Source: Paraburkholderia ginsengiterrae
GTDB taxonomy: Bacteria; Pseudomonadota; Gammaproteobacteria; Burkholderiales; Burkholderiaceae
DNA: 64,000 nucleotides
NCBI RefSeq assembly: GCF_001645125.1
Contig: NZ_LXKA01000265.1
Span: 21,480 to 85,479, forward strand
Direction: 5' to 3'
The notes below the pieces were generated by a model, which saw only the letters and a program-made list of their open reading frames with translations, made no database searches and had not been told where the DNA came from. Positions 1-64,000 of the stretch are shown piece after piece; the first letter of the stretch is position 1, and the number at the start of each line of letters is the position of its first letter. Made by a program: the position numbers and the translations under genes.

Positions 1-174
1 ATCATCGATCTGGGCCCGGAGGGCGGCGTAGGCGGCGGAACGATCGTCGCCGCTACGGATCCCGAAGGGCTGGCCCGCGTTGCCGCCAGCCATACCGGTG
101 CAGCGTTGCGGCCGGTGCTCGCGCGCGCGCAAAACGGCGGCAATATCGTGGCGAGTGAAGGGACTAACGGATAA
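1..174 (+). CDS. uvrA: UvrA excinuclease subunit A, C-terminal end (partial)
   Basis: The window opens inside a reading frame that ends with TAA at 172-174. The first residues read [18 protein letters not shown], which matches the conserved C-terminal signature of UvrA (IDLGPEGG followed by a glycine-rich turn and IVA). UvrA is the ATP-binding damage-recognition subunit of the UvrABC nucleotide excision repair complex in the cytoplasm. Only the last 57 residues are present, so the ATPase and zinc-finger domains cannot be judged. The tail after the signature (about 40 residues, ending ASEGTNG) is the variable end of the protein. A strong hairpin follows seven bases after the stop. Confidence 0.85.
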
Positions 175-180
175 AACAGT

Positions 181-209
181 AAATCGGCGCAACCGGGTTG
201 CGCCGATTT
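181..209 (+). terminator. Hairpin downstream of uvrA
   Basis: A perfect 13-bp inverted repeat (181-193 and 197-209) with a three-base CGG loop starts seven bases after the uvrA stop. The right arm ends in ATTT but no long T run follows, so it may be a weak intrinsic terminator or a 3'-end stabilising stem. Confidence 0.6.
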
Positions 210-1086
210 CAACTCGCATTATTTGGGTTGTTGGCTATATGTAATTAATTAGAATGAATTTGTAATTCCGTATAAGGCTTAATTGAAATGTTATTGGATG
301 TGTTGTAAATAGCGCTAAAGAAGAGCTTCAAACGCTTTTCCCTATTGCTATCTTCCTGCCGTCGGCGACGATCTTTCCCCGGCGTCTGATTGCCACGGCA
401 AACGTGCCGCTCGCGATTCGCGAAGGCTACCGGCCTGACACGCCGAAACTCCCGTCCAGCGGGCCTTTGGCGCGCCAGATCAACCACCCGGCCAGCGCTT
501 CCGAGTCAACGGATGCGTAGCGCATGAGGCGGCGGTGTCCTGATTTCAACGCATAAGGCGGCGAATGTTTGTCTGCTCCGCAAGCGCTAATTCTCTTAAA
601 GCGCCGCGATTTTAGGCAGAGTTAGAGTTTTCTCTCTAAACTTAGTATGCCGCCATCAAAAAAAGTTTGACCGTCCATTTTTTGTCCTGCTATCGTTGCC
701 TCCCATGAAACGCATGTGACGGTCGCGAAAAAAGTTCCTGGCATTGCGACGAGCATCGATCTGGTTGTCTTCAGCGTTCATGCAAGGCGAAAAGCGAGCG
801 GGTCAAATTTATTCTATTAGTAGTTCTACCTAGTTAGGCCGATCGGCTCGCGTAGTGCGTGTCAGCGGTCTACCGAAGCCTATCCGTGCGAGCGGATCAG
901 GGCGGGGCAGTGTCGCACCAATTTTGGACTGCGAATCAATGCCTTGCGGTGAACGAGGTTGACGGCATCGCCAGAAGTAAAGGTTGTTTGCGGTCCCAAG
1001 GGGGACTTCCCGAGGGGCGCCCCCCAAAGGGGACTTCCTGCGGGGCATGTGTAAGCGCACTGCTTGAGAGAAATGGACGGCTCACG
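210..1086. other. Long non-coding stretch between uvrA and tonB
   Basis: No convincing complete gene is seen here. About 310-520 holds a + strand open frame with GC-rich third positions ending at TAG near 517-519, but without a usable start codon; it may be a gene remnant. The part from about 590 to 830 is AT-richer, with TTTTTTG and TCTCTCT runs, and probably contains the tonB promoter, but I cannot assign -35 and -10 boxes. Positions 998-1038 hold two copies of a GGGGACTTCC motif. No clear Fur box was recognised. Confidence 0.5.
998..1045 (+). repeat. Two GGGGACTTCC motifs around a GC palindrome
   Basis: AAGGGGGACTTCC (998-1010) is repeated as AAAGGGGACTTCC (1026-1038), with the palindrome GGGGCGCCCC at 1014-1023 between them. 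A similar motif appears at about 26250-26277 and at 55581-55599, also outside genes, so it looks like a dispersed intergenic repeat family. Confidence 0.5.
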
Positions 1087-1100
1087 CCGGAGGAGTAAAG

Positions 1101-1808
1101 GTGGGTACGAAAGTCGAAGGGCAATTCCCGGCAGCCATGGCCCGGATGGAAAGGCCAGGCCGCCCGCGTGAGTTTGGGCGCAAGCAGCAAAATCCAGTAC
1201 GCCGCTTTGGCGGCATCGCAGTCGTTCTGGTCCTGCATATCGTGCTGATCTATGCACTGATCAATGGCCTTGCCACCAAGGTCGTGCAGGTCATCCAGCA
1301 TCCTATCGAAACGAAAATCATCGAGCCGGTGAAGCCGCCGCCTCCGCCGCCTATCCCCACTGTGCAATTGCCGCCGCCCAAGTTCGCGCCGCCGCCGCCG
1401 CCGTTCGTGCCGCCGCCGGAGGTGCAGGTGCAAACGCCGCCGCAGCCGACCATTACGCACCAGGCCGCGCCGGTAGTTTCCGCGCCTGCTGTAGCGCCTC
1501 CGCCGCAGGCCGCGCCCGCGCCGAGCAAGCCGGTGAGCACCGAAGTAGGGGTGGTGTGTCCGAACTCGGATCAGATCCGTTCGTCGATCCGTTACCCGAA
1601 GGAAGCACAGGAAAACAACGTGACGGGTGATGTGCTCATCGAATTCGTTGTCGACCCGCAAGGCCACATTACGAACGAACGTGTTGCCAAGTCTTCAGAT
1701 GACTCTTCGCTGGATCGTGCGGCATTCAACGCGGTCAAGCAGTTTTCGTGCGTTTCCCAAGGCCAACCTGTCCGTGTGCAAGTTCCGTTCTCGTTTAACC
1801 TGAACTGA
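1101..1808 (+). CDS. tonB: TonB energy-transducing protein
   Basis: TonB couples the inner-membrane proton motive force, harvested by ExbB-ExbD, to outer-membrane receptors. The 235-residue product has a short cytoplasmic N-terminus, one membrane anchor at about residues 38-56 (GGIAVVLVLHIVLIYALING), a proline-rich periplasmic stretch at about 75-145 with runs of six and five prolines, and a C-terminal TonB fold with the typical YPKEAQENNVTGDV segment and a VQVPFSFNLN end. I chose GTG at 1101 because GGAGGA lies at the right distance at 1088-1093; ATG at 1137 has no good ribosome site. It heads a cluster with exbB and two exbD genes, so the energy complex is encoded as a unit. Confidence 0.9.
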   Translation: MGTKVEGQFPAAMARMERPGRPREFGRKQQNPVRRFGGIAVVLVLHIVLIYALINGLATKVVQVIQHPIETKIIEPVKPPPPPPIPTVQLPPPKFAPPPPPFVPPPEVQVQTPPQPTITHQAAPVVSAPAVAPPPQAAPAPSKPVSTEVGVVCPNSDQIRSSIRYPKEAQENNVTGDVLIEFVVDPQGHITNERVAKSSDDSSLDRAAFNAVKQFSCVSQGQPVRVQVPFSFNLN

Positions 1809-1884
1809 CTTCACCGGCTGTTCGGTACCGGTAGCGATTTATCAGTCTTAGTTTTGAAGTTGTACTAATGAACATGGAGCAGGC

Positions 1885-2790
1885 ATGAAGAAGCGTACTC
1901 TCGCCGCACTGGCGGCAAGCATGTTGATCGCCGTAACCACGGTGGATACCTTTGTGGCGCCGAATATGGCCCATGCACAGGCCAGCGACGTCACCGCGTC
2001 GGCCGCCGCGCCGGCCACCGCCGCGCCGCAAACCGCGGGCTCGGCCACCGACGAAGCCACTCCGCCGCCCATGCCGGCCACGTCTGAATCGGTCACTAAC
2101 CCTTACGGCCTGAGCGCACTGTGGAAGAACGGCGACTTCGTCGCACGCTTCGTGCTGATTCTGCTTGTGATCATGTCGATGGGCAGCTGGTACATCATGA
2201 TCACCAAGTTCTTCGAGCAGTTCCGTGCGAACCGCCGTGCGAAGAGCGCGGACGAGCAGCTGTGGACCGCGCCGTCGCTGGCCGAAGGCGCGAAGATGCT
2301 CGACGAATCGTCGCCGTTCCGCTTCATCGCCGAAACGGCCATCGAAGCCGGCGAACATCACGACGAAGCGCTGCTGGAAGCGGTCGACCGCAACACCTGG
2401 ATCGATACCTCGGTCGAGCGCGCGATCACCAATGTCTCGAATCGTCTGCAAGACGGTCTGGCGTTCCTCGGCACGGTCGGCTCGACGGCTCCGTTCGTCG
2501 GTCTGTTCGGCACGGTGTGGGGGATTTATCACGCGCTGACGGCAATCGGCATTGCCGGCCAGGCTTCGATCGACAAGGTCGCGGGTCCGGTGGGTGAAGC
2601 GCTGATCATGACCGCAATCGGTCTGGCGGTCGCCGTGCCGGCGGTGCTCGGCTACAACTTCCTGGTTCGCCGTAACAAGTCGGTGATGGAGCGTGTGCGT
2701 GCGTTCGGCGCACAACTGCACACGGTCCTGCTGGCAGGCAGCCGCCGTCCGGCACGCGCTTCGGTTCGCGAAGCATCGCTGGTCCAATAA
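1885..2790 (+). CDS. exbB: ExbB proton-channel protein (MotA/TolQ/ExbB family)
   Basis: ExbB forms the pentameric inner-membrane scaffold of the ExbBD-TonB proton channel. The 301-residue product begins with a hydrophobic, probably cleaved leader (to about residue 31, AHAQA), followed by an Ala/Pro-rich linker. Then come three membrane segments: about 90-112 (VLILLVIMSMGSWYIMI), and two in the MotA/TolQ domain at about 195-222 (FLGTVGSTAPFVGLFGTVWG) and 245-268 (IMTAIGLAVAVPAVLG). The threonines and glycines of these last helices are conserved in the family. A GGAG site precedes the ATG. exbD follows after 12 bases, so the two are co-transcribed. The long leader form is common in beta-proteobacterial ExbB. 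Confidence 0.92.
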   Translation: MKKRTLAALAASMLIAVTTVDTFVAPNMAHAQASDVTASAAAPATAAPQTAGSATDEATPPPMPATSESVTNPYGLSALWKNGDFVARFVLILLVIMSMGSWYIMITKFFEQFRANRRAKSADEQLWTAPSLAEGAKMLDESSPFRFIAETAIEAGEHHDEALLEAVDRNTWIDTSVERAITNVSNRLQDGLAFLGTVGSTAPFVGLFGTVWGIYHALTAIGIAGQASIDKVAGPVGEALIMTAIGLAVAVPAVLGYNFLVRRNKSVMERVRAFGAQLHTVLLAGSRRPARASVREASLVQ

Positions 2791-2802
2791 GCGGAGTCCG
2801 TC

Positions 2803-3225
2803 ATGGCAATGAGCGTTGGGCAGGAAGACAACGACGAGGTCATCTCCAGCATCAACACCACGCCGCTCGTCGACGTGATGCTGGTTCTGCTGATCATCTT
2901 TCTGATCACGATTCCGGTGGTGACGCATACGGTGCCGGTGCAATTGCCGAAGGAGACGATCCAGCCGCTGCAGACGACGCCGAAGAGCATCGTCATCGCG
3001 GTCAACCGCGATGGCGACTTCTTCTGGAACGAGAAGCAGGTCGACGCGCCTACGCTGCTGGCACGCCTGAAGACGGTGTCGGTCCAGACGCCGCAGCCGG
3101 AAGTGCATGTGCGCGGCGATCAGGCCACGCGTTATGAGTTCATCGGCCGGGTCATTACCGAGTGCGAGCGCGCCGGTATCGCCAAGGTTTCGTTTATCAC
3201 CGAGCCGCCCGCACGCGGCGGCTGA
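2803..3225 (+). CDS. exbD: ExbD biopolymer transport protein, first copy
   Basis: ExbD sits inside the ExbB ring and carries the proton-accepting aspartate. The 140-residue product shows the family pattern: a short N-terminus, the INTTPLVDVMLVLLIIFLIT signature with the key Asp in the single membrane helix (about residues 20-42), and a periplasmic domain. GGAG precedes ATG 2803. A second, divergent ExbD follows at 3333, an arrangement seen in several Burkholderia- and Xanthomonas-type TonB clusters. The two ExbD proteins may form hetero-oligomers or serve different receptors; the sequence alone does not decide this. Confidence 0.92.
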   Translation: MAMSVGQEDNDEVISSINTTPLVDVMLVLLIIFLITIPVVTHTVPVQLPKETIQPLQTTPKSIVIAVNRDGDFFWNEKQVDAPTLLARLKTVSVQTPQPEVHVRGDQATRYEFIGRVITECERAGIAKVSFITEPPARGG

Positions 3226-3230
3226 GCGTT

Positions 3231-3320
3231 GCATGGGACCAGAGTAAGTGCTTTGCACCAACTCTGGTCGACAGCTTTGCATGGGACCGGAGTAGGTGCT
3301 AAAGCAACAACTCCGATCGA
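3231..3320 (+). repeat. Tandem 48-bp repeat carrying two hairpins between the exbD genes
   Basis: GCATGGGACC starts at 3231 and again at 3279, a 48-base period. Each unit contains a hairpin: 3237-3269 with perfect 9-bp outer arms GACCAGAGT/ACTCTGGTC, and 3285-3318 with arms GACCGGAGT/ACTCCGATC. The fifth stem pair changes from A-T to G-C on both sides, which keeps pairing. The second unit ends at the ribosome site (AGGAG) of the next exbD. A role in mRNA processing or in setting the ratio of the two ExbD proteins is inferred. Confidence 0.75.
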
Positions 3321-3332
3321 CAGGAGTCGAAA

Positions 3333-3761
3333 ATGGGAATGAACGTATCGTCGGGCGGCGGCAGTGAACCGGATGTGATGGTGGACATCAACACCACGCC
3401 GCTGATCGACGTGATGCTGGTGCTGCTGATCATGCTGATCATTACGATCCCGATTCAGACGCATGCCATCAAAATGAATTTGCCCGTCGGCAATCCGCCG
3501 CCGCCGCTCACTCAGCCTGAAGTGGTGCAGATCGATATCGACTTCGACGGCACCACGACCTGGAACGGCCAGCCTGTGCCGACCCGGGCGGCGCTGGAAT
3601 CGAGGCTGGCTCAGGTGGCGGCCGAACCGGTGCAGGCTGAAATCCATCTGCGGCCGAACAAGCTGGTGCCGTACAAGGATGTCGCCGAGGTCATGGCGTC
3701 CGCGCAACGACTGGGCGCGACGAAGATCGGCCTGATCGGCAACGAGCAGTACATGCAATAA
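3333..3761 (+). CDS. exbD: ExbD biopolymer transport protein, second copy
   Basis: The 142-residue protein has the same layout as the first ExbD: INTTPLIDVMLVLLIMLIIT with the membrane Asp (about residues 19-41) and a periplasmic domain ending in IGLIGNEQ. It differs clearly from the first copy outside the helix, including a PPPP motif near residue 54, so the pair is an old duplication. ATG 3333 is preceded by AGGAG at 3322-3326, which lies just after a repeated hairpin. It stops nine bases before the next gene, so all five genes 1101-4955 probably form one operon. Confidence 0.92.
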   Translation: MGMNVSSGGGSEPDVMVDINTTPLIDVMLVLLIMLIITIPIQTHAIKMNLPVGNPPPPLTQPEVVQIDIDFDGTTTWNGQPVPTRAALESRLAQVAAEPVQAEIHLRPNKLVPYKDVAEVMASAQRLGATKIGLIGNEQYMQ

Positions 3762-3770
3762 GGAAGGGCA

Positions 3771-4955
3771 ATGCAGATGATTCATCAACGGTTCAAGCGC
3801 GCGGTGATTGCGGCCGCCATCGTGCTGCCGCTCGCGTCTCACGCCGCGGATAGTTTGCGGCCGGATGTGGCCAAGCCACTGAATGCCGCCCAGGATCTGT
3901 ACCGCGCGCACAAGTACAAGGACGCGCTGGCGAAGATCGATCAGGCAGCGGCCGTGCCGGGCAAGACGCCGTACGAAAGCACGATGATCGAAGAGATGCG
4001 CGGCGCGGCCGCGGCGGCGGCGGGCGAGTCCGGTGTCGCGGCGCAGGCGTACGAAACGTTGCTGAGTTCCGGCAAGCTGAGCGGTGCGGACGAACAGCGC
4101 ACCACCTCGGCGCTGGCGGGCATCTACTTCCAGGAAAAGAATTACGCGCAGGCGGCGAAGGTTGCGCAGCGCTATCTGAAGTCGGGTGGCGGCGATCCTG
4201 ACATGCGCACGCTGCTGGTTCAGTCTTACTACCTGTCGAACGATTGCGCGAGTGTGGTGGGTGTGCTCAAGCCGAGCGTCGATGCGCAGGTGCATGCCGG
4301 CCACGCGCCCGACGAATCGCAACTGCAATTGCTCGCGACCTGCGCACAGCGCACGAAGGACGACGCGACGTATCGTGGCGCGCTCGAAAAGCTGGTTGCC
4401 TACCATCCGAAGCAATCGTACTGGGACGACCTGTTCGCAGCTATTCGCAACAAGCCGGGCTATTCGTCCGCACTCGATATCGACACGTATCGTCTGCGCC
4501 GCGCCACCGGTTCGCTGACCAGCGTCGACGACTACATGGAGATGACCCAGCTCTCGATCGTGGCGGGCACCACGGCCGAAGGCAAACAGGTGATCGATCA
4601 GGGCTTTGCCTCGGGCGTGCTGGGGCACGACGCGCAGGCCGATCGCGAGAAGCGCCTGCAGGCACTCGCGGCGAAACGGGCGCAAGCGCCGGCTGATCCG
4701 GCGAACCCTGTTGCGCCGGTCAACGTCGCGTTCAATCAGGTGTTCGCGGGGCAAGCGAAACAAGGGCTGGCGGCGATGGATGCCGCGATCGCCAAGGGCG
4801 GCCTCGACCACCCGGACCAGGCGCAGCTGCATCTCGGCGAGGCCTACTACGTGGCCGGCGACAAGGTTCGCGCGGTGCAAACCTTCCGTGCCGTGAAGGG
4901 GGCCGACGGTTCGGCCGATCTCGCCCGCTTGTGGGTGCTGGTCGCGTCGAAGTAA
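3771..4955 (+). CDS. Periplasmic tetratricopeptide-repeat protein of the ExbBD cluster
   Basis: A 394-residue protein with a typical signal peptide (about residues 1-25, AIVLPLASHAAD). It is followed by helical repeats with TPR character, for example ALAGIYFQEKNYAQAAKVAQRYL near 123-145 and HLGEAYYVAGDKVRAVQTFRAV near the C-terminus. No catalytic motif is visible. The start has a strong AGGAAGGG site and lies nine bases after exbD. Its place at the end of the TonB operon suggests a periplasmic helper or scaffold for TonB-ExbBD or its receptor, but that role is inferred from position only. Confidence 0.75.
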   Translation: MQMIHQRFKRAVIAAAIVLPLASHAADSLRPDVAKPLNAAQDLYRAHKYKDALAKIDQAAAVPGKTPYESTMIEEMRGAAAAAAGESGVAAQAYETLLSSGKLSGADEQRTTSALAGIYFQEKNYAQAAKVAQRYLKSGGGDPDMRTLLVQSYYLSNDCASVVGVLKPSVDAQVHAGHAPDESQLQLLATCAQRTKDDATYRGALEKLVAYHPKQSYWDDLFAAIRNKPGYSSALDIDTYRLRRATGSLTSVDDYMEMTQLSIVAGTTAEGKQVIDQGFASGVLGHDAQADREKRLQALAAKRAQAPADPANPVAPVNVAFNQVFAGQAKQGLAAMDAAIAKGGLDHPDQAQLHLGEAYYVAGDKVRAVQTFRAVKGADGSADLARLWVLVASK

Positions 4956-4997
4956 GCAGCCCCTGTTTCCTTGACGAACTTGCGTGATTCGTGAAGA

Positions 4998-5045
4998 CAC
5001 CCTGGCCGTTATCGCCAGGGTGCTCTTAGGAGGATGTTGTTTTTG
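4998..5045 (+). terminator. Intrinsic terminator of the tonB-exbBD operon
   Basis: A perfect 9-bp stem, CACCCTGGC (4998-5006) with GCCAGGGTG (5014-5022), encloses a seven-base loop. A T-rich stretch follows at about 5036-5045. It sits 42 bases after the TPR gene and closes the operon. Confidence 0.7.
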
Positions 5046-5101
5046 ACGAAACTTAATTAGCTTTTATCAAACTATTTTTGACTAGGGGATTCTGTCTTGC
5101 T

Positions 5102-5677
5102 ATGGTTTTGCCACTCGATAACAAGGCACACGTTGCAGTCGCTATAGGAAGCAAAGTTCGCGCGCTTCGCCAACGGCTCAAGCGCACGCTGGATGAAGTG
5201 GCAACAACCGCCGGGATTTCCAAGCCTTTTCTGTCGCAAGTTGAACGGGGTCACGCAACACCATCGATTACATCGCTAGTCGGTATTGCTCGAGCTTTAG
5301 GCGTCACGGTGCAGTACTTCGTCGACACGCCGACTGAAGACAAGTCGGTGCGTCGAGGAAGTGATTTGAAGTACTTCGGCTTTGACGGTAGCGCCAATCT
5401 TTTTGGCCGGCTCACGAATCTGTCGGTCGGCAGCCAGCTGGAAGTCATTCTCGTCAAGATGCCGGTGGGGCAGAACCCATCGGAGGTCACGACGCACGCG
5501 GGAGAAGAGTTTCTGTACGTGATGAGCGGCCAGATCTCGCTCACGCTAGAAGGTACAACGTTCGTATTGCAGGCGGGTGACACGGCTCATTACGAGTCCA
5601 CGGTACCGCACGCCTGGCATAACACGGCCCGCGAAGAAGCAGTGCTTGTTTGGGTGGGCACGCCAAGATTGTTCTAG
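5102..5677 (+). CDS. XRE-family transcriptional regulator with C-terminal cupin domain
   Basis: The 191-residue protein has an N-terminal helix-turn-helix of the Cro/CI type (about residues 16-72, with VRALRQRLKRTLDEVATTAG then ISKPFLSQVERGHATPS). A C-terminal cupin domain (about 110-188) contains HAGEEFLYVMSGQISLTLEG and GDTAHYESTVPHAWHN. Such proteins sense a small ligand through the cupin and control nearby uptake or catabolic genes. ATG 5102 is preferred because it follows AGGGG with acceptable spacing; an in-frame TTG at 5078 would add eight residues that are not conserved-looking. It stands between the TonB operon and the TonB-dependent receptor, so it may regulate the receptor. Confidence 0.85.
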   Translation: MVLPLDNKAHVAVAIGSKVRALRQRLKRTLDEVATTAGISKPFLSQVERGHATPSITSLVGIARALGVTVQYFVDTPTEDKSVRRGSDLKYFGFDGSANLFGRLTNLSVGSQLEVILVKMPVGQNPSEVTTHAGEEFLYVMSGQISLTLEGTTFVLQAGDTAHYESTVPHAWHNTAREEAVLVWVGTPRLF

Positions 5678-5966
5678 TGCCGTACTCCCTGTTTTTTTCG
5701 TGAGAGCGGTCGTTTCACATTTGTAAGCATTACTTAATGTTCGGCCGGATGTTTGAGCTGCAAAGGCTGCGCGTTGTCCTTCGTATCTGATGCAGCACAG
5801 CAGATGAAATTAGTTTGAAGGTGTTTTGATATTAATTTGTAATAAATTAGTAGTCCGATTTTGATCGACATGAAGAGCTCCGTCTATCTGGCTGTGATTG
5901 ATATGCCGGCATGCCGTTGGCCGGTTTGACGAGCAGAAAAGAACACGGGGCGGCTTTGACGGAGCG

Positions 5967-5987
5967 CGGCGCGAAAGCGCCGTTTTT
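5967..5987 (+). terminator. Terminator-like hairpin in the receptor leader
   Basis: CGGCGC (5967-5972), a GAAA tetraloop and GCGCCG (5977-5982) are followed by TTTTT (5983-5987). This is a classic intrinsic terminator, but it lies about 70 bases upstream of the TonB receptor start instead of after a gene. It could end a small RNA or act as an attenuator. Confidence 0.65.
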
Positions 5988-5993
5988 CAAGTG

Positions 5994-6014
5994 GAGAGGT
6001 TCATAAGACCTCTC
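5994..6014 (+). promoter_or_regulatory. Second leader hairpin before the TonB receptor
   Basis: GAGAGGT (5994-6000) pairs perfectly with ACCTCTC (6008-6014) around a seven-base loop. It starts seven bases after the T run of the preceding hairpin and 45 bases before the receptor start, so it may belong to the same regulatory leader. Confidence 0.45.
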
Positions 6015-6058
6015 TTCACATACTGCTGTGGCCTTACTGACGAGCGAGAAGGGGAAAA

Positions 6059-8806
6059 ATGAAACAAAGGGCATTGGCGCTGGCCATCAAAAGAATAATC
6101 TGGGCTGAACTGGCGTTGTCGGCCGCAATCGCCGTTCCGGCGTTTGCGCAAAGCCAGCCGGCCACGACCGGAGATGCAGCGGCCGCGACGACGACGGAAA
6201 GCAAACCCGCTGCTGCGGCTGCGGCTCCGGCAGCCGCATCGGGCGCCGCAGCGACTTCCGCGGAAGGCAGCGCTGCTGGCACCACGGGCAAGGGGAACGT
6301 CCAGCAACTGAAGAAGTTTGAAGTGACCGGCTCGCTGATTCGCAGCTCCGACAAGGTCGGCTTCAATCAGGTTCAGACGGTTTCCCAGAAAGAAATTCAG
6401 AACAGCGGTGCCACGACGGTTGCAGACTTCCTGCGCGACACCGCCGCCAACTCCGCCAATAGCTGGAGCGAAGGCCAGGCCGGCAACTTTGCCGCGGGCG
6501 CGGCGGGTATCGCCCTGCGCGGCCTCAGCGAAAAGTACACGCTGGTGCTGGTGGACGGACAGCGCGCGGCGCCGTTCGCGTTCTTCTCGAACAGCGTCGA
6601 CTCGTTCTTCGACCTGAACACGCTGCCGCTGAACTCGATCGACCGGATCGAAATCGTGAAGACCGGTGCAGTGTCGCAGTACGGCTCGGACGCCGTCGCG
6701 GGCGTGGTCAACATCATCACGAAACACAACTACCAGGGGCTGACGCTCGACGGCAGCTACGGCAGCGCCATCAACGGCGGCGGCGGCGCGGGCGCGACCA
6801 AGTTCAGCGCACTGGGCGGCTTCGGCGACCTCAACTCCGATCGCTTCAACGTGACGGCGGCGGCCAGCTACTACAAGTCGAACGGCATCACGCTCGCGGA
6901 CCGCGACTCGACGCGCAACCAGGACTTCACGAATCAGGCAGGCGGGTTCTCGCTGCTCGGGCCGTCGTACTGGAACCTGCCTGGCGGCGGGGTGCAGGCG
7001 CTAAACAACTGCCCGTTTGGCGGCTCGGTGCGTCCGGCAGCCACCAACTCGCTGACGGCGGGATCGGCCGGCACGGTCTGCGGCTTGAACACCGCCGAAG
7101 GCACGTCCATCGCGCCGATGATGGACCGTCTGAACGCGAAGATTCACGCTGACTTCAAGATCAACGATCAGACCACCGCGTTCGCGGACTTCCTCGTCAG
7201 CGACAACCACACCACCACGAACGATGGTCTGTGGGGCAACGTTGTCGGCAATCCGCAAGCCCCCGCGCTGGTGTATAACCCGCAGACGAAGCTGCTGAGC
7301 CCGTTCAACTTCACTGTGCCGGCGGGCAATCCGTACAACCCGTTCGGTGTGGCCACGCCGCTCACGTATGCCTTCCCGAATACGATCGCGGAGAAGACGG
7401 ATTCCGTGTACTGGCGCGCGTCTACGGGCGTCAAGGGATCGTTTAACCTGCCGAACGGTGAATGGGATTGGGCGTCGTCGATCAGCCATTCGCAAAGCAC
7501 GGTTTCGAACACCTACACGAACCAGATCAATTCCTCCGTCCTGAATGACATCTACCAGAACGGCACGCTGAATTTCGCGAATCCGGCCGCTACGCCGAAC
7601 GCGTTCAACGGGCTGTACATGGACGCGAACAACCTGGGTATCTCGAAGCTCGATACGGTCGACGCAACGCTGTCGACACCGGAACTCTTCCATCTGCCGG
7701 CGGGTGACGTGGGTCTCGGCTTCGGTGCGCAGTTCACGCACCAGAGCGAAACGATGAATCCGGGTGGGGCGTTCGCAGACGGCCTCGTCATCAACCCGAA
7801 TCTCCAGACGGTGGACGGCCAGCGCAACGTTGCGGCTGTGTACTACCAGGTCGACGTTCCAATCATCCACAACCTGACGTTCAGCCAGTCGGGCCGTTAC
7901 GACCACTACAGCGATGTCGGTGGTGCGTTCTCGCCGCGCTTCGCGCTGCGTTATCAACCGGTTCAGGCGCTGACGATGTACACGTCGTACAGCCGCGGCT
8001 TCCGCGCACCGACGTTCGTCGAGAACAGCAAGTCGCAAACGATCGGTCTCCAGGTGGATCCGGCCACTGGCCAGAACTACACGTCGATCACGGAGGGCAA
8101 CCCGAACCTGTCGCCGGAGCGCACGAAGAACTTCAACATCGGCTTCGAACTGTCGCCGACGCGTACGACCGATGTGGGCTTCGACTGGTACAAGATCCGC
8201 GTGGATAACGTGATCGGCCAGGGTACGCCTTCGCAGATCGTCACGGACGCCAACGGCAACCTCCTGTACAAGGTGATTCCGTATTCGAACCTGGGCTACC
8301 TCGACACGAACGGTTTTGAAGGCACGTTCCGCCAGGCACTGCCGACGAAGACCGCCGGTACGTTCACCCTGTCGGCCGACTGGGCGTATGTGGACAGCTT
8401 CAAGATCGGCTTCCCGGGTGCAGCTCCGGTGAATGGCGCGGGTAACAACTTCACCATCACTCAGCCGTTCGGCGGCAGCTTCCCGCGCTGGAGAGGCAAC
8501 ACCACGCTGGACTGGACGTATCACAAGTTCGACGCAGCGCTCACCTGGCAGTTCACGGGTCCGTACGCGCAGAACCTGTTGCCCCAGCCGAACAAAGTGG
8601 GTTCGTACAGCCAGTTCAACCTGATGATGACGTACACCGGCATCAAGAACTGGACGATCTATGGCGGCATCAACAACATCTTCAACCGTACGCCGCCGTA
8701 CGATCCGATCTTCGCGAACGGTACGCTGAATCAGACGGGCTACGACGAGTCGCTGTATTCGTACATCGGCCGTTTCGCCCAGATCGGCGCAACCTACAAG
8801 TTCTAA
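6059..8806 (+). CDS. TonB-dependent outer-membrane receptor
   Basis: A 915-residue outer-membrane protein. The N-terminus has a signal peptide of about 31 residues ending AVPAFAQS. A low-complexity Ala/Thr linker (about 32-80) follows, then a TonB-box-like segment FEVTGSLIRSSD. The plug domain (about 95-225) includes VADFLRD, IALRGL, LVLVDGQRAA and the motif GSDAVAGVVNIITK. The rest is a beta barrel with the C-terminal IGATYKF end required for outer-membrane insertion. The sub-motif LTMYTSYSRGFRAPTF is typical of these receptors. Substrate cannot be told from sequence; catecholate siderophores, vitamins or plant polymers are all possible. The preceding TonB-ExbBD operon is a natural energy partner, and a strong terminator follows. 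Confidence 0.92.
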   Translation: MKQRALALAIKRIIWAELALSAAIAVPAFAQSQPATTGDAAAATTTESKPAAAAAAPAAASGAAATSAEGSAAGTTGKGNVQQLKKFEVTGSLIRSSDKVGFNQVQTVSQKEIQNSGATTVADFLRDTAANSANSWSEGQAGNFAAGAAGIALRGLSEKYTLVLVDGQRAAPFAFFSNSVDSFFDLNTLPLNSIDRIEIVKTGAVSQYGSDAVAGVVNIITKHNYQGLTLDGSYGSAINGGGGAGATKFSALGGFGDLNSDRFNVTAAASYYKSNGITLADRDSTRNQDFTNQAGGFSLLGPSYWNLPGGGVQALNNCPFGGSVRPAATNSLTAGSAGTVCGLNTAEGTSIAPMMDRLNAKIHADFKINDQTTAFADFLVSDNHTTTNDGLWGNVVGNPQAPALVYNPQTKLLSPFNFTVPAGNPYNPFGVATPLTYAFPNTIAEKTDSVYWRASTGVKGSFNLPNGEWDWASSISHSQSTVSNTYTNQINSSVLNDIYQNGTLNFANPAATPNAFNGLYMDANNLGISKLDTVDATLSTPELFHLPAGDVGLGFGAQFTHQSETMNPGGAFADGLVINPNLQTVDGQRNVAAVYYQVDVPIIHNLTFSQSGRYDHYSDVGGAFSPRFALRYQPVQALTMYTSYSRGFRAPTFVENSKSQTIGLQVDPATGQNYTSITEGNPNLSPERTKNFNIGFELSPTRTTDVGFDWYKIRVDNVIGQGTPSQIVTDANGNLLYKVIPYSNLGYLDTNGFEGTFRQALPTKTAGTFTLSADWAYVDSFKIGFPGAAPVNGAGNNFTITQPFGGSFPRWRGNTTLDWTYHKFDAALTWQFTGPYAQNLLPQPNKVGSYSQFNLMMTYTGIKNWTIYGGINNIFNRTPPYDPIFANGTLNQTGYDESLYSYIGRFAQIGATYKF

Positions 8807-8834
8807 CGCCTGCCTGATTGGGCTGAAGAGTGCG

Positions 8835-8879
8835 CCGCTCCGGTTCCATGCAAGTTGGGAACCGGAGCGGTGTTTTTTT
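8835..8879 (+). terminator. Intrinsic terminator after the TonB receptor
   Basis: A perfect 13-bp stem (8835-8847 with 8858-8870) and ten-base loop are followed by a run of seven Ts at 8873-8879. This is a strong Rho-independent terminator and separates the receptor from the Yej operon. Confidence 0.9.
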
Positions 8880-8917
8880 GGCGACGCATCATAGTGCGGT
8901 AGTGCAGGCCGGCTGCC

Positions 8918-10885
8918 GTGGCAATGAACCGATGCGCACCGTATGAGCTGATGAAAAGAATGATGAATTCCGGACCGCTGCGCGCGCACGACGCCGTCAG
9001 ATGCTTATTCGTCGCGGTGCGCCGCGCCATGAGCATCGCATTGGCCGCCGCGCCTGGCGCACTGGCGGCGTTCGGTGCGATACCGGTGGCCGTGCAGGCC
9101 AGCCCGTCCATCGCGCAGTATGACCAACCGAAATACCCCGCCGATTTCACGCATTTCGATTACGCGAATCCCGACGCGCCGGCCAACGGCACGATGAGTT
9201 TCGAGAACTACAACGAACTGCAAACCTACGATTCACTGAATCCGTTTCTGGTGCGTGGCGCACCCGCGCCGGACATCCAGAATCTGATGTTCGATACGCT
9301 GATGCAGCGTAGCTGGGATGAACTGGCCTCCGAGTATCCGTTGATCGCGGACGACGTGGAGGTGGCCGCCGACCTGAATTCGGCGACATTCCATATCAAT
9401 CCCGCCGCGCGCTTTTCCAATGGCGACCCGATCACCGCCGCGGACGTCAAATATTCGTTCGAAACGCTGACGAGTCCGCAGGCCTCGCCGCTTTTCAATG
9501 CGCAGTTCTCGGTGATCAAAAGTGCGACCGTGATCGACAAGAACACGATTCGCTTCGATTTCAAGCGGGCAGAGCGCGACGCGCCGCTGATTGCAGGCGA
9601 TCTGCCGATTTTCTCGCCGAAGTGGGGCATGCAGCCCAATGGAAAGCGCTTGCCGTTCGACCAGATCGCCACCATGCCGCCGATCAGCAGCGGTGCCTAT
9701 CTGATCGAAGAGCGCAAGAACGACAAGCAGATCGCGTATCGCCGCAATCCTGACTACTGGGCGGCGAACTTGCCGTCGCGGCGCGGCATGTTCCGCTTCG
9801 AGCGCATTACGTTCAAGCTGTATCGCGACCATTACACGCAACTCGAAGCGTTCAAGGCGGGTGACGCGGACACTATCGTCGAATACAGCGCGACGCAATG
9901 GGCGCGCAAATACGTCGGCAAGAACTTCGACAATGGTATGTTGAAGAAAGGCGACTTCGCCGATGGTCCCGCGCAGATGCAAGGCATGCTGATGAATCTG
10001 CGCAAGCCGATGTTCCAGGACCCGCGTGTGCGCCACGCGTTGACCATGGCGTTCGACTACGACTGGATGAACCGGATGATGTTCTACGGTCAATACCGGC
10101 GCACCAGCAGCTATTTCGAAGCGAGTCCGTTCGGCGCGACCGGCATGCCGAGCCCGAAGGAATTGGCGTTGCTCGAGCCGTTAAGAGGCAGCGTGCCGCC
10201 GGAAGTGTTCGGCCCGATGCTGAAGCAGCCCGACACGATCGCACCGAATTCGTTGCGCGGCAATCTGCGGGTAGCGCGCGATCTGCTGGCGCAAGCCGGC
10301 TGGCACTATCGCGACGGCGCATTGCGCGACGCCAACGGTACGCCGATGACAATCGAGATCATGGACGATCAGCCCGGCATGGACCGGCTGATTCTGCCGT
10401 ACATGCAGGCGCTCGGCATGCTCGGCATCCAGGCGCACATGCGCGAGATCGACAGCGCGCTATACCAGAAGCGCCTCGACAATTTCGAATACGACATGAC
10501 CACTTTCATCTACCCGCCGGTGACGATTCCCGGCGCGGAGTTGACGCGCCGCTTCGGCAGTGCGGCTGCGTCGGAAGTCGGATCTGAAAACTATCCGGGC
10601 ATCCGCTCGAAAGCCGTCGACTCGCTGATTCATTCCGCCCTGTCCGCCAACACGCTCGACGATCTGGAAGCGGCAACCCGCGCGCTGGATCGCGTGCTGA
10701 TCAACTCGTTCTACCTCGTGCCGGAGTACTACGCACCGGGCGCGCGGATCGGCTACAAATCGACGCTCGGCTATCCGTCCAAGGTGCCGATGTCCTATCA
10801 ATACGAAGACTGGGTCATCGATTACTGGTACGACAAGGCGCCGCCTGCCCAGACCGCATCTTCCACCCCGGCTACGGCCCATTGA
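8918..10885 (+). CDS. yejA: Peptide ABC transporter substrate-binding protein, YejA-like
   Basis: Periplasmic binding protein of the SBP family 5 that delivers oligopeptides to YejBEF. The mature part shows SIAQYDQPKYPADFTHFDYANPDAP and NGTMSFENYNELQTYDSLNPF, characteristic of YejA-type proteins, then the SBP5 core with NGDPITAADVKYSFETL. Length (655 residues) is normal for the family. A hydrophobic leader ends near VAVQASPS. The start is uncertain: GTG 8918 gives a long leader, while ATG 8951 is also possible, and neither has a strong ribosome site. It opens a run of nine co-oriented genes. In enterobacteria YejABEF takes up the peptide-nucleotide antibiotic microcin C and other peptides. 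Confidence 0.88.
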   Translation: MAMNRCAPYELMKRMMNSGPLRAHDAVRCLFVAVRRAMSIALAAAPGALAAFGAIPVAVQASPSIAQYDQPKYPADFTHFDYANPDAPANGTMSFENYNELQTYDSLNPFLVRGAPAPDIQNLMFDTLMQRSWDELASEYPLIADDVEVAADLNSATFHINPAARFSNGDPITAADVKYSFETLTSPQASPLFNAQFSVIKSATVIDKNTIRFDFKRAERDAPLIAGDLPIFSPKWGMQPNGKRLPFDQIATMPPISSGAYLIEERKNDKQIAYRRNPDYWAANLPSRRGMFRFERITFKLYRDHYTQLEAFKAGDADTIVEYSATQWARKYVGKNFDNGMLKKGDFADGPAQMQGMLMNLRKPMFQDPRVRHALTMAFDYDWMNRMMFYGQYRRTSSYFEASPFGATGMPSPKELALLEPLRGSVPPEVFGPMLKQPDTIAPNSLRGNLRVARDLLAQAGWHYRDGALRDANGTPMTIEIMDDQPGMDRLILPYMQALGMLGIQAHMREIDSALYQKRLDNFEYDMTTFIYPPVTIPGAELTRRFGSAAASEVGSENYPGIRSKAVDSLIHSALSANTLDDLEAATRALDRVLINSFYLVPEYYAPGARIGYKSTLGYPSKVPMSYQYEDWVIDYWYDKAPPAQTASSTPATAH

Positions 10886-10893
10886 GGCTCAGC

Positions 10894-11946
10894 ATGCTTG
10901 CCTACATTCTCAGACGTTTGCTATTGATGGTGCCGACTCTGCTCGGCGTCGTGACCCTGACCTTTGTCGTCACGCAGTTCGTGCCGGGTGGGCCGGTCGA
11001 ACAGGTGATGACGCAACTCCGCCACGGCACTGGCCGTGGCGGAGAGGCGGGGGCGGGTGGCGGCGGTTATCACGGCAGCCAGGGCGTCGATCCGCAGCAG
11101 ATCGAGCAGATCAAGAAGCAGTTCGGCTTCGACAAGCCGCCGCTCGAACGCTACGTGCTGATGCTCAAGCATTACGCGACTTTCGATCTCGGCCAGTCCT
11201 ACTACCAGCACGAAAGCGTGTGGGCCGTCATCAAATCGAAGCTTCCGGTGTCGATCACGCTCGGCTTATGGACGGTGATGCTCACCTATCTGATATCGGT
11301 GCCGCTGGGCATCGCGAAAGCGGTGCGCAACGGTTCACGCTTCGATACCGTCACGAGTGTTCTGGTGCTTGCCGGCTATGCGATTCCTGGTTTCGTGCTC
11401 GGCGTGCTGCTCCTGATGCTCTTTGGCGGCGGCACGTTCTGGCAGGTGTTTCCCATGCGCGGCCTGACGTCGGATAACTTCAACGACCTCAGCGTGTTCG
11501 GCAAGGTACTCGACTATCTCTGGCACATCGTGCTGCCGGTCACGGCCTCGGTGGTGGGCAACTTTGCGATCGTGACGATTCTGACCAAGAACACCTTTCT
11601 CGAAGAGATCGGCCGCCAGTACGTGCTGACCGCGCGCGCCAAGGGCGCGCCGGAGCGAGACGTGCTGTGGAAGCACGTGCTGCGCAATGCCGCGATTCCC
11701 TTGCTGACCGGTTTGCCGGCGGCCTTCGTCGGGGCGTTCCTGAACGGCAATCTGCTGATCGAAACGCTGTTCTCGCTCGACGGCATGGGCCAACTGTCAT
11801 ACGACTCGGTGATTCGCCGCGATTATCCGGTCGTGCTGGGTTCGTTGTTTCTGTTCACGCTGATTGCCCTCGTAACCAAACTCATTGCTGACGTCTGCTA
11901 TGTCCTCGTCGACCCCCGCATCCAATTCAACCGCCTGGACCACTGA
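10894..11946 (+). CDS. yejB: Peptide ABC transporter permease YejB
   Basis: Inner-membrane permease of the oligopeptide ABC family (350 residues). It starts with MLAYILRRLLLMVPTLLGVV, the usual first helix of DppB/YejB proteins. It carries a glycine-rich periplasmic insertion (about residues 46-66) typical of YejB, several more helices, and the EAA cytoplasmic loop near GRQYVLTARAKGAPERDVLWKH. The end reads VDPRIQFNRLDH. ATG 10894 is chosen because GAGG lies eight bases upstream; an in-frame TTG at 10882 overlaps yejA. The gene overlaps the start of yejE by 47 bases, which indicates translational coupling. Confidence 0.92.
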   Translation: MLAYILRRLLLMVPTLLGVVTLTFVVTQFVPGGPVEQVMTQLRHGTGRGGEAGAGGGGYHGSQGVDPQQIEQIKKQFGFDKPPLERYVLMLKHYATFDLGQSYYQHESVWAVIKSKLPVSITLGLWTVMLTYLISVPLGIAKAVRNGSRFDTVTSVLVLAGYAIPGFVLGVLLLMLFGGGTFWQVFPMRGLTSDNFNDLSVFGKVLDYLWHIVLPVTASVVGNFAIVTILTKNTFLEEIGRQYVLTARAKGAPERDVLWKHVLRNAAIPLLTGLPAAFVGAFLNGNLLIETLFSLDGMGQLSYDSVIRRDYPVVLGSLFLFTLIALVTKLIADVCYVLVDPRIQFNRLDH

Positions 11947-13015
11947 GTCGTCCGGCGTGGCGCACGCGGCATCGCCGTCGCCGTGGCGGCGTACGTGGCT
12001 GCGCTTCAAGCAGCAGCGTCTGGGCTACTGGAGCCTCGTGATCTTCGTGTCGCTCTTCGCCATCAGCCTGCTTGGCGAAGTGCTGTCCAACGACCGGCCT
12101 CTGGTCGTCCGTTACAACGGGCAGTACTATTTCCCGATTGTGAAGGACTACTCCGAGACGCTGTTCGGCGGAGATTTTCCGGCACGAGCGAATTACCTCG
12201 ACCCGTATATCCGTTCGCGGCTCGAGTCGAATGGCAACTTCGCGATCTATCCGCCGAATCATTTCCACTACGACACGATCGACTACTTCGCCGCCCATCC
12301 GTATCCGGCACCTCCCACTACGAGCAACTGGCTCGGCACGGACCAGTTTGGCCGCGATGTGCTCGCGCGGCTGCTGTATGGCTTCCGGTTGTCCGTGCTG
12401 ATGGCGTTGGCGCTCACTGTCTCCGGTGTATTGGTCGGCGTGCTGACCGGCGCGGTGCAGGGCTTTTACGGCGGGCGCACCGATCTGATCGGCCAGCGCT
12501 TGTGTGAAATCTGGAGCTCGATGCCCGACCTGTATCTGCTGATCATCTTCGCATCGATCTTCGAGCCGACGCTGTGGCTGCTATTCATTCTTCTGTCGAT
12601 GTTCGGCTGGCTCGCGTTGTCGGACTACGTGCGCGCCGAATTCCTGCGCAACCGTTCGCTCGATTACGTGAAGGCGGCACGCACCATGGGTCTGAGCAAC
12701 TGGCAGATCATGTGGCACCACGTGTTGCCCAACAGCCTGACGCCGGTGATTACCTTCCTGCCATTCCGCATGAGCGCTGCGATTCTCTCGCTGACCAGCC
12801 TTGACTTTCTGGGTCTAGGTGTACCGCCGCCCACGCCGAGCCTCGGCGAACTGCTTCAGGAGGGCAAGAACAATCTCGACGCGTGGTGGATCTCGATCTC
12901 GGCATTCGCCGCGCTGGTGATCACGCTGTTGCTGTTGACGTTCATGGGCGACGCATTGCGCAATGCGCTCGATACGCGCTCGCGTGGTTCGGCTTTTGGC
13001 GGAGGTCCGCGATGA
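11900..13015 (+). CDS. yejE: Peptide ABC transporter permease YejE
   Basis: Second permease of the Yej system (371 residues). After a Ser/Thr-rich cytoplasmic start the first helix is LGYWSLVIFVSLFAISLLGE. The large periplasmic loop contains NDRPLVVRYNGQYYFPIVKD and YPPNHFHYDTIDYF, both typical of YejE. The later part shows TSNWLGTDQFGRDVLARLLYG and the EAA loop around RNRSLDYVKAARTMGLSNW, the site that contacts the ATPase. ATG 11900 lies inside the 3' end of yejB, and the stop overlaps the start of yejF (ATGA), so the genes are translationally coupled. Confidence 0.92.
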   Translation: MSSSTPASNSTAWTTESSGVAHAASPSPWRRTWLRFKQQRLGYWSLVIFVSLFAISLLGEVLSNDRPLVVRYNGQYYFPIVKDYSETLFGGDFPARANYLDPYIRSRLESNGNFAIYPPNHFHYDTIDYFAAHPYPAPPTTSNWLGTDQFGRDVLARLLYGFRLSVLMALALTVSGVLVGVLTGAVQGFYGGRTDLIGQRLCEIWSSMPDLYLLIIFASIFEPTLWLLFILLSMFGWLALSDYVRAEFLRNRSLDYVKAARTMGLSNWQIMWHHVLPNSLTPVITFLPFRMSAAILSLTSLDFLGLGVPPPTPSLGELLQEGKNNLDAWWISISAFAALVITLLLLTFMGDALRNALDTRSRGSAFGGGPR

Positions 13016-14652
13016 TCTCGAAGCAGAAAACAGACGGCCGGCCCTTGCTGGAAATCGACCGTTTCTCGGTGCGTTTCGGCGAGAAGGTCGCCGTGCACGA
13101 ACTCAGCCTCTCGATTGCGCGCGGCGAGCGCGTGGCGCTGGTCGGCGAATCCGGTTCAGGTAAGAGCGTGACGGCGTTATCCATTCTGCGCCTCGTCGAG
13201 CATGCGCAATTGAGCGGGCGGATGCTGCTCGACGGCGAAGACCTGTTGCAGAAAACCGAGCAGCAGATGCGCGGACTGCGCGGCGCCGACGTCGCGATGG
13301 TGTTTCAGGAGCCGATGACGGCGCTCAATCCGCTCTTCACGATCGGCAAGCAGATTGCAGAGAGCCTGCGCCTGCACGAGGGCTTGCGGCCGAACGAGGC
13401 GCGCACGCGTGGCATCGAACTGCTCCGGCGTACCGGCATTCCCGAGCCGGAGCGGCGCATCGACAGTTTTCCGCACCAGTTGTCCGGTGGCCAGCGCCAG
13501 CGCGCGATGATCGCGATGGCGCTCGCGTGCCGTCCGCGTCTGTTGCTTGCCGACGAACCCACCACTGCGCTCGACGTCACCGTGCGCCAGCAAATTGTCG
13601 ACCTGCTAATCGAGTTGCAGGAACAGGAGGCCGCCGAGCGCGGCATGGCTGTGTTGCTGATTACGCACGACCTCAACCTGGTGAGGCGCTTCGCGCAACG
13701 CGTCGCGGTGATGGAGAAGGGCGTGCTGGTGGAAACCAACACCACCGAGGAACTCTTCACCCGCCCGCAGCATCCGTACACGCAACGCCTGCTGGATAGC
13801 GAACCGCGCCGGGCGGTCGAGCCCGTCGAGGCGGATGCGCCCACGCTGCTGGACGTGCAGGGCCTCGCGGTCGACTACCGCACCTCCGCGAAAGGCTGGC
13901 GGTCCATGTTTGGCCGCTCCACGTTTCGCGCGGTGCATGACGTCGATCTGAGTTTGCGGCGCGGCGAAACGCTCGGCATTGTCGGCGAATCCGGCTCGGG
14001 CAAGTCGACGCTCGCGGCGACCGTGCTCGGCTTGCAGAGGCCAGCGGCCGGTCAAATTCACATCGACGAACTGCCGCTTGCCACGCTGAAGACGGCGCGC
14101 ACGCGCCGGGCGCTGTATTCGCGTATGCAGGTCGTGTTTCAGGACCCGTTCGGCTCGCTGTCGCCGCGCATGACCGTGGAGCAGATCATCGGCGAAGGGC
14201 TTGCGGTGCATCGGCCGGACGTGGATGCGAAGGCGCGGCGCGGCCGCATTGGCAGCCTGCTCGAGGAAGTCGGCATGCCCGCCGACGCGATGCTGCGCTA
14301 TCCGCATGAGTTCTCCGGCGGCCAGCGCCAGCGCATTGCGATTGCGCGGGCGCTCGCGGTCGAGCCTGAACTGCTGGTGCTCGATGAGCCGACCAGCGCG
14401 CTCGACGTCTCGATTCAGAAACAGGTGCTGAATCTACTGACAAAACTGCAGAAAAAGTACAAGCTAAGCTATTTGTTCATTACGCACGACCTCGCGGTGA
14501 TGCGAGCCATGGCGCATCGTGTGATCGTCATGAAGTCGGGGCGCATTGTCGAAGCCGGCGACACGCTCGACGTGTTGCACGCGCCTTCGCATCCGTACAC
14601 CCGTTCGCTGCTGGCGGCCTCGCTCGACGCGTCGCAAGTGGATGCTGCGTAG
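13012..14652 (+). CDS. yejF: Peptide ABC transporter ATPase YejF (double nucleotide-binding domain)
   Basis: A 546-residue fused ATPase with two complete nucleotide-binding domains. The first has Walker A GESGSGKS at residues 45-52, the signature LSGGQRQR and Walker B LLLADEPTT. The second has Walker A at about 325-332, signature FSGGQRQR and Walker B LLVLDEPTS. Both domains end with the oligopeptide-transporter segment HPYT, known from OppD/OppF. It energises peptide import through YejB and YejE. ATG 13012 overlaps the yejE stop. A longer frame from 12883 is just read-through in the same frame. tldD starts 17 bases after its stop. Confidence 0.93.
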   Translation: MISKQKTDGRPLLEIDRFSVRFGEKVAVHELSLSIARGERVALVGESGSGKSVTALSILRLVEHAQLSGRMLLDGEDLLQKTEQQMRGLRGADVAMVFQEPMTALNPLFTIGKQIAESLRLHEGLRPNEARTRGIELLRRTGIPEPERRIDSFPHQLSGGQRQRAMIAMALACRPRLLLADEPTTALDVTVRQQIVDLLIELQEQEAAERGMAVLLITHDLNLVRRFAQRVAVMEKGVLVETNTTEELFTRPQHPYTQRLLDSEPRRAVEPVEADAPTLLDVQGLAVDYRTSAKGWRSMFGRSTFRAVHDVDLSLRRGETLGIVGESGSGKSTLAATVLGLQRPAAGQIHIDELPLATLKTARTRRALYSRMQVVFQDPFGSLSPRMTVEQIIGEGLAVHRPDVDAKARRGRIGSLLEEVGMPADAMLRYPHEFSGGQRQRIAIARALAVEPELLVLDEPTSALDVSIQKQVLNLLTKLQKKYKLSYLFITHDLAVMRAMAHRVIVMKSGRIVEAGDTLDVLHAPSHPYTRSLLAASLDASQVDAA

Positions 14653-14669
14653 ACTCATATGGGAAGAGC

Positions 14670-16106
14670 ATGATTGACGAACGTTGGGCGCAAGCCGCCC
14701 GCACGCTGACAAGCCGCGCATCGTTCTGGTCGCTGCGCATCGTCGACGAACAGATCGACGATCACGAAGTGCGCAACGACATCGCCCAGCCGTTGCGTAC
14801 CGTGCGCGATCGCGGCGCCATGCTGATCGCTTGGGTGGGTGCGGGGGCCGGCTATGCGGCCACCGCGAATCTGTCGGCAGCGGGCTTGCAGGCGGCGCTC
14901 GATATCGCCACCGCGCGAGCGGAAGCCAGCGCCGCCTGGTCGCTGATCGATCATCGCGAAGTGGCGCGGCCCGTGGCGAGCGGGCACTATGAGTCGCCGA
15001 ATGCGCAGCACGCGCTGCCGAGCCGCGCCGAATGGCTCGACCGCCTCAGCGTGGAGTGCGCCGGTGCGAATCTCGATGCGAAGATTGTCGAGCGCGTCGC
15101 GGCTGTGCAGATCACGCATACGGATCAGCTTTACATGACCGGCGACGGCGTGCGCATCGACCAGCAATTCCGCTTTGTCATGCCGCAGTTGAGCGTGGCG
15201 GCACATGCCAATGGCGACACCCAGGTCCGCACGCTCGGCGGCAATTACGGCACGCTCGGACAGGGCGGGATGGAAATCCTCGCGCGCTTCGGCTTCGACG
15301 GTTCGGGTGCGCGCGTCGCCAACGAAGCGCTGCAATTGCTCGCCGCGCCGAATTGTCCTTCGGGCAAGCGCGATCTGCTGCTCATGCCCGATCAGATGAT
15401 GCTGCAGATTCACGAGTCGATTGGCCACCCGCTCGAACTCGACCGGATTCTCGGCGACGAGCGCAACTTCGCGGGCTGGAGTTTCGTGAAGCAGGACATG
15501 TTCGGCTCGTACCAGTACGGCTCGGAACTGCTGAACGTGACATTCGATCCGGAGCTGCGCGAAGAAGCCGCGGCCTATGCGTTCGACGACGACGGCACCG
15601 CGGCGCACAAGCAATATCTGATACGCAACGGCGTGCTCGAACGTCCGCTCGGCGGCGCGCTGTCGCAGCAACGCGCGCATATGTCCGGCGTCGCGAATTC
15701 GCGCGCGTCGAACTGGAATCGTCCGCCGATCGACCGCATGGCGAATCTGAATATCGAACCCGGCGAGCAGTCACTGGAGGAGATGATCGGCAACATCGAA
15801 CATGGCATTCTGATGCGCACCAATACGTCGTGGTCGATCGACGACCATCGCAACAAGTTTCAGTTCGGCTGCGAATTCGGCCACCTGATCGAGAACGGCA
15901 AGCTCACGCAGGTGGTCAAGCAGCCGAACTATCGCGGCATTTCCGCGAACTTCTGGCGCAGCCTGAGCGCGGTGGGCAATGCCGCCACCCGCGAGGTGTA
16001 CGGCACCTCCATGTGCGGCAAAGGTGAACCGGCGCAGATCATTCGTGTCGGGCATGCGTCGCCGGCTTGCGTGTTCAGCAATATCGACGTGTTCGGAGGC
16101 GCATGA
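14670..16106 (+). CDS. tldD: TldD-type metalloprotease subunit
   Basis: TldD and its partner TldE (PmbA) form a cytosolic protease that removes leaders or degrades unfolded and modified peptides; in E. coli it matures microcin B17 and degrades CcdA. This 478-residue protein carries the zinc-binding HEXXXH motif as HESIGH at residues 248-253, the conserved GGNYGTLGQGGMEIL upstream, and the family end MCGKGEPAQIIRVGHASP. The start is preceded by GGAAGAG. It lies 17 bases after yejF and overlaps its partner by ATGA. Its linkage with a peptide importer is notable, since the two are usually apart in enterobacteria. Confidence 0.9.
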   Translation: MIDERWAQAARTLTSRASFWSLRIVDEQIDDHEVRNDIAQPLRTVRDRGAMLIAWVGAGAGYAATANLSAAGLQAALDIATARAEASAAWSLIDHREVARPVASGHYESPNAQHALPSRAEWLDRLSVECAGANLDAKIVERVAAVQITHTDQLYMTGDGVRIDQQFRFVMPQLSVAAHANGDTQVRTLGGNYGTLGQGGMEILARFGFDGSGARVANEALQLLAAPNCPSGKRDLLLMPDQMMLQIHESIGHPLELDRILGDERNFAGWSFVKQDMFGSYQYGSELLNVTFDPELREEAAAYAFDDDGTAAHKQYLIRNGVLERPLGGALSQQRAHMSGVANSRASNWNRPPIDRMANLNIEPGEQSLEEMIGNIEHGILMRTNTSWSIDDHRNKFQFGCEFGHLIENGKLTQVVKQPNYRGISANFWRSLSAVGNAATREVYGTSMCGKGEPAQIIRVGHASPACVFSNIDVFGGA

Positions 16107-17467
16107 TGAGCCAGTTCATCTCGACGCGCGCCGCTACGTCGGTGGATTGGCAGCGGCACTTCACGTCGCTCGCCGAGGCTATCGAGCGTTTGCAGCAGGG
16201 GAGTGAAATCACGCTCAGTTCGTTTGCCGGCGAGCAGTCCGATTTCATCCGCTTCAATGCGGGCAAGGTGCGGCAGACCGGCAGCGTGGCGCAGGGCAAG
16301 TTGACCTTGCGTTTGATCGACGGCGCACGTCAGGCTTATTCCACACTTACCGTGTGCGGCGATCTGCAACAGGACCTCGACGAGGTGCGCGCCGCGCTCG
16401 CCACGTTGCGTGACGGATTGCGCGATGCAGCGGACGATCCGCATCTGCTGTTCGACACGTCGAAATGGGAGCGCACCACGCAGCGCTCCGGCAAGTTGCC
16501 GGACCCCGAGAGCCTCACGCGCGTCGTCGCGGAATGTGCGCGAGGCCTCGATTTCGTGGGCTTTTACGCCGGCGGCACGATTGTGCGCGGCTTTGCCTCG
16601 ACGAGCGGCAGCCGCGGCTGGTACGAGGTGGACAACTTCAATTTCAGCTGGTCGCTGTACGACCCAAGCGGCCGCGCCATCAAAACGAGCTATGCCGGCG
16701 ACGACTGGAGCGACACGGTATTCGCGCGCAAAGTCGAGCAGGCCGCTGCGCGGCTCGCGGTGCTCGCACGCACGCCGCGCGCGTTGGCGCCGGGGCGTTA
16801 CCGTTCGTATCTGGCACCCGCCGCGCTCTCGGAACTGCTCGGCGTTGCGGCATGGAGCGGCTTTTCCGCGCGGGCCCAGGCGAGTTCGCGCAGCGAGTTG
16901 TACAAGCTGCATGTGGGAGAAATCGTAGTCGACCCGCGCGTGACGATCAGCGAAGATCTGACACTCGGCATCACCCCCGGCTTCAACGACGACGGCTATC
17001 TGCGCGAAAGCGTTCCACTGATCGAAGCCGGCCGCAGCGCCGAGCGCCTCACCAATGCGCGCAGCGCGCGCGAGTACGGCTTGACGCCGAATGGCGCGCT
17101 GGCAAGCGAGTCGCCGGCCGCGCTGTCCATGCTCGCGGGCGATCTGCCGGAAGAAGAGATACTGGCGAAACTCGGTACCGGCCTTTATATCGGCAACCTC
17201 TGGTACGTGAACTTCTCTGACCGGATGAATTGCCGCCTCACCGGCATGACGCGTTTCGCGACCTTCTGGGTCGAGAACGGCGAGATCGTCGCACCGCTCG
17301 AAGCCATGCGTTTCGACGACAGCCTGTACAGGTTGCTCGGCAGCGAACTGGAACAACTCGGCGCACAAGCCGAACTGCTATTGAGCGACTCGACATGGGG
17401 CGAGCGTGCCACGGGTGGCATGCAATTGCCCGGCATTCTGGTGAGGTCGTTCGAATTGACGTTATGA
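16103..17467 (+). CDS. pmbA: TldE/PmbA-type protease subunit
   Basis: Partner of TldD, without the HEXXXH motif, as expected for the TldE/PmbA half of the complex. The 454-residue product shows family features such as the FIRFNAGKVRQTGSVAQG start, GFYAGGTIVRGFASTSG, a region of GLYIGNLWYVNFSDRM and the C-terminal GGMQLPGILVRSFELTL. Two ATG codons (16103 and 16106) follow a CGGAGGC ribosome site; the first overlaps the tldD stop. The pair sits inside the Yej-GNAT-RND run, which suggests that imported peptides are its substrates; that is an inference. Confidence 0.88.
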   Translation: MMSQFISTRAATSVDWQRHFTSLAEAIERLQQGSEITLSSFAGEQSDFIRFNAGKVRQTGSVAQGKLTLRLIDGARQAYSTLTVCGDLQQDLDEVRAALATLRDGLRDAADDPHLLFDTSKWERTTQRSGKLPDPESLTRVVAECARGLDFVGFYAGGTIVRGFASTSGSRGWYEVDNFNFSWSLYDPSGRAIKTSYAGDDWSDTVFARKVEQAAARLAVLARTPRALAPGRYRSYLAPAALSELLGVAAWSGFSARAQASSRSELYKLHVGEIVVDPRVTISEDLTLGITPGFNDDGYLRESVPLIEAGRSAERLTNARSAREYGLTPNGALASESPAALSMLAGDLPEEEILAKLGTGLYIGNLWYVNFSDRMNCRLTGMTRFATFWVENGEIVAPLEAMRFDDSLYRLLGSELEQLGAQAELLLSDSTWGERATGGMQLPGILVRSFELTL

Positions 17468-17471
17468 GCCT

Positions 17472-18053
17472 ATGGATCGATACGAAAATACCAAGCCGGA
17501 ATCTGAGAGCTTGCCCGAGGGACTGACACTGCGTACGTTGCACGTGTCGGACGCAGAGCAATACCACGCCTTGCATGAGTTGCCGATGGTGGTGAACGGC
17601 AATCCGCACGTGCCGTTTCGGCCGATTGCCAGCACACGCGAGTACATCGAGAAACTCGCGCCCCCGGAAATCGCGTTGGTGGCAACGATCGGCGATACGC
17701 TGGTCGGCGCCGCGGAGCTCACCCCTTTCAAGGGGCGCCGTGCGCATGCCGCATCGCTTGGCCTTGGCGTGCACGACGCATGGCACCGGCGCGGCATCGG
17801 CCGTGCGTTGATGGCCGAACTGATCGATCTGGCGGACAACTGGCTCGGTCTGCGCCGTCTCGAACTCCACGTCTTCACGGATAACCACGCGGCGCTCGCG
17901 CTATACCGCAAGTTCGGCTTCGAGATCGAAGCGCACCAGCGTGGCGCGGCGTTGCGCCGCGGCGTGCTGATCGACTGCTATTTCATGGCGCGGCTGCGTG
18001 AAGCTGCGCCGTGGATGTCGCCGCCTTCGGCAACCCATCTTGCAGCGGAATAG
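17472..18053 (+). CDS. GNAT-family N-acetyltransferase, YhhY-like (first of two)
   Basis: A 193-residue acetyl-CoA-dependent transferase. The acetyl-CoA pyrophosphate loop is in GVHDAWHRRGIGRALMAELI (Q/RxxGxG/A type), followed by the LYRKFGFEIEAHQRGAALR end and MARL. The layout resembles E. coli YhhY, which acetylates small amino compounds. It starts four bases after pmbA, so it is in the operon. The next gene is a clear paralogue. Related GNAT enzymes (RimL, the C-terminal domain of MccE) inactivate processed microcin C by acetylating its amino group, which makes this neighbour of a Yej transporter interesting. The true substrate is unknown. Confidence 0.85.
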   Translation: MDRYENTKPESESLPEGLTLRTLHVSDAEQYHALHELPMVVNGNPHVPFRPIASTREYIEKLAPPEIALVATIGDTLVGAAELTPFKGRRAHAASLGLGVHDAWHRRGIGRALMAELIDLADNWLGLRRLELHVFTDNHAALALYRKFGFEIEAHQRGAALRRGVLIDCYFMARLREAAPWMSPPSATHLAAE

Positions 18054-18057
18054 GACC

Positions 18058-18606
18058 ATGAACGCAGAAACGTTGCCAGACGGCCTTGCGCTCGACAATC
18101 GTATTACGGTTCGAGCCCTCGAATCGTCCGACATGGACGCCTTCGCCGAAATCATGAGCCTGCCCGGCGTGCGGCGCGGCACGCTGTCGCTCGGCTACCG
18201 CAACCCCGTTCAGCTCAAGGCGTGGTGCGAACAGCGCCTCAAGCACGGCGTGAGCGTCTGCGCGACCATTGGCGGACGCATGGTCGGCCACGCCGGGCTG
18301 GGGATTCACGAGCGGAGCCGCGCGCACGGCGCGGATTTAGGCGTGGCGGTGCACGACGCGTATCACGGGCGAGGTGTCGGCTCTGCGCTTCTGCAAGCAC
18401 TGATCGATTGCGCCGATGCGTCGCTCGGCTTGCGCCGAATCGAGCTCACGGTCTTTATCGACAATGAGCCGGCCATTGCGCTGTATCGCAAGTTCGGCTT
18501 TGTCGAAGAAGGACGCTCGCGCGGTTTTGCCATGCGCGACGGCGTGCTGGCGGACTGCTTGCATATGGCCCGCCTGGTCGATGCGCCGCGGCTCCAGACA
18601 AACTGA
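18058..18606 (+). CDS. GNAT-family N-acetyltransferase, YhhY-like (second of two)
   Basis: This 182-residue protein is a tandem paralogue of the preceding acetyltransferase. Shared features are LALDNRITVRALESSDMDAF at the start, GVAVHDAYHGRGVGSALLQA as the acetyl-CoA loop, then GLRRIELTVFIDNEPAIALY, RKFGFVEEGRSRGFAMR and MARLV. ATG 18058 lies four bases after the previous stop and is preferred over an in-frame ATG at 17998 inside the upstream gene. Retention of two diverged copies suggests two substrates or a heteromeric enzyme. Confidence 0.85.
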   Translation: MNAETLPDGLALDNRITVRALESSDMDAFAEIMSLPGVRRGTLSLGYRNPVQLKAWCEQRLKHGVSVCATIGGRMVGHAGLGIHERSRAHGADLGVAVHDAYHGRGVGSALLQALIDCADASLGLRRIELTVFIDNEPAIALYRKFGFVEEGRSRGFAMRDGVLADCLHMARLVDAPRLQTN

Positions 18607-18619
18607 ACGGATGATCTGA

Positions 18620-21600
18620 GTGCCATTTTTCTTCATCGACCGCCCGGTCTTTGCCTGGATCGTCGCGCTCGCCATTGTCGTGGCGGGCGCGCTGGCTATT
18701 CCGCAACTGCCGGTGGCGCAGTATCCGCGCCTCGCGCCACCGCGCATCGTGATTTCCACCACGTATCCAGGGGCGTCGACCGAAGTGGTGGATGCCAACG
18801 TCGGCAGCATTATCGAGGAGAGTCTCGATGGCGCCGACAATATGCTGTACTACGAAACAACCAGCGACAACCTCGGCGAACTTGAAATCGACGCGACGTT
18901 CGCGCCCGGCACCAATCCCGATCTCGCGCTGGTCGACATCCAGAACCGCCTCAAGCAGGTCGAGTCGCGTTTGCCGCAGCAGGTCGTGCAGCAGGGCATC
19001 ACGGTCTTCAAGGCGGCCAACACGTTCCTGATGCTGGTCGCGCTCACCTCGACTGATGGCTCGCGCGATTCCGTGCAATTGAGCGACTATCTGAGCCGCT
19101 ATGTGTTGCGAGAACTGAAGCGGGCGCCGGGCGTCGGCGCGGCCGAACTGTGGGACGCCGACGAGGCGCTGCGCATCTGGCTCGACCCGATGAAGTTGCG
19201 CGAATACAACCTCGGCGCGGCCGACGTGAACGCCGCCATCGCCGCGCAGAACGCCACCGTCACGGCGGGCACGCTGGGCGATGCGCCGTTCGTGCCGGGG
19301 CAGCAATTGACCGCGTCGGTGAGCGTGAAGGGCCAGCTCATCTCGCCGGAGGAGTTCGGCCAGATCGTGCTGAAAGCGCTGCCGGACGGTTCGGCCGTGC
19401 GCTTGCGCGACGTCGCGCGGGTCGAACTTGGGCGCGACAATTACTCATTTTATTCGCGCCTGAACGGCAAGGCGGCGGCCACGGTCGGCATTCAGCTCGG
19501 GCCGCGCGGCAATGCGCTCGAAACGTCGAATGCGATTCGCGCGCGGTTGGCCGAGTTGTCGAAAGGACTGCCGCCGGGCGTGTCCGTTGAAATCCCCTTC
19601 GATAACGCGCATTTCGTGCAGATCGCCATTCGTGAAGTGCTGGTCACGCTCGCGGAGGCGGTCGTGCTGGTGTTCTTCGTGATGTGGCTGTTCCTGCGCG
19701 ACCTGCGCTACACGCTGGTGCCGACTGTCGTGATTCCCGTCACGCTGATGGGCGCGTTTCTCGCCATGTATGTATGCGGGCTGTCGATCAACGTGTTCAC
19801 GATGTTCGGACTCGTGCTCGCCATCGGGATTCTCGTCGACGATGCGATCGTGGTGGTGGAGAGCGTGCATCGCGTGATGGAAGAGGAGGGCCTGCCGCCG
19901 CGCGAGGCCACTCGCAAGGCGATGACGCAGATCGGCGGCGCGATTGTCGGCGTGACCGCGGTGCTCACCGCCGTGTTCGTGCCCATGGCCTTCTTTCCCG
20001 GCGGCGTGGGCGGCATCTACCGGCAATTCGCGGTGGCGATGATTGCGTCGATGCTGGTGTCGTCGTTCATGGCCTTGTCGTTGACGCCTGCGTTGTGCGC
20101 GAATCTGCTGAAAGCGCACACGCATTCGGTACGTGAACGCGATGCGCGCCGGGGCGTGTTGGGTTTCGCGGCGCGCGCGGCAAGCCGTTTCACCTCCGGC
20201 TTCGATCACGCCGCGCGTGGCTATCGCGGCATGACCGCGCGCACGCTGCGCCGCATCGGCCCAATGCTGGCGGTCTACGCCGTGCTGGTGGGCGTGTGCG
20301 GTGTGCTCTACTGGCAGATGCCCGGCGGGTTTCTGCCGAGCGAAGATGAAGGCCAATTGCAGGTCATGATGCAGTTGCCGGCGGGCGCCACGCAGGCGCG
20401 TTCCCAGGCCGTGGTGCAACGCGTGGAAAAGATTCTGCACATGGAGCCTGCCATCGCCAATGTGACGAGTGTGGTCGGCTGGAGTTTCGCCGGCAGCGGT
20501 CAGAACGTGGCCATGTGTTTCGTCGAACTGAAAGACTGGGGCAAGCGCGACACTGACGCGCAGGCCCTGCGCGACCGGCTCAACGAGCAGTTCGAGAAGA
20601 TCATCGAGGGCGACGTGGAGGCGCAACTGCCGCCGTCGGTGCCGGGTATCGGCCATTCGGACGGTTTCGTGTTCCGCCTGGAAGATCGCGGCGGCGTGGG
20701 GCTCGCTGCGCTGAAGGCCGCACGCGAGCAATTGTTCACGCAGGCCAAAGCGAGTCCGGTGCTGACCTCCGTGCACTCCGAAGACCTGCCAGACGCGCCG
20801 CGCGTCGAACTGACCATCGACCGCGCGAAAGCGTATGCGCTCGGCGTGCCGTTCGAACGTATCGCCGACGTGCTCGGCAGCACCTTCGGATCGACCTATA
20901 TCGACGATTTCCCGACCGGTGGCCGCATGCGCCGCGTGGTGATCGCCGCCGACGCCGCCACGCGCATGACCGACGACGATCTGCTGAAGCTCGCCGTGCC
21001 CAATACCAGCGGCGGCATGGTGCCGCTTTCGGCGATCGCGGCGCGCAAGTGGACCATCGGTCCGGTGATGCTGACGCGCTACAACGGCTATCCGTCGCTC
21101 GACGTGAGCGGCCACGCGGCGCCGGGCTACAGTTCGGGCGCGGCTATGGCGGAAATGGAGCGACTTGCCGCTTCGTTGCCGGTCGGCGTCCAGTATGACT
21201 GGGTCGACGCCGCACGCGAGGAAACCGCGGCGGCGAAGCTCACGCCGCTCCTGATCGGCCTCTCGCTGCTGGCCGTGTTCATGGCGCTGGCCGCGCTGTA
21301 CGAGAGCTGGACCATCCCGCTCGCGGTGCTGATGGTCGTGCCGCTCGGTGTGATCGGTGCGGTCGCCGCGGTGCTCCTACGCGGCATGCCCAACGACGTG
21401 TACTTCAAGGTCGGCATGATCACGGTGATCGGTCTCGCGGCGAAGAACGCGATTCTGATCGTCGAGTTCGCGCGCGATCTGTACCGGCGCGGCCTGCCGT
21501 TGACGCGCGCGGTGACCGAAGCCGCGGGTGCGCGTTTCCGCCCGATCGTGATGACCTCGGCGGCGTTTCTGCTCGGCGTCGTGCCGCTCGTGGTGTCGAG

Positions 21601-21826
21601 CGGCGCCGGCGCGGAAAGCCGGCGCTCGATCGGCACTGGCGTCTTCGGCGGCGTGCTGGCGGCCACGCTGTTCGGGCTGGTGTTCGCGCCGGTCGCGTTC
21701 CACGCGGTCGCTTCGCTCACGCACGGCCGGCGGCGGCTGGCCGAACTGCGCCGCAAGCGCGACGCGCGGCGGGCCCGCCGTGCCGAGGTCGAAACCGCGT
21801 CGTTCGACGAATCGCCGATGGCATGA
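18620..21826 (+). CDS. RND-family efflux transporter, inner-membrane pump (HAE1 type)
   Basis: A 1068-residue AcrB/MexB-like proton-driven drug pump. It starts MPFFFIDRPVFAWIVALAIV as usual. The proton-relay aspartates are present at residues 407-408 in AIGILVDDAIVVVESVHR, and the partner lysine at 942 in GLAAKNAILIVEFARDLY. Two large periplasmic loops and twelve helices fit the full length. GTG 18620 is the likely start, 13 bases after the GNAT gene, with only a weak ribosome site. No periplasmic adaptor (MFP) or outer-membrane channel gene is adjacent, so it must borrow partners or work alone. A hairpin terminator follows. Confidence 0.9.
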   Translation: MPFFFIDRPVFAWIVALAIVVAGALAIPQLPVAQYPRLAPPRIVISTTYPGASTEVVDANVGSIIEESLDGADNMLYYETTSDNLGELEIDATFAPGTNPDLALVDIQNRLKQVESRLPQQVVQQGITVFKAANTFLMLVALTSTDGSRDSVQLSDYLSRYVLRELKRAPGVGAAELWDADEALRIWLDPMKLREYNLGAADVNAAIAAQNATVTAGTLGDAPFVPGQQLTASVSVKGQLISPEEFGQIVLKALPDGSAVRLRDVARVELGRDNYSFYSRLNGKAAATVGIQLGPRGNALETSNAIRARLAELSKGLPPGVSVEIPFDNAHFVQIAIREVLVTLAEAVVLVFFVMWLFLRDLRYTLVPTVVIPVTLMGAFLAMYVCGLSINVFTMFGLVLAIGILVDDAIVVVESVHRVMEEEGLPPREATRKAMTQIGGAIVGVTAVLTAVFVPMAFFPGGVGGIYRQFAVAMIASMLVSSFMALSLTPALCANLLKAHTHSVRERDARRGVLGFAARAASRFTSGFDHAARGYRGMTARTLRRIGPMLAVYAVLVGVCGVLYWQMPGGFLPSEDEGQLQVMMQLPAGATQARSQAVVQRVEKILHMEPAIANVTSVVGWSFAGSGQNVAMCFVELKDWGKRDTDAQALRDRLNEQFEKIIEGDVEAQLPPSVPGIGHSDGFVFRLEDRGGVGLAALKAAREQLFTQAKASPVLTSVHSEDLPDAPRVELTIDRAKAYALGVPFERIADVLGSTFGSTYIDDFPTGGRMRRVVIAADAATRMTDDDLLKLAVPNTSGGMVPLSAIAARKWTIGPVMLTRYNGYPSLDVSGHAAPGYSSGAAMAEMERLAASLPVGVQYDWVDAAREETAAAKLTPLLIGLSLLAVFMALAALYESWTIPLAVLMVVPLGVIGAVAAVLLRGMPNDVYFKVGMITVIGLAAKNAILIVEFARDLYRRGLPLTRAVTEAAGARFRPIVMTSAAFLLGVVPLVVSSGAGAESRRSIGTGVFGGVLAATLFGLVFAPVAFHAVASLTHGRRRLAELRRKRDARRARRAEVETASFDESPMA

Positions 21827-21868
21827 CGGCGCAGCGCCGCCGTCACGCTCAACCGGCGGGCTGATTCG

Positions 21869-21901
21869 CCGCTTGAGCGGGGACGCCGCTCAAGCGGTTA
21901 T
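21869..21901 (+). terminator. Hairpin terminator after the RND gene
   Basis: A perfect 12-bp stem, CCGCTTGAGCGG (21869-21880) with CCGCTCAAGCGG (21886-21897), has a five-base loop and is followed by TTATTAAAT. A smaller 8-bp stem (21824-21831 with 21838-21845) overlaps the stop codon. Together they end the Yej-TldD-RND unit. Confidence 0.75.
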
Positions 21902-22527
21902 TAAATCGTCTGATCTTTAAATCCGGTCGCACCAGACGACCGGTTAAGTCATACAAATAAAAACCTGATGTTTCAATATAGAAACATTTTTCAAATGTTC
22001 GAGAAATGCGATTCGAAATTGTTAATTTGAATTGGCTCGATAAATCGCAATGAAATTGCATTGGATGAACAGATAAATTCCCGGTTTGCGAATAAAAGGT
22101 CTATTGATCGGTCATTATCCGGGAGGTTCGAAGTTCAAGTTTGAAACACTTTCGACACCAGTTCGGCTTACGATTCTCACAAACCGGGACTCATCCCGGC
22201 GCATTTGACTGACCCGCTGGAACGCTTCAGGATTGAGGCTGCACAACGGTTTGCGGATTGTATCCGAGAGTGCTTCCGGTATGAATTGCCGTTTCACCAC
22301 ACTTGTCGCGTGTTGCCATGTGAAACGCGCTATATCGGTTTTCTTCATACCTTGCATTTCTTGACGAAAACTTCTTTTTTCAAATTTACTATAGCGAAGC
22401 ATTCCGTTAGCATCACACATAATACGTTAAGTGGCGGGTCGGAGAAATCTGCCGCGATAATCCAATCCGTTCATGTCGGCTGCTAACGGGAAACGGGGCT
22501 CACAACGTACGACATTAGGGAAAGATC
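21902..22527 (+). other. AT-rich intergenic region before the GlxA-like regulator
   Basis: About 600 bases with a markedly lower GC content than the surroundings, including many A/T runs at 21950-22090. Short open frames occur on both strands, but their codon use does not look like the neighbours and none matches a known family. It probably holds the promoter of the downstream regulator. It could also be a scar of transferred DNA; no repeat or attachment site was recognised. Confidence 0.5.
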
Positions 22528-23523
22528 ATGCCGCACACGCACCTTGATACTGCGAGGATCACCTGGTTACATACGCCGACGCTGAATATGCTCAGTGCAA
22601 AGCGGCGCATCGGCGTGTTGCTGTTCGACGGATTCTGGCTGCTCGGCCCGGGCACGGTGGTCGAGATGTTCCAGACGGCCAACGAACTGTCGGGATCGCG
22701 AGCCGGTGACGAACAGCCTTACGAAGTGCAGTTCCTTTCGATAGACGGCGGCAGCATCGCCAGCTCCTCTTCAGCTCGTATCTGGACCGACCGCATCGAC
22801 ACGCGCTTTGGCGGCGGTTTCGACGTGCTGTACATTGCCGGCGGCTACGGCGCACATGCGGCCGCGCGCGACGAACGGCTGCTCGGCTGGCTGCGCTCGG
22901 TGCGCTCGCGCACCCGGGCAGTCGAAGCGATCTGCGAAGGCCGGCTTGTGTTGGAGGCCGCTTGCCCGACCACACTCGATAGTCTGCAGGTCAGCCGTTA
23001 TCCCAGCAGTGTCGCGAACGAAGTCGCGCTGAGTGCGGCCGACGAGCGCAACGATTGCGCACGCAGCGCGCTGATGGTCATCAAGCGCGATCTCGGTGCC
23101 GAGATCGCCCGTAGCGTCGCCGACCGCGTGATGCCAGGCATGGCCGCCACATGGGTCCCGCTGCCGGCGGAAGGCGGCACGCTCAGCGTGGCCGAGAAGA
23201 TCCGCGCCGCGGCTCACTGGATGGAAGTCAACAGCGACCGGTCGATTTCGGTAGCCGACGCCGCGCAGGTGGCGGCCATGAGCGAGCGCAATTTCCTGCG
23301 GCGCTTCAAGCATGAAATGCGGGTCACGCCGTCGGATTACCTGCTGCAGGTCCGGCTGCGTGTGGCCTGCAACTTCCTCACCGAAACCGAGTTGCCGGTG
23401 GACAAGATCGCACGCCGCAGCGGCACGGGTAACGGCGATCGTCTCGCGAAGATCTTCCGCAAGCACATGGCGCAGTCGCCCACGGAATATCGCGCGCGCA
23501 GCCGGCAGGCCGCGCAGACGTAG
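22528..23523 (+). CDS. GlxA-type transcriptional regulator (DJ-1/PfpI domain plus AraC HTH)
   Basis: A 331-residue two-domain regulator. Residues about 28-190 form a class I glutamine-amidotransferase-like domain (RIGVLLFDGFWLLGPGTVVE, LYIAGGYGAHAA, AICEGRLVLEAA with the nucleophile-like Cys). Residues about 228-325 form an AraC DNA-binding domain (RSISVADAAQVAAMSERNFL, RRFKHEMRVTPSDYLLQVRL, then the second helix-turn-helix). GlxA-like proteins usually control amine, carnitine or betaine metabolism, but no target is obvious here. The start has AGGGAAAG upstream. It stands alone and is followed by a likely terminator. Confidence 0.88.
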   Translation: MPHTHLDTARITWLHTPTLNMLSAKRRIGVLLFDGFWLLGPGTVVEMFQTANELSGSRAGDEQPYEVQFLSIDGGSIASSSSARIWTDRIDTRFGGGFDVLYIAGGYGAHAAARDERLLGWLRSVRSRTRAVEAICEGRLVLEAACPTTLDSLQVSRYPSSVANEVALSAADERNDCARSALMVIKRDLGAEIARSVADRVMPGMAATWVPLPAEGGTLSVAEKIRAAAHWMEVNSDRSISVADAAQVAAMSERNFLRRFKHEMRVTPSDYLLQVRLRVACNFLTETELPVDKIARRSGTGNGDRLAKIFRKHMAQSPTEYRARSRQAAQT

Positions 23524-23526
23524 CAT

Positions 23527-23566
23527 CCGCGCGGGCGCCCGTGGCGACGGCGGCGCGCTTTTTTTG
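23527..23566 (+). terminator. Likely terminator after the GlxA-like gene
   Basis: A GC-rich imperfect stem (about 23529-23539 with 23549-23558) is followed directly by seven to eight Ts (23559-23565). Pairing contains mismatches, so the call rests mainly on the T run and position. Confidence 0.5.
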
Positions 23567-23577
23567 ACAGCTGGAAG

Positions 23578-23595
23578 CGGCCGCCGCGGCGGCCG
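23578..23595. repeat. Perfect 18-bp GC palindrome
   Basis: CGGCCGCCGCGGCGGCCG reads the same on both strands. It lies between the terminator of the GlxA-like gene and the start of the epimerase gene, close enough to be an operator or part of a second hairpin. Confidence 0.5.
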
Positions 23596-23624
23596 TGTTG
23601 GCGTCTGGCAGGCTTCATACGAGC

Positions 23625-24185
23625 ATGACGGCAATGGGCAACAAGGTGATCGCGACGGCGCTGCCGGAGGTGAAGCTCATCGAGCCCGAGGTCTTCTGCG
23701 ACGAATTTGGCTTCTGCTTCGAAAGCTTTAGCGCGGACGAGTTTGTCGACGACATCGCGCAAAGTTATCAGTTCGTGCAAGACCGCCATTCGCGTTCCGT
23801 GCGCGGCGTGCTGCGCGAGCTGCACTATCAGGTGCAGCGTCCCCAGGGCCGGCTCATGCGGGTCGTGGTGGGCGAGGTGTTCAGCGTTGCCGTGGACGTG
23901 CGGCTCAACTCGCCGAATTTCGGCAAGTGGTGCGGCGCATATCTGAGCGCGGCCAATCATCAGCAGATCTGGGTGCCGCCGGGCTTCGCGCACGGCTTCG
24001 TGGTGCTGTCCAACTTTGCCGAGTGCCTGTGGAAGACCACGGAGTACTGGTTTCCCGAACTCGAGCGCTGCATCTTGTGGTGCGATCCCGACATCGGCAT
24101 TGAGTGGCCGATCGATTTCGAGCCTTCTCTGGGCGCGAAGGACGCCGCGGGGCGGCGTCTCTATGAAGCGGAAAACCTCGCCTGA
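23625..24185 (+). CDS. RmlC-like dTDP-sugar 3,5-epimerase family protein
   Basis: A 186-residue cupin protein resembling dTDP-4-dehydrorhamnose 3,5-epimerase. Family motifs are visible: SVRGVLRELHYQVQRPQGRL with the catalytic-type His, VVGEVFSVAVDVRLNSPNFG, WVPPGFAHGFVVLSNFAECL and ERCILWCDPDIGIEWP. The enzyme would act on dTDP-4-keto-6-deoxyglucose for rhamnose-type sugar synthesis. The usual RGLHYQ is altered to GVLRELHYQ, and no rmlA, B or D gene is near, so the substrate may differ. ATG 23625 is chosen over GTG 23595 because the latter lies in a palindrome; ribosome sites are weak for all starts. Confidence 0.75.
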   Translation: MTAMGNKVIATALPEVKLIEPEVFCDEFGFCFESFSADEFVDDIAQSYQFVQDRHSRSVRGVLRELHYQVQRPQGRLMRVVVGEVFSVAVDVRLNSPNFGKWCGAYLSAANHQQIWVPPGFAHGFVVLSNFAECLWKTTEYWFPELERCILWCDPDIGIEWPIDFEPSLGAKDAAGRRLYEAENLA

Positions 24186-24235
24186 GCGTAATGACTCGCG
24201 GCGCCGCCGCGTTGCGCCTAGCGGCGCGATGCCGC

Positions 24236-25141
24236 TCAGCGCTTCGCCATCACGGCGCCGACGCTCGCGGTCACCACCAGCAGCGTGCCCGCGATCTGCA
24301 AGCCGTTCATGGGCTGATGCAGAACGATGAAGCCAGCCAGTGCGCCGATCGCCGGCTCCACACTCATCAGGATGCCGAACGATGCGGCGGGCATGTGCCG
24401 CAACGCCACCATTTCCAGTGCATACGGCAGCAGCGGAACGAGCAGCGCGAGCCCGGCCGTTGCCGCGATCTGTCCCGCGGCGATGTGCGGGCCGCTTTGT
24501 GCCAGCCCGAACGGCGTGGCGACGAGCGCGGCGGCGAGCAGCGACACCGACAGCCCTTCCAGTCCCGCGAACAGGGTGCCGGTCTTTTTCATCAACACGA
24601 TATAGCTGCCCCAGCCGAGCGCCGCGCAGCAGGCGAGCAACACGCCGAGCGGCTCGCCGATCCAGCCGGCGCGATCGCGCGAGAGCAGCACCACGCCGGC
24701 AATCGCGAGGGCAGGCCACAGCAGCGCTCGCGCGCGGCGCGTAGCGAAGGTCGCCACTGCCAGCGGTCCGAGAAAGTCGATCGCGACGGCAAGTCCCAAC
24801 GGAATGCGCTGCAGCGCCGTGAAAAAGCACAAGGTCATACCGGCCATGGCCGCGCCGAGCGCGCCGGCGGCCAGCCAGTGCGAACGCGAGTAGGTGGACA
24901 AGCGCGGCCGCACCAGCACGGCGAGCACCACGGCGGCCCAGCACAGCCGCAGCCATGTGGTGCTGAGCGAGCCGTAGGCGTCCATGGTCGGCGCGGACAG
25001 CGCGGCGCCGAATTGCACGCTCGACATGGACAGCACGCACAGCAGCACGGCGCCGGCCGCGGTTCGGGAGGCGGGATTGGGGCTGTTTTTAACAGGGGCT
25101 GGCGCCGGATTCAGCTTGGGGGCGAGGGTGGTGTCCTGCAT
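24236..25141 (-). CDS. EamA-family (RhtA-like) inner-membrane exporter
   Basis: A 301-residue drug/metabolite transporter with about ten membrane segments in two EamA repeats. Features such as MSSVQFGAALSAPTMDAYGS, ALQRIPLGLAVAIDFLGPLA and RHMPAASFGILMSVEPAIGA are close to the RhtA threonine/homoserine exporter subgroup. It likely exports amino acids or related compounds. It is divergent from a LysR regulator, and the 111-base gap between them contains repeated ATAAG/CTTAT half-sites, so the regulator probably controls it. The first 30 residues are a Pro-rich cytoplasmic tail. Confidence 0.85.
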   Translation of the reverse strand: MQDTTLAPKLNPAPAPVKNSPNPASRTAAGAVLLCVLSMSSVQFGAALSAPTMDAYGSLSTTWLRLCWAAVVLAVLVRPRLSTYSRSHWLAAGALGAAMAGMTLCFFTALQRIPLGLAVAIDFLGPLAVATFATRRARALLWPALAIAGVVLLSRDRAGWIGEPLGVLLACCAALGWGSYIVLMKKTGTLFAGLEGLSVSLLAAALVATPFGLAQSGPHIAAGQIAATAGLALLVPLLPYALEMVALRHMPAASFGILMSVEPAIGALAGFIVLHQPMNGLQIAGTLLVVTASVGAVMAKR

Positions 25142-25187
25142 GGTCGTCTGGCCGCGGTTCGATCTGGATTGGATGATTGGGTGAAGC

Positions 25188-25233
25188 TATCTTATCCGCA
25201 CCGGCGGTATTAAGATAAGTTGATATTTCTTAT
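25188..25233. promoter_or_regulatory. Likely LysR operator between exporter and regulator
   Basis: Nested inverted repeats occur here: TATCTTA (25188-25194) with TAAGATA (25211-25217), and ATAAG (25215-25219) with CTTAT (25229-25233). The spacing resembles the multi-site operators of LysR regulators in divergent promoters. Binding is inferred from position and symmetry. Confidence 0.55.
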
Positions 25234-25252
25234 GCCGGTTTAAAGAAACTTG

Positions 25253-26158
25253 ATGACCCGAGATCTCGACAGCAGCCTCTTGCGCGCCTTCGTCACCGTG
25301 GCGGAAACCGGTGCGGTGGGCGTGGCGGCGGCCCGCCTCGCGCGCACCCAGGCTGCGGTGAGCATGCAATTGCGCCGCCTCGAGGAAGACCTTGGGCAGC
25401 GCTTGCTCGATCGCTCGCCGCGTGGCGTGCAGTTGACCGAAGCGGGCCATCTGCTGCTGCCCTATGCGCATGCGATTCTCGGCGCGGGCGCCGACGCGCG
25501 CCGCGCGCTGAGCGCCGGGCAGGTGTCCGGCACGGTGCGGCTCGGCATGCTGGAGGACATCGCGGTCGGCCGCCTGCCGCGCGCCTTGCGGCGCTTTTCG
25601 ATTGCGTATCCGCAAGTGGCGCTGGAGATCGTCGTCGATACCAGCGTGGCGTTGTCGAACCGGCTCGCGGACGGCAGCCTCGACGTGGTGGTCGGCGATC
25701 CCGCGCTGGTCGATTCGGCGCCGCTCCTGACGTGGACTCAGCCGCTCTTCTGGGTCGGCGCGCGCGGGTTCGGCCGCGACGCGCAGGCGCCCCTGCCGGT
25801 GGTGGCGTTCGGCGGCGCATGCCTGTGGCAGCAGCAGGTGCTGACGGCGTTGCGCCGCGCCGGCATTGCCTGGCGCATCGTCTGCACCAGCACGAGTTTG
25901 CCGGCCGTGCAGTCGGCGGTGGAGGCGGGTCTTGGCGTGTCGGTGCTGCTCGACGGCAACATTCGCCCGGAGTCGATGCGCGTGCTCGGTCAGGCCGACG
26001 GTTTGCCCGACGCGCCCACGGCCGATTTCGGGCTCTTCATGCGGCCGGTGGCAGGCAGCCAGGCGGCGGCCGTGCACACCTTGCAGACGTTTCTCTGCGA
26101 GGAGTTGCATCTTGGCAGGTGTGAAAGCGATACGCCGTCTGTGGCGGCCCTTGGATGA
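25253..26158 (+). CDS. LysR-family transcriptional regulator (divergent to EamA exporter)
   Basis: A 301-residue LysR protein. The N-terminal winged helix (about residues 4-62) reads LDSSLLRAFVTVAETGAVGV then AARLARTQAAVSMQLRRLEE, DLGQRLLDRSPRGVQLTEAG. The C-terminal two-lobed effector domain follows. ATG 25253 is used; the TTG just before it adds one residue. It is transcribed away from the exporter, the classic arrangement of a LysR regulator and its target, and the inducing ligand is probably the exported compound. Confidence 0.87.
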   Translation: MTRDLDSSLLRAFVTVAETGAVGVAAARLARTQAAVSMQLRRLEEDLGQRLLDRSPRGVQLTEAGHLLLPYAHAILGAGADARRALSAGQVSGTVRLGMLEDIAVGRLPRALRRFSIAYPQVALEIVVDTSVALSNRLADGSLDVVVGDPALVDSAPLLTWTQPLFWVGARGFGRDAQAPLPVVAFGGACLWQQQVLTALRRAGIAWRIVCTSTSLPAVQSAVEAGLGVSVLLDGNIRPESMRVLGQADGLPDAPTADFGLFMRPVAGSQAAAVHTLQTFLCEELHLGRCESDTPSVAALG

Positions 26159-26249
26159 AGCGCGGGCTGCGATCCTCTGTGAGTTTTTACGACATTTTTT
26201 CTTGAGACGCACCCGCGCCAAATCTACACTTTGGGCATCTTGATACCAC

Positions 26250-26277
26250 GAAGTCCCCAAGGGATTTCCTTCGAGGC
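26250..26277 (+). repeat. Variant copy of the GGGGACTTCC motif
   Basis: The segment just before the GNAT start contains GAAGTCCCC followed by AAGGGATTTCCTTCGAGG, a diverged relative of the motif at 998-1038 and 55581-55599. Its end overlaps the ribosome-site region of the next gene. Confidence 0.4.
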
Positions 26278-26916
26278 GTGCTCAACGTGAAACGACGTGC
26301 AACGACACAACTACCCGCTCGTATCGACTATGTATGCCACGGCCTCGGCCGTGTCGAATTGCGCCGCTTCGATCCGGCGCGCGATTCGTATGTCGCGTTG
26401 ACGGCGTTGTTGCATCGGGCATTCTCGCCGCTCGGCGCAATGGACCTCAATTGCACGTGTGTGGATCAAACGGTCGAGACGACACGCTTGCGGGCCGCGC
26501 GCGGCGATTGCTACGTGGTGGCGTGTGATGGCCGCATCGTCGGCACGATGACGCTCAACGCGCCGGACCGTGAATCGGCTTGCGAGCTGTACCGTCGCGA
26601 CGATATCGCCACCTTGCGGCAATTCGCGGTCGAGCCCGTATGGCAGGCGCGCGGCATCGGCACGTTGCTGATCGCATTCGCCGACCACTGGGCCGCGACG
26701 CGCGGCTACGCGGAGCTTGCGCTCGATACGCCGCAACCCGCCACGCACCTGATCGCGTTTTATCGCGGACAGGGGTTCCGTATCGTCGATTTCATGCGCT
26801 TCGACGGCAAGCGCTACGACAGCGCGATCCTGAGCAAGCTGCCTACGGCGACGCGCACGCTCGCCAACTGGTCGCGTCGATTGAGTGTGCGCGCACCGAT
26901 TGCACGGGCGGCGTAA
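26278..26916 (+). CDS. GNAT-family N-acetyltransferase
   Basis: A 212-residue acetyltransferase. The fold is visible in the order YVVACDGRIVGTMTLNAPD, LRQFAVEPVWQARGIGTLLI (acetyl-CoA loop with QARGIG) and HLIAFYRGQGFRIVDFMRFD. Substrate is unknown. GTG 26278 overlaps a repeat-like motif; GTG 26287 has better spacing to the GAGG site and may be the real start. It is a single gene between two LysR regulators and is not clearly linked to either. Confidence 0.82.
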   Translation: MLNVKRRATTQLPARIDYVCHGLGRVELRRFDPARDSYVALTALLHRAFSPLGAMDLNCTCVDQTVETTRLRAARGDCYVVACDGRIVGTMTLNAPDRESACELYRRDDIATLRQFAVEPVWQARGIGTLLIAFADHWAATRGYAELALDTPQPATHLIAFYRGQGFRIVDFMRFDGKRYDSAILSKLPTATRTLANWSRRLSVRAPIARAA

Positions 26917-27099
26917 CAAGCAACGACGGGCCTCGAAGGAGGGCCGACGTGCGCTACGCAGGAAATCATGCAAGGCCGTTCGCCACTCGGTGGCGTGCGG
27001 CAATCAGGGGCTGCGCATCGCTACCAAGGGGTGCCCCTGATCGGCCACTGGGGCGTGTGCTGCTACCATCGCGGCTTGTCGATCTTCGCCTCCTTCGCC
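26917..27099 (+). promoter_or_regulatory. Upstream region of the pathway LysR gene with an inverted repeat
   Basis: ATCAGGGG (27003-27010) and CCCCTGAT (27034-27041) form a perfect 8-bp inverted repeat about 60-95 bases before the LysR start. It could be an operator for autoregulation or a hairpin in the leader. No other gene is seen in this gap. Confidence 0.4.
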
Positions 27100-28077
27100 A
27101 TGCAAGCCAATCCGCTCAGCGAGATTTCGCTCATCCGCAAGCTGAAGCTCAATCAGCTGATGATCTTCGAACGCGTGCTGGAAACGCGCTCGGTCGTGCG
27201 CGCGGCCAATGAAATGCGGCTGACCCAGCCGGCCGTCACCAAGGTCATTCACGAACTCGAATCCTGTTTCGACGGCGCGTTGTTCGCCCGCTCGAATCGC
27301 GGCGTCGTGCCCACGGATCTAGGGCTGCTGCTCGGCCGCCGCGTCAAGTCGCTGATGGCGGAGCTGCGCTATATGACCGACGAGCTCAACGATTTCCGGC
27401 TCGGCACCAGCGGGCACGTGATCGTCGGCACGCTCATCTCGGCATCGGCGCGGCTGTTGCCCGAGGCGATCGGCATGCTGAAGGCGCGCACGCCGAACGT
27501 GCTGGTGACGGTGCGCGAGGGCACGACCGCCCATCTCTTTCCGGCGCTGGCCACCGGCGACCTCGATATCGTCGTCGGGCGCCTGCCCGAGCGCGAACTG
27601 CCGATTGCCAGCGCATTTCCGCTGACCCACGAGGCGCTCTTCGACGAATCGATGTGCGTGGTGGTCGGCAAAGGCTATGGGCCGGCGCCCGCGGGTGTGA
27701 CGCATCTGTCGGAGCTGGTGGGCTCGCCCTGGATCCTGCCCACGCCCGATTCGCCCGCGCGGCTCTCGGCGGAACACCTGTTTCGCGCGGCGGGATTGCC
27801 GTTGCCGACGGACATCGTGGAGTCGCTCTCGCTGCTCACGAACATCGGCCTGCTGCTCGATACGCCGCGCATTGCGCTAATGCCGCGCGTCGCCGCCCGG
27901 CAGTTCGAGGAAGCGGGCCTGCTGCGGATTCTGGACTTGCCCGAGAGCGGGGCGTTCGGCACGGTCGGCTTTTCCGTGCGCTCGCATAAGGAGCAGAGCG
28001 CGGCGTGCCAGGCGTTTGTCGAGTGCCTGCGCGAGGCGGTCAAGGTGGCCGCGCCCGGGCACGACGTCCCCGCGTAA
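27100..28077 (+). CDS. LysR-family regulator of the 3-hydroxyanthranilate cluster
   Basis: A 325-residue LysR protein, with the DNA-binding part at about residues 10-72 (LKLNQLMIFERVLETRSVVR then AANEMRLTQPAVTKVIHELE). The effector domain begins near GTSGHVIVGTLISASARLLP. Its sequence style is that of the GbpR/PcaQ group, which regulates sugar and aromatic catabolism. ATG 27100 starts at the normal distance from the helix-turn-helix; an in-frame extension to 26968 is not family-like. It is oriented with, and 109 bases upstream of, the catabolic genes, so it is the best candidate for their regulator, probably sensing a pathway intermediate. Confidence 0.88.
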   Translation: MQANPLSEISLIRKLKLNQLMIFERVLETRSVVRAANEMRLTQPAVTKVIHELESCFDGALFARSNRGVVPTDLGLLLGRRVKSLMAELRYMTDELNDFRLGTSGHVIVGTLISASARLLPEAIGMLKARTPNVLVTVREGTTAHLFPALATGDLDIVVGRLPERELPIASAFPLTHEALFDESMCVVVGKGYGPAPAGVTHLSELVGSPWILPTPDSPARLSAEHLFRAAGLPLPTDIVESLSLLTNIGLLLDTPRIALMPRVAARQFEEAGLLRILDLPESGAFGTVGFSVRSHKEQSAACQAFVECLREAVKVAAPGHDVPA

Positions 28078-28186
28078 AGGATTCTGGTATTCCCCTTTAG
28101 CATATCCAACGCTCAATCTTTGATTACCGCCGTGCGAAGTCCCGATCGTAGACTCCTTCCAACACTTCAATTGGGCAGGAGATATC

Positions 28187-29677
28187 GTGACTTCCACCGT
28201 GGCCGCGACACAGCGCGCTCAACCGTTACTTCGCCATTACGTCAACGGCGAATTCGTCGCAACGGCGACCACCTTCCCCAATCTCAGCCCGGTTGACGGC
28301 AGCGTTCTCGCGCAGGTTTGCGAGGCCGACGCCGCCACGGTCGACGCCGCCGTGCGTGCCGCCGCCGCCGCGCAGCGCGCCGGCTGGCGCAACACCACGC
28401 CGGCGCAGCGCGCGGACTGGCTGCACAAGATCGCCGACGGCATCGAAGCGCGTTTCGACGAGTTCGTCGCCGCGGAAGTGGCCGACACCGGACGCCCGCT
28501 CGAGCAGGCCCGCACGCTCGATATCGCGCGTGGCATTGCGAACTTCCGCACCTTTGGCGATCTGATCCGCACCGCGAACAGCGAGTTCTTCGAAACACAC
28601 GCGGCCGACGGCAGTGAGCTGATCAACTACGTGACGCGCAAACCGCTCGGCGTGATCGGCATCATCTCGCCGTGGAATCTGCCGCTGCTGCTGTTCACCT
28701 GGAAAGTCGCCCCGGCACTCGCCATGGGCAATTGCGTGGTCGCCAAGCCTTCGGAAGAAACACCGGGCTCGGCCACGCTGCTTGCCGAAGTGATGCATGA
28801 CATCGGCCTGCCGCCAGGCGTGTTCAATCTGATCCACGGTCACGGCCCGAACGCGGCGGGCGAGTTCCTCACGCGGCATCCGGACATTAGCGCGATTACG
28901 TTTACAGGCGAGTCGCGCACCGGCAGCACGATCATGAAGACCGTTGCCGACGGCGTGAAGGAAATCTCGTTCGAACTCGGCGGCAAGAATGCCGCGGTCG
29001 TATTCGCCGATGCGGACTTCGACGCCGCGGTGGCCGGCGTATTGAAGTCGAGCTTCACGAATGCCGGACAGGTGTGTCTGTGCAGCGAACGCGTGTACGT
29101 CGAGCGGCCGATCTTCGAGCGCTTCGTGGCCGCGCTGAAGGACAAGACCGAAGCGCTGCAAGTCGGTGCGCCGCATGATCCCGCCACCACGATGGGCCCG
29201 CTGATCTCGCGCGGGCATCGCGAGAAGGTGCTGTCGTATTTCCGGCTCGCGGTCGACGAGGGCGCCACGGTCGTGACGGGCGGGCGCGTCCCGCAGTTCG
29301 GCGACGAGCGCGATCAGGGCGCGTTTGTCATGCCGACCATCTGGACCGGTCTTGCCGACAGCGCGCGCTGCGTAAAGGAAGAAATCTTCGGACCTGTCTG
29401 CCATATCGCACCGTTCGACAGCGAAGACGAAGTGATCGGGCGGGTGAACGACAGCGCCTACGGCCTCGCCGCCAGCATCTGGACGACGCAGCTGGCGCGC
29501 GGGCATCGCGTCGCGCGTCAGATCGAAACGGGCATCGTGTGGGTCAATGCGTGGTTTGTGCGCGATCTGCGCACGCCGTTCGGCGGCGCCAAGCTGTCAG
29601 GTATCGGCCGGGAAGGCGGGCGTCACTCGCTCGATTTCTATTCGGAGCTGACCAACGTTTGCGTGAGGATCGCATGA
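28187..29677 (+). CDS. nbaE: 2-aminomuconate 6-semialdehyde dehydrogenase
   Basis: NAD-dependent aldehyde dehydrogenase that oxidises 2-aminomuconate semialdehyde to 2-aminomuconate, the step after decarboxylation of the ring-cleavage product. The 496-residue protein has Asn164 in SPWNLPLL, the general-base Glu263 in SFELGGKN and the nucleophile Cys297 in [10 protein letters not shown]. The length is normal for the family. It also resembles 2-hydroxymuconic semialdehyde dehydrogenases; the neighbours (3-hydroxyanthranilate dioxygenase and aminomuconate deaminase) decide the assignment. GTG 28187 follows an AGGAGA site. The stop overlaps the next start (ATGA). Confidence 0.88.
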
Positions 29678-30495
29678 GCGGAATCGATCTGAATGCCGCG
29701 CGCGACATTGCCGACGCGCTGTGGCAGGCGCAACGCGATGGCGCGCCGATCGCACCGGTTCGCACCGCGATCGCGGAACTCGGCGGTGACGCGCTCGAAG
29801 CCGCTTACGCGGTGCAGCGCCTGAACACCGAGCGTCACCTGGCCGCGGGCCGCCGGCTGGTGGGCCGCAAGATCGGCCTGACCTCGAAAGCCGTGCAGAC
29901 GCAGCTCGGCGTCGATCAACCGGACTTCGGCATGCTGTTCGACGACATGTCGATCGCCGACGGCGAGGAGATCGCCCTGTCGCGTACGCAGCAACCCAAG
30001 GTAGAAGCGGAAATCGCGCTGGTGCTCGCACACGATCTGCCGCATGAGCGCCACACGATCGCCGATCTGATCGGCGCGACCGCATATGCGCTGCCGGCGA
30101 TTGAAATTGTCGGCAGCCGGATTGCCAACTGGGATATCCGCCTGAGCGACACGGTGGCCGACAACGCATCCAGCGGTCTGTTCGTGCTTGGCAACCGGCC
30201 CGTCAAGCTCGACGGGTTCGACGTCATCCAATGCGGCATGGTGATGGAGCGGCGCGGCGAGCAGGTGAGCGTGGGGGTCGGCGCGGCCTGCCTCGGCAAT
30301 CCGCTGTACGCGGCGCTCTGGCTCGCCAACACGATGACGCGCGTCGGCGCGCCACTGAAGGCCGGCGACATCGTGCTGACCGGCGCGCTCGGGCCCATGG
30401 CCGCCGTGCAGGCCGGCGACGTCTTCACCGCCCATATCGAAGGACTCGGCTCCGTGAGCGCGAGTTTTGCCCACCAATCCGAATCCACGTCGTGA
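29674..30495 (+). CDS. nbaH: 2-oxopent-4-enoate hydratase
   Basis: Adds water to 2-oxopent-4-enoate to give 4-hydroxy-2-oxovalerate. The 273-residue protein belongs to the MhpD/XylJ hydratase family: [56 protein letters not shown] and [13 protein letters not shown] are typical, including the Glu pair of the metal site. It is related to the decarboxylase at 32514 but has the [10 protein letters not shown] form found in hydratases. ATG 29674 overlaps the dehydrogenase stop, and the longer frame from 29539 is read-through of that gene. Confidence 0.87.
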
Positions 30496-30506
30496 CCGGG
30501 AGCGTC

Positions 30507-31451
30507 ATGCAAGATCAACAAGACAAGCAGGCCGTCGCCATTATCGGCTCTGGCAACATCGGCACCGATCTGATGATCAAGGTGCTGCGCCACGGCAAGC
30601 ACCTGGAAATGGGCGCGATGGTTGGCATCGACCCAGCCTCCGACGGGCTCGCACGCGCCGAAAGGCTCGGCGTGCCGACAACGGCGCAAGGCATCGAAGG
30701 ACTCGTCAGGATGCCGAACTTCGGCTCGATCCGCATCGCGTTCGATGCGACGTCGGCCGGTGCGCATCATCGGCATGCGGCGGTGCTGCGGGAACACGGC
30801 ATTACCGTGATCGACTTGACGCCGGCCGCTATCGGGCCGTTCGTCGTGCCGGTCGTGAATCTGTTCGCGCATCTCGATGCACCGAACCTGAATATGGTGA
30901 CCTGCGGCGGCCAGGCGACGATTCCGATCGTGCATGCGGTGTCGCGCGTGGCGCCGGTGCGTTACGCGGAAATCGTTGCGTCGATCGCCAGCCGTTCGGC
31001 GGGTCCCGGCACCCGCGCCAATATCGACGAGTTCACCGAGACGACCTCGAAGGCGATCGAGACCGTGGGCGGCGCGGCGCGCGGCAAGGCGATCATCGTG
31101 CTGAACCCGGCCGAGCCGCCGTTGATGATGCGCGACACCGTCTACTGCTTCACGGATGAAGATGCCGATACCGATGCCATCGAAAGCTCGATTCACGCGA
31201 TGGTCAACGCCGTGGCGAGCTACGTGCCTGGCTACCGGCTGAAGCAGGCCGTGCAGTTCGACCGCTATACCGAGGCGAGCCCGCTCGCGCTGCATGCGAA
31301 CGAGCGCCGTGCCGGCCTGAAGGTGAGCGTGTTCCTCGAAGTGGAAGGCGCCGCGCACTACCTGCCTTCGTATGCGGGGAATCTCGACATCATGACCTCG
31401 GCGGCGCTGGCCGCGGCCGAGCAGATCGCGGCGAGCCGCGTGACAGCGTGA
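30507..31451 (+). CDS. nbaJ: Acetaldehyde dehydrogenase (acylating)
   Basis: Converts acetaldehyde, CoA and NAD to acetyl-CoA; works as a complex with the aldolase encoded next, which channels acetaldehyde to it. The 314-residue protein has the Rossmann motif [14 protein letters not shown] and the catalytic Cys in [12 protein letters not shown] (about residue 132). The segments [20 protein letters not shown] and [20 protein letters not shown] are diagnostic of the DmpF/MhpF family. ATG 30507 with GGGAG upstream is chosen; GTG 30492 is a possible alternative. The gene lies 11 bases after the hydratase. Confidence 0.92.
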
Positions 31452-31473
31452 CGAAGACGCAAGGACAAACACC

Positions 31474-32517
31474 ATGAGCGGCAGCAACAAGAAAATCTAC
31501 GTATCGGACGTGACGCTGCGCGATGGCATGCACGCGATCCGCCATCAGTACTCTTTGGCGCAAGCGGTAGCGATTGCGCGGGCACTCGACGACGCCGGGG
31601 TGGACAGCATCGAAGTCGCGCACGGCGACGGCCTTGCGGGGTCGAGCTTCAACTACGGCTTCGGCGCGCACACCGATCTCGAATGGATCGAAGCGGTCGC
31701 CGCCACGGTAAAGCGCGCGCAAGTCGCCACGCTGCTGTTGCCCGGCATCGGTACGGTTCACGATCTGCGCGCGGCATACGACGCCGGCGCGCGCGTGGTG
31801 CGGATCGCCACGCACTGCACGGAGGCCGATATCTCGAAGCAGCATATCGAGTACGCGCGTTCGCTCGGCATGGACACGGTCGGCTTCCTGATGATGTCGC
31901 ATATGACATCGCCCGATGCACTCGCCAGGCAGGCCAAGCTGATGGAAAGCTACGGCGCGCAATGCGTGTATGTGGTCGATTCGGGCGGCGCGCTGAACAT
32001 GCGCGACGTCGCCGAACGCTTCGACGCGTTCAAGGCGGTGCTCGATCCTGCGACGCAAACGGGCATGCATGCCCACCATAATCTGTCGCTGGGAGTGGCG
32101 AATTCGATTGTCGCGCTCGAACATGGCTGCGATCGTATCGACGCATCGCTGACCGGCATGGGCGCGGGTGCGGGCAACGCACCGCTCGAAGTGTTTATCG
32201 CCGCCGTGGACCGCATGAAGGCGGAACATGGCTGCGACGTGAAGAAGCTGATCGACGCTGCCGAAGACATCGTGCGCCCGTTGCAGGAACGGCCGGTGCG
32301 CGTGGATCGCGAAACGCTCGCGCTCGGTTACGCCGGCGTGTATTCGAGCTTCCTGCGGCACACGGAAGCCGCCGCTGCGAAGTATGGTTTGTCGGCGTTC
32401 GACATCATGGTCGAACTCGGCAAGCGCCGCATGGTCGGCGGCCAGGAAGACATGATCGTCGACGTGGCGCTGGATATGCTGAAAGCGCGCGAGCTGGCGC
32501 AAAAGGCGGCCGCATGA
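31474..32517 (+). CDS. nbaI: 4-hydroxy-2-oxovalerate aldolase
   Basis: Cleaves 4-hydroxy-2-oxovalerate into pyruvate and acetaldehyde. The 347-residue protein is of the DmpG/MhpE type: [20 protein letters not shown] with the catalytic Arg-Asp, the metal Asp in the same motif, and metal histidines in [16 protein letters not shown]. The C-terminal domain that docks to acetaldehyde dehydrogenase is present ([20 protein letters not shown]). Spacing to the preceding gene is 22 bases, and the stop overlaps the next start, so it is part of one operon. Confidence 0.93.
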
Positions 32518-33287
32518 TCGCCCTCGACGCCATTGCTGGGCGTATCGACGACGCCGCGCGCCACGCCGAACCGATCGCACAGCTCACCACGTCCGCGCCG
32601 TTTTCGCTGGATGAGGCCTATGCGATCCAACGCGCTTCGATCGAGCGGCGCATTCATCGCGGCGAAAGCACGGTCGGCGTGAAGCTCGGTTTCACCAGCC
32701 GCGCGAAGATGATACAGATGGGCGTGGACAGCCTGATCTGGGGTTGGTTGACCGATGCCATGCTCGATGAAGACGGTGGCCGCGTTGCGCTCGATCGCTT
32801 CATTCATCCGCGCGTGGAGCCTGAAGTCTGCTTTCTGACGAGCCGCGAGATCGATCGTCCGCTGACGCTGCTCGAGGCCGCGTCCTATCTCGAAGCGGTG
32901 GCGCCCGCGATGGAGATCATCGATTCGCGCTATCGCGACTTCAAATTCACGCTTGAAGACGTGGTCGCCGACAACTGTTCGTCGGCTGGACTCGTGGTCG
33001 GGCCGTGGACGAAGCGCTTCGACGGTTTGCGCAATGCCGGGGTCACGATGCGGATCGACGGCCGGCTTGTTCAAGCCGGCTCGACCGCGGCGATTCTCGG
33101 CGACCCGCTGCGCTCGATCGTGCAGGTCTCACGCCTGATTTCGCACAGCGGCCTGGTGCTGCCGGCCGGCTCGCTGATCATGGCGGGCGCGGCGACGGCA
33201 GCGCAACCATTGCCCGTCGGCGCGCACGTGCAGTGCGTCGTCAACGGCCTCGGCAGTACTGAATTCACGACCTATCGACTCTCATGA
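32514..33287 (+). CDS. nbaG: 4-oxalocrotonate decarboxylase
   Basis: Decarboxylates 4-oxalocrotonate, formed after deamination of 2-aminomuconate, to 2-oxopent-4-enoate. The 257-residue protein matches the DmpH/XylI family: [40 protein letters not shown] and [20 protein letters not shown], followed by [14 protein letters not shown]. It is a paralogue of the hydratase at 29674, as in other meta-cleavage clusters. The start overlaps the aldolase stop and its own stop overlaps the deaminase start (ATGA), showing tight coupling. Confidence 0.9.
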
Positions 33288-33715
33288 CTACCGATTCGAC
33301 CATTCAGGGGCGCATCGTGCCCGGCAAAGCCAAACCGCGCGGCCGTTTTCCGCATGTGACGCGGGCAGGCGACTTTCTGTTCGTCTCCGGGACGAGCTCG
33401 CGCCGTCCCGACAATACGATTGCGGGCGCCTCGGCGGACGAACTTGGCACCGTGCAGCTCGACATTCGTGAGCAGACGCGCGTGGTCATCGAGAACATTC
33501 GCGATATTCTTCAGAGTGAAGGGGCGGATCTGTCCAACCTCGTCGAGATCTCGTCGTTCCTCGTCAACATGAACGACTTCGGCGGCTACAACGCCGTGTA
33601 TGGCGAGTATTTCGATGAAAGCGGGCCGACGCGCACGACCGTCGCCGTGCATCAATTGCCGCATCCGCATCTGCTGATCGAGATGAAGGCGATTGCATAC
33701 GCGCCCAGACAATAG
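33284..33715 (+). CDS. nbaF: 2-aminomuconate deaminase (RidA family)
   Basis: A 143-residue RidA/YjgF-type protein. It carries [40 protein letters not shown] and a C-terminal [20 protein letters not shown]. The usual RidA Arg before VAV is replaced by Thr-Thr (TRTTVAV), as expected for specialised deaminases. In this cluster it is best read as 2-aminomuconate deaminase (NbaF/AmnD type), releasing ammonia and giving 4-oxalocrotonate. A generic enamine deaminase would be the alternative without this context. Confidence 0.85.
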
Positions 33716-33723
33716 ACACGTAA

Positions 33724-34269
<546 letters not shown>

Positions 34270-34284
34270 ACCAACAGAATCTGT

Positions 34285-35307
34285 ATGACACTTCGAATCG
34301 ACATGCATTCCCACTTCTTTCCGCGCATCACGCGGGAAGAAGCCGCGCGCCTCGACGCGGACCACGCGCCCTGGCTGAAGATCGACGCGGACGGCGTACA
34401 CGGCATGATCATGACCGGCGACAAGAGCTTCCGGCCGGTGTATCGCGCGCTGTGGGATCCGGCGGCACGCATTGCCGAGATGGACGCGCTCGGCGTCGAC
34501 ATTCAACTGATGTGCGCGACACCCGTGATGTTCGGCTATCGCCATGATGCCGCAACCACGCACGATTGGGCCGCGCGCATGAACGACCAGGCGCTCGAAC
34601 TCTGCGCCTATGCGCCGCAGCGCCTGATGGCGCTCGCTCAGGTGCCGCTGCAGGACGTCGAGCTGGCGTGCCGCGAGGCGACGCGCGCGCATCGCGCCGG
34701 CCATCGCGGCGTGCAGATCGGCAACCACCTGGGCCCGCGCGATCTCGACGATGAACACCTCGTGACTTTCCTCACGCACTGCGCGAACGAAGGGATTCCG
34801 GTGCTCGTGCACCCGTGGGACATGATGACCGACGGCCGCATGAAGAAATGGATGCTGCCGTGGCTCGTGGCGATGCCCGCGGAAACGCAGTTGAGCATGG
34901 TGTCGCTGATACTGTCCGGCGCATTCGAGCGGATTCCGAAGTCGCTCAAGCTGTGTTTTGCGCACGGCGGCGGCAGTTTTGCGTTCCTGCTCGGCCGCGT
35001 GCAGAACGCGTGGGAGCAGCGCGACATCGTGCGCGAGGACTGCCCGAATCCGCCGGTGTCGTATCTCGAGCGCTTTCACGTGGACAGCGCGGTGTTCGAC
35101 CAGGGCGCATTGCGGTTACTCGTCGAAACGATGGGCGAGGACCATGTGCTGCTCGGCTCCGACTATCCGTTCCCGCTTGGCGAACTGAAGATCGGCGATC
35201 TCGTTGCGCATCATCCGCAATTGAGCGACACGGCCAAAGTGAAGATTCTCGGCGCCAATGCGCAACGGTTCTTCGATTTGCCGATGAACGTCGCACGCGC
35301 GGCTTAA
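34285..35307 (+). CDS. nbaD: 2-amino-3-carboxymuconate 6-semialdehyde decarboxylase
   Basis: ACMSD removes the carboxyl group from the ring-cleavage product and so steers flux away from quinolinate. The 340-residue amidohydrolase-fold protein has metal ligands His8 and His10 ([10 protein letters not shown]), His176 (VLVHPWDMM) and Asp293 ([10 protein letters not shown]), plus the catalytic His227 (CFAHGGGSF). Each is one less than in the Pseudomonas enzyme numbering. The segment [16 protein letters not shown] is diagnostic. It starts 15 bases after the dioxygenase. Confidence 0.95.
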
Positions 35308-35356
35308 ACCGGCTCGGACAACGCGCGTCACGTGTCATTGCCGCGTGCCGCTTTTT

Positions 35357-35390
35357 CGTTGTCGTTGTCGTTGTCATTTCAACAAAAAAA
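35357..35390 (+). repeat. Short tandem repeat (CGTTGT)x3 and A7 run before kynU
   Basis: Three perfect hexamers CGTTGT occupy 35357-35374, followed by ATTTCAAC and a run of seven As (35384-35390). They sit in the 103-base gap before kynureninase, between the pathway genes. Such repeats can change length by slippage, but whether that affects expression is unknown. Confidence 0.5.
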
Positions 35391-35410
35391 CACAGGGAAA
35401 AATAATTCAG

Positions 35411-36640
35411 ATGATCACCCGGGAACACTGCGCCGCGCTCGACGCTGCCGACACCTTGGCCCATTGCCGCGCGCGTTTCGATTTGCCTGCCGATACGATT
35501 TACCTCGACGGCAACTCGCTGGGCGCGATGCCCGCCAATGTGCCCACGCGCATCGAACAGGCCTTGAAGCAGGAGTGGGCACATGGCCTGATCCGTTCGT
35601 GGAACGATGCCGACTGGTATCCGGCGCCGCAGCGCACCGGCAACAAGATCGCCAAACTGATCGGCGCCGGACAGGACGAAGTGATCGTCGCTGATTCGAC
35701 CTCGGTGAATCTGTTCAAGGTGCTGGTGGCGGCGACGCGCATGCGCCCGGGCCGCAAAGTGATTCTTGCCGAACGCACCAACTTTCCGACGGATGTGTAT
35801 ATCGCGTCGAGCGTCGCGGAGATGGCTGGTTGCGAGCTGCGTTGCGTCGACCCGGACGAGATCGTGGCGGCGATCGACGATAGCGTGGCCATCGTCTCGC
35901 TCACGCACGTCAACTATAAAACCGGCAAGCGCTACGACATGGAAGCCGTGACGTGCCAGGCGCATGAGGCCGGCGCGTTGATCGTGTGGGACCTGTGCCA
36001 TTCGGCGGGCGCGATGCCGGTGAACCTGAACCGCTGCGGCGCCGACTTCGCGGTGGGGTGCGGCTACAAGTATCTGAATGGGGGGCCGGGCGCACCGGCA
36101 TTCGTGTTCGTTGCAGCGCGGCACATCGAGGCGGTGCGCCAGCCGCTGACGGGTTGGCACGGACATGCGAAGCCCTTCGATTTCACGCACGATTACGCGC
36201 CGCATCCGGGCATTGACCGCATGCTGACCGGGACCGCGCCGCAGCTCGGCGTGATTGCGCTGGAGAGCGCGCTCGAGGCTTTCGACGGTGTCGATCTCGA
36301 CGTGCTGCGCGACAAGAGCGTGGCGCTTGGCAATCTGTTCATCGAGCTAAGCGATCAGGAACTGGAGGGCCTCGGCTGTACGCTGGCTTCGCCGCGCGAC
36401 GCGGAACGACGCGGCAGCCAGGTGTCGCTGGCGCATGCGCAAGGTTACGCGATCATGCAGGCGCTGATTGCACGCAACGTGATTGGCGACTTCCGCGCAC
36501 CGGACATTCTGCGCTTCGGCTTTGCGCCGCTCTACGTGCGCTACGTGGATATCTGGGACACCATCGCGCAACTCAAGGACATTATCGCGACCGATGCGTG
36601 GAATACCGAGGAATTCAAAGCGCGCAAATCGGTCACGTAA
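35411..36640 (+). CDS. kynU: Kynureninase
   Basis: PLP enzyme that cleaves kynurenine to anthranilate, or 3-hydroxykynurenine to 3-hydroxyanthranilate, plus alanine. The 409-residue protein has the PLP lysine at 220 in CGYKYLNGGPG, the cofactor Asp-His segment DLCHSAGAMPV (about 194-204), and NSLGAMP and SWNDADWYPAP near the N-terminus, all typical. ATG 35411 is the natural start by family alignment, although its ribosome site is poor (AGGGA 16 bases upstream). Its place after the 3-hydroxyanthranilate genes suggests that it feeds them. No kynurenine 3-monooxygenase or formamidase gene is nearby. Confidence 0.93.
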   Translation: MITREHCAALDAADTLAHCRARFDLPADTIYLDGNSLGAMPANVPTRIEQALKQEWAHGLIRSWNDADWYPAPQRTGNKIAKLIGAGQDEVIVADSTSVNLFKVLVAATRMRPGRKVILAERTNFPTDVYIASSVAEMAGCELRCVDPDEIVAAIDDSVAIVSLTHVNYKTGKRYDMEAVTCQAHEAGALIVWDLCHSAGAMPVNLNRCGADFAVGCGYKYLNGGPGAPAFVFVAARHIEAVRQPLTGWHGHAKPFDFTHDYAPHPGIDRMLTGTAPQLGVIALESALEAFDGVDLDVLRDKSVALGNLFIELSDQELEGLGCTLASPRDAERRGSQVSLAHAQGYAIMQALIARNVIGDFRAPDILRFGFAPLYVRYVDIWDTIAQLKDIIATDAWNTEEFKARKSVT

Positions 36641-36673
36641 AAGAACGCAAGTGCATCCAGGAGGAGACAGAAG

Positions 36674-38068
36674 ATGACACAGGATCAGACAGGCTTCGAC
36701 ACGATTGTCGAACGTGAGAAGGGGCTGCATCGCGGATTGTCGACGGGGCAGTTGTCGATGATCGCGATTGGCGGCGCGATTGGCACGGGTCTTTTTCTCG
36801 GCAGTGGATTCGCGATCGGTTTTGCCGGACCGAGCGTGCTGGTGAGTTATGCGATCGGCGCGCTGATCGCCTTGCTGCTGATGGGATGTCTCGCGGAGAT
36901 GACCGTCGCGCATCCCACGTCCGGTTCATTCGGTGCGTATGCCGAGCACTATATTGCGCCGTGGGTGGGATTTCTGGTGCGCTACGCGTACTGGTCGTCG
37001 ATCGTGTTTGCGGTAGGTACCGAGGTGACGGCGATTGCGGTGTATATGAAGTACTGGTTTCCGGCGGTGCCTGGCTGGTACTGGATCGTCGGATTTTCGG
37101 CGGCGCTGATTGGCGTCAATTCGGTGAGTGTGAAGGTATTCGGCGCGGTGGAGTATGTGTTTTCGATGCTGAAGATCGTCGCGATTGTCGGTTTCATTTT
37201 GCTCGGCGCGTATGTGGTGTTCGGCGCGCCGGCCGAGTCGACGATTGGGTTTGCCAATTACACGTCGCACGGCGGATTCTTTCCGAAGGGCGTGTGGGGC
37301 ATGTGGGTTGCGGTGATCGTGTCGATTTTCAGCTATTTGAGCATCGAAATGATCGCGGTGGCGGCGGGTGAGGCGCGCGATCCGCAGAAGGCGATTACCC
37401 GGGCGTTTCGCGCAACGATGTTCAGGCTCGTGTTTTTCTATTTGCTGACGTTGGCGTTGATGCTGGCGATCGTGCCGTGGAATGCGGCCGGCACCGATGA
37501 GAGTCCTTTCGTGCGGGTGATGGCTGCGACCCATGTGCCGGGTGCTGCTGGTGTGATCAACTTTGTGATTCTGGTGGCGGCGTTGTCGGCGATGAATAGC
37601 CAGCTCTATATTACGACGCGGATGATGTTCAGTTTGTCGCGGGCGGGATATGCGCCGCGGCGGCTGGGTGCGCTGAGTGGGAGAGGTGTGCCGGTTGCGG
37701 CGTTGTGGCTTTCCACTATCGGGATTGCGTTGGCTGCTGTGCTGAATGTGGTTTATCCCGATGCTTCGTTTGTTTTGATGATGTCGGTTTCCATGTTTGG
37801 GGCGATGTTTACCTGGTTGATGATTTTTGTCACGCATCTGTTTTTTCGGCGAGCGCATCAAGGGAAGGTGCTTGCTTTCAGGATGTGGGGGTATCCCGGG
37901 ACTTCTCTTCTTGGCGCTGGGTTGATGATTGGGGCGCTTTTGACGACCTGGTTCACCAGGGAGTTTCGGATGACTCTTGTTATTGGTGTGCCGTTTGTTG
38001 TTGGGTTGTTGGTTGTTTATTTTGTTTGGTATCGGGGGAGGGGGGCTGCGGAGGTTGAGTTGGCCTGA
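36674..38068 (+). CDS. APC-family amino-acid permease
   Basis: A 464-residue transporter with about twelve helices, of the AAT (amino acid transporter) subgroup. The first part, GLSTGQLSMIAIGGAIGTGL then FLGSGFAIGFAGPSVLVSYA, is the classic substrate-binding signature. The later YITTRMMFSLSRAGYAPRRL loop is also typical. It has a strong AGGAGGAG site and lies 33 bases after kynU, so it probably imports the pathway substrate (tryptophan, kynurenine or a related aromatic amino acid). Its last 500 bases are unusually rich in G and T on the coding strand, unlike the genes upstream. Confidence 0.87.
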   Translation: MTQDQTGFDTIVEREKGLHRGLSTGQLSMIAIGGAIGTGLFLGSGFAIGFAGPSVLVSYAIGALIALLLMGCLAEMTVAHPTSGSFGAYAEHYIAPWVGFLVRYAYWSSIVFAVGTEVTAIAVYMKYWFPAVPGWYWIVGFSAALIGVNSVSVKVFGAVEYVFSMLKIVAIVGFILLGAYVVFGAPAESTIGFANYTSHGGFFPKGVWGMWVAVIVSIFSYLSIEMIAVAAGEARDPQKAITRAFRATMFRLVFFYLLTLALMLAIVPWNAAGTDESPFVRVMAATHVPGAAGVINFVILVAALSAMNSQLYITTRMMFSLSRAGYAPRRLGALSGRGVPVAALWLSTIGIALAAVLNVVYPDASFVLMMSVSMFGAMFTWLMIFVTHLFFRRAHQGKVLAFRMWGYPGTSLLGAGLMIGALLTTWFTREFRMTLVIGVPFVVGLLVVYFVWYRGRGAAEVELA

Positions 38069-38432
38069 TGGTTTTGGGGTTTGTCTTCCTTAGGTGTTGG
38101 TCGTTCCTTGACTTGTTAGTGGTCTATTCGCGTTGCTTGTGCGAGGCGGCAGAAGCACGAAGCCGAAAGACTGAAGCCAATCGATGGCTTGAACGCAAGC
38201 GAGACAGAGGACGAGTTGATCAGGCGGGGGCAGGTTCCAGGAAGGGCCTGGACCTGAAAGAAAAGGGAACCACGCACATCTTCAGGATCAAACGCGCCAG
38301 GCGAACGGAATTCGGCCTCGCAGTTGATCGGCGATTGCCTATTCACGGAGCCCCGATCTGTTCTGACGACCCGCCGTCTGGCGGGCTCCTTGTCGAGCCT
38401 GGATCACGCCTGGCGGACGCGATGCGCGACCA
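38069..38432. other. Intergenic stretch at the left edge of the accessory island
   Basis: About 360 bases without a gene I can support. The first 40 bases continue the G/T-rich composition of the permease gene. The rest has mixed composition and may contain broken fragments of older genes. GACCCGCCGTCTGGCGGGCTC at about 38369-38389 contains an inverted repeat (CCCGCC with GGCGGG), possibly the terminator of one of the two converging genes. Confidence 0.4.
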
Positions 38433-40259
38433 CTACGTGGTCATCTCATCGCGCCATTCGACCAGGGCTTCCCGAACTTCAGCGATTACTGGCGCCCACT
38501 CTCCAAGCCAGCGTTGGCGGAACAGCCTCATCGATGGATACCACGGACTGTCCGCTCTGTCGGTAAGCCAGCGCAACTCTGCATACGCGGGCAAGAGTAC
38601 CCAAACAGGGAGGTTGGCCGCACCGGCAAGATGCGCAGCAGCCGTATCAACGGTAATGAGCAGGTCAAGCGTCTCAAGTATGGCAAGCGTATCGGTGAAG
38701 TCTTCGATAGCTGGTCCGAGCGTGTGCAAATCGAACTGATCCGACAGTGCGTCGCTGTCGCGTTCATGCTCGCCTTTCTGAACCGAAAACCATGTCGTTT
38801 CAGGATGTGACAAAAGGGGGTTCAGCGCTTCAAGACTAATCGAACGGAATCGATCGAGAGCGGTGTGGGGACCACCGGCCCACACCAGACCGATTCTTGC
38901 GTTTTTCCTTCGCGTGGCTAACGGTGAGACTGCGTCGACGCGGGTCCGCCATTGGTCAACATGGCGCGGCGATGCCGAGATGTATGGCATTTTGATTGGC
39001 AGCATTGGCAGATCAAGCTTCATATGCTCTGGCATCCTTAGCATATGGCTCCAGTAGTCGTAAGGTCCTGGCGGGGTTCTGGTAAAAACTGACCGGACAC
39101 CCGTCATACTACCCGCGATTTTTGCGACAGGTTGGCTGACCAGTACATCGACAATTGCGCCTCGCTCGTACAGCCATTCGGCGAAACGGATGAACTGGAT
39201 TTCGTCGCCACGCCCCTGCTCACCAACAAGCAGGAATCGGCAACCCGCAACCGGCTCACCATGCCACATCGGGAAACCTGGAAAAACCAATGTGGAACGC
39301 GCCAGCTGCGTGGTGTAAGTCACATTACGACGCGCCCAGCCATTCTTATAGTCACCTTGGCTCAATTCGAGACTCGCAAGTTGGCACTGCATAACCTGGT
39401 CATCAGGTGCGAGCCGTACAGCTTCCCTGCTGTGAACAATCGCCTCCGTAACCCTGCCGCGTACGCTCAGGGCATGTGCGGCGTAGTGGTGCAGCGTGAC
39501 GCGCTGGGGATCAAGGTTTAGGCCCTGTCGCGCGACACCCAGCATGTCGGCGAAACGGTCAATCGTATACAGCGCGAGACAAAGCGCCTGCAATGCCTCG
39601 GCATTGTCGGCCTCCCGGTTTCTGATTTGTGCAACCGCTTGGTCAACGAGCGCGTTCCGCTTCGCCTTTGCTAGTGCACTGATCAATTCGAGCCCGTCTT
39701 GCAGGGAAGACGAGTCAAGCGCCCACGCGCATAGCCAGTAATCGGCAGCGTCATCAGCGTCTCCGAGTTCAACACTTATGCGCGCAATGGCGCGCATCGC
39801 ATGATGGAGGTTCGGACTTTTGGAAAGAGCCTCTTTGTATTGCACTTTCGCCTCGGCGAGGCGCCCGCCCAGCCGCAGACAATCAGCAAGATTGCGATGC
39901 AATGTTGCGGTGCTTCCAGAGAGGCCCATCGCCCGACGATAGTGGGCTTCCGAACGGATGTAGTCGCCATTCAGAGCAGCAATCAATCCCGCGTGTTCCC
40001 ACAGATGCGCGCGCGCAGGATCGGCCTGTAGAGCACGCTCGAGGTATGTATCTGCTTCTGCCGTTTTATTCAGGTGCACGCAAACCAATCCCATACGATG
40101 CAGTGCATGGACATCGCACGGGCTTAGTGTCAATGCCCTAAGGTATCCGCTCGCCGCATCGGTCATGCGTAACGCGAGAAAATCGGCGTCTGCATGAGCG
40201 ATTAGGATGTTCAGGTCCAGAACGTCGGAATTACAGGTCGTTGCGTTGGATTTTTTCAA
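38433..40259 (-). CDS. TPR protein with C-terminal glycosyltransferase-9-like domain
   Basis: A 608-residue protein. The N-terminal half (to about 310) is a chain of tetratricopeptide repeats, for example LGGRLAEAKVQYKEALSKSP and ALSVRGRVTEAIVHSREAVR. The C-terminal half (about 335-600) resembles heptosyltransferase-type GT-B enzymes: LLVGEQGRGDEIQFIRFAEW, ARIGLVWAGGPHTALDRFRS and LLITVDTAAAHLAGAANLPV. Such proteins may glycosylate proteins or surface structures. It is a paralogue of the gene at 61977-63455. The start appears to be TTG at 40259 with a weak site. It lies beside a subtilase pseudogene in a low-conservation island, so it may be transferred. Confidence 0.8.
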   Translation of the reverse strand: MKKSNATTCNSDVLDLNILIAHADADFLALRMTDAASGYLRALTLSPCDVHALHRMGLVCVHLNKTAEADTYLERALQADPARAHLWEHAGLIAALNGDYIRSEAHYRRAMGLSGSTATLHRNLADCLRLGGRLAEAKVQYKEALSKSPNLHHAMRAIARISVELGDADDAADYWLCAWALDSSSLQDGLELISALAKAKRNALVDQAVAQIRNREADNAEALQALCLALYTIDRFADMLGVARQGLNLDPQRVTLHHYAAHALSVRGRVTEAIVHSREAVRLAPDDQVMQCQLASLELSQGDYKNGWARRNVTYTTQLARSTLVFPGFPMWHGEPVAGCRFLLVGEQGRGDEIQFIRFAEWLYERGAIVDVLVSQPVAKIAGSMTGVRSVFTRTPPGPYDYWSHMLRMPEHMKLDLPMLPIKMPYISASPRHVDQWRTRVDAVSPLATRRKNARIGLVWAGGPHTALDRFRSISLEALNPLLSHPETTWFSVQKGEHERDSDALSDQFDLHTLGPAIEDFTDTLAILETLDLLITVDTAAAHLAGAANLPVWVLLPAYAELRWLTDRADSPWYPSMRLFRQRWLGEWAPVIAEVREALVEWRDEMTT

Positions 40260-40338
40260 AAATACCTAGCCAGTTGTCGGAAGAGTTTTGCTTCTGCGCG
40301 CCGCAGAAGCTTTTCGCATACCAAACACCTTATGGCGA

Positions 40339-42460
40339 TTAATTAGTAATAGAGGCGAAAATTACGTCATCAACAAGGTTCGTTTTAGGGCTCAATGTAA
40401 TGTAATAAGTCCCAGCTGCCGGCTTCGACAGGTAGCACATGGCGCCAGTACCTTCAGCAAAGGTTTGTGCGCACGGCGCATTCAACGTAGTAGGTGAACC
40501 CGCCCTGAGATACATCAATCCCGACTCAAGGCTCGATCGGTTCGAGAGAGCCACCCTCAAGTATTGCGCGCCAGCCGGCACGTTCAGCTTGTAATACTTC
40601 ATGACGTTCGCTGTCGCAGCAAACAAAAGATTGTCATCGAAATTCAAGTCGGTTGAGTCAGGGGCAACGACCGTAGTTGGCCGCGTTACCTTGCTTGTCG
40701 CCCCTTTGGTGTCGGTGGTCGTTAACGTGATGTTGTAAGTCCCAGGATATTCGTAGTTGTTGGTCGGATTCACTGTTTGCGTGCTTGTCATATCAACTTG
40801 ATTGCCGGAGCCGAAATTCCAGGCCCATGACGTGATCTTCGCAGAACCTCTCGCGGTCGATAGGTCCGTACACGTCACCAGCATCCCCGCCGTACTTTGC
40901 GAACATTTGAAATCTGCCGCTGCTGGAATATCTCCGGCTTTCGCCGCGGCAACCGCCGCCGCCGCGTCGAGAATTCCTGATCCCAGCGGGTGATCCAGTT
41001 GTTTGGGGAACGGTTGCGCGTGCTGCGTGATCAGATGTGCGCATCTCCGCCGTGCTTAGGGGCTTCGGTGCGACTGACTGCATGAGAGCAGCGACGCCGC
41101 TAACCATTGGTGTAGCCATTGACGTGCCTGAATCGTAAGCATAACTTTCATTGCCTAACGACTGACCGCCATCGTTATAGGTTGAGTAAATTTTAGTGCC
41201 CGGAGCAGCGATATCAACAACCGGCCCGTAGTTCGATAAATACCCACGCGCACCGTCTTCTTGGGTATTGCCAACGGCAATAACACTGTATCAATTTGCA
41301 GGTTGGTAACTTGATGTGTCGTCGTCGTTATTTCCGGCCGCAACAGCGACGACCACGCCATGACTGGTCGCGTAATCAACTGAGTCCTGCATTGATTTTG
41401 AACATTGACCGGGACCGCCAAGGCTTAGATTGATAACGCTCGCGGGGTGAGTGTTAGCCGGAAGTCCCGGAACTGACCCGCCTGAGGCCCACATTACCGC
41501 GTCTGATGCTGAGGACATCAAGCCAGTACCACATCCATTAAGCACCCGCGCGGAAAGGACCTATGCAGACGGCGCGACGCCTGAAATCCCGACGCCATTA
41601 TTCATCACGGCGGCCATGATGCCTGCAACGTGAGTGCCGTGATACGTGACGTAACCGCACCCTCCTGCTTTGCCTGGATTTGAGCCTCCCGGTGGACCGA
41701 GATAGGTAAAATCAAAACCTTGCGGGATGATATTCGCGTCCAGGTCACTATGGCTTGTTACGCCGTTGTCTACAAGTGCGATGGTAATGCCTAAGCCAGT
41801 GGCGATATTCCACGCGTTGGCCGCGCGAATTCCCGCGCTGGACTGACCGGGGTCGAGGTTTGAGAAGAGCCCCCACTGAAGGTTGTAGTACGGGTCATTG
41901 GGAATCGAGCTTGCGGATATCGGCACATCCGGTTCCACGTATTCAACGTTCGGGTCCGCTGCAATGGCGCGCATGAACGCTTTCGCTTCCTTGCTGGTTA
42001 GTTTTCGCTCGGTCGTCACCACATCTGCGTCGATGCCCATTCGATGAGATTGATGCGCTCTCGCCGGAAAGGTGCTTGCAAGCTTGTCAAGTTTCAACTG
42101 CACCGCCGAAGCAGAACCACGTTCAGCAGTACCAGCTTTGTACTTGATGATGAAACGATCCGTCTGCGAGTCCGCTGAAACGCTGCTTGTGTTCATTTTC
42201 AACGACAAAGCGGGCGGAACCACCGTGGAACTTGCATCGCTCGCAGCTGCAGCCACCTCCGACTTGTCGCTGGCCATCGGCGTTACGTCAGAAGGACTGT
42301 TACTGCCACTGCACGCGGCTAACGCCACCGCCAGTGTGACGCCTGCCATACCTCTGCCAACCAGACGTATAGATATTTCTGACCAGTTTTCTGTTGTCCT
42401 TGCCATCGCGTTTCGAAAACCAAGTAGTGCGGTTTTCGATCTCTCATCCTTCTTCGTCAT
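40339..42460 (-). pseudogene. Broken subtilisin-like (S8) lipoprotein protease
   Basis: Reading from ATG 42460 (complement), the product has a lipoprotein signal with lipobox LAAC, an inhibitor-like propeptide, and the S8 catalytic residues in order: Asp in ITIALVDNGVTSHSDL, His in YHGTHVAGIMAA and Ser in GTSMATPMVSG. A PKD-like domain and a C-terminal PPC domain (GTYYITLSP) follow. Three lesions break it: an in-frame TAG at 41561-41563, an in-frame TGA at 41291-41293 (probably from a Cys codon), and a frameshift near 41035, after which the frame continues to 40339. The intact gene would encode roughly 700 residues. It is not likely to be functional. Confidence 0.87.
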
Positions 42461-42888
42461 ATCGTCTCTGATTTCGTTTAGCAGTTCGCTTTTAAGAATG
42501 GAACCGCGCCTCAACATCGCAACCATTCGAAATTGCAAGCGTAAGCACTCGACGGGACAGACGCATCTGCTTTTGATGAAGGGAGAATTCACCCAGCCCG
42601 TAGGGAATTTCGTTGCGCCAATGATTGATTACAGAAAAGTGCTCGGTTGAATTCCGACAAGTCTTGCCTGTCAGTTGTTACAAGGCGACCCTACAGAATG
42701 AGATGTATATGCGGCATGCATGCCTGGATTACTTTTCAGAGTAGTCCTAGCGGAATTGCGCTCATGTGTTGTGGGGCAACGATTAAGCGCGGTCTTAAAG
42801 TTAACGGGACGCAATGCGCGTGTATGCGCTTGTGCGTTCGCTGGTCGTTGATCGTAGAGACTCGAGGGAGGCAATGCGTGCCGGGGGC
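42461..42888. other. Gap between subtilase remnant and IS fragment
   Basis: Roughly 430 bases with lower GC and no gene I can support. It includes the upstream region of the subtilase pseudogene and, on the right, the point where the transposase sequence stops abruptly (about 42888). No inverted repeat matching the IS end was found here, so the missing part of the element is not simply displaced nearby. Confidence 0.4.
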
Positions 42889-43619
42889 AGTGTAGATCGG
42901 GCGAATCGCTGCAGCCAGTCCCCTGCGGTCTTTCCAGCTCGCGTAATCGAGGCTGTTGCGGATCAGGTGAACGATGCAGGTCTGCAGGGTGGTCGCCGGA
43001 AACACGGCGGCCAAGGCTTCGGGCATATCTTTGAGGCCATCGGTTACGGCGATCAGGATGTCATTGACACCGCGTGTCTTGAGATCGTTGAACACCTTCA
43101 TCCAGAACTTGGCGCCTTCGGTATTCTCGATCCACAGGCCCAGAATATCGCGTGTACCGTCGGGCAGAATGCCCAGCGCAAGGTAGATCGCCTTGTTGCG
43201 CACCACAGCGTCTTCGCGGATATTGACCCGCAGCGCGTCGACGAACACCACCGGATACATCGGTTCAAAGCCGCCGTCGCGGTCACGAGGCACCTCAATC
43301 CGGATCAGACCGTCTTCGGTCAGGACTGTCCTGGCGCCCGTGCCGTTGCGTTGGTTGGTGAGGGAGGCGGGTTTGACGGCACCGGGCGGATAGCCCAAAT
43401 GATGACTCATCTCGCCACCCAGCGCCCGCTCGATCAAGGTCTTCCTCAGGGCCAATGTCGCGGCATTGATCTATTCGGCCGTCATCGGGCCGTTGCTGAA
43501 CCGTTCAAGCAACTCGGCAGGAATCGCCGGCAGTTCCGCCGGCTTGGCTTTCGGTTTTCGAGGCATACATTCTTCTTGGGAGCATGATATGCCTTGAACA
43601 CGAAATTTCTGACACCCCC
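42889..43619 (-). mobile_element. Truncated IS256-family insertion sequence with dead transposase
   Basis: A mutator-type (IS256 family) transposase begins at ATG 43566 (complement). Its sequence includes ALGGEMSHHLGYPPGA, TVLTEDGLIRIEVPRDRDGG and the DDE-domain parts YPVVFVDALRVNIRE and AVTDGLKDMPEALAAVFP with the CIVHLIRNSL segment. Codon 32 is an in-frame TAG (43471-43473) where family members have Glu. The protein ends abruptly after AAAIRPIYTAP near 42888, about half the usual 400 residues. GGGGGTGTCAGAAATTTCGTG read from 43619 downward looks like the terminal inverted repeat; the other end is lost. Confidence 0.82.
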
Positions 43620-43787
43620 ATGCGCGCGTTGCGCATAGAAAGGGGAAACGAGGATATACCTATAGGGACTCCAATTGTGGGGCGGTAGAATTGCCCCGCA
43701 CAGGGGCAACGCCAATACATCACCATGATTTCAGGGAAAGGCCAACACCCCAAGAACACAGACAAAAGCGCCGCGCAGGCAAAAAAA

Positions 43788-44657
43788 TCACCCCACCTTC
43801 CGAGGCATAACAACAACAGTACAAGTAATCCCCGCCGCCAGCACAACATCCTCAGGAACCGAATCAATCTTCACCCGCACAGGCACACGCTGCGCCAACC
43901 GCACCCAGTTAAAAGTGGGATTCACATCCGCCAGCAACTCCCGGCTCTCAGGATTATCCCGGTCATAGATGCCACGAGAAATACTCTCGACATGCCCCTG
44001 CAGCGTGCCACCGCTCATCAACCGAACCTCAGCCTTATCCCCAACCCGCACATGCGGCAGCTTGGTTTCCTCGAAATACCCATACACCCAGAACGAGTGG
44101 CTATCGACAATCGCCAGCTTGGCCGCGCCAGCCGTCGCATAGTCCCCGCGAAACACGCTGAGATTCGTCACATACCCATCCACCGGTGACACCACCCGCG
44201 TACGCTCAAGATTGAGCTTCGCCGCATCGAGTGCAGCCAGCGCCTGCTGATAGGAAGCCTCGGCAGCAGTAGCCGTATGAGTCGCATTCTCCCGGCTCTC
44301 TTTAGAAACAACCAGGGCATCCATATCCGCACGCCGTTGCGCATCGTCGCGCTTCATCTGCAACTCAGCCTTGCGAGCCGCCACAGCAGCCTGCGCCTGC
44401 TCGACCGCAATTTCGTAGTGCGACGGATCGATCTGCATCAACAGATCGCCCTTCTTCACCAGCTGATTGTCCTTCACAGGCAGATCGACAACGGCACCCG
44501 AAACATCCGGCGCGACATTCACGATCTCGGCGCGCACGCGCCCGTCGCGAGTCCACGGTTCATCCATGTAATGAACCCACAATACGCGCCCAATCAGGAT
44601 CGCGACGATAAAAATAAGAGCTGTCGCGACAAAGCCCACAATATTTCGGATGGTCAT
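43788..44657 (-). CDS. HlyD/AaeA-type membrane-fusion (adaptor) protein of an efflux pump
   Basis: A 289-residue periplasmic adaptor. It has one N-terminal membrane anchor (IVGFVATALIFIVAILIG), a biotinyl-lipoyl half motif around VSGAVVDLPVKDNQLVKKGD, an alpha-helical hairpin and the second half at VVSPVDGYVTNLSVFRGDYA. The GYFEETKLPHVRVGDKAEV segment is typical of the p-hydroxybenzoate efflux subunit AaeA. It links the inner-membrane FUSC protein to the outer-membrane channel encoded upstream in the same operon. ATG 44657 fits the family. The 3' part is rich in G and T on the coding strand. Confidence 0.88.
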   Translation of the reverse strand: MTIRNIVGFVATALIFIVAILIGRVLWVHYMDEPWTRDGRVRAEIVNVAPDVSGAVVDLPVKDNQLVKKGDLLMQIDPSHYEIAVEQAQAAVAARKAELQMKRDDAQRRADMDALVVSKESRENATHTATAAEASYQQALAALDAAKLNLERTRVVSPVDGYVTNLSVFRGDYATAGAAKLAIVDSHSFWVYGYFEETKLPHVRVGDKAEVRLMSGGTLQGHVESISRGIYDRDNPESRELLADVNPTFNWVRLAQRVPVRVKIDSVPEDVVLAAGITCTVVVMPRKVG

Positions 44658-44670
44658 GATTCGACTCTGA

Positions 44671-44871
44671 TCAACGATAAACGGCGAGACCCAGCACGCC
44701 GCACACACATACGAGCAAACTGGCCCGGAACAGGGATGGATGCCACACCACGCGATACAGTCCCGTGTACGCAATCACGCGGTCCAATACCCAGGTAAGC
44801 GCGGCGCCCGCGATAAACAGCAGCACGATGGCAGGCACGTAAGCATCCAGAACGGCGATATCACGTGGCAT
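44671..44871 (-). CDS. Small DUF1656 (AaeX-like) membrane protein
   Basis: A 66-residue protein with two hydrophobic helices (AYVPAIVLLFIAGAALTWVL and LFRASLLVCVCGVLGLAVY). DUF1656 proteins accompany AaeA/AaeB-type efflux pumps. ATG 44871 has an AAGGAG site nine bases upstream and overlaps the end of the FUSC gene by 11 bases. Its exact role in the pump is not known; the position between the FUSC and adaptor genes is conserved in such operons. Confidence 0.85.
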   Translation of the reverse strand: MPRDIAVLDAYVPAIVLLFIAGAALTWVLDRVIAYTGLYRVVWHPSLFRASLLVCVCGVLGLAVYR

Positions 44872-47071
44872 GAGGAACTCCTTCTGACGCGCCGGCACGT
44901 CCGCTCATCAACGGTTCAAGCGGCGATTGCGGATCGAGCAGCGCGGTACGGATGAAATGCAGTTGACTCAGAATGCGTTGCAGTTGATGCCGCTCTTCAC
45001 GCGGCGGCGTGAAGGTCGCGAGCATCTGCTGGAGCGTGACAATTGCGTCAACGGTCGCCGCGAGCGCCCGGTCGAAACGCTCCTCGCGCGGCTGGTCGAA
45101 TAACGCGGCCAGCTCGTCACGCATCGAACGCATCGCGACGCGCCACGGCATCGACGTCGCGTAACGGGGATCGGTGGGCAGGGTTGCCACTTCGCGGCGC
45201 AGGTCGATCATCGCGTTGCCCACTTCGAGCACCGCGAACAGCCAGCGCATCGTGTCGCGCTTGAGTTCAGGCTCGTTCTGCGCCAATGCGTTGATCTGGA
45301 ACATCAGATCGCGCGCGCCGCTCTCGAAGCGCGAGCGCACCCGGCGCAAACCGGCGCGGCTCGCCAGCACCACCTGACGGCGCAGATCCATCAGCAGACG
45401 GTTGCGCAGCCACGGCGTCGACGGCGGCAGCAGCACCGCGAATGCAATCGACGCTACCAGCATCGACAGGACGAGCGCCAGCGCGTCGTTCATGAAGGCG
45501 CTCGGGTCGTACTGGATCACGTTGTCGGGGCCGGCGAGGAAACAGAAGAAGATGCAGTAGCCCACACCGTAGCCGGCCAGCGCGGGCCGCGTCGTCATGA
45601 ATACGCCGAGCAGCAGAAACGGCGTGAGCGCCGCGCACAGGAGCGGGAAACCGTCGATGTGCGGATACACGCCGTACACCACGATCATGCCCATCAGCGT
45701 GGCAAGCAGCGTGCCGCCTGCCATCTGGAACGCGGTGCGCTTAGGGTCGGGCGACGATGAAGCGAGCGCGCACACGGTCGCGGCATTGAGCGTCAAGGTC
45801 GCGCCGCTCGGCCACGCAGTCGCGATCCAGAACGCGCCGACCACCACCATCACGATGGCGGCCCGCACGCCCGAGACGCCCGCCGCAATCGCATTCGTCT
45901 TCGGCTCGTAACGCTCGATCCAGCGCTCGCGCTCGTGCGTGTCGACAGCGAGCGACGCATAGGTGGCCGCGTACGCATGCAGGTCGTCGATGAAGCGGTA
46001 CAGCAATTCCGCGCCGGTGTCGAAATCGAGCAGCGGTGCTTCGGGATGCGTTTGCAGTTGCTCGCGCGTCGCGCGCACGCGTTTCGGCAGCTCGGTTTTG
46101 TGGGTCTCGAGTTGCGCGGCGGCGTGAGTGGCATCGGCCGCGCTCAGCACCGGTTCGCCGGACTTGGCGAGCAGCGGAGCGATTTCCTTGAAGTACGGCT
46201 CGAGCGCGTCGATGGCGACGGCCGCGTCACATGTGTTGGTATTGCGCAGCCGGTTCATCAACTGATGCAGCGCGTGAAAGCGCGTCGACGCTGTCATGAA
46301 CTCGCTGTTCAGGCGCGCGAGGCGTCCGCCGCGCATGCGTGAATCGGGGCCCTCGAATACGGCCACGCTGCGTGCCGCTTCGAATCCGACAATGTCGGCG
46401 ACAAAGCGCGCGTTGGTGGCTTCGATTTGCGCGCGGTCGTTGCGGCCGGCGAGTGAAGTCGACACATACTCGACGAACGCCGAGAAACGCGCGCGCACGG
46501 TGCCGCGCATCTGCAAGCCGGCGAACTGCGGAAACACGAGGCCGCTCACAGCCCCCGCGCAGATAATGCCGAGCACCACCTCGGCCACCCGCGTGAGCGC
46601 GCTCAGAAACGCGCCGTCCGGATGCTGTGAAGCGGGGATGCCGATCAGCGCGGCGGTATAGCCGGCCAGCACGAAGCCGTATGACTTGAAGTTGCGGTTG
46701 CGCGCGGCGCCGGCGGTGCAGATGCCGACCCAGATCGCAGTCGCGCCGATGAACAGCTCCGGCTGCTGCGCGAACAGCCCGATCAGCGCGAGCATCACGA
46801 CGAGTCCAACGAGGGTGCCGCAGATCCGGTAGAAGCTCTTCGCGAACACCATGCCGCTTTGCGGCTGCATCACGATGAATACGGTGGTCATCGCGGTGCG
46901 CGGCTGCGGCAGGTCGAGTTTCATCGCAATGCCGAGCGCGAGGAAACAGGCGGCGAGGGCCTTGAACAGATAGATCCACGTGAGACCGTCGTTGCGCGCC
47001 CAGTCGACGGCCGCCGCGTATAGCGCGGCGAACGACACCGGACGCGATTCAGAAGAGGAGGGAGCTGACAT
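44861..47071 (-). CDS. FUSC-family inner-membrane efflux protein (AaeB-like)
   Basis: A 736-residue membrane protein of the fusaric-acid resistance/aromatic-acid exporter family. It has two hydrophobic blocks, about residues 35-180 (LFKALAACFLALGIAMKLDL, TAMTTVFIVMQPQSGMVFAK) and about 400-535 (ATAWPSGATLTLNAATVCAL and the following helices). Two long cytoplasmic helical domains separate and follow them. It would export aromatic carboxylic acids or similar drugs with the adaptor and outer-membrane protein of the operon. ATG 47071 has a GAGGAAG site and lies 12 bases after the channel gene. Confidence 0.88.
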   Translation of the reverse strand: MSAPSSSESRPVSFAALYAAAVDWARNDGLTWIYLFKALAACFLALGIAMKLDLPQPRTAMTTVFIVMQPQSGMVFAKSFYRICGTLVGLVVMLALIGLFAQQPELFIGATAIWVGICTAGAARNRNFKSYGFVLAGYTAALIGIPASQHPDGAFLSALTRVAEVVLGIICAGAVSGLVFPQFAGLQMRGTVRARFSAFVEYVSTSLAGRNDRAQIEATNARFVADIVGFEAARSVAVFEGPDSRMRGGRLARLNSEFMTASTRFHALHQLMNRLRNTNTCDAAVAIDALEPYFKEIAPLLAKSGEPVLSAADATHAAAQLETHKTELPKRVRATREQLQTHPEAPLLDFDTGAELLYRFIDDLHAYAATYASLAVDTHERERWIERYEPKTNAIAAGVSGVRAAIVMVVVGAFWIATAWPSGATLTLNAATVCALASSSPDPKRTAFQMAGGTLLATLMGMIVVYGVYPHIDGFPLLCAALTPFLLLGVFMTTRPALAGYGVGYCIFFCFLAGPDNVIQYDPSAFMNDALALVLSMLVASIAFAVLLPPSTPWLRNRLLMDLRRQVVLASRAGLRRVRSRFESGARDLMFQINALAQNEPELKRDTMRWLFAVLEVGNAMIDLRREVATLPTDPRYATSMPWRVAMRSMRDELAALFDQPREERFDRALAATVDAIVTLQQMLATFTPPREERHQLQRILSQLHFIRTALLDPQSPLEPLMSGRAGASEGVPHAT

Positions 47072-47082
47072 GGCCGGCTTCC

Positions 47083-48723
47083 TCACTCGGTCGCCGGAGC
47101 GCCGGCGGGAGTACGCGCCGGGTTCGCCGAGGTGTTTGCGGTGACGTTTGCAGTCGCGCGGTCCGCACGGCCGGCCGGGCCGGATGGCGTGGCCGGCGCG
47201 CTTGCGGGCTGAGCGGCGGCGCCGCTCTGCGTTTTCCCCTTGCCATGCGCGGGCAACGTTTCGCTCGCCTGCGGACCGTTGGCCGGCTCGTCGAGCCCGC
47301 CGCCCAACGCCGTCACGAGCGATGCGTGCGCGCCCAGCTGTTCGGCCTGGACCTTCGCCACGCCGACCTGCGCGGCCAGCAACTGGTTCTGCGCGATCAG
47401 CACGTTCAGATAATCGGTCAGGCCACGCCGGTAGCCTTCGCGCGCGAGATCGTAGTTTTTGCGGGCCGCCGCGACCGAACGGTCGGCGTCGCCGGCCTGG
47501 GTGGAGAGCGAGCGGATCCGGATCACCTGGTCGGAGATGTCCTTCAGCGCGCCGACGATCGACTGGTTATAGCGGTCGACGGCTTCGTCGTAGCCCGCCG
47601 ACGCCGCGCCGAGCTGCGAGCGCAGTCGGCCGCCGTCGAGAATCGGCAGCGACAGCGCCGGACCGGCGCTCCAGCTATGCGCCGGGTCCTTCAGGAACTG
47701 GAACAGCGGCCCCATCGCCGCATAGCCGCCTATTGAAGCCAGCAGGTTGATGTCCGGATAGAAGTCGGCTTTAGCGACGTCGATACCGCGCGCTTGCGCG
47801 GCAACCGTCCAGCGCGCCGCGACCACGTCCGGCCGATGGCCGATCAGATCCGCGGGCAACGCGCTCGGCAGCCCAGCGGGGGTGTTGAGCGCCAGCGTCG
47901 GGCGCTGGATCGAATCGCCCGCGCCCGGACCTTTGCCGGCCAGCGCGGCCAGTTGATTGCGGCCCAGCGCGATCTTTTCTTCGATCTCGTCGATCTGGCG
48001 TTCGTATTCGGGGATCGGCGTTTCGGCCTGGCTCACTTCGAGCTGCGTGCCGATGCCGCCTTTCAGACGCCGGCTGGCCAGATCCACGATCTGCTGTTGT
48101 TGCTGGAGCGTTGCCTTGGCGATGTCGAGCAGCGCGTAGTTCAGCGACATCTCGATGTACGTGCGCACCACGTTGCCTTCCAGCTCGAGCTGGGCGGCGC
48201 GGGCATCCGCCGCGCTGGCGTGGGCGGCGTCGAGCGCGCGCTCGGCGGCGTTCTTGTCTTTGCCCCAGATATCGAGGTGGTACGACAGGCCCAGCGTGCC
48301 GGTGTTGTTCCACGATTGCTCGCCCGCGAGCGGGCCCGGACCGTAATAGACGTTGTCGGCCCATTTCTGACGCTGGATTGACAGGCTCCCGTTGACTTGC
48401 GGCGACAACGCCGAACGGGCGACGCCCGCCATCGACATGGCTTCGCGCACGCGCGCCTGGGCGGCGGCGAGGCTCGGATTGCCCGCCTGCGCGGCTTCGA
48501 TCCACTGGTTCAGCTGCGGATCGTTATAGGCGCGCCACCAGTCGGCGGCCGGCCACTGGGCGTCGGCATTGGCGGCGCGGATCGCGTTGCCCGCATCGAG
48601 CGAGGAGGGTTCGATTCCGCTCGCTTGCGGCGCGATGCCTCCGGTACTGGCACAGCCGGCGATTGTTATCAGGATCGTAAGAACCGCGGCTGCGGCGATC
48701 CCTTTTGGTACCGGAGACTGCAC
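47083..48723 (-). CDS. NodT-family outer-membrane efflux lipoprotein
   Basis: A 546-residue TolC-like channel. A lipoprotein signal ends in the lipobox IAGC (LTILITIAGCAS). Two repeated OEP domains follow, with typical pieces WWRAYNDPQLNQWIEAAQAG, SYHLDIWGKDKNAAERALDA and ALSLPILDGGRLRSQLGAAS. The C-terminal tail of about 70 residues is low-complexity Ala/Pro/Thr and unusually long. GTG 48723 is chosen because GGAGGA lies six bases upstream; a TTG at 48735 contains that site. First gene of the four-gene efflux operon. Confidence 0.9.
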   Translation of the reverse strand: MQSPVPKGIAAAAVLTILITIAGCASTGGIAPQASGIEPSSLDAGNAIRAANADAQWPAADWWRAYNDPQLNQWIEAAQAGNPSLAAAQARVREAMSMAGVARSALSPQVNGSLSIQRQKWADNVYYGPGPLAGEQSWNNTGTLGLSYHLDIWGKDKNAAERALDAAHASAADARAAQLELEGNVVRTYIEMSLNYALLDIAKATLQQQQQIVDLASRRLKGGIGTQLEVSQAETPIPEYERQIDEIEEKIALGRNQLAALAGKGPGAGDSIQRPTLALNTPAGLPSALPADLIGHRPDVVAARWTVAAQARGIDVAKADFYPDINLLASIGGYAAMGPLFQFLKDPAHSWSAGPALSLPILDGGRLRSQLGAASAGYDEAVDRYNQSIVGALKDISDQVIRIRSLSTQAGDADRSVAAARKNYDLAREGYRRGLTDYLNVLIAQNQLLAAQVGVAKVQAEQLGAHASLVTALGGGLDEPANGPQASETLPAHGKGKTQSGAAAQPASAPATPSGPAGRADRATANVTANTSANPARTPAGAPATE

Positions 48724-48735
48724 GATTTCCTCCAA

Positions 48736-48879
48736 AAATGGCTATAGAAGCATGTGCGTCATTATATTTTTCGATTGATTGGAGAATAACCGGTAAAGAT
48801 GCAAGGCATTTTTACGAAAGATGAGATAATCGTCTTTGCTAATCGTGTAACAATCGCTACCGAATCGACTGAGATAGTT
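48736..48879. promoter_or_regulatory. Divergent control region of the efflux operon and its LysR gene
   Basis: The 144- to 156-base gap is AT-rich compared with both genes and must hold both promoters. Segments such as TTATATTTTTCGATTGATTG (about 48760-48779) and GATAATCG/CGATTATC-like parts near 48826-48833 may be part of the regulator site, but I cannot fix the boxes. Confidence 0.45.
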
Positions 48880-49818
48880 ATGGATACGCTTCAAAACATG
48901 CGCGTATTTGTCCGCGTCGTCGAAGCGGGCAGCTTCACGGGTGCCGCGCAGCACCTGAACACGACCACGGCCTACGCCTCGCGCGCGGTTTCCGATCTGG
49001 AAGCGCATCTGCGCACGCGGCTGCTGAACCGCACCACGCGACGCATCGCGCTGACCGAGGCGGGCGAACGTTATCTGCAGCGCTGCGAGCAGATTCTCGC
49101 GTATGTGGAACAGGCGGAAGCCGAGGCGGGCGACGCGCACGCGCGTCCGTCCGGCAAGCTCAAGGTTCACGCCATGACCAGTTTCGGCCAGCATTACGTG
49201 GTGCCGGCGGTCGGCCGCTATCAGGACCGCTATCCGGACGTCCAGATCGAACTCACGCTCGCGCAGCGCATGCCGGACCTGCTTGACGAAGGTTTCGACG
49301 TGTCGCTCACGCTCGCCACCGGGCTGCCGGATTCGGGGCTGGTGTCGCAGCGCATTGGCAGCGCGTTCAGCATTGCGTGCGCGTCGCCTGCGTATCTGGA
49401 ACGGCACGGCGTGCCGCAGACGCCCGCGGATCTCGCGCGCCACACCTGCCTGCAAATGGTCACGCCAGTGTTTCCCACCGACAAATGGACGTTCGACGGC
49501 CCGAACGGCGAAGAAACGATCGATCTCGGTGCCGCCACGTTCCAGGTGAACGTGGCCGAAGCCATGGCGGTGGCGGTGTCCAACGGCATGGGCGTCGGGC
49601 TGATTCCGATTTACTCGGCGATCAGCGGGTTGAAAAGCGGCGACCTCGTGTGGCTGCTGCCGGAATACACGTCGCAGGAGATGAATCTCTACGCGCTATA
49701 CCCGTCCCGTCAGTATCTGGACGCGAAAATCCGCACCTGGATCGAATTCCTGCGCGACGAGCTGCCGGCTACGCTGGCCAAGGATCAGGCGCAACTGCGC
49801 GAATTCGCGCGCGCCTGA
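48880..49818 (+). CDS. LysR-family regulator divergent from the efflux operon
   Basis: A 312-residue LysR protein. The DNA-binding part (MDTLQNMRVFVRVVEAGSFT then GAAQHLNTTTAYASRAVSDL) and the CrgA-like effector domain (PSGKLKVHAMTSFGQHYVVP) are clear. ATG 48880 is the family start; an upstream extension to 48799 is in the promoter region. It is divergent from the adaptor-FUSC-channel operon and likely controls it in response to an aromatic acid, as AaeR does for aaeXAB in E. coli. Confidence 0.88.
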   Translation: MDTLQNMRVFVRVVEAGSFTGAAQHLNTTTAYASRAVSDLEAHLRTRLLNRTTRRIALTEAGERYLQRCEQILAYVEQAEAEAGDAHARPSGKLKVHAMTSFGQHYVVPAVGRYQDRYPDVQIELTLAQRMPDLLDEGFDVSLTLATGLPDSGLVSQRIGSAFSIACASPAYLERHGVPQTPADLARHTCLQMVTPVFPTDKWTFDGPNGEETIDLGAATFQVNVAEAMAVAVSNGMGVGLIPIYSAISGLKSGDLVWLLPEYTSQEMNLYALYPSRQYLDAKIRTWIEFLRDELPATLAKDQAQLREFARA

Positions 49819-50028
49819 CGGCCTGTCGCCAGGCGTTCTGACAATCGTTGACGGTTGGGCGTGCCGCCGTGTGACCGGCTGTTACATAAGTGCGGCGTCG
49901 CAACATTTCATTACTTCTGCGGCACAGCCGATTTGCTAACGTGTCGTTCATGCGCCGCGCGAACTCGAGCCGCGGCGCTCAGTGCACCGCCGTTAGGCAA
50001 CTCGAAACGACAGAAGGACGAAGAATCC

Positions 50029-50187
50029 ATGGATACGAATCTGATGATTGGCCTGGCGGTCATGTTTGGCCTGATTGGCGTTGCCGCGTCGCGCGATCTG
50101 CTGCGCCGTCTGCGCGAGCAGCAGCCACAACTGGTGCCGGTCAAGGTCGATCGTCCTGAATCTGCGGCGCAACGGCGCGACCGTTAA
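50029..50187 (+). CDS. Small membrane protein of unknown function
   Basis: A 52-residue protein with one hydrophobic segment (NLMIGLAVMFGLIGVAAS) and a basic C-terminal tail (RDLLRRLREQQPQ...). AAGGA precedes ATG 50029, and third positions are GC-rich like the neighbours, so it is probably real. No family was recognised. A weak 7-bp hairpin (50193-50210) follows. Confidence 0.55.
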   Translation: MDTNLMIGLAVMFGLIGVAASRDLLRRLREQQPQLVPVKVDRPESAAQRRDR

Positions 50188-50192
50188 GCCTT

Positions 50193-50217
50193 GCCGGGCC
50201 TGTGCCCGGTCGCTTTC
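50193..50217 (+). terminator. Weak hairpin after the small membrane protein
   Basis: GCCGGGC (50193-50199) pairs with GCCCGGT (50204-50210) around a four-base loop, with one wobble pair, followed by CGCTTTC. It is a weak terminator candidate between converging genes. Confidence 0.35.
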
Positions 50218-50254
50218 ATACCGGATCAGCCGCAGGCCGGCCCGATCCTCTCCG

Positions 50255-51061
50255 CTAGATTTCGACGACCTTGTCCCACGCGAAAAGCGGATTTTCCCAC
50301 TTCTGGGTGCGCCGGTCGAAGTAGCCGCGCGGATTGCAGACCACACGTGTGCCGTTCACGGTGTAGTCGAACGACGTATGCGTGTGCCCATGAATCCACA
50401 GCGAGACAGGCGCGCGCACCAGCTCCGGCAAATGGGTGACGAAACCCGCCGACACTCGGTCCTCAGCATACTTTTCAGCCAGACTCAGCCGATGCGGCGC
50501 GTGATGCGTCACCACAATCGTCTTGCCGCCGAACGGCCTGGCGAGCTCCGCTTCGAGCCACGCGCGTGCGTGCCGGTGCAGCGCGAGCGAGTCGTCGGGC
50601 GTGAAATCGCGCGTCGCGTCATGCGTGTCGTGCGGCCAGTTCATCTGGATGAGTCCGCGGAAATCGAGCATGACGCGGCGCGCCGCGTCGATCGACCCGG
50701 CGAGCGCCTCCGGGTCCGCTCCGCATAACGCGAAGTCAGTCCACAAGGTCGTGCCGAGCACGCGCCACTGACCTTGCGGATCCACCAGCGCGGCGTTGTT
50801 CAGCACGTGCACGTTGTCGACCTGCGCGGCCGCGTCATGGAGCGCCGCTTCGAGCGCGCTGAATTCGCCGTCGTAGTATTCGTGATTGCCGGGCACGTAG
50901 ACCACGGGCACTTCACCGTCGAAGGCCTGCGCGGCCCAGCGCGGTCCGGCCGCGTGATTGTGGATGTCGCCGGCCAGCACGATCAGATCCGCCCGCGCAT
51001 GCGGGACCAGTTCGGGTTCGTCGTTCTCCAGATGCAGATCGGACAGCACTCGAATCTTCAC
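50255..51061 (-). CDS. Metallophosphoesterase
   Basis: A 268-residue calcineurin-like phosphoesterase. All metal and phosphate motifs are visible: DLHLE near the start, GDIHN, GNHEYYDG, THHAPH and GHTHTSFDY. These bind two metal ions and hydrolyse phosphoester bonds. Proteins of this length with GHTH near the end are common in proteobacteria, but the natural substrate is unknown. It is a single gene, 62 bases before the end of the next - strand gene, so it could be co-transcribed with the dehydrogenase upstream. Confidence 0.87.
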   Translation of the reverse strand: MKIRVLSDLHLENDEPELVPHARADLIVLAGDIHNHAAGPRWAAQAFDGEVPVVYVPGNHEYYDGEFSALEAALHDAAAQVDNVHVLNNAALVDPQGQWRVLGTTLWTDFALCGADPEALAGSIDAARRVMLDFRGLIQMNWPHDTHDATRDFTPDDSLALHRHARAWLEAELARPFGGKTIVVTHHAPHRLSLAEKYAEDRVSAGFVTHLPELVRAPVSLWIHGHTHTSFDYTVNGTRVVCNPRGYFDRRTQKWENPLFAWDKVVEI

Positions 51062-51123
51062 GGCCAGGACTCCTGCAAAGAGGGCGCCACGGGATAACGT
51101 TGGGAAGCGCGGCGCGCTATACG

Positions 51124-52542
51124 CTAGCGTAGCACCTTGCCCGGATTCATCAGATTCAGCGGATCGAGCGCGTGTTTGACGGCGCGCATCAACTGTACTT
51201 CGACGTCCTGTTTGTAGTGCATCGCCTCGTCGATCTTCAGTTGGCCGAGCCCGTGCTCCGCGCTGATGCTGCCGCGATGCCGGTGCACGCTGTCGTAGAC
51301 GATCTGGTTGATCGCGCTCTGGTATTGCTTGAGAAACACCTTCGCGTCGACGCCCTCAGGCGCCTGCACGTTGTAGTGCAGATTGCCGTCGCCGAGGTGG
51401 CCGAACGTCACCATGCGCGCGCCCGGCACCGCCTGTGCGATCAGCGCGTCGGTTTCCTCGATGAAGTGGCCGATGCGTGAGATGGGCACCGCGATATCGT
51501 GCTTGATGTTTAGGCCTTCCTCGGCCTGGGCGAGTGGAATATGTTCGCGCAGATTCCAGAATGCCCGCGACTGGCTGAGGTTTTCCGCGACCACGGCGTC
51601 CTGCACCAGGCCGTCTTCGAGCGCGATTTCCATCAGACGCTCGAACAGTTCGCGCGCGTGTTCCTCGCTTTCGCTATCCGACAATTCCAGCAGTACGACT
51701 TGCGCGTGCGGTTCGGCGAACGGATAGCGCATCTGCTCGAAATGACGGCCGACCAGCCGCAGGCAGAAATCCGACATCAGTTCGAAGCCGGTCAGCAGCG
51801 GCCCGGCGACCCGTTGCGTGAGCGACAGGAAGTCGAGCGCCGCATGCGGCGAAGCGAGCGCGGCGAGCGCCGTGACGCGCGCGGCCGGTTGCGGATGCAG
51901 CTTGAGCACGGCCGCGGTGATGATGCCGAGCGTGCCTTCCGCGCCGATGAACAGATCGCGCAGGTCGTAGCCGGTGTTGTCCTTGCGCAGTCCGCGCAGA
52001 CCGTCCCACAGTTCGCCTTGCGGCGTGACGACTTCGAGGCCGAGGCACAACTCGCGCGTGTTGCCGTAGCGCAGCACGCCGGTGCCGCCCGCATTGGTGG
52101 CGAGATTGCCGCCGATCGTGCAGCTGCCTTCGGCGGCGAGACTCAGCGGGAACAGACGGCCGGCTTCGGCGGCGTGCCGCTGCACTTCGGCGAGGATGAC
52201 GCCGGCTTCAACGGTAATCGTATTGTTGTGCGGGTCGATGTCGCGCACGCGGTTCAGGCGTCGCAGGCTGATGACCGCCTGCGCGCCGTTTGCGTCCGGC
52301 GTGGCGCCGCCCGCGAGACCGGTGTTGCCGCCTTGCGGCACCAGCGCGACGCGGTGCTGCACGGCGAGCTTGACGAGCGCCGCGACCTCATCCGGCGTGG
52401 CCGGGCAGAGCACCGCGCACGCCGCGCCGGTATAGCGGCGGCGCCAGTCGGTCAGGTACGGCGCGGTGTCATGCGGATCGGTCAGCACCTGTGCGGTGCC
52501 GATGATGTCGCGGCAGGCGGCGAGGAAAGCGGTTTGAGTCAT
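51124..52542 (-). CDS. FAD-linked dehydrogenase of the D-lactate/D-2-hydroxyglutarate type
   Basis: A 472-residue flavoprotein of the GlcD/D2HGDH group. The FAD-binding PCMH fold shows LVPQGGNTGLAGGATPD, LAAEGSCTIGGNLATNAGGT and DLFIGAEGTLGIITAAVLKL. The C-terminal oxidase domain has the metal-site motif TFGHLGDGNLHYNVQ and ISAEHGLGQLK. It oxidises a D-2-hydroxy acid and passes electrons onward. Which acid cannot be told; D-2-hydroxyglutarate is plausible in view of the SerA side reaction known in bacteria. It is the second gene of a - strand group. Confidence 0.88.
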   Translation of the reverse strand: MTQTAFLAACRDIIGTAQVLTDPHDTAPYLTDWRRRYTGAACAVLCPATPDEVAALVKLAVQHRVALVPQGGNTGLAGGATPDANGAQAVISLRRLNRVRDIDPHNNTITVEAGVILAEVQRHAAEAGRLFPLSLAAEGSCTIGGNLATNAGGTGVLRYGNTRELCLGLEVVTPQGELWDGLRGLRKDNTGYDLRDLFIGAEGTLGIITAAVLKLHPQPAARVTALAALASPHAALDFLSLTQRVAGPLLTGFELMSDFCLRLVGRHFEQMRYPFAEPHAQVVLLELSDSESEEHARELFERLMEIALEDGLVQDAVVAENLSQSRAFWNLREHIPLAQAEEGLNIKHDIAVPISRIGHFIEETDALIAQAVPGARMVTFGHLGDGNLHYNVQAPEGVDAKVFLKQYQSAINQIVYDSVHRHRGSISAEHGLGQLKIDEAMHYKQDVEVQLMRAVKHALDPLNLMNPGKVLR

Positions 52543-52621
52543 GATGGTCGGTCAGCGGGGTCTGCGGATGTGTCGTGTGAGGCGGTGTAGGGTGGTCGGG
52601 GGCGTGTTCGGGTGGGGTTGT

Positions 52622-53811
<1,190 letters not shown>

Positions 53812-53832
53812 TCACGAAGCAAGGAGGCAGGT

Positions 53833-55146
53833 TTGTTGTCCACGGTGCGTTTCGATCTCGACACGCTCAAACGGCTCGCGCAGTTTGTCGCAAAGCGCAG
53901 CGGCGAAGACCGTATTCCGCAGGTGGCAGGCAGTCTCACGTTTACCACCATGCTCTCGCTCGTGCCGCTCGCCACGGTCGCGTTCGCGCTGTTCACCGCG
54001 TTTCCCATCTTTGCTTCGTTCCAGATGTCGCTGCAGATTTTTCTTGCCGACCATCTGATGCCGGCGCAGCTCAACAGCCAGATTTTTAATTATCTGAACC
54101 AGTTTGCTTCGAAGGCGAAGGGTCTCACGACCATCGGTATGATTTTTCTGTTCGTGACCGCCGTCATGACGATGATGACCGTGGAATCCGCCTTCAACGT
54201 GATCTGGCGCGTGCGCAAGGCGCGGCCGATCTCGCAGCGCATTCTGGTGTATTGGGCGATCATCACGCTCGGGCCGATTCTGATCGGCGTGAGCCTGTCG
54301 ATTTCCTCGTACCTGTTCACGCAATCCATGACGTTCACGGCGGCGCAGCGGATCACGCCGCTGATCAGCTGGGCGCTCGCGGGTGCCGCGCTGCCGCTGA
54401 CAGCGCTTGCCTTCACGATTTTCTACGTCTATCTGCCGAATTGCCGCGTGGAATGGCGCGACGCGGTGATCGGCGGCGTGACCGCCGCGATTGCCTTCGA
54501 GCTCGCCAAGCGCGGCTTCGGTTATTACGTGCGGCGCATTCCGACCTATACGGCGGTGTACGGCGCGTTCGCGGCCGTGCCCCTGTTCCTTCTGTGGATG
54601 TACCTGTGCTGGTTCATCACGCTCGCGGGCGCGATGATCGCATCCGCGTTGCCGGCCATTCGCATCGGCCAGTTTCACCGGCCCACTTTTGATGGCAGCA
54701 ATCTGTTCGACGCGCTCGAACTGCTCGCGCGGCTTTCGGAAGCGCGCGACGCCGGTAAGCGCGGCTCCACTGTGCCTGAACTGGCGCGGGCGCTCCGGCG
54801 CGATATGGATACCACGATCACTCTGTTGCAAAAGCTCGAGGCCGTTGACTGGATCGTGCAGTTGCAGGAGGACGGTCTGCGCCCGCATTACCTTTTGCTG
54901 GCGAATCCGGCTCAGATCAGGGTGCAGGACCTGTTCGGCATGTTCGTGATCGACCACGCGGAACTCGAATATCAGCTCGACCTGGCATCCACGCGCGTGG
55001 ATGGGCCAACGCTGCTGGCCGCGCTCGATAACGACAAGCTGAAGGTCACGCTGGCCACGCTGCTGGCGGCGCGCGCAGCCGCGCGCGCTGCGCATGCCGA
55101 GGCGAGCGAGCCCGGCACGCCGTCTATGCCGCACCAGGCGGCTTGA
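53833..55146 (+). CDS. YihY/BrkB family inner-membrane protein
   Basis: A 437-residue protein. The YihY domain (about residues 20-285) has six membrane segments, with family pieces VAGSLTFTTMLSLVPLATVA, GLTTIGMIFLFVTAVMTMMT, YLPNCRVEWRDAVIGG and TYTAVYGAFAAVPLFLLWMY. A cytoplasmic winged-helix-like C-terminal part of about 150 residues follows. The family was once called RNase BN in error; its true role is unclear. TTG at 53833 (or the TTG next to it) is the only plausible start, with AAGGAGG six bases upstream. It stands divergent from wrbA. Confidence 0.87.
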   Translation: MLSTVRFDLDTLKRLAQFVAKRSGEDRIPQVAGSLTFTTMLSLVPLATVAFALFTAFPIFASFQMSLQIFLADHLMPAQLNSQIFNYLNQFASKAKGLTTIGMIFLFVTAVMTMMTVESAFNVIWRVRKARPISQRILVYWAIITLGPILIGVSLSISSYLFTQSMTFTAAQRITPLISWALAGAALPLTALAFTIFYVYLPNCRVEWRDAVIGGVTAAIAFELAKRGFGYYVRRIPTYTAVYGAFAAVPLFLLWMYLCWFITLAGAMIASALPAIRIGQFHRPTFDGSNLFDALELLARLSEARDAGKRGSTVPELARALRRDMDTTITLLQKLEAVDWIVQLQEDGLRPHYLLLANPAQIRVQDLFGMFVIDHAELEYQLDLASTRVDGPTLLAALDNDKLKVTLATLLAARAAARAAHAEASEPGTPSMPHQAA

Positions 55147-55191
55147 ATTGCCTGACGCGGCTCAAGGTGCGGCGGTGGCACGCATGCAAGG

Positions 55192-55512
55192 CTACAAGGA
55201 AATCTTGCCGACGCAGATGTCCTTGAACATCACCCAGTCGCCCATCAGGCTGTACACCGGATGACGGAAGGTGGCCGGCCGGTTCTTCTCGAAGAAGAAA
55301 TGTCCGACCCAGGCAAAACCGTACCCGCAGATCACGGCCAACGGCAGCCATAGCCAGTCGCCGGTGGCGAGCGCCATGGCGAGGCAGCCGATCACGCCCA
55401 GCGAACCCACGAAATGCAGCCGCCGCGAGGTCGTGTTCTGATGCTCGCTCAGGTAGTACGGATAGAACTCCGCGAAGCTCGCGAAGTGCTCGGTGTGCGT
55501 GGTATGAGCCAT
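55192..55512 (-). CDS. DUF962 (Mpo1-like) membrane protein
   Basis: A 106-residue protein with FASFAEFYPYYLSEHQNTTS and RRLHFVGSLGVIGCLAMALA, then GYGFAWVGHFFFEKNRPATF, RHPVYSLMGDW. These are the marks of DUF962, which includes yeast Mpo1, an iron-dependent dioxygenase of 2-hydroxy fatty acids. The conserved histidines are present. ATG 55512 has GGAGG eight bases upstream; a longer frame up to 55689 runs through the repeat region and is not used. Confidence 0.82.
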   Translation of the reverse strand: MAHTTHTEHFASFAEFYPYYLSEHQNTTSRRLHFVGSLGVIGCLAMALATGDWLWLPLAVICGYGFAWVGHFFFEKNRPATFRHPVYSLMGDWVMFKDICVGKISL

Positions 55513-55580
55513 GACGGCCTCCGTATTGCTACGCGGTTCGACTCTGTACCCGTCGCTCACTTTGCCTTGGCTCCCCCGCG

Positions 55581-55599
55581 AGGGGACTTCTTTCGGCCC
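55581..55599 (+). repeat. Copy of the GGGGACTTCC motif
   Basis: AGGGGACTTCTTTCGGCCC, preceded by CCCCCGCG, matches the motif at 998-1038 and, less well, about 26250-26277. It is again intergenic, between the DUF962 gene and a hydrolase gene. Confidence 0.45.
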
Positions 55600-55741
55600 G
55601 TGCGCCGGCCTGCTCAAAACATACGCGCCCGAAGCTGGACAGGTTTGATTCATTGTGCGGCTATCGGGCCATGCGCGCAACCTGGCCATTCGGCCGATGG
55701 CGCGACTCTTGCGGTGCGGCTATCGTGACGTCTTGCAACGC

Positions 55742-56575
55742 TTACCGGGCTTCGTGAGGCGGTCTTGAAGCGAAGCTGAAGAGCGCGTCGAGCGCGGCGT
55801 CGGGCTGCTCGCTCATCAACGCGTGGCCGGCTTCCAGCGCGACGGTGTCGACGGGTACCCCCGCTTGCGCGAGGGCGCCCGCCAGCGCCTTGGCCGCGCG
55901 CGGCGGCGTCATTGCATCGCGCCGGCCCACGATCAGCCGCGTGGCGCAGCGCACCTCGGCGGCGCGGGCGAGGCCGTCCGCATAGGTATTGCAGGCGGTG
56001 AAGTCGGTGTGGAACAGGTTCGGCTCGCCCCGCGCCGAGACGCGTTCCATGAGCCGCTGATTCATGCCGTGCAGCCAGAAGCCGGGGCCCGGGCAAGACG
56101 GCTTGGCGGCGAACGTCGAGTGCGACCACTGGTTGACCATGCCGATCGCCTCGGGCTCGCGGTGCAGGGCGGCGTCGAGCAATGCGTCGGAGACGGCCAT
56201 GGGCACCGCGGTGGCGAGCAGGGCGAGGTGCGTCGCGCGTTGCGGGTAGCGGCCGGCGAAGTCCAGCGCGATCAGCGAGCCCATGCTGTGGCCCGCCACG
56301 AACGCGCGTTGCACGCCCGCGGCGTCGAGCAGTGCGGCCAGCCAGTCGGCCATGGCCGGCACCGTGGTCAACGCCGGGCCGGCGCTGCGGCAATGGCCGG
56401 GCAGATCCACCGCCAGCACACCGAAGCCGTGATGCGCGAAGTAGCGGGTTTGCAGCGCCCATACGCTGTGGTCGTGCTCCGCGCCGTGAATGAACACGGC
56501 CGTCGGCAGGCTGGCGTCGAACGTTTTGCCGCCGGTGTATGCGTAGGCAGGTTGGCCTTGAACAGTGAGGATCAT
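55742..56575 (-). CDS. Alpha/beta-hydrolase
   Basis: A 277-residue hydrolase. The oxyanion motif is FIHGAEHDHSVW, the nucleophile Ser97 lies in AGHSMGSLIAL, the acid probably in IVGRRDAMTPP and the catalytic His in ALEAGHALMSEQPD. Substrate is unknown. The ATG overlaps the stop of the upstream MetY gene (ATGA), so the two are translationally coupled. A homoserine-ester hydrolase or methionine-related esterase role is possible from position but not shown by sequence. Confidence 0.85.
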   Translation of the reverse strand: MILTVQGQPAYAYTGGKTFDASLPTAVFIHGAEHDHSVWALQTRYFAHHGFGVLAVDLPGHCRSAGPALTTVPAMADWLAALLDAAGVQRAFVAGHSMGSLIALDFAGRYPQRATHLALLATAVPMAVSDALLDAALHREPEAIGMVNQWSHSTFAAKPSCPGPGFWLHGMNQRLMERVSARGEPNLFHTDFTACNTYADGLARAAEVRCATRLIVGRRDAMTPPRAAKALAGALAQAGVPVDTVALEAGHALMSEQPDAALDALFSFASRPPHEAR

Positions 56576-57963
56576 GCGGACTCCGGGCGGGATTGGGCAG
56601 CCGTGCCGGATGCAACGGCCGGGCTTGCCTTGGCGGCGTCAGGCGTAGTGGCAGCGCCTTGCGGCACACCGGCGCCGCTCGCTTTCTGCGCGGCCTTGAG
56701 CGCGCGCTTGAGGTCGTCGATCAGGTCGTCGGGATCTTCGAGCCCGATCGAGAGACGGATCGTGCCTTCGGCAATGCCGGCCGCGGCGAGCGCGGCGGCG
56801 TCCATGCGAAAGTGAGTGGTCGATGCGGGATGGATCACCAGCGAGCGCGCGTCGCCGACGTTCGCCAGATGTGAGAACAGCGAGAGCGCTTCGATGAAGC
56901 TGCGTCCGGCGGCGCGATCGCCGCGCAGATTGAAGCTGAACACGGCGCCCGCACCGCGCGGCAGCAGCCGCCTGGCAAGCGCGTGGTCCGGATGGGTCGG
57001 CAGTTCCGGATAGGCGACCGATTCCACCGCGGCGTGAGCCGCGAGGAAGTCGACCACCCGGCGAGTATTGGCGACATGCCGTTCCATCCGTAGAGGCAGC
57101 GTCTCGATGCCTTGCAGGAGTTGCCAGGCGGCCTGCGGATGCAGGCAGGCGCCGAAGTCGCGCAAGCCTTCGCGGCGCGCGCGCAGCAGGAACGGCGCGA
57201 CGGTGCTTTCCTCGGTGAACACCATGCCGTGAAAGCCGTCGTAAGGCTCGGTGAACTCAGGGAAGCGCCCCGAGGCTTCGAAGTCGAACGTGCCGCCGTC
57301 CACCAGCACACCGCCTATCGTGGTGCCGTGGCCGCCGAGAAATTTGGTGGCCGAGTGGTAGACGAAGTCGGCGCCATGCTCGAACGGTTTGAGCAGATAA
57401 GGCGTGGTGAAGGTCGAGTCGACCAGCAGCGGCACGCGCTGCTCATGCGCGATCTGCGCCACGGCGGCAATGTCGAGCACGTCGAGGCCGGGATTGCCGA
57501 GCGTTTCGCCGAACAGCAGGCGTGTATTGGGGCGCAGCGCGGTACGCCAGGCGTCGAGATCGCCGGGTTTGACGAAGGTCGTCTCGATGCCGAAGCGCCG
57601 CAGCGTGTAGTGCAGCAGGTTGTGCGAGCCGCCATACAGCGCGCTGGAGGCGACGATATGCGAGCCCGCGCCCATCAGCGTGGCGATGGCCAGATGCAAG
57701 GCCGCCTGGCCGCTGGCGGTGCCGATCGCGTCCGCGCCGTTTTCCAGCGCGGCCACGCGTTCCTCGAACACGGCCACGGTCGGATTCGAGATGCGGGAAT
57801 AGACGTGGCCGGCGCGCTCCATGTTGAAGAGCGCCGCGGCGTGGTCCGAATCGCGGAACGAAAACGAGGTAGTCTGGTATATCGGCGTGGCGCGCGCCCC
57901 GGTGCTCGGGTCGGGAACGGCGCCTGCGTGCAGCGCAAGCGTGTCGAAACGGTTGGCGGACAT
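56572..57963 (-). CDS. metY: O-acetylhomoserine sulfhydrylase (MetY-type PLP enzyme)
   Basis: A 463-residue Cys/Met-metabolism PLP enzyme that makes homocysteine from an O-acyl-homoserine and sulfide. Visible are FDTLALHAGAVPDPSTGARA, PIYQTTSFSFRDSDHAAALF, YSRISNPTVAVFEERVAALE and the PLP lysine in VYHSATKFLGGHGTTIGG. The longer loops are those of MetY rather than MetB/MetC or MetZ. A 40-residue Ala-rich tail is extra. ATG 57963 is chosen by family fit. No SAM riboswitch was recognised upstream. Confidence 0.9.
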   Translation of the reverse strand: MSANRFDTLALHAGAVPDPSTGARATPIYQTTSFSFRDSDHAAALFNMERAGHVYSRISNPTVAVFEERVAALENGADAIGTASGQAALHLAIATLMGAGSHIVASSALYGGSHNLLHYTLRRFGIETTFVKPGDLDAWRTALRPNTRLLFGETLGNPGLDVLDIAAVAQIAHEQRVPLLVDSTFTTPYLLKPFEHGADFVYHSATKFLGGHGTTIGGVLVDGGTFDFEASGRFPEFTEPYDGFHGMVFTEESTVAPFLLRARREGLRDFGACLHPQAAWQLLQGIETLPLRMERHVANTRRVVDFLAAHAAVESVAYPELPTHPDHALARRLLPRGAGAVFSFNLRGDRAAGRSFIEALSLFSHLANVGDARSLVIHPASTTHFRMDAAALAAAGIAEGTIRLSIGLEDPDDLIDDLKRALKAAQKASGAGVPQGAATTPDAAKASPAVASGTAAQSRPESA

Positions 57964-58203
57964 GCTGGACGGCGGGGCCACGAACGGCCTCGCGAAAGGT
58001 GAAAGTGGCGGCCATCCTATCATCGGCATCACGTGCATCAAGCGCGGTTTTCCCGGTGCGAGCCGGCGAGGCGAGCCGGATTCGGGCCCGCGAAAGCCCG
58101 CTGAGCCTTGATGGGCGGGCCGCTTTCCTTTTATGGGTCTTTCCGCTAGGATCGAAAATCATTGATGCATTATTAGCTTAACGGGCAATTCGGGAGACAG
58201 ATC

Positions 58204-58665
58204 ATGCGAGTCAGCGACATTCTTAAAGTCAAAGGCAACACCCTATTCACGGTCACGCCGGATACCACGCTGCACGACGCAGTCAACGCCATGGCCGAGC
58301 ACGACATCGGCTCGCTGGTGGTGATGGAATACGGCGACCTCGTCGGCATGCTGACGTTTCGCGAAATCATCAATACGTTGAGCAAGAACGGCGGCAGCGT
58401 CGGCACCTCCACGATCCGCAAGGTCATGGACGATCATCCGCTCACCTGCACGCCCGAAACGGACGTCAATGAAGTCCGCCGCATGATGCTCGAGCATCAC
58501 GTGCGCTATTTGCCGGTCATGGAAAGCCGCACGCTGATGGGCGTGATCTCGTTCTACGACGTCGCGAAGGCAGTGGTCGAGGAGCAGGGTTTCGAAAACC
58601 GCATGCTCAAGGCTTATATCCGCGATTGGCCCGAAGAGCAGCAGGAACAGCAGCAGGCGCGCTAA
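58204..58665 (+). CDS. CBS-domain protein
   Basis: A 153-residue protein of two CBS domains (about residues 8-62 and 73-128): TTLHDAVNAMAEHDIGSLVV and LVGMLTFREI, then TDVNEVRRMMLEHHVRYLPV and LMGVISFYDV. CBS pairs bind adenosyl ligands such as AMP or ATP and regulate partner enzymes or channels. No other domain is fused. It is a single gene, AGACAG precedes the start, and a very good terminator follows. Partner unknown. Confidence 0.88.
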   Translation: MRVSDILKVKGNTLFTVTPDTTLHDAVNAMAEHDIGSLVVMEYGDLVGMLTFREIINTLSKNGGSVGTSTIRKVMDDHPLTCTPETDVNEVRRMMLEHHVRYLPVMESRTLMGVISFYDVAKAVVEEQGFENRMLKAYIRDWPEEQQEQQQAR

Positions 58666-58754
58666 CGTGCGCTAGTGCCGGCCGGTGTCCGAACACTGAC
58701 CGCGGCGCTCGAGCCGCTGCGGTGAGCACGAGGATGCCCGAACAGGCAGCCAGG

Positions 58755-58781
58755 GCGCGCGCGAAAGCGTGCGCTTTTTTT
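58755..58781 (+). terminator. Intrinsic terminator after the CBS gene
   Basis: GCGCGCGC (58755-58762), a GAAA tetraloop and GCGTGCGC (58767-58774, one G-T wobble) are followed by seven Ts (58775-58781). It lies 90 bases after the CBS stop and before the MFS-PlsC gene. Confidence 0.88.
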
Positions 58782-58821
58782 GTGTCCGGCGCAGTGGCCG
58801 GTTGTGGACTCCCAGAACTTC

Positions 58822-60759
58822 ATGAGCGATCGCCCGTTACCTGCTGCCCGACAAGCCGCCCGTCAACACGAGGCGCATGAATCCCAGTTCAGGCTGCTTG
58901 GGCAGCGCCGTTTCGCGCCGTTTTTCTGGACCCAGTTCCTCGGCGCGATGAACGACAACGTCTTCAAGATCGGCTTTACGTCGCTCGTCACGTACCAGGC
59001 TGCGCGTTTTTCCGGCGTCGATCCGAAGACGGCGGCGTTCCTGATCTCGGCGATCTTCATCCTGCCGTTCGTGCTGTTCTCCGCGACCTCCGGCCAGATC
59101 GCCGACAAGTACGACAAGGCGATGCTCACGCGTTTCGTCAAGAGCTTCGAAATTGTCGTGATGCTGATCGGCGGAACGGGATTCTGGCTGCACAGCGCGC
59201 CGTTGCTGTATCTGTGCACGTTCCTGATGGGTGTGCACTCAACCGTGTTCGGACCGGTCAAATACTCGTACCTGCCGCAGCATCTGTCGAAGTCGGAGCT
59301 GGTCGGCGGTAACGGCATGGTCGAGATGGGTACCTTCGTGGCGATCCTGATCGGCACGATTGTCGGCGGCGCGGGCGCGGGATTTGTCGAACACGGCGCG
59401 GTGGTGCTCGCCTGCGCTTGCGTCGCGATCGCGCTGGTGGGGCGCGTCGTGTCGAGCTTCGTGCCGCAAACGCCGGCGCCGCAGGCCGATCTGCGCATCA
59501 ACTGGAATCCGGTCAGCGAGACATGGCGCAACCTGAAGCTGGCGCGCGAAAACCGGACCGTGTTTCTGAGCCTGCTGGGGATTTCCTGGTTGTGGTTCGT
59601 CGGCGCGACGTTTCTCTCGTCGTTCTTCAGCTTTGCAAAAAATGTGCTGTCGGCCGACCCGGACGTCGTGACCGTGCTGCTCGGCACGTTTTCGATCGGC
59701 ATCGGCCTCGGTTCGCTGATGTGCGAGAAGCTCTCCAAGCGGCGCATTGAAATCGGCCTCGTGCCGCTCGGCTCGATCGGCATGAGCGTGTTCGGCATCG
59801 ATCTGTTTTTTGCGAGTCACGCGCTGCCGCCGGCAGGGCATCTGCTGAGCGTCGGCGAGTTCATGATGCGTCCCGCGCATTGGCGCGTGCTGGCCGATCT
59901 GTTCCTGCTCGCCATGTTCGGCGGCTTCTATAGCGTCCCGCTCTACGCGCTGATCCAGAGCCGCAGCCAGCCGAGCCACCGTGCGCGCATCATCGCCGCG
60001 AACAATATTCTGAATTCGCTGTTCATGATCGTTTCGGCGGTGATGGCTATGGCGCTGACCGCCGCGGGATTCAGCATTCCGGCGATCTTTCTCGTCACGG
60101 CGCTGCTCAATATCGTGGTGGCCGCTTACATCTATTCGCTGGTGCCCGAGTTTTTGCTGCGTTTTATTGCGTGGGTGCTGGTGCATACGTTCTACCGCAT
60201 TCGTCTCGTGCATGCGGAGCGGATTCCGGAAGAGGGCGCGGCGGTGCTCGTGTGCAACCACGTGAGCTTCGTGGACGCGATCGTCATCATGGCCGAGAGC
60301 CCGCGGCCGATTCGTTTCGTGATGGACCATCACATCTTCAAGTCGCCGTTTGCCGGCTGGGTGTTCCGTCACGCGAAGGCGATTCCGATTGCCCCGGCGC
60401 ATCAGGACGAGCAGTTGCTGGCGCAAGCCTATGAAAAGTGCGCGCAGGCGCTCGCCGAGGGCGACCTCGTGTGCATCTTTCCGGAAGGCAAGATCACCCG
60501 AACGGGCGAGATGAATCCGTTCCGTCATGGCGTGTCCGAGATCATTCGCCGCAGCCCGGCGCCGGTCATTCCCATGGCGCTGCGTGGTCTTTGGGGCAGC
60601 GTGTTTTCGCGTGCGGACGACGCGCACTGGCCGCGGCCGATCCACAAAGGCATCATGAGCCGGCTGACGCTCGCCGTGGGTGAGCCGCTCGAGCCGGCGG
60701 CGGCGACTCCCGAGGCGCTGCAGCAGATCGTCACAGAGTTGCGCGGGGCGCGGAAGTAG
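58822..60759 (+). CDS. MFS transporter fused to a PlsC-type acyltransferase
   Basis: A 645-residue fusion. Residues about 25-425 form an MFS carrier like LplT ([40 protein letters not shown]). Residues about 435-640 form a 1-acylglycerol-phosphate acyltransferase domain with NHVSFVDA (the NHxxxxD catalytic motif) and [12 protein letters not shown] (glycerol-phosphate-binding region). In enterobacteria, LplT flips lysophospholipids inward and Aas reacylates them; this fusion lacks the Aas acyl-ACP synthetase part. It likely flips and reacylates lysophospholipids. ATG 58822 is preferred to GTG 58780, which lies inside the terminator. Confidence 0.9.
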
Positions 60760-60781
60760 AGCGGGAACCCGAGCGGCCGGG

Positions 60782-60790
60782 CTGGCATAA
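60782..60790 (+). promoter_or_regulatory. Probable -10 box of aroC
   Basis: TGGCATAAT contains an extended -10 (TGn followed by CATAAT) about 35 bases before the aroC ATG. No convincing -35 box is seen, which fits an extended -10 promoter. Confidence 0.4.
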
Positions 60791-60824
60791 TAGCGCTTTC
60801 CCCGTTTTTCTTTGGACGACGCCC

Positions 60825-61925
60825 ATGTCCGGCAACACGCTCGGTACGCTTTTCACTGTCACGACCTTCGGCGAATCGCACGGCCCCGCTATCGGCTGCG
60901 TGATCGACGGCTGCCCGCCGGGCATGGCGCTCAATGAAGCCGACATCCAGTTCGAACTCGACCGCCGCAAGCCCGGCACGTCGCGCCACGTCACGCAGCG
61001 CCAGGAAGAAGACAAGGTCGAGATCCTGTCGGGCGTGTTCGAAGGGCAGACCACCGGCGCGCCGATCGCGCTGCTGATTCGTAATACGGACCAGCGCAGC
61101 AAGGACTACGGCAACATCGTCGAGACGTTCCGTCCGGGCCACGCCGACTACACCTACTGGCAGAAATACGGCATCCGCGACTACCGTGGCGGCGGCCGTT
61201 CGTCGGCGCGTCTGACCGCGCCCACGGTGGCGGCAGGCGCGGTTGCCAAGAAGTGGCTGCGAGAGAAGTTCGGCACCGAGATCCGCGGCTACATGGCGGC
61301 GCTCGGCGAGATCGACGTGCCGTTCGTCGACTGGGCGCACGTGCGCGAGAATCCATTCTTCGTGCCGAACGCGGACATCGTGCCGCAACTGGAAGCGTAT
61401 ATGGACGCGCTGCGCAAAGACGGCGATTCGATCGGCGCGCGCATCAATGTGGTGGCGTCCGGCGTGCCGGTCGGCCTGGGCGAGCCGTTGTTCGACCGCC
61501 TCGACGCGGACATCGCGCATGCCATGATGGGCATCAACGCGGTGAAGGGCGTCGAGATCGGCGCGGGTTTTGCCAGCGTCGCGCAACGCGGTTCGGTGCA
61601 TGGCGACGAGTTGACGCCTGAGGGTTTCGTCGGCAATCACGCGGGCGGTGTGCTCGGCGGTATTTCGACGGGGCAGGACATCACAGTGTCGATCGCGATC
61701 AAGCCGACGTCGAGCATTCGCACGCCGCGCCGTTCGATCGACAAGGCGGGGCAGCCGGTAGTCGTCGAAACGTTCGGGCGGCATGACCCGTGCGTTGGCA
61801 TTCGTGCCACGCCGATCGCCGAGTCGATGCTCGCGCTGGTGCTGATCGACCATGCGCTGCGCCATCGCGCGCAATGCGGCGACGTAGTCGTCAATACGCC
61901 GAAGATCGCGGCTAGCGCGCCTTAA
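60825..61925 (+). CDS. aroC: Chorismate synthase
   Basis: Converts 5-enolpyruvylshikimate 3-phosphate to chorismate, using reduced FMN; last step of the shikimate pathway before aromatic amino acids. The 366-residue protein has the three signatures: [19 protein letters not shown] at the start, [20 protein letters not shown] with GGGRSSAR, and [20 protein letters not shown] at the end. Length is normal for the family. It has its own promoter-like -10 sequence and is followed after 51 bases by the TPR-glycosyltransferase gene. Confidence 0.97.
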
Positions 61926-61976
61926 CGGGCGTCTGCAACCTTCCGCGTTCGTACTGCGCGTGTCGCCTTGTCTTTC

Positions 61977-63455
61977 ATGACCGATCTCAATTCCGAGCAG
62001 GCGAATAGCCATCTCGCGAGCCTGCGTGCGCGCGCTGCCGCGCCGGGAGCCGTCGCGGGAGACTGGTGTGCATTCGGGCAGGCGTTGCTGCAACACGTCG
62101 GCCCCGACAAGGCGGGCCAACGTGAAGCGCTCGCCGCGCTGGTACGCGCTTACCAACTCGATCCCTCCTGCGAACCCACGCTGCTTCACACGATTGCGCA
62201 AACGGCCTTCGTCGTGCGGGACTGGCCGCTGGTCGACTCGGCCGCGGGCTTGCTGCTCGCGCGCCACGCCGAAGATGCCAACGCGCTGATCTGGCGCGCG
62301 GCCGCCGTGCAGCAGCGCAACGACTTTGCCTCCGCCGAAGCGCTATTGCGCGAGGCGGTGCGCGTCGTGCCCGGCAATCCAGTGGCGCTGCACAAGCTGG
62401 CACTGTGCATCAAGGAACAGGCACGCCTCGACGAAGCGGAGGCGCTGCTCAGGCAGGTGCTGGTGCTCGCGCCGGACAATGCGCATGCGCTGTTCGATCT
62501 GTCGGAACTCGAAATTCGCACTGGGCGTTTTGCCGAGGGTTGGGCGCATTACGAGGCGCGCGTCGCATTCGCCGGGGGCGAACTGAATAACGCGCAAAGT
62601 GCGCTCGCGGCGATCAGCGCGCATTGGCAGGGCGAACCGCTCGCCGGCAAGACGCTGGTTGTCTACGGCGAGCAAGGCAACGGCGATTGCCTTTGGGCGG
62701 TGCGTTTCCTGCCATTGCTGGCCGAGCGCGCGCGGCGCGAAGGCGGCCGCGTGATCTTCGACCACGACGGACCCTTGCGGCATTTATTCGAGCGGATGCT
62801 GCCTGCCGATCTGCCGCTCGAAACGAGCCTGGAAACGCGGCCTGATTTCCATTGCGGGCTGATGAGCTTGCCGCTGCGGCTCGGCATCGTCGATGCGACG
62901 AGATGGGGCGCACCGTACCTCAGCGCGGATCCCGCGCTCGTGCAGACATGGCGCGAGCGGGTCGAAGGGCAGATGGCTGGCAAGCCCGGCAATCGAATGG
63001 TGGGGCTGGTATGGAACGGCAATCCGGACCATATCCGCGACTTGCGGCGCTCGGTGCCGATCGAGCAAATCGAGCCGCTATTGAGCGTGCCGGGCGTGAG
63101 CTATTTTGCGCTGTCGCCGGGGCGGGGCGAGACGGTCGCGCAATGGCGCGCCAAGGGTTTCGACATCGTCGATCTGACGCATCATTTTCAGTCCGGTTTC
63201 GACGACGTGGCGGCGTTGCTGGCGAATCTGGACCGGGTGGTCACGATCGACAGTGGGCCCGCGCATCTTGCCGGGGCGCTCGGTGTGCCGACCTCCCTGA
63301 TGATCGACCACGTATCGGCCTGGTTCTGGGGTGACGGATCGCAGGTTACAGCCTGGTACGATTCGATCGAACTGGTGCGGCAGCCCCGGGTCGGCGACTG
63401 GGCACCGGTGGTGGCGAAGGTGCGGGAGCGGATTGAAGCGATGAGGCAACGCTGA
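61977..63455 (+). CDS. TPR protein with glycosyltransferase-9-like domain, second copy
   Basis: A 492-residue protein, paralogue of the gene at 38433-40259. The N-terminal third is TPR-like (ALHKLALCIKEQARLDEAEA, LLRQVLVLAPDNAHALFDLS). The C-terminal part resembles GT-B heptosyltransferases: LVVYGEQGNGDCLWAVRFLP, MVGLVWNGNPDHIRDLRRSV and VVTIDSGPAHLAGALGVPTS. Roles in protein or surface glycan modification are possible. ATG 61977 is preferred over TTG 61968. It follows aroC closely and may share its transcript, although no functional link is known. Confidence 0.82.
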   Translation: MTDLNSEQANSHLASLRARAAAPGAVAGDWCAFGQALLQHVGPDKAGQREALAALVRAYQLDPSCEPTLLHTIAQTAFVVRDWPLVDSAAGLLLARHAEDANALIWRAAAVQQRNDFASAEALLREAVRVVPGNPVALHKLALCIKEQARLDEAEALLRQVLVLAPDNAHALFDLSELEIRTGRFAEGWAHYEARVAFAGGELNNAQSALAAISAHWQGEPLAGKTLVVYGEQGNGDCLWAVRFLPLLAERARREGGRVIFDHDGPLRHLFERMLPADLPLETSLETRPDFHCGLMSLPLRLGIVDATRWGAPYLSADPALVQTWRERVEGQMAGKPGNRMVGLVWNGNPDHIRDLRRSVPIEQIEPLLSVPGVSYFALSPGRGETVAQWRAKGFDIVDLTHHFQSGFDDVAALLANLDRVVTIDSGPAHLAGALGVPTSLMIDHVSAWFWGDGSQVTAWYDSIELVRQPRVGDWAPVVAKVRERIEAMRQR

Positions 63456-63463
63456 GGGTTTCG

Positions 63464-63503
63464 CCTTCGCAACGCGGGCATTCGAAAGGACGCGCTGCGA
63501 AGG
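63464..63503. terminator. Hairpin between converging genes
   Basis: CCTTCGCAACGC (63464-63475) pairs with GCGCTGCGAAGG (63492-63503) with one mismatch. It lies just after the TPR-glycosyltransferase stop and just before the end of the converging ETF-QO gene, so it may stop transcription in both directions. No T run is present. Confidence 0.5.
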
Positions 63504-63518
63504 TCATTGAAGCGTGAA

Positions 63519-64000
63519 TTACATATTCGGATAGTTCGGTCCGCCGCCGCCTTCAGGCGTGACCCACACGATGTTCTGCGTCGGGTCCTTGATGTCGCAG
63601 GTCTTGCAGTGCACGCAGTTCTGCGCATTGATCACGAGGCGCTCGCCGCCATCGTCGTTCTTGACGAACTCATACACCGCCGCCGGGCAATAGCGCGATT
63701 CCGGACCCGCGTAGGTCTGCCAGTTCACGTTTACCGGCACGGACGGGTCTTTCAGCGTCAGATGCGCCGGCTGGTTCTCTTCATGATTCGTGTTCGAGAT
63801 GAACACTGACGAGAGGCGGTCGAACGTCAGCTTGCCGTCCGGTTTCGGATAGACAATCTGCTTGCACTGGGACGCCGGCTTGAGCATTTCGTGGTCCGAA
63901 TGCTGGTGATGCAGCGTCCACGGCACATTGCCGCCCAGCAGCTTCTGCTCGATGCCCACCATCAGCGTGCCCAGGTACAGGCCCTTGCTCATCCACTGCT
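63519..64000 (-). CDS. Electron-transfer flavoprotein-ubiquinone oxidoreductase, C-terminal part (partial)
   Basis: The last 160 or so residues of ETF-QO, the membrane-bound enzyme that passes electrons from electron-transfer flavoprotein to ubiquinone during fatty-acid and amino-acid oxidation. Diagnostic pieces are [20 protein letters not shown], the 4Fe-4S cysteines in [12 protein letters not shown] and [17 protein letters not shown], and the end [19 protein letters not shown]. The gene runs off the right edge, so the FAD-binding N-terminus is missing here. It converges with the preceding gene. Confidence 0.95.

Follow-up and report, generated by a model that had tools for sequence, protein, structure and literature searches.

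The nine genes at 8918-21826 of the window, the 64,000 nucleotides of Paraburkholderia ginsengiterrae DNA analysed here, form a real and conserved run, more than a chance neighbourhood, and are the distal half of a larger system on the same (+) strand, whose upstream half (1101-8806) adds a TonB system, a regulator, and an outer-membrane receptor. The whole is probably a dedicated peptide import-and-trimming line, leading from the receptor to YejA, on to YejBEF, and from there to a TldD/TldE pair of its own.

Genes of the line and their families

The upstream half opens with TonB (1101-1808; Pfam TonB_C, 5.5e-18), which adjoins the nine-gene run in relatives. It is followed by an ExbB/TolQ-family energiser (1885-2790; Pfam MotA_ExbB, 1.1e-32), two ExbD proteins (2803-3225 and 3333-3761; Pfam ExbD, 1.1e-28 and 9.1e-26), and a conserved TPR-repeat protein accompanying the TonB block (3771-4955; Pfam TPR_16). 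Next come an XRE-cupin regulator (5078-5677; Pfam HTH_3 and Cupin_2), PuuR-like at 63 bits against an NCBIfam PuuR cut-off of 211, and the TonB-dependent outer-membrane receptor (6059-8806; Pfam plug and barrel).

The sequence-only reading had described the nine genes as a tightly packed one-strand operon bounded by strong terminators, and had left out the TonB system and the receptor. An ORF check and family profiles bear out all nine ORFs and their families, and the packing as well, with three gaps (17, 4, and 13 bases) and five apparent overlaps (4, 62, 133, 40, and 56 bases), the larger of which stem from choosing the first possible start codon of each ORF. The left terminator, a hairpin with a U-tract between receptor and yejA (8832-8873; -32.7 kcal/mol, z -4.3), stands as a good candidate, likely an attenuator or terminator, but lies inside the larger system and so does not bound it; its tail carries a run of seven U, the first of them paired, and a hairpin with a T-tract occupies the same position in 24 of 50 relatives. 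On the right the hairpin after the RND gene is indeed strong (21868-21898; fold z -5.1), but the tail, UAUUAAAU, contains few U. A consensus scan called neither hairpin. In 7000-24000 the same scan returned one sigma-70-like site (3.6 expected in shuffles); it lies near 22260 on the minus strand, outside the run, and internal promoters may still exist.

The run begins with a YejA-type peptide-binding protein (8918-10885, start codon uncertain; Pfam SBP_bac_5, 2e-64), which matches the PDB entries 4ony (4.3e-108 by phmmer), 8fss (YejA; 3.7e-98), and 5icq (MbnE; 1.3e-96) and by these matches is the kind of binding protein that a YejABEF importer should have. The YejB-like permease (10882-11946; 430.7 bits, cut-off 445), the YejE-like permease (11885-13015, start codon uncertain; 392.4 bits, cut-off 439), and the YejF-like double ATPase (12883-14652, start codon uncertain; 621.9 bits, cut-off 834) match the Yej models of NCBIfam best, yet all fall under the curated cut-offs, YejB and YejE narrowly and YejF by more, and by these scores they appear to be a Yej-like sister group. 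As in known YejABEF importers, four genes encode an ABC importer with a YejA-family binding protein; the copy here differs in being a second, specialised one that has a TonB set, a receptor, and a TldD/E pair of its own, and another YejA, 50% identical to that of the operon, is encoded elsewhere in the same genome. A further Yej-type system, YejBEF-YepA, imports muropeptides.

Downstream lie a TldD-like metalloprotease subunit (14670-16106; Pfam, and a profile match to 5nj5 at 1.6e-29) with the motif HESIGH and a distal CGK, and its TldE/PmbA-like partner (16067-17467; Pfam), which lacks the zinc motif. In the 73 genus loci plus the window, HExxxH and the distal Cys are present in 74 of 74 TldD proteins and HExxxH in 0 of 74 TldE proteins. 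Aligned by profile to 5nj5, the pair thus has intact TldD motifs and a motif-free TldE, as in the TldD/TldE (PmbA) proteins of MEROPS M103; for the roles of the active-site residues we follow passages of PMC5810440. The operon TldD reaches 80.4 bits with the E. coli-type NCBIfam TldD model (cut-off 513), short of an equivalog assignment, and is 25% identical to the other TldD of the same genome; by sequence it appears to be a divergent second type. Excerpts of PMC10885120 report TldD/TldE in about 60% of bacterial genomes and note that in RiPP producers the protease gene often lies outside the clusters that it serves, whereas the pair here is encoded inside a transport operon; a title in the reference list of that paper places N-deacetylases among the TldD/TldE relatives.

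Two GNAT acetyltransferases follow (17472-18053 and 17998-18606, 45% identical to each other), both YhhY/PA1377-like by family models. Their best match is PRK10140, which we take to be the YhhY model, at 106.7 and 107.3 bits (cut-off 236), compared with 20.2 bits (cut-off 184) for the second protein on the RimL model PRK10151, a model absent from the matches of the first. Of the RimL/MccE type proposed for them from sequence alone, a RimL-type identity is rejected on these scores; no MccE-named model is among the matches listed. The last gene encodes an AcrB-type RND permease (18620-21826; Pfam ACR_tran; NCBIfam RND_permease_1, 1330.7 bits, cut-off 1250). The nine proteins of the run include neither an adaptor nor an outer-membrane channel, and hence no complete tripartite RND pump; in two other loci (L139 and L103) an adaptor gene does accompany the local RND genes. 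Of the 73 genus loci, 54 have GNAT as well as RND genes, and three, like a Burkholderia stagnalis plasmid, retain import and TldD/E but have neither GNAT nor RND; some loci carry RND without the GNATs. The GNATs and the lone permease are probably an add-on for disposing of a modified remnant.

Conservation in and beyond the genus

Conservation of the gene order, a check that the sequence-only reading had itself proposed, was scored on the 73 fetched genus loci with an operon-type TldD, our own window excluded: 52 have all nine genes, and all 52 have them in the same order, an outcome that favours the operon. P. dilworthii and P. bryophila are among the species with a complete nine-gene locus. 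The gene line occurs in soil- and plant-associated bacteria of the Paraburkholderia group. Across 118 genus genomes, with the specialised YejA defined at E up to 1e-215 and the relatedness of the genomes ignored, 63 carry both this YejA and the operon-type TldD, 40 carry neither, 10 have TldD without YejA, and 5 have YejA without TldD; in 59 of the 63 genomes with both, the two lie at most 10 kb apart. TldD/TldE has uses outside the import line, since 14 of the 73 genus loci, and also Pseudomonas loci, carry it with no Yej in the vicinity. Conversely, the import core stands without an operon-type TldD in L249 and L250 (within the stretch) and, by genome search, in G012 (L251).

Of 77 loci outside the genus, 8 have Yej-type genes close to TldD/E, in arrangements that differ from those of the genus; the other 69, several of them short stretches, show no such set. 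Two of the eight (L099 and L116) also carry a TonB-dependent receptor and ExbB/D, and a Pseudomonas aeruginosa plasmid carries TldD/E, TonB, ExbB, ExbD, a TonB-dependent receptor, a substrate-binding protein, and YejB. For background, 9 of 16 order genomes have one YejF match at E up to 1e-80 and 7 have none, a somewhat low count because this cut-off passed over the weaker set of G139 (L055); the single match in G237 is the copy near TldD/E. Peptidase genes adjoin TldD/E in L139 (M3) and L051 (prolyl oligopeptidase). The neighbours tested in Pseudomonas (MFS, FUSC, BCCT, aldehyde dehydrogenase, GMC oxidoreductase, and one family-less ORF) share no common theme. In the open-licence literature we found no paper with both TldD and YejF and, among the papers listed, no title or abstract that describes the operon.

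Probable import and trimming, and the alternatives

The families, the intact TldD motifs, the gene linkage with its conservation, and the repeated exchange of the receptor can be read from the sequences; the direction and order of transport, and a modified peptide as the substrate, are inferred. An external peptide would bind the receptor and cross the outer membrane powered by the operon's own TonB-ExbB-ExbD-ExbD set (1101-3761); it would pass to the YejA-type protein, and YejBEF with ATP would drive its entry to the cytoplasm, where TldD/TldE would thread it and remove unmodified residues. The two GNATs may then cap the free amine on whatever piece TldD/E cannot digest, and the RND permease may remove this capped piece with the help of an adaptor and channel whose genes lie elsewhere. 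The import and subsequent proteolysis of a peptide suggested by the sequence-only reading are well supported by the Yej-type ABC transporter, the YejA-family protein, the intact TldD motifs with the motif-free TldE, and also the TonB system and receptor. Its other option, specialised peptide feeding, fits better than self-protection, because proton-motive force and ATP spent on import imply that the peptide is presumably wanted.

Such self- or cross-protection, in which TldD/E, the GNATs, and the RND permease would destroy, acetylate, and expel a microcin C or azole-peptide antibiotic admitted by Yej, seems unlikely to us. Passages of PMC10128002 and PMC10885120 do describe import of microcin C and phazolicin by Yej transporters and processing of microcin B17 and a microcin C relative by TldD/E, and the joint presence of GNAT and RND genes at most genus loci suits a defence. 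Against it, the line has a dedicated TonB-powered receptor that would bring the peptide in, GNAT and RND are absent from the three genus loci and the B. stagnalis plasmid that still have import and TldD/E, the GNATs are not RimL-like, and the run holds no toxin gene. Nor did the genes examined include one for peptide-antibiotic biosynthesis, and a search of six intergenic stretches for small ORFs and conservation gave no convincing RiPP precursor. Immunity to microcin C involves MccE and RimL; it resembles the present case in that a GNAT adjoins peptide import, and differs in that the GNATs here are YhhY/PA1377-like.

Rather improbable, too, is the recapture of a peptidic metal chelator, whereby the receptor and the YejA/MbnE-like protein would import a metal-loaded peptide, TldD/E would free the metal, and the RND permease would recycle the remnant. 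A metal-chelating ligand is kept in play by the receptor, whose nearest family models are those for haem and siderophores, though all score far below cut-off (best 127 vs 317 bits); siderophore receptors, moreover, undergo exchange, as the receptor here does (see below). It also counts in favour that the binding protein is about as close to MbnE, which binds methanobactin, as to YejA. Against this reading, YejA proteins match equally well, the regulator is PuuR-like and not a metal regulator, and no chelator synthesis gene is among the genes of the run. Methanobactin uptake, which uses MbnT and MbnE, likewise pairs a TonB receptor with a YejA-family binding protein for a modified peptide (the 5icq match); an ABC importer and TldD/E set the present line apart, and no methanobactin gene is among the genes examined. 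The least probable account, that receptor with TonB set, Yej, TldD/E, and GNAT-RND are separate units co-inherited without a common pathway, can point to TldD/E alone, a Yej core without TldD/E, RND without GNATs, and the terminator-like hairpin downstream of the receptor, but sits poorly with the recurrence of this association beyond the genus, in other orientations, and on a plasmid, with the TonB block inserted within the line, between receptor and yejA, in two relatives (L167; L181/L252), and with genes that overlap or nearly so from yejA to rnd.

In its logic the import-and-trimming line resembles lasso peptide isopeptidase systems, in which a peptide taken up by a TonB receptor is opened inside the cell by a dedicated protease. 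Here, however, TldD/E and Yej take these parts, and the run has no isopeptidase or lasso synthesis gene. Few natural TldD/TldE substrates are known; an operon in which a divergent TldD/E goes together with receptor, binding protein, and ABC importer would offer a direct route to one via the YejA ligand.

Receptor exchange and the leader RNA

Among relatives the receptor is 51-96% identical, against 81-98% for XRE, YejA, and YejB, a pattern that indicates repeated exchange of the receptor while these three stay put. Just before the receptor gene we propose a structured leader RNA (5958-6064, +) of two covarying hairpins followed by a conserved tail that spans the ribosome-binding site. Single-sequence folding energy is unconvincing (z -2.5, -0.6, -0.1, -2.3, and -1.9), so the case is built on covariation, in an alignment that was itself fitted in part to the model. 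A known RNA family was dropped as a candidate, since cmscan against Rfam 15 matched nothing in 5650-6150 at E up to 1 and nothing in five relatives at E up to 0.1. A third covarying or SD-blocking helix was also rejected: the UCUCUU-AGGGGA pairing is possible in 89% of cells and hardly covaries (3 two-sided cells). The leader also occurs away from the operon, at 35 sites, with a receptor of the same subfamily downstream in all 20 that were fetched. Besides the genome of the window itself, 1 of 99 order-sample genomes matched, weakly (24 bits, E 5.3e-4), which we take as chance. Probably the leader sets translation of the receptor.

A wider reading, possible but doubtful, is that the operon is a fixed hub, its one import-and-trim line serving a pool of paralogous receptors that are scattered in some genomes and share the leader as a translational switch, with receptors swapped between hub and pool as the foreign peptides change. 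The 3' strand of the second leader hairpin would alternatively pair with the ribosome-binding site, and a single signal, perhaps the trimmed product, would set the whole receptor set. If so, leader and exchangeable receptors would let the uptake of foreign peptides be retuned with the processing line unchanged, and the leader would define a new RNA element. Among the six intergenic stretches searched for a precursor, the receptor leader and the region before the XRE gene are the best conserved.

Extent and conservation of the system

The nine genes of the run (yejA, yejB, yejE, yejF, tldD, tldE/pmbA, GNAT1, GNAT2 and an RND gene; 8918..21826, + strand) were recovered by ORF and family-model searches at the positions and with the families given by the sequence-only reading. 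Both acetyltransferases, compared there with enzymes of the RimL/MccE type, are instead nearest to model PRK10140 (which we take to be the YhhY model), and GNAT1 is also closest to PA1377 (2vi7), not RimL. A Pfam family search found no adaptor or channel gene for the RND pump among the run's nine proteins. The system is larger than this run: the genes directly upstream on the + strand belong to it, namely TonB (1101-1808), ExbB (1885-2790), two ExbD genes (2803-3225 and 3333-3761), a TPR protein (3771-4955), an XRE-cupin regulator (5078-5677) and a TonB-dependent receptor (6059-8806). The hairpins of the terminators said to bound the run are real at both ends (fold z -4.3 left, -5.1 right), but the tail of the right one contains few U, and the left one stands inside the larger system, between the receptor gene and yejA; a hairpin and T-tract comparable to the left one occur in 24 of 50 relatives. 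Another strong hairpin (z -3.9), without a T-tract, lies at 4990-5036 between the TPR and XRE genes.

Some TldD is present in all 118 genomes of our genus sample, own genome included. The divergent TldD of the run ("operon type", at least 74% identity) gave 74 matches in 73 of them, and the 73 loci besides the window were all fetched (L-numbers denote fetched loci, G-numbers genomes). The nine-gene order recurs outside this strain: all nine genes are found in 52 of the 73 loci, and their order is identical in 52 of 52. Yej, TldD/TldE, at least one GNAT and RND are found together in 54 loci, including L185 with a single GNAT and L202, where a contig end cuts before yejA. The others hold TldD/TldE only (14), Yej and TldD/TldE only (L194, L196, L197), Yej, TldD/TldE and RND with no GNAT match (L159), or lack an RND match in the 1.1 kb covered after GNAT2 (L166). 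Same-strand receptor matches occur in 56 of the 73 loci, and 44 have ExbB/ExbD at more than 60% identity, many stretches ending before these genes. The TonB-ExbB-ExbD-ExbD-TPR block sits between receptor and yejA in L167 and L181/L252, and other sequence separates these two genes in L190, L194, L196 and L197. Among the best 80 loci of a named-species scan, 23 are from Paraburkholderia, Burkholderia or Caballeronia (L071-L093): 13 have all nine genes, three Yej and TldD/TldE only, two Yej, TldD/TldE and RND, four TldD/TldE alone, and one TldD/TldE, RND and two short YejF matches.

Specialised YejA (E up to 1e-215, matches 67-100% identical; the genome's other YejA, at 50%, falls below this threshold) occurs in 68 of the 118 genomes; operon-type TldD accompanies it in 63 and is missing from five, ten genomes have only that TldD, and 40 have neither (Fisher p = 1.2e-16, relatedness ignored). 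The two genes lie within 10 kb in 59 of the 63; in the remaining four (G001, G043, G053 and G004) they are on different contigs, yejA standing at a contig end in G004. Two adjacent YejA matches were seen in L204 (G079) and L224 (G105).

Proposed peptide import and trimming

Each part of the system is of a known kind, and peptide import with trimming is the reading that accounts for every conserved part. YejABEF is termed a promiscuous peptide transporter in an excerpt of PMC10128002, and a related binding protein serves muropeptides according to a portion of PMC9790009. HExxxH and the distal CGKGE are kept in 74 of 74 TldD sequences (73 loci and the window), HExxxH in 0 of 74 TldE sequences; the TldD motifs align by profile with the zinc site of E. 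coli TldD (5nj5), residue roles following an extract of PMC5810440. As TldD/TldE threads unfolded peptides and halts at modified residues (PMC10885120, in extract), an indigestible remnant may be left, which would account for the GNAT and RND genes: it would be disposed of by acetylation and RND export. A metal chelator as ligand is a live rival to this reading, since the binding protein scores about equally well against MbnE and YejA. Self-protection through import, processing, acetylation and expulsion of a peptide antibiotic, proposed by the sequence-only reading beside peptide feeding, is less likely. We found no description of the linked line with its pool of leader-marked receptors in the literature, as covered by open-licence papers.

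Leader RNA and receptor exchange

A structured leader RNA with covarying hairpins (5958-6064, + strand) precedes the receptor; no Rfam match was found for the window's leader region or for those of five relatives. Stretches reaching the receptor start codon were found in 49 of the 73 loci, and in 45 distinct sequences the two hairpins have 97.6% of cells paired, with 20 two-sided changes. In an alignment extended by off-operon copies (63 distinct rows, fitted to the model) two-sided changes occur in 10 of 15 pairs and 45 cells, equalled by 0 of 500 shuffles; slid pairings do not exceed 8 pairs and 21 cells. Such totals are open to inflation by relatedness. The leader occurs once in the own genome, at least once in 58 of the 118 genus genomes (six times in one), and in 12 of the 23 named loci; weak, correctly placed hits are those of B. 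stagnalis (22.8 bits) and L087 (19.6 bits). Of 35 off-operon hits listed, 20 were fetched (the other 15 score at most 40 bits), and all 20 directly precede a receptor of the same subfamily, which shares 53-83% identity with that of the window. Not all these receptors are orphans, since yejA and yejB follow immediately in L238 and L244, and YejABEF lies 2 kb beyond in L233/L251. On a tree of 36 of the 56 operon ("hub") receptors and the 20 off-operon ones the two kinds interleave, with 12 hub-label changes, 11 forced by starred branches, the label being partly clustered (shuffles as low, 3/500). Elsewhere in the window, 59528-59649 matches the Burkholderia sRNA family Bcj11 (RF02835, 77 bits).

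Among loci that share at least 90% TldD identity with the window, receptors are 51-96% identical, in two main groups (34 loci), beside 86-95% for XRE (30 loci), 81-92% for YejA (34) and 94-98% for YejB (34); for ExbD1 the median is 96%, a few 28% matches hitting another ExbD-like ORF. With the threshold set at 68%, 56 receptors (the window's and those of 55 loci, the 624-residue ORF of L175 left out) form seven classes, which need 16 changes on a quick TldD+TldE tree of 56 rows (minimum possible 6); starred branches by themselves force six changes in class A, six in class B and four in class C. Clustering of the classes on the tree persists (shuffled mean 26 changes; as low in 0/200), so receptors have been exchanged repeatedly, though not rampantly. 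Divergence between classes is greatest in the barrel part, at 32-37% identity near residues 300-420 (two pairs). L166 carries two tandem receptors, each preceded by a leader, and L175 two receptor matches, one ORF being short.

Separable parts and loci outside the genus

Import cores occur without operon-type TldD. L249 (G080) has the genes from the TonB block to yejF, and the next 5.7 kb hold no TldD/TldE, GNAT or RND; nor do the 9 kb following the core in L250, a second locus of G049; G012 has no operon-type TldD in its genome, its stretch (L251) stopping 0.4 kb past yejF. Import with TldD/TldE and without GNAT or RND also occurs, both in genus loci and on a Burkholderia stagnalis plasmid ordered TonB-ExbB-ExbD-ExbD-XRE-receptor-SBP-YejB-YejE-YejF-TldD-TldE, with no GNAT or RND after TldE. 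GNAT and RND without TldD/TldE were not seen among the fetched genus loci, a weak statement for loci all chosen for TldD.

The off-genus set comprises 20 loci from the order (L051-L070, one with a distant, 29% identical TldD) together with the 57 other named ones among the best 80 listed (L094-L150). A TldE-type match follows TldD in all 77, and Yej-type genes lie within the stretch, several being cut short, in only eight (L051, L055, L095, L099, L103, L116, L132, L139). L099 and L116 have them on the opposite strand, together with ExbB/ExbD and two receptors. In L103 and L139 they share the strand, and an adaptor gene and a different RND gene (27-28%) come after; in L051 a prolyl oligopeptidase gene separates them from TldD/TldE. 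In L097 TldD/TldE adjoins ExbB/ExbD and two receptors with no Yej match, the contig ending soon after. Chance adjacency of Yej and TldD/TldE is unlikely, since YejF gave one match in 9 of 16 order genomes and none in 7 at E up to 1e-80, a threshold that missed the Yej set of L055. The GNAT genes next to TldD in L094 and L095 (Pfam check covering L094) share just 34-36% identity with GNAT1 across 70-90 residues. Pseudomonas loci have TldD/TldE with at most single weaker ABC matches, and a P. aeruginosa plasmid carries, consecutively, TldD/TldE, an ABC gene, TonB, ExbB, ExbD, receptor, SBP and YejB. This set (L152), on a 480-kb plasmid from urine, adjoins a mer operon and a Tn3-family transposase. 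The B. stagnalis plasmid bears a RiPP-like cluster some 5 kb downstream of its TldE gene (L151:21803-28595), in which an M16 peptidase gene and a 55-aa ORF accompany three B12-binding radical SAM genes.
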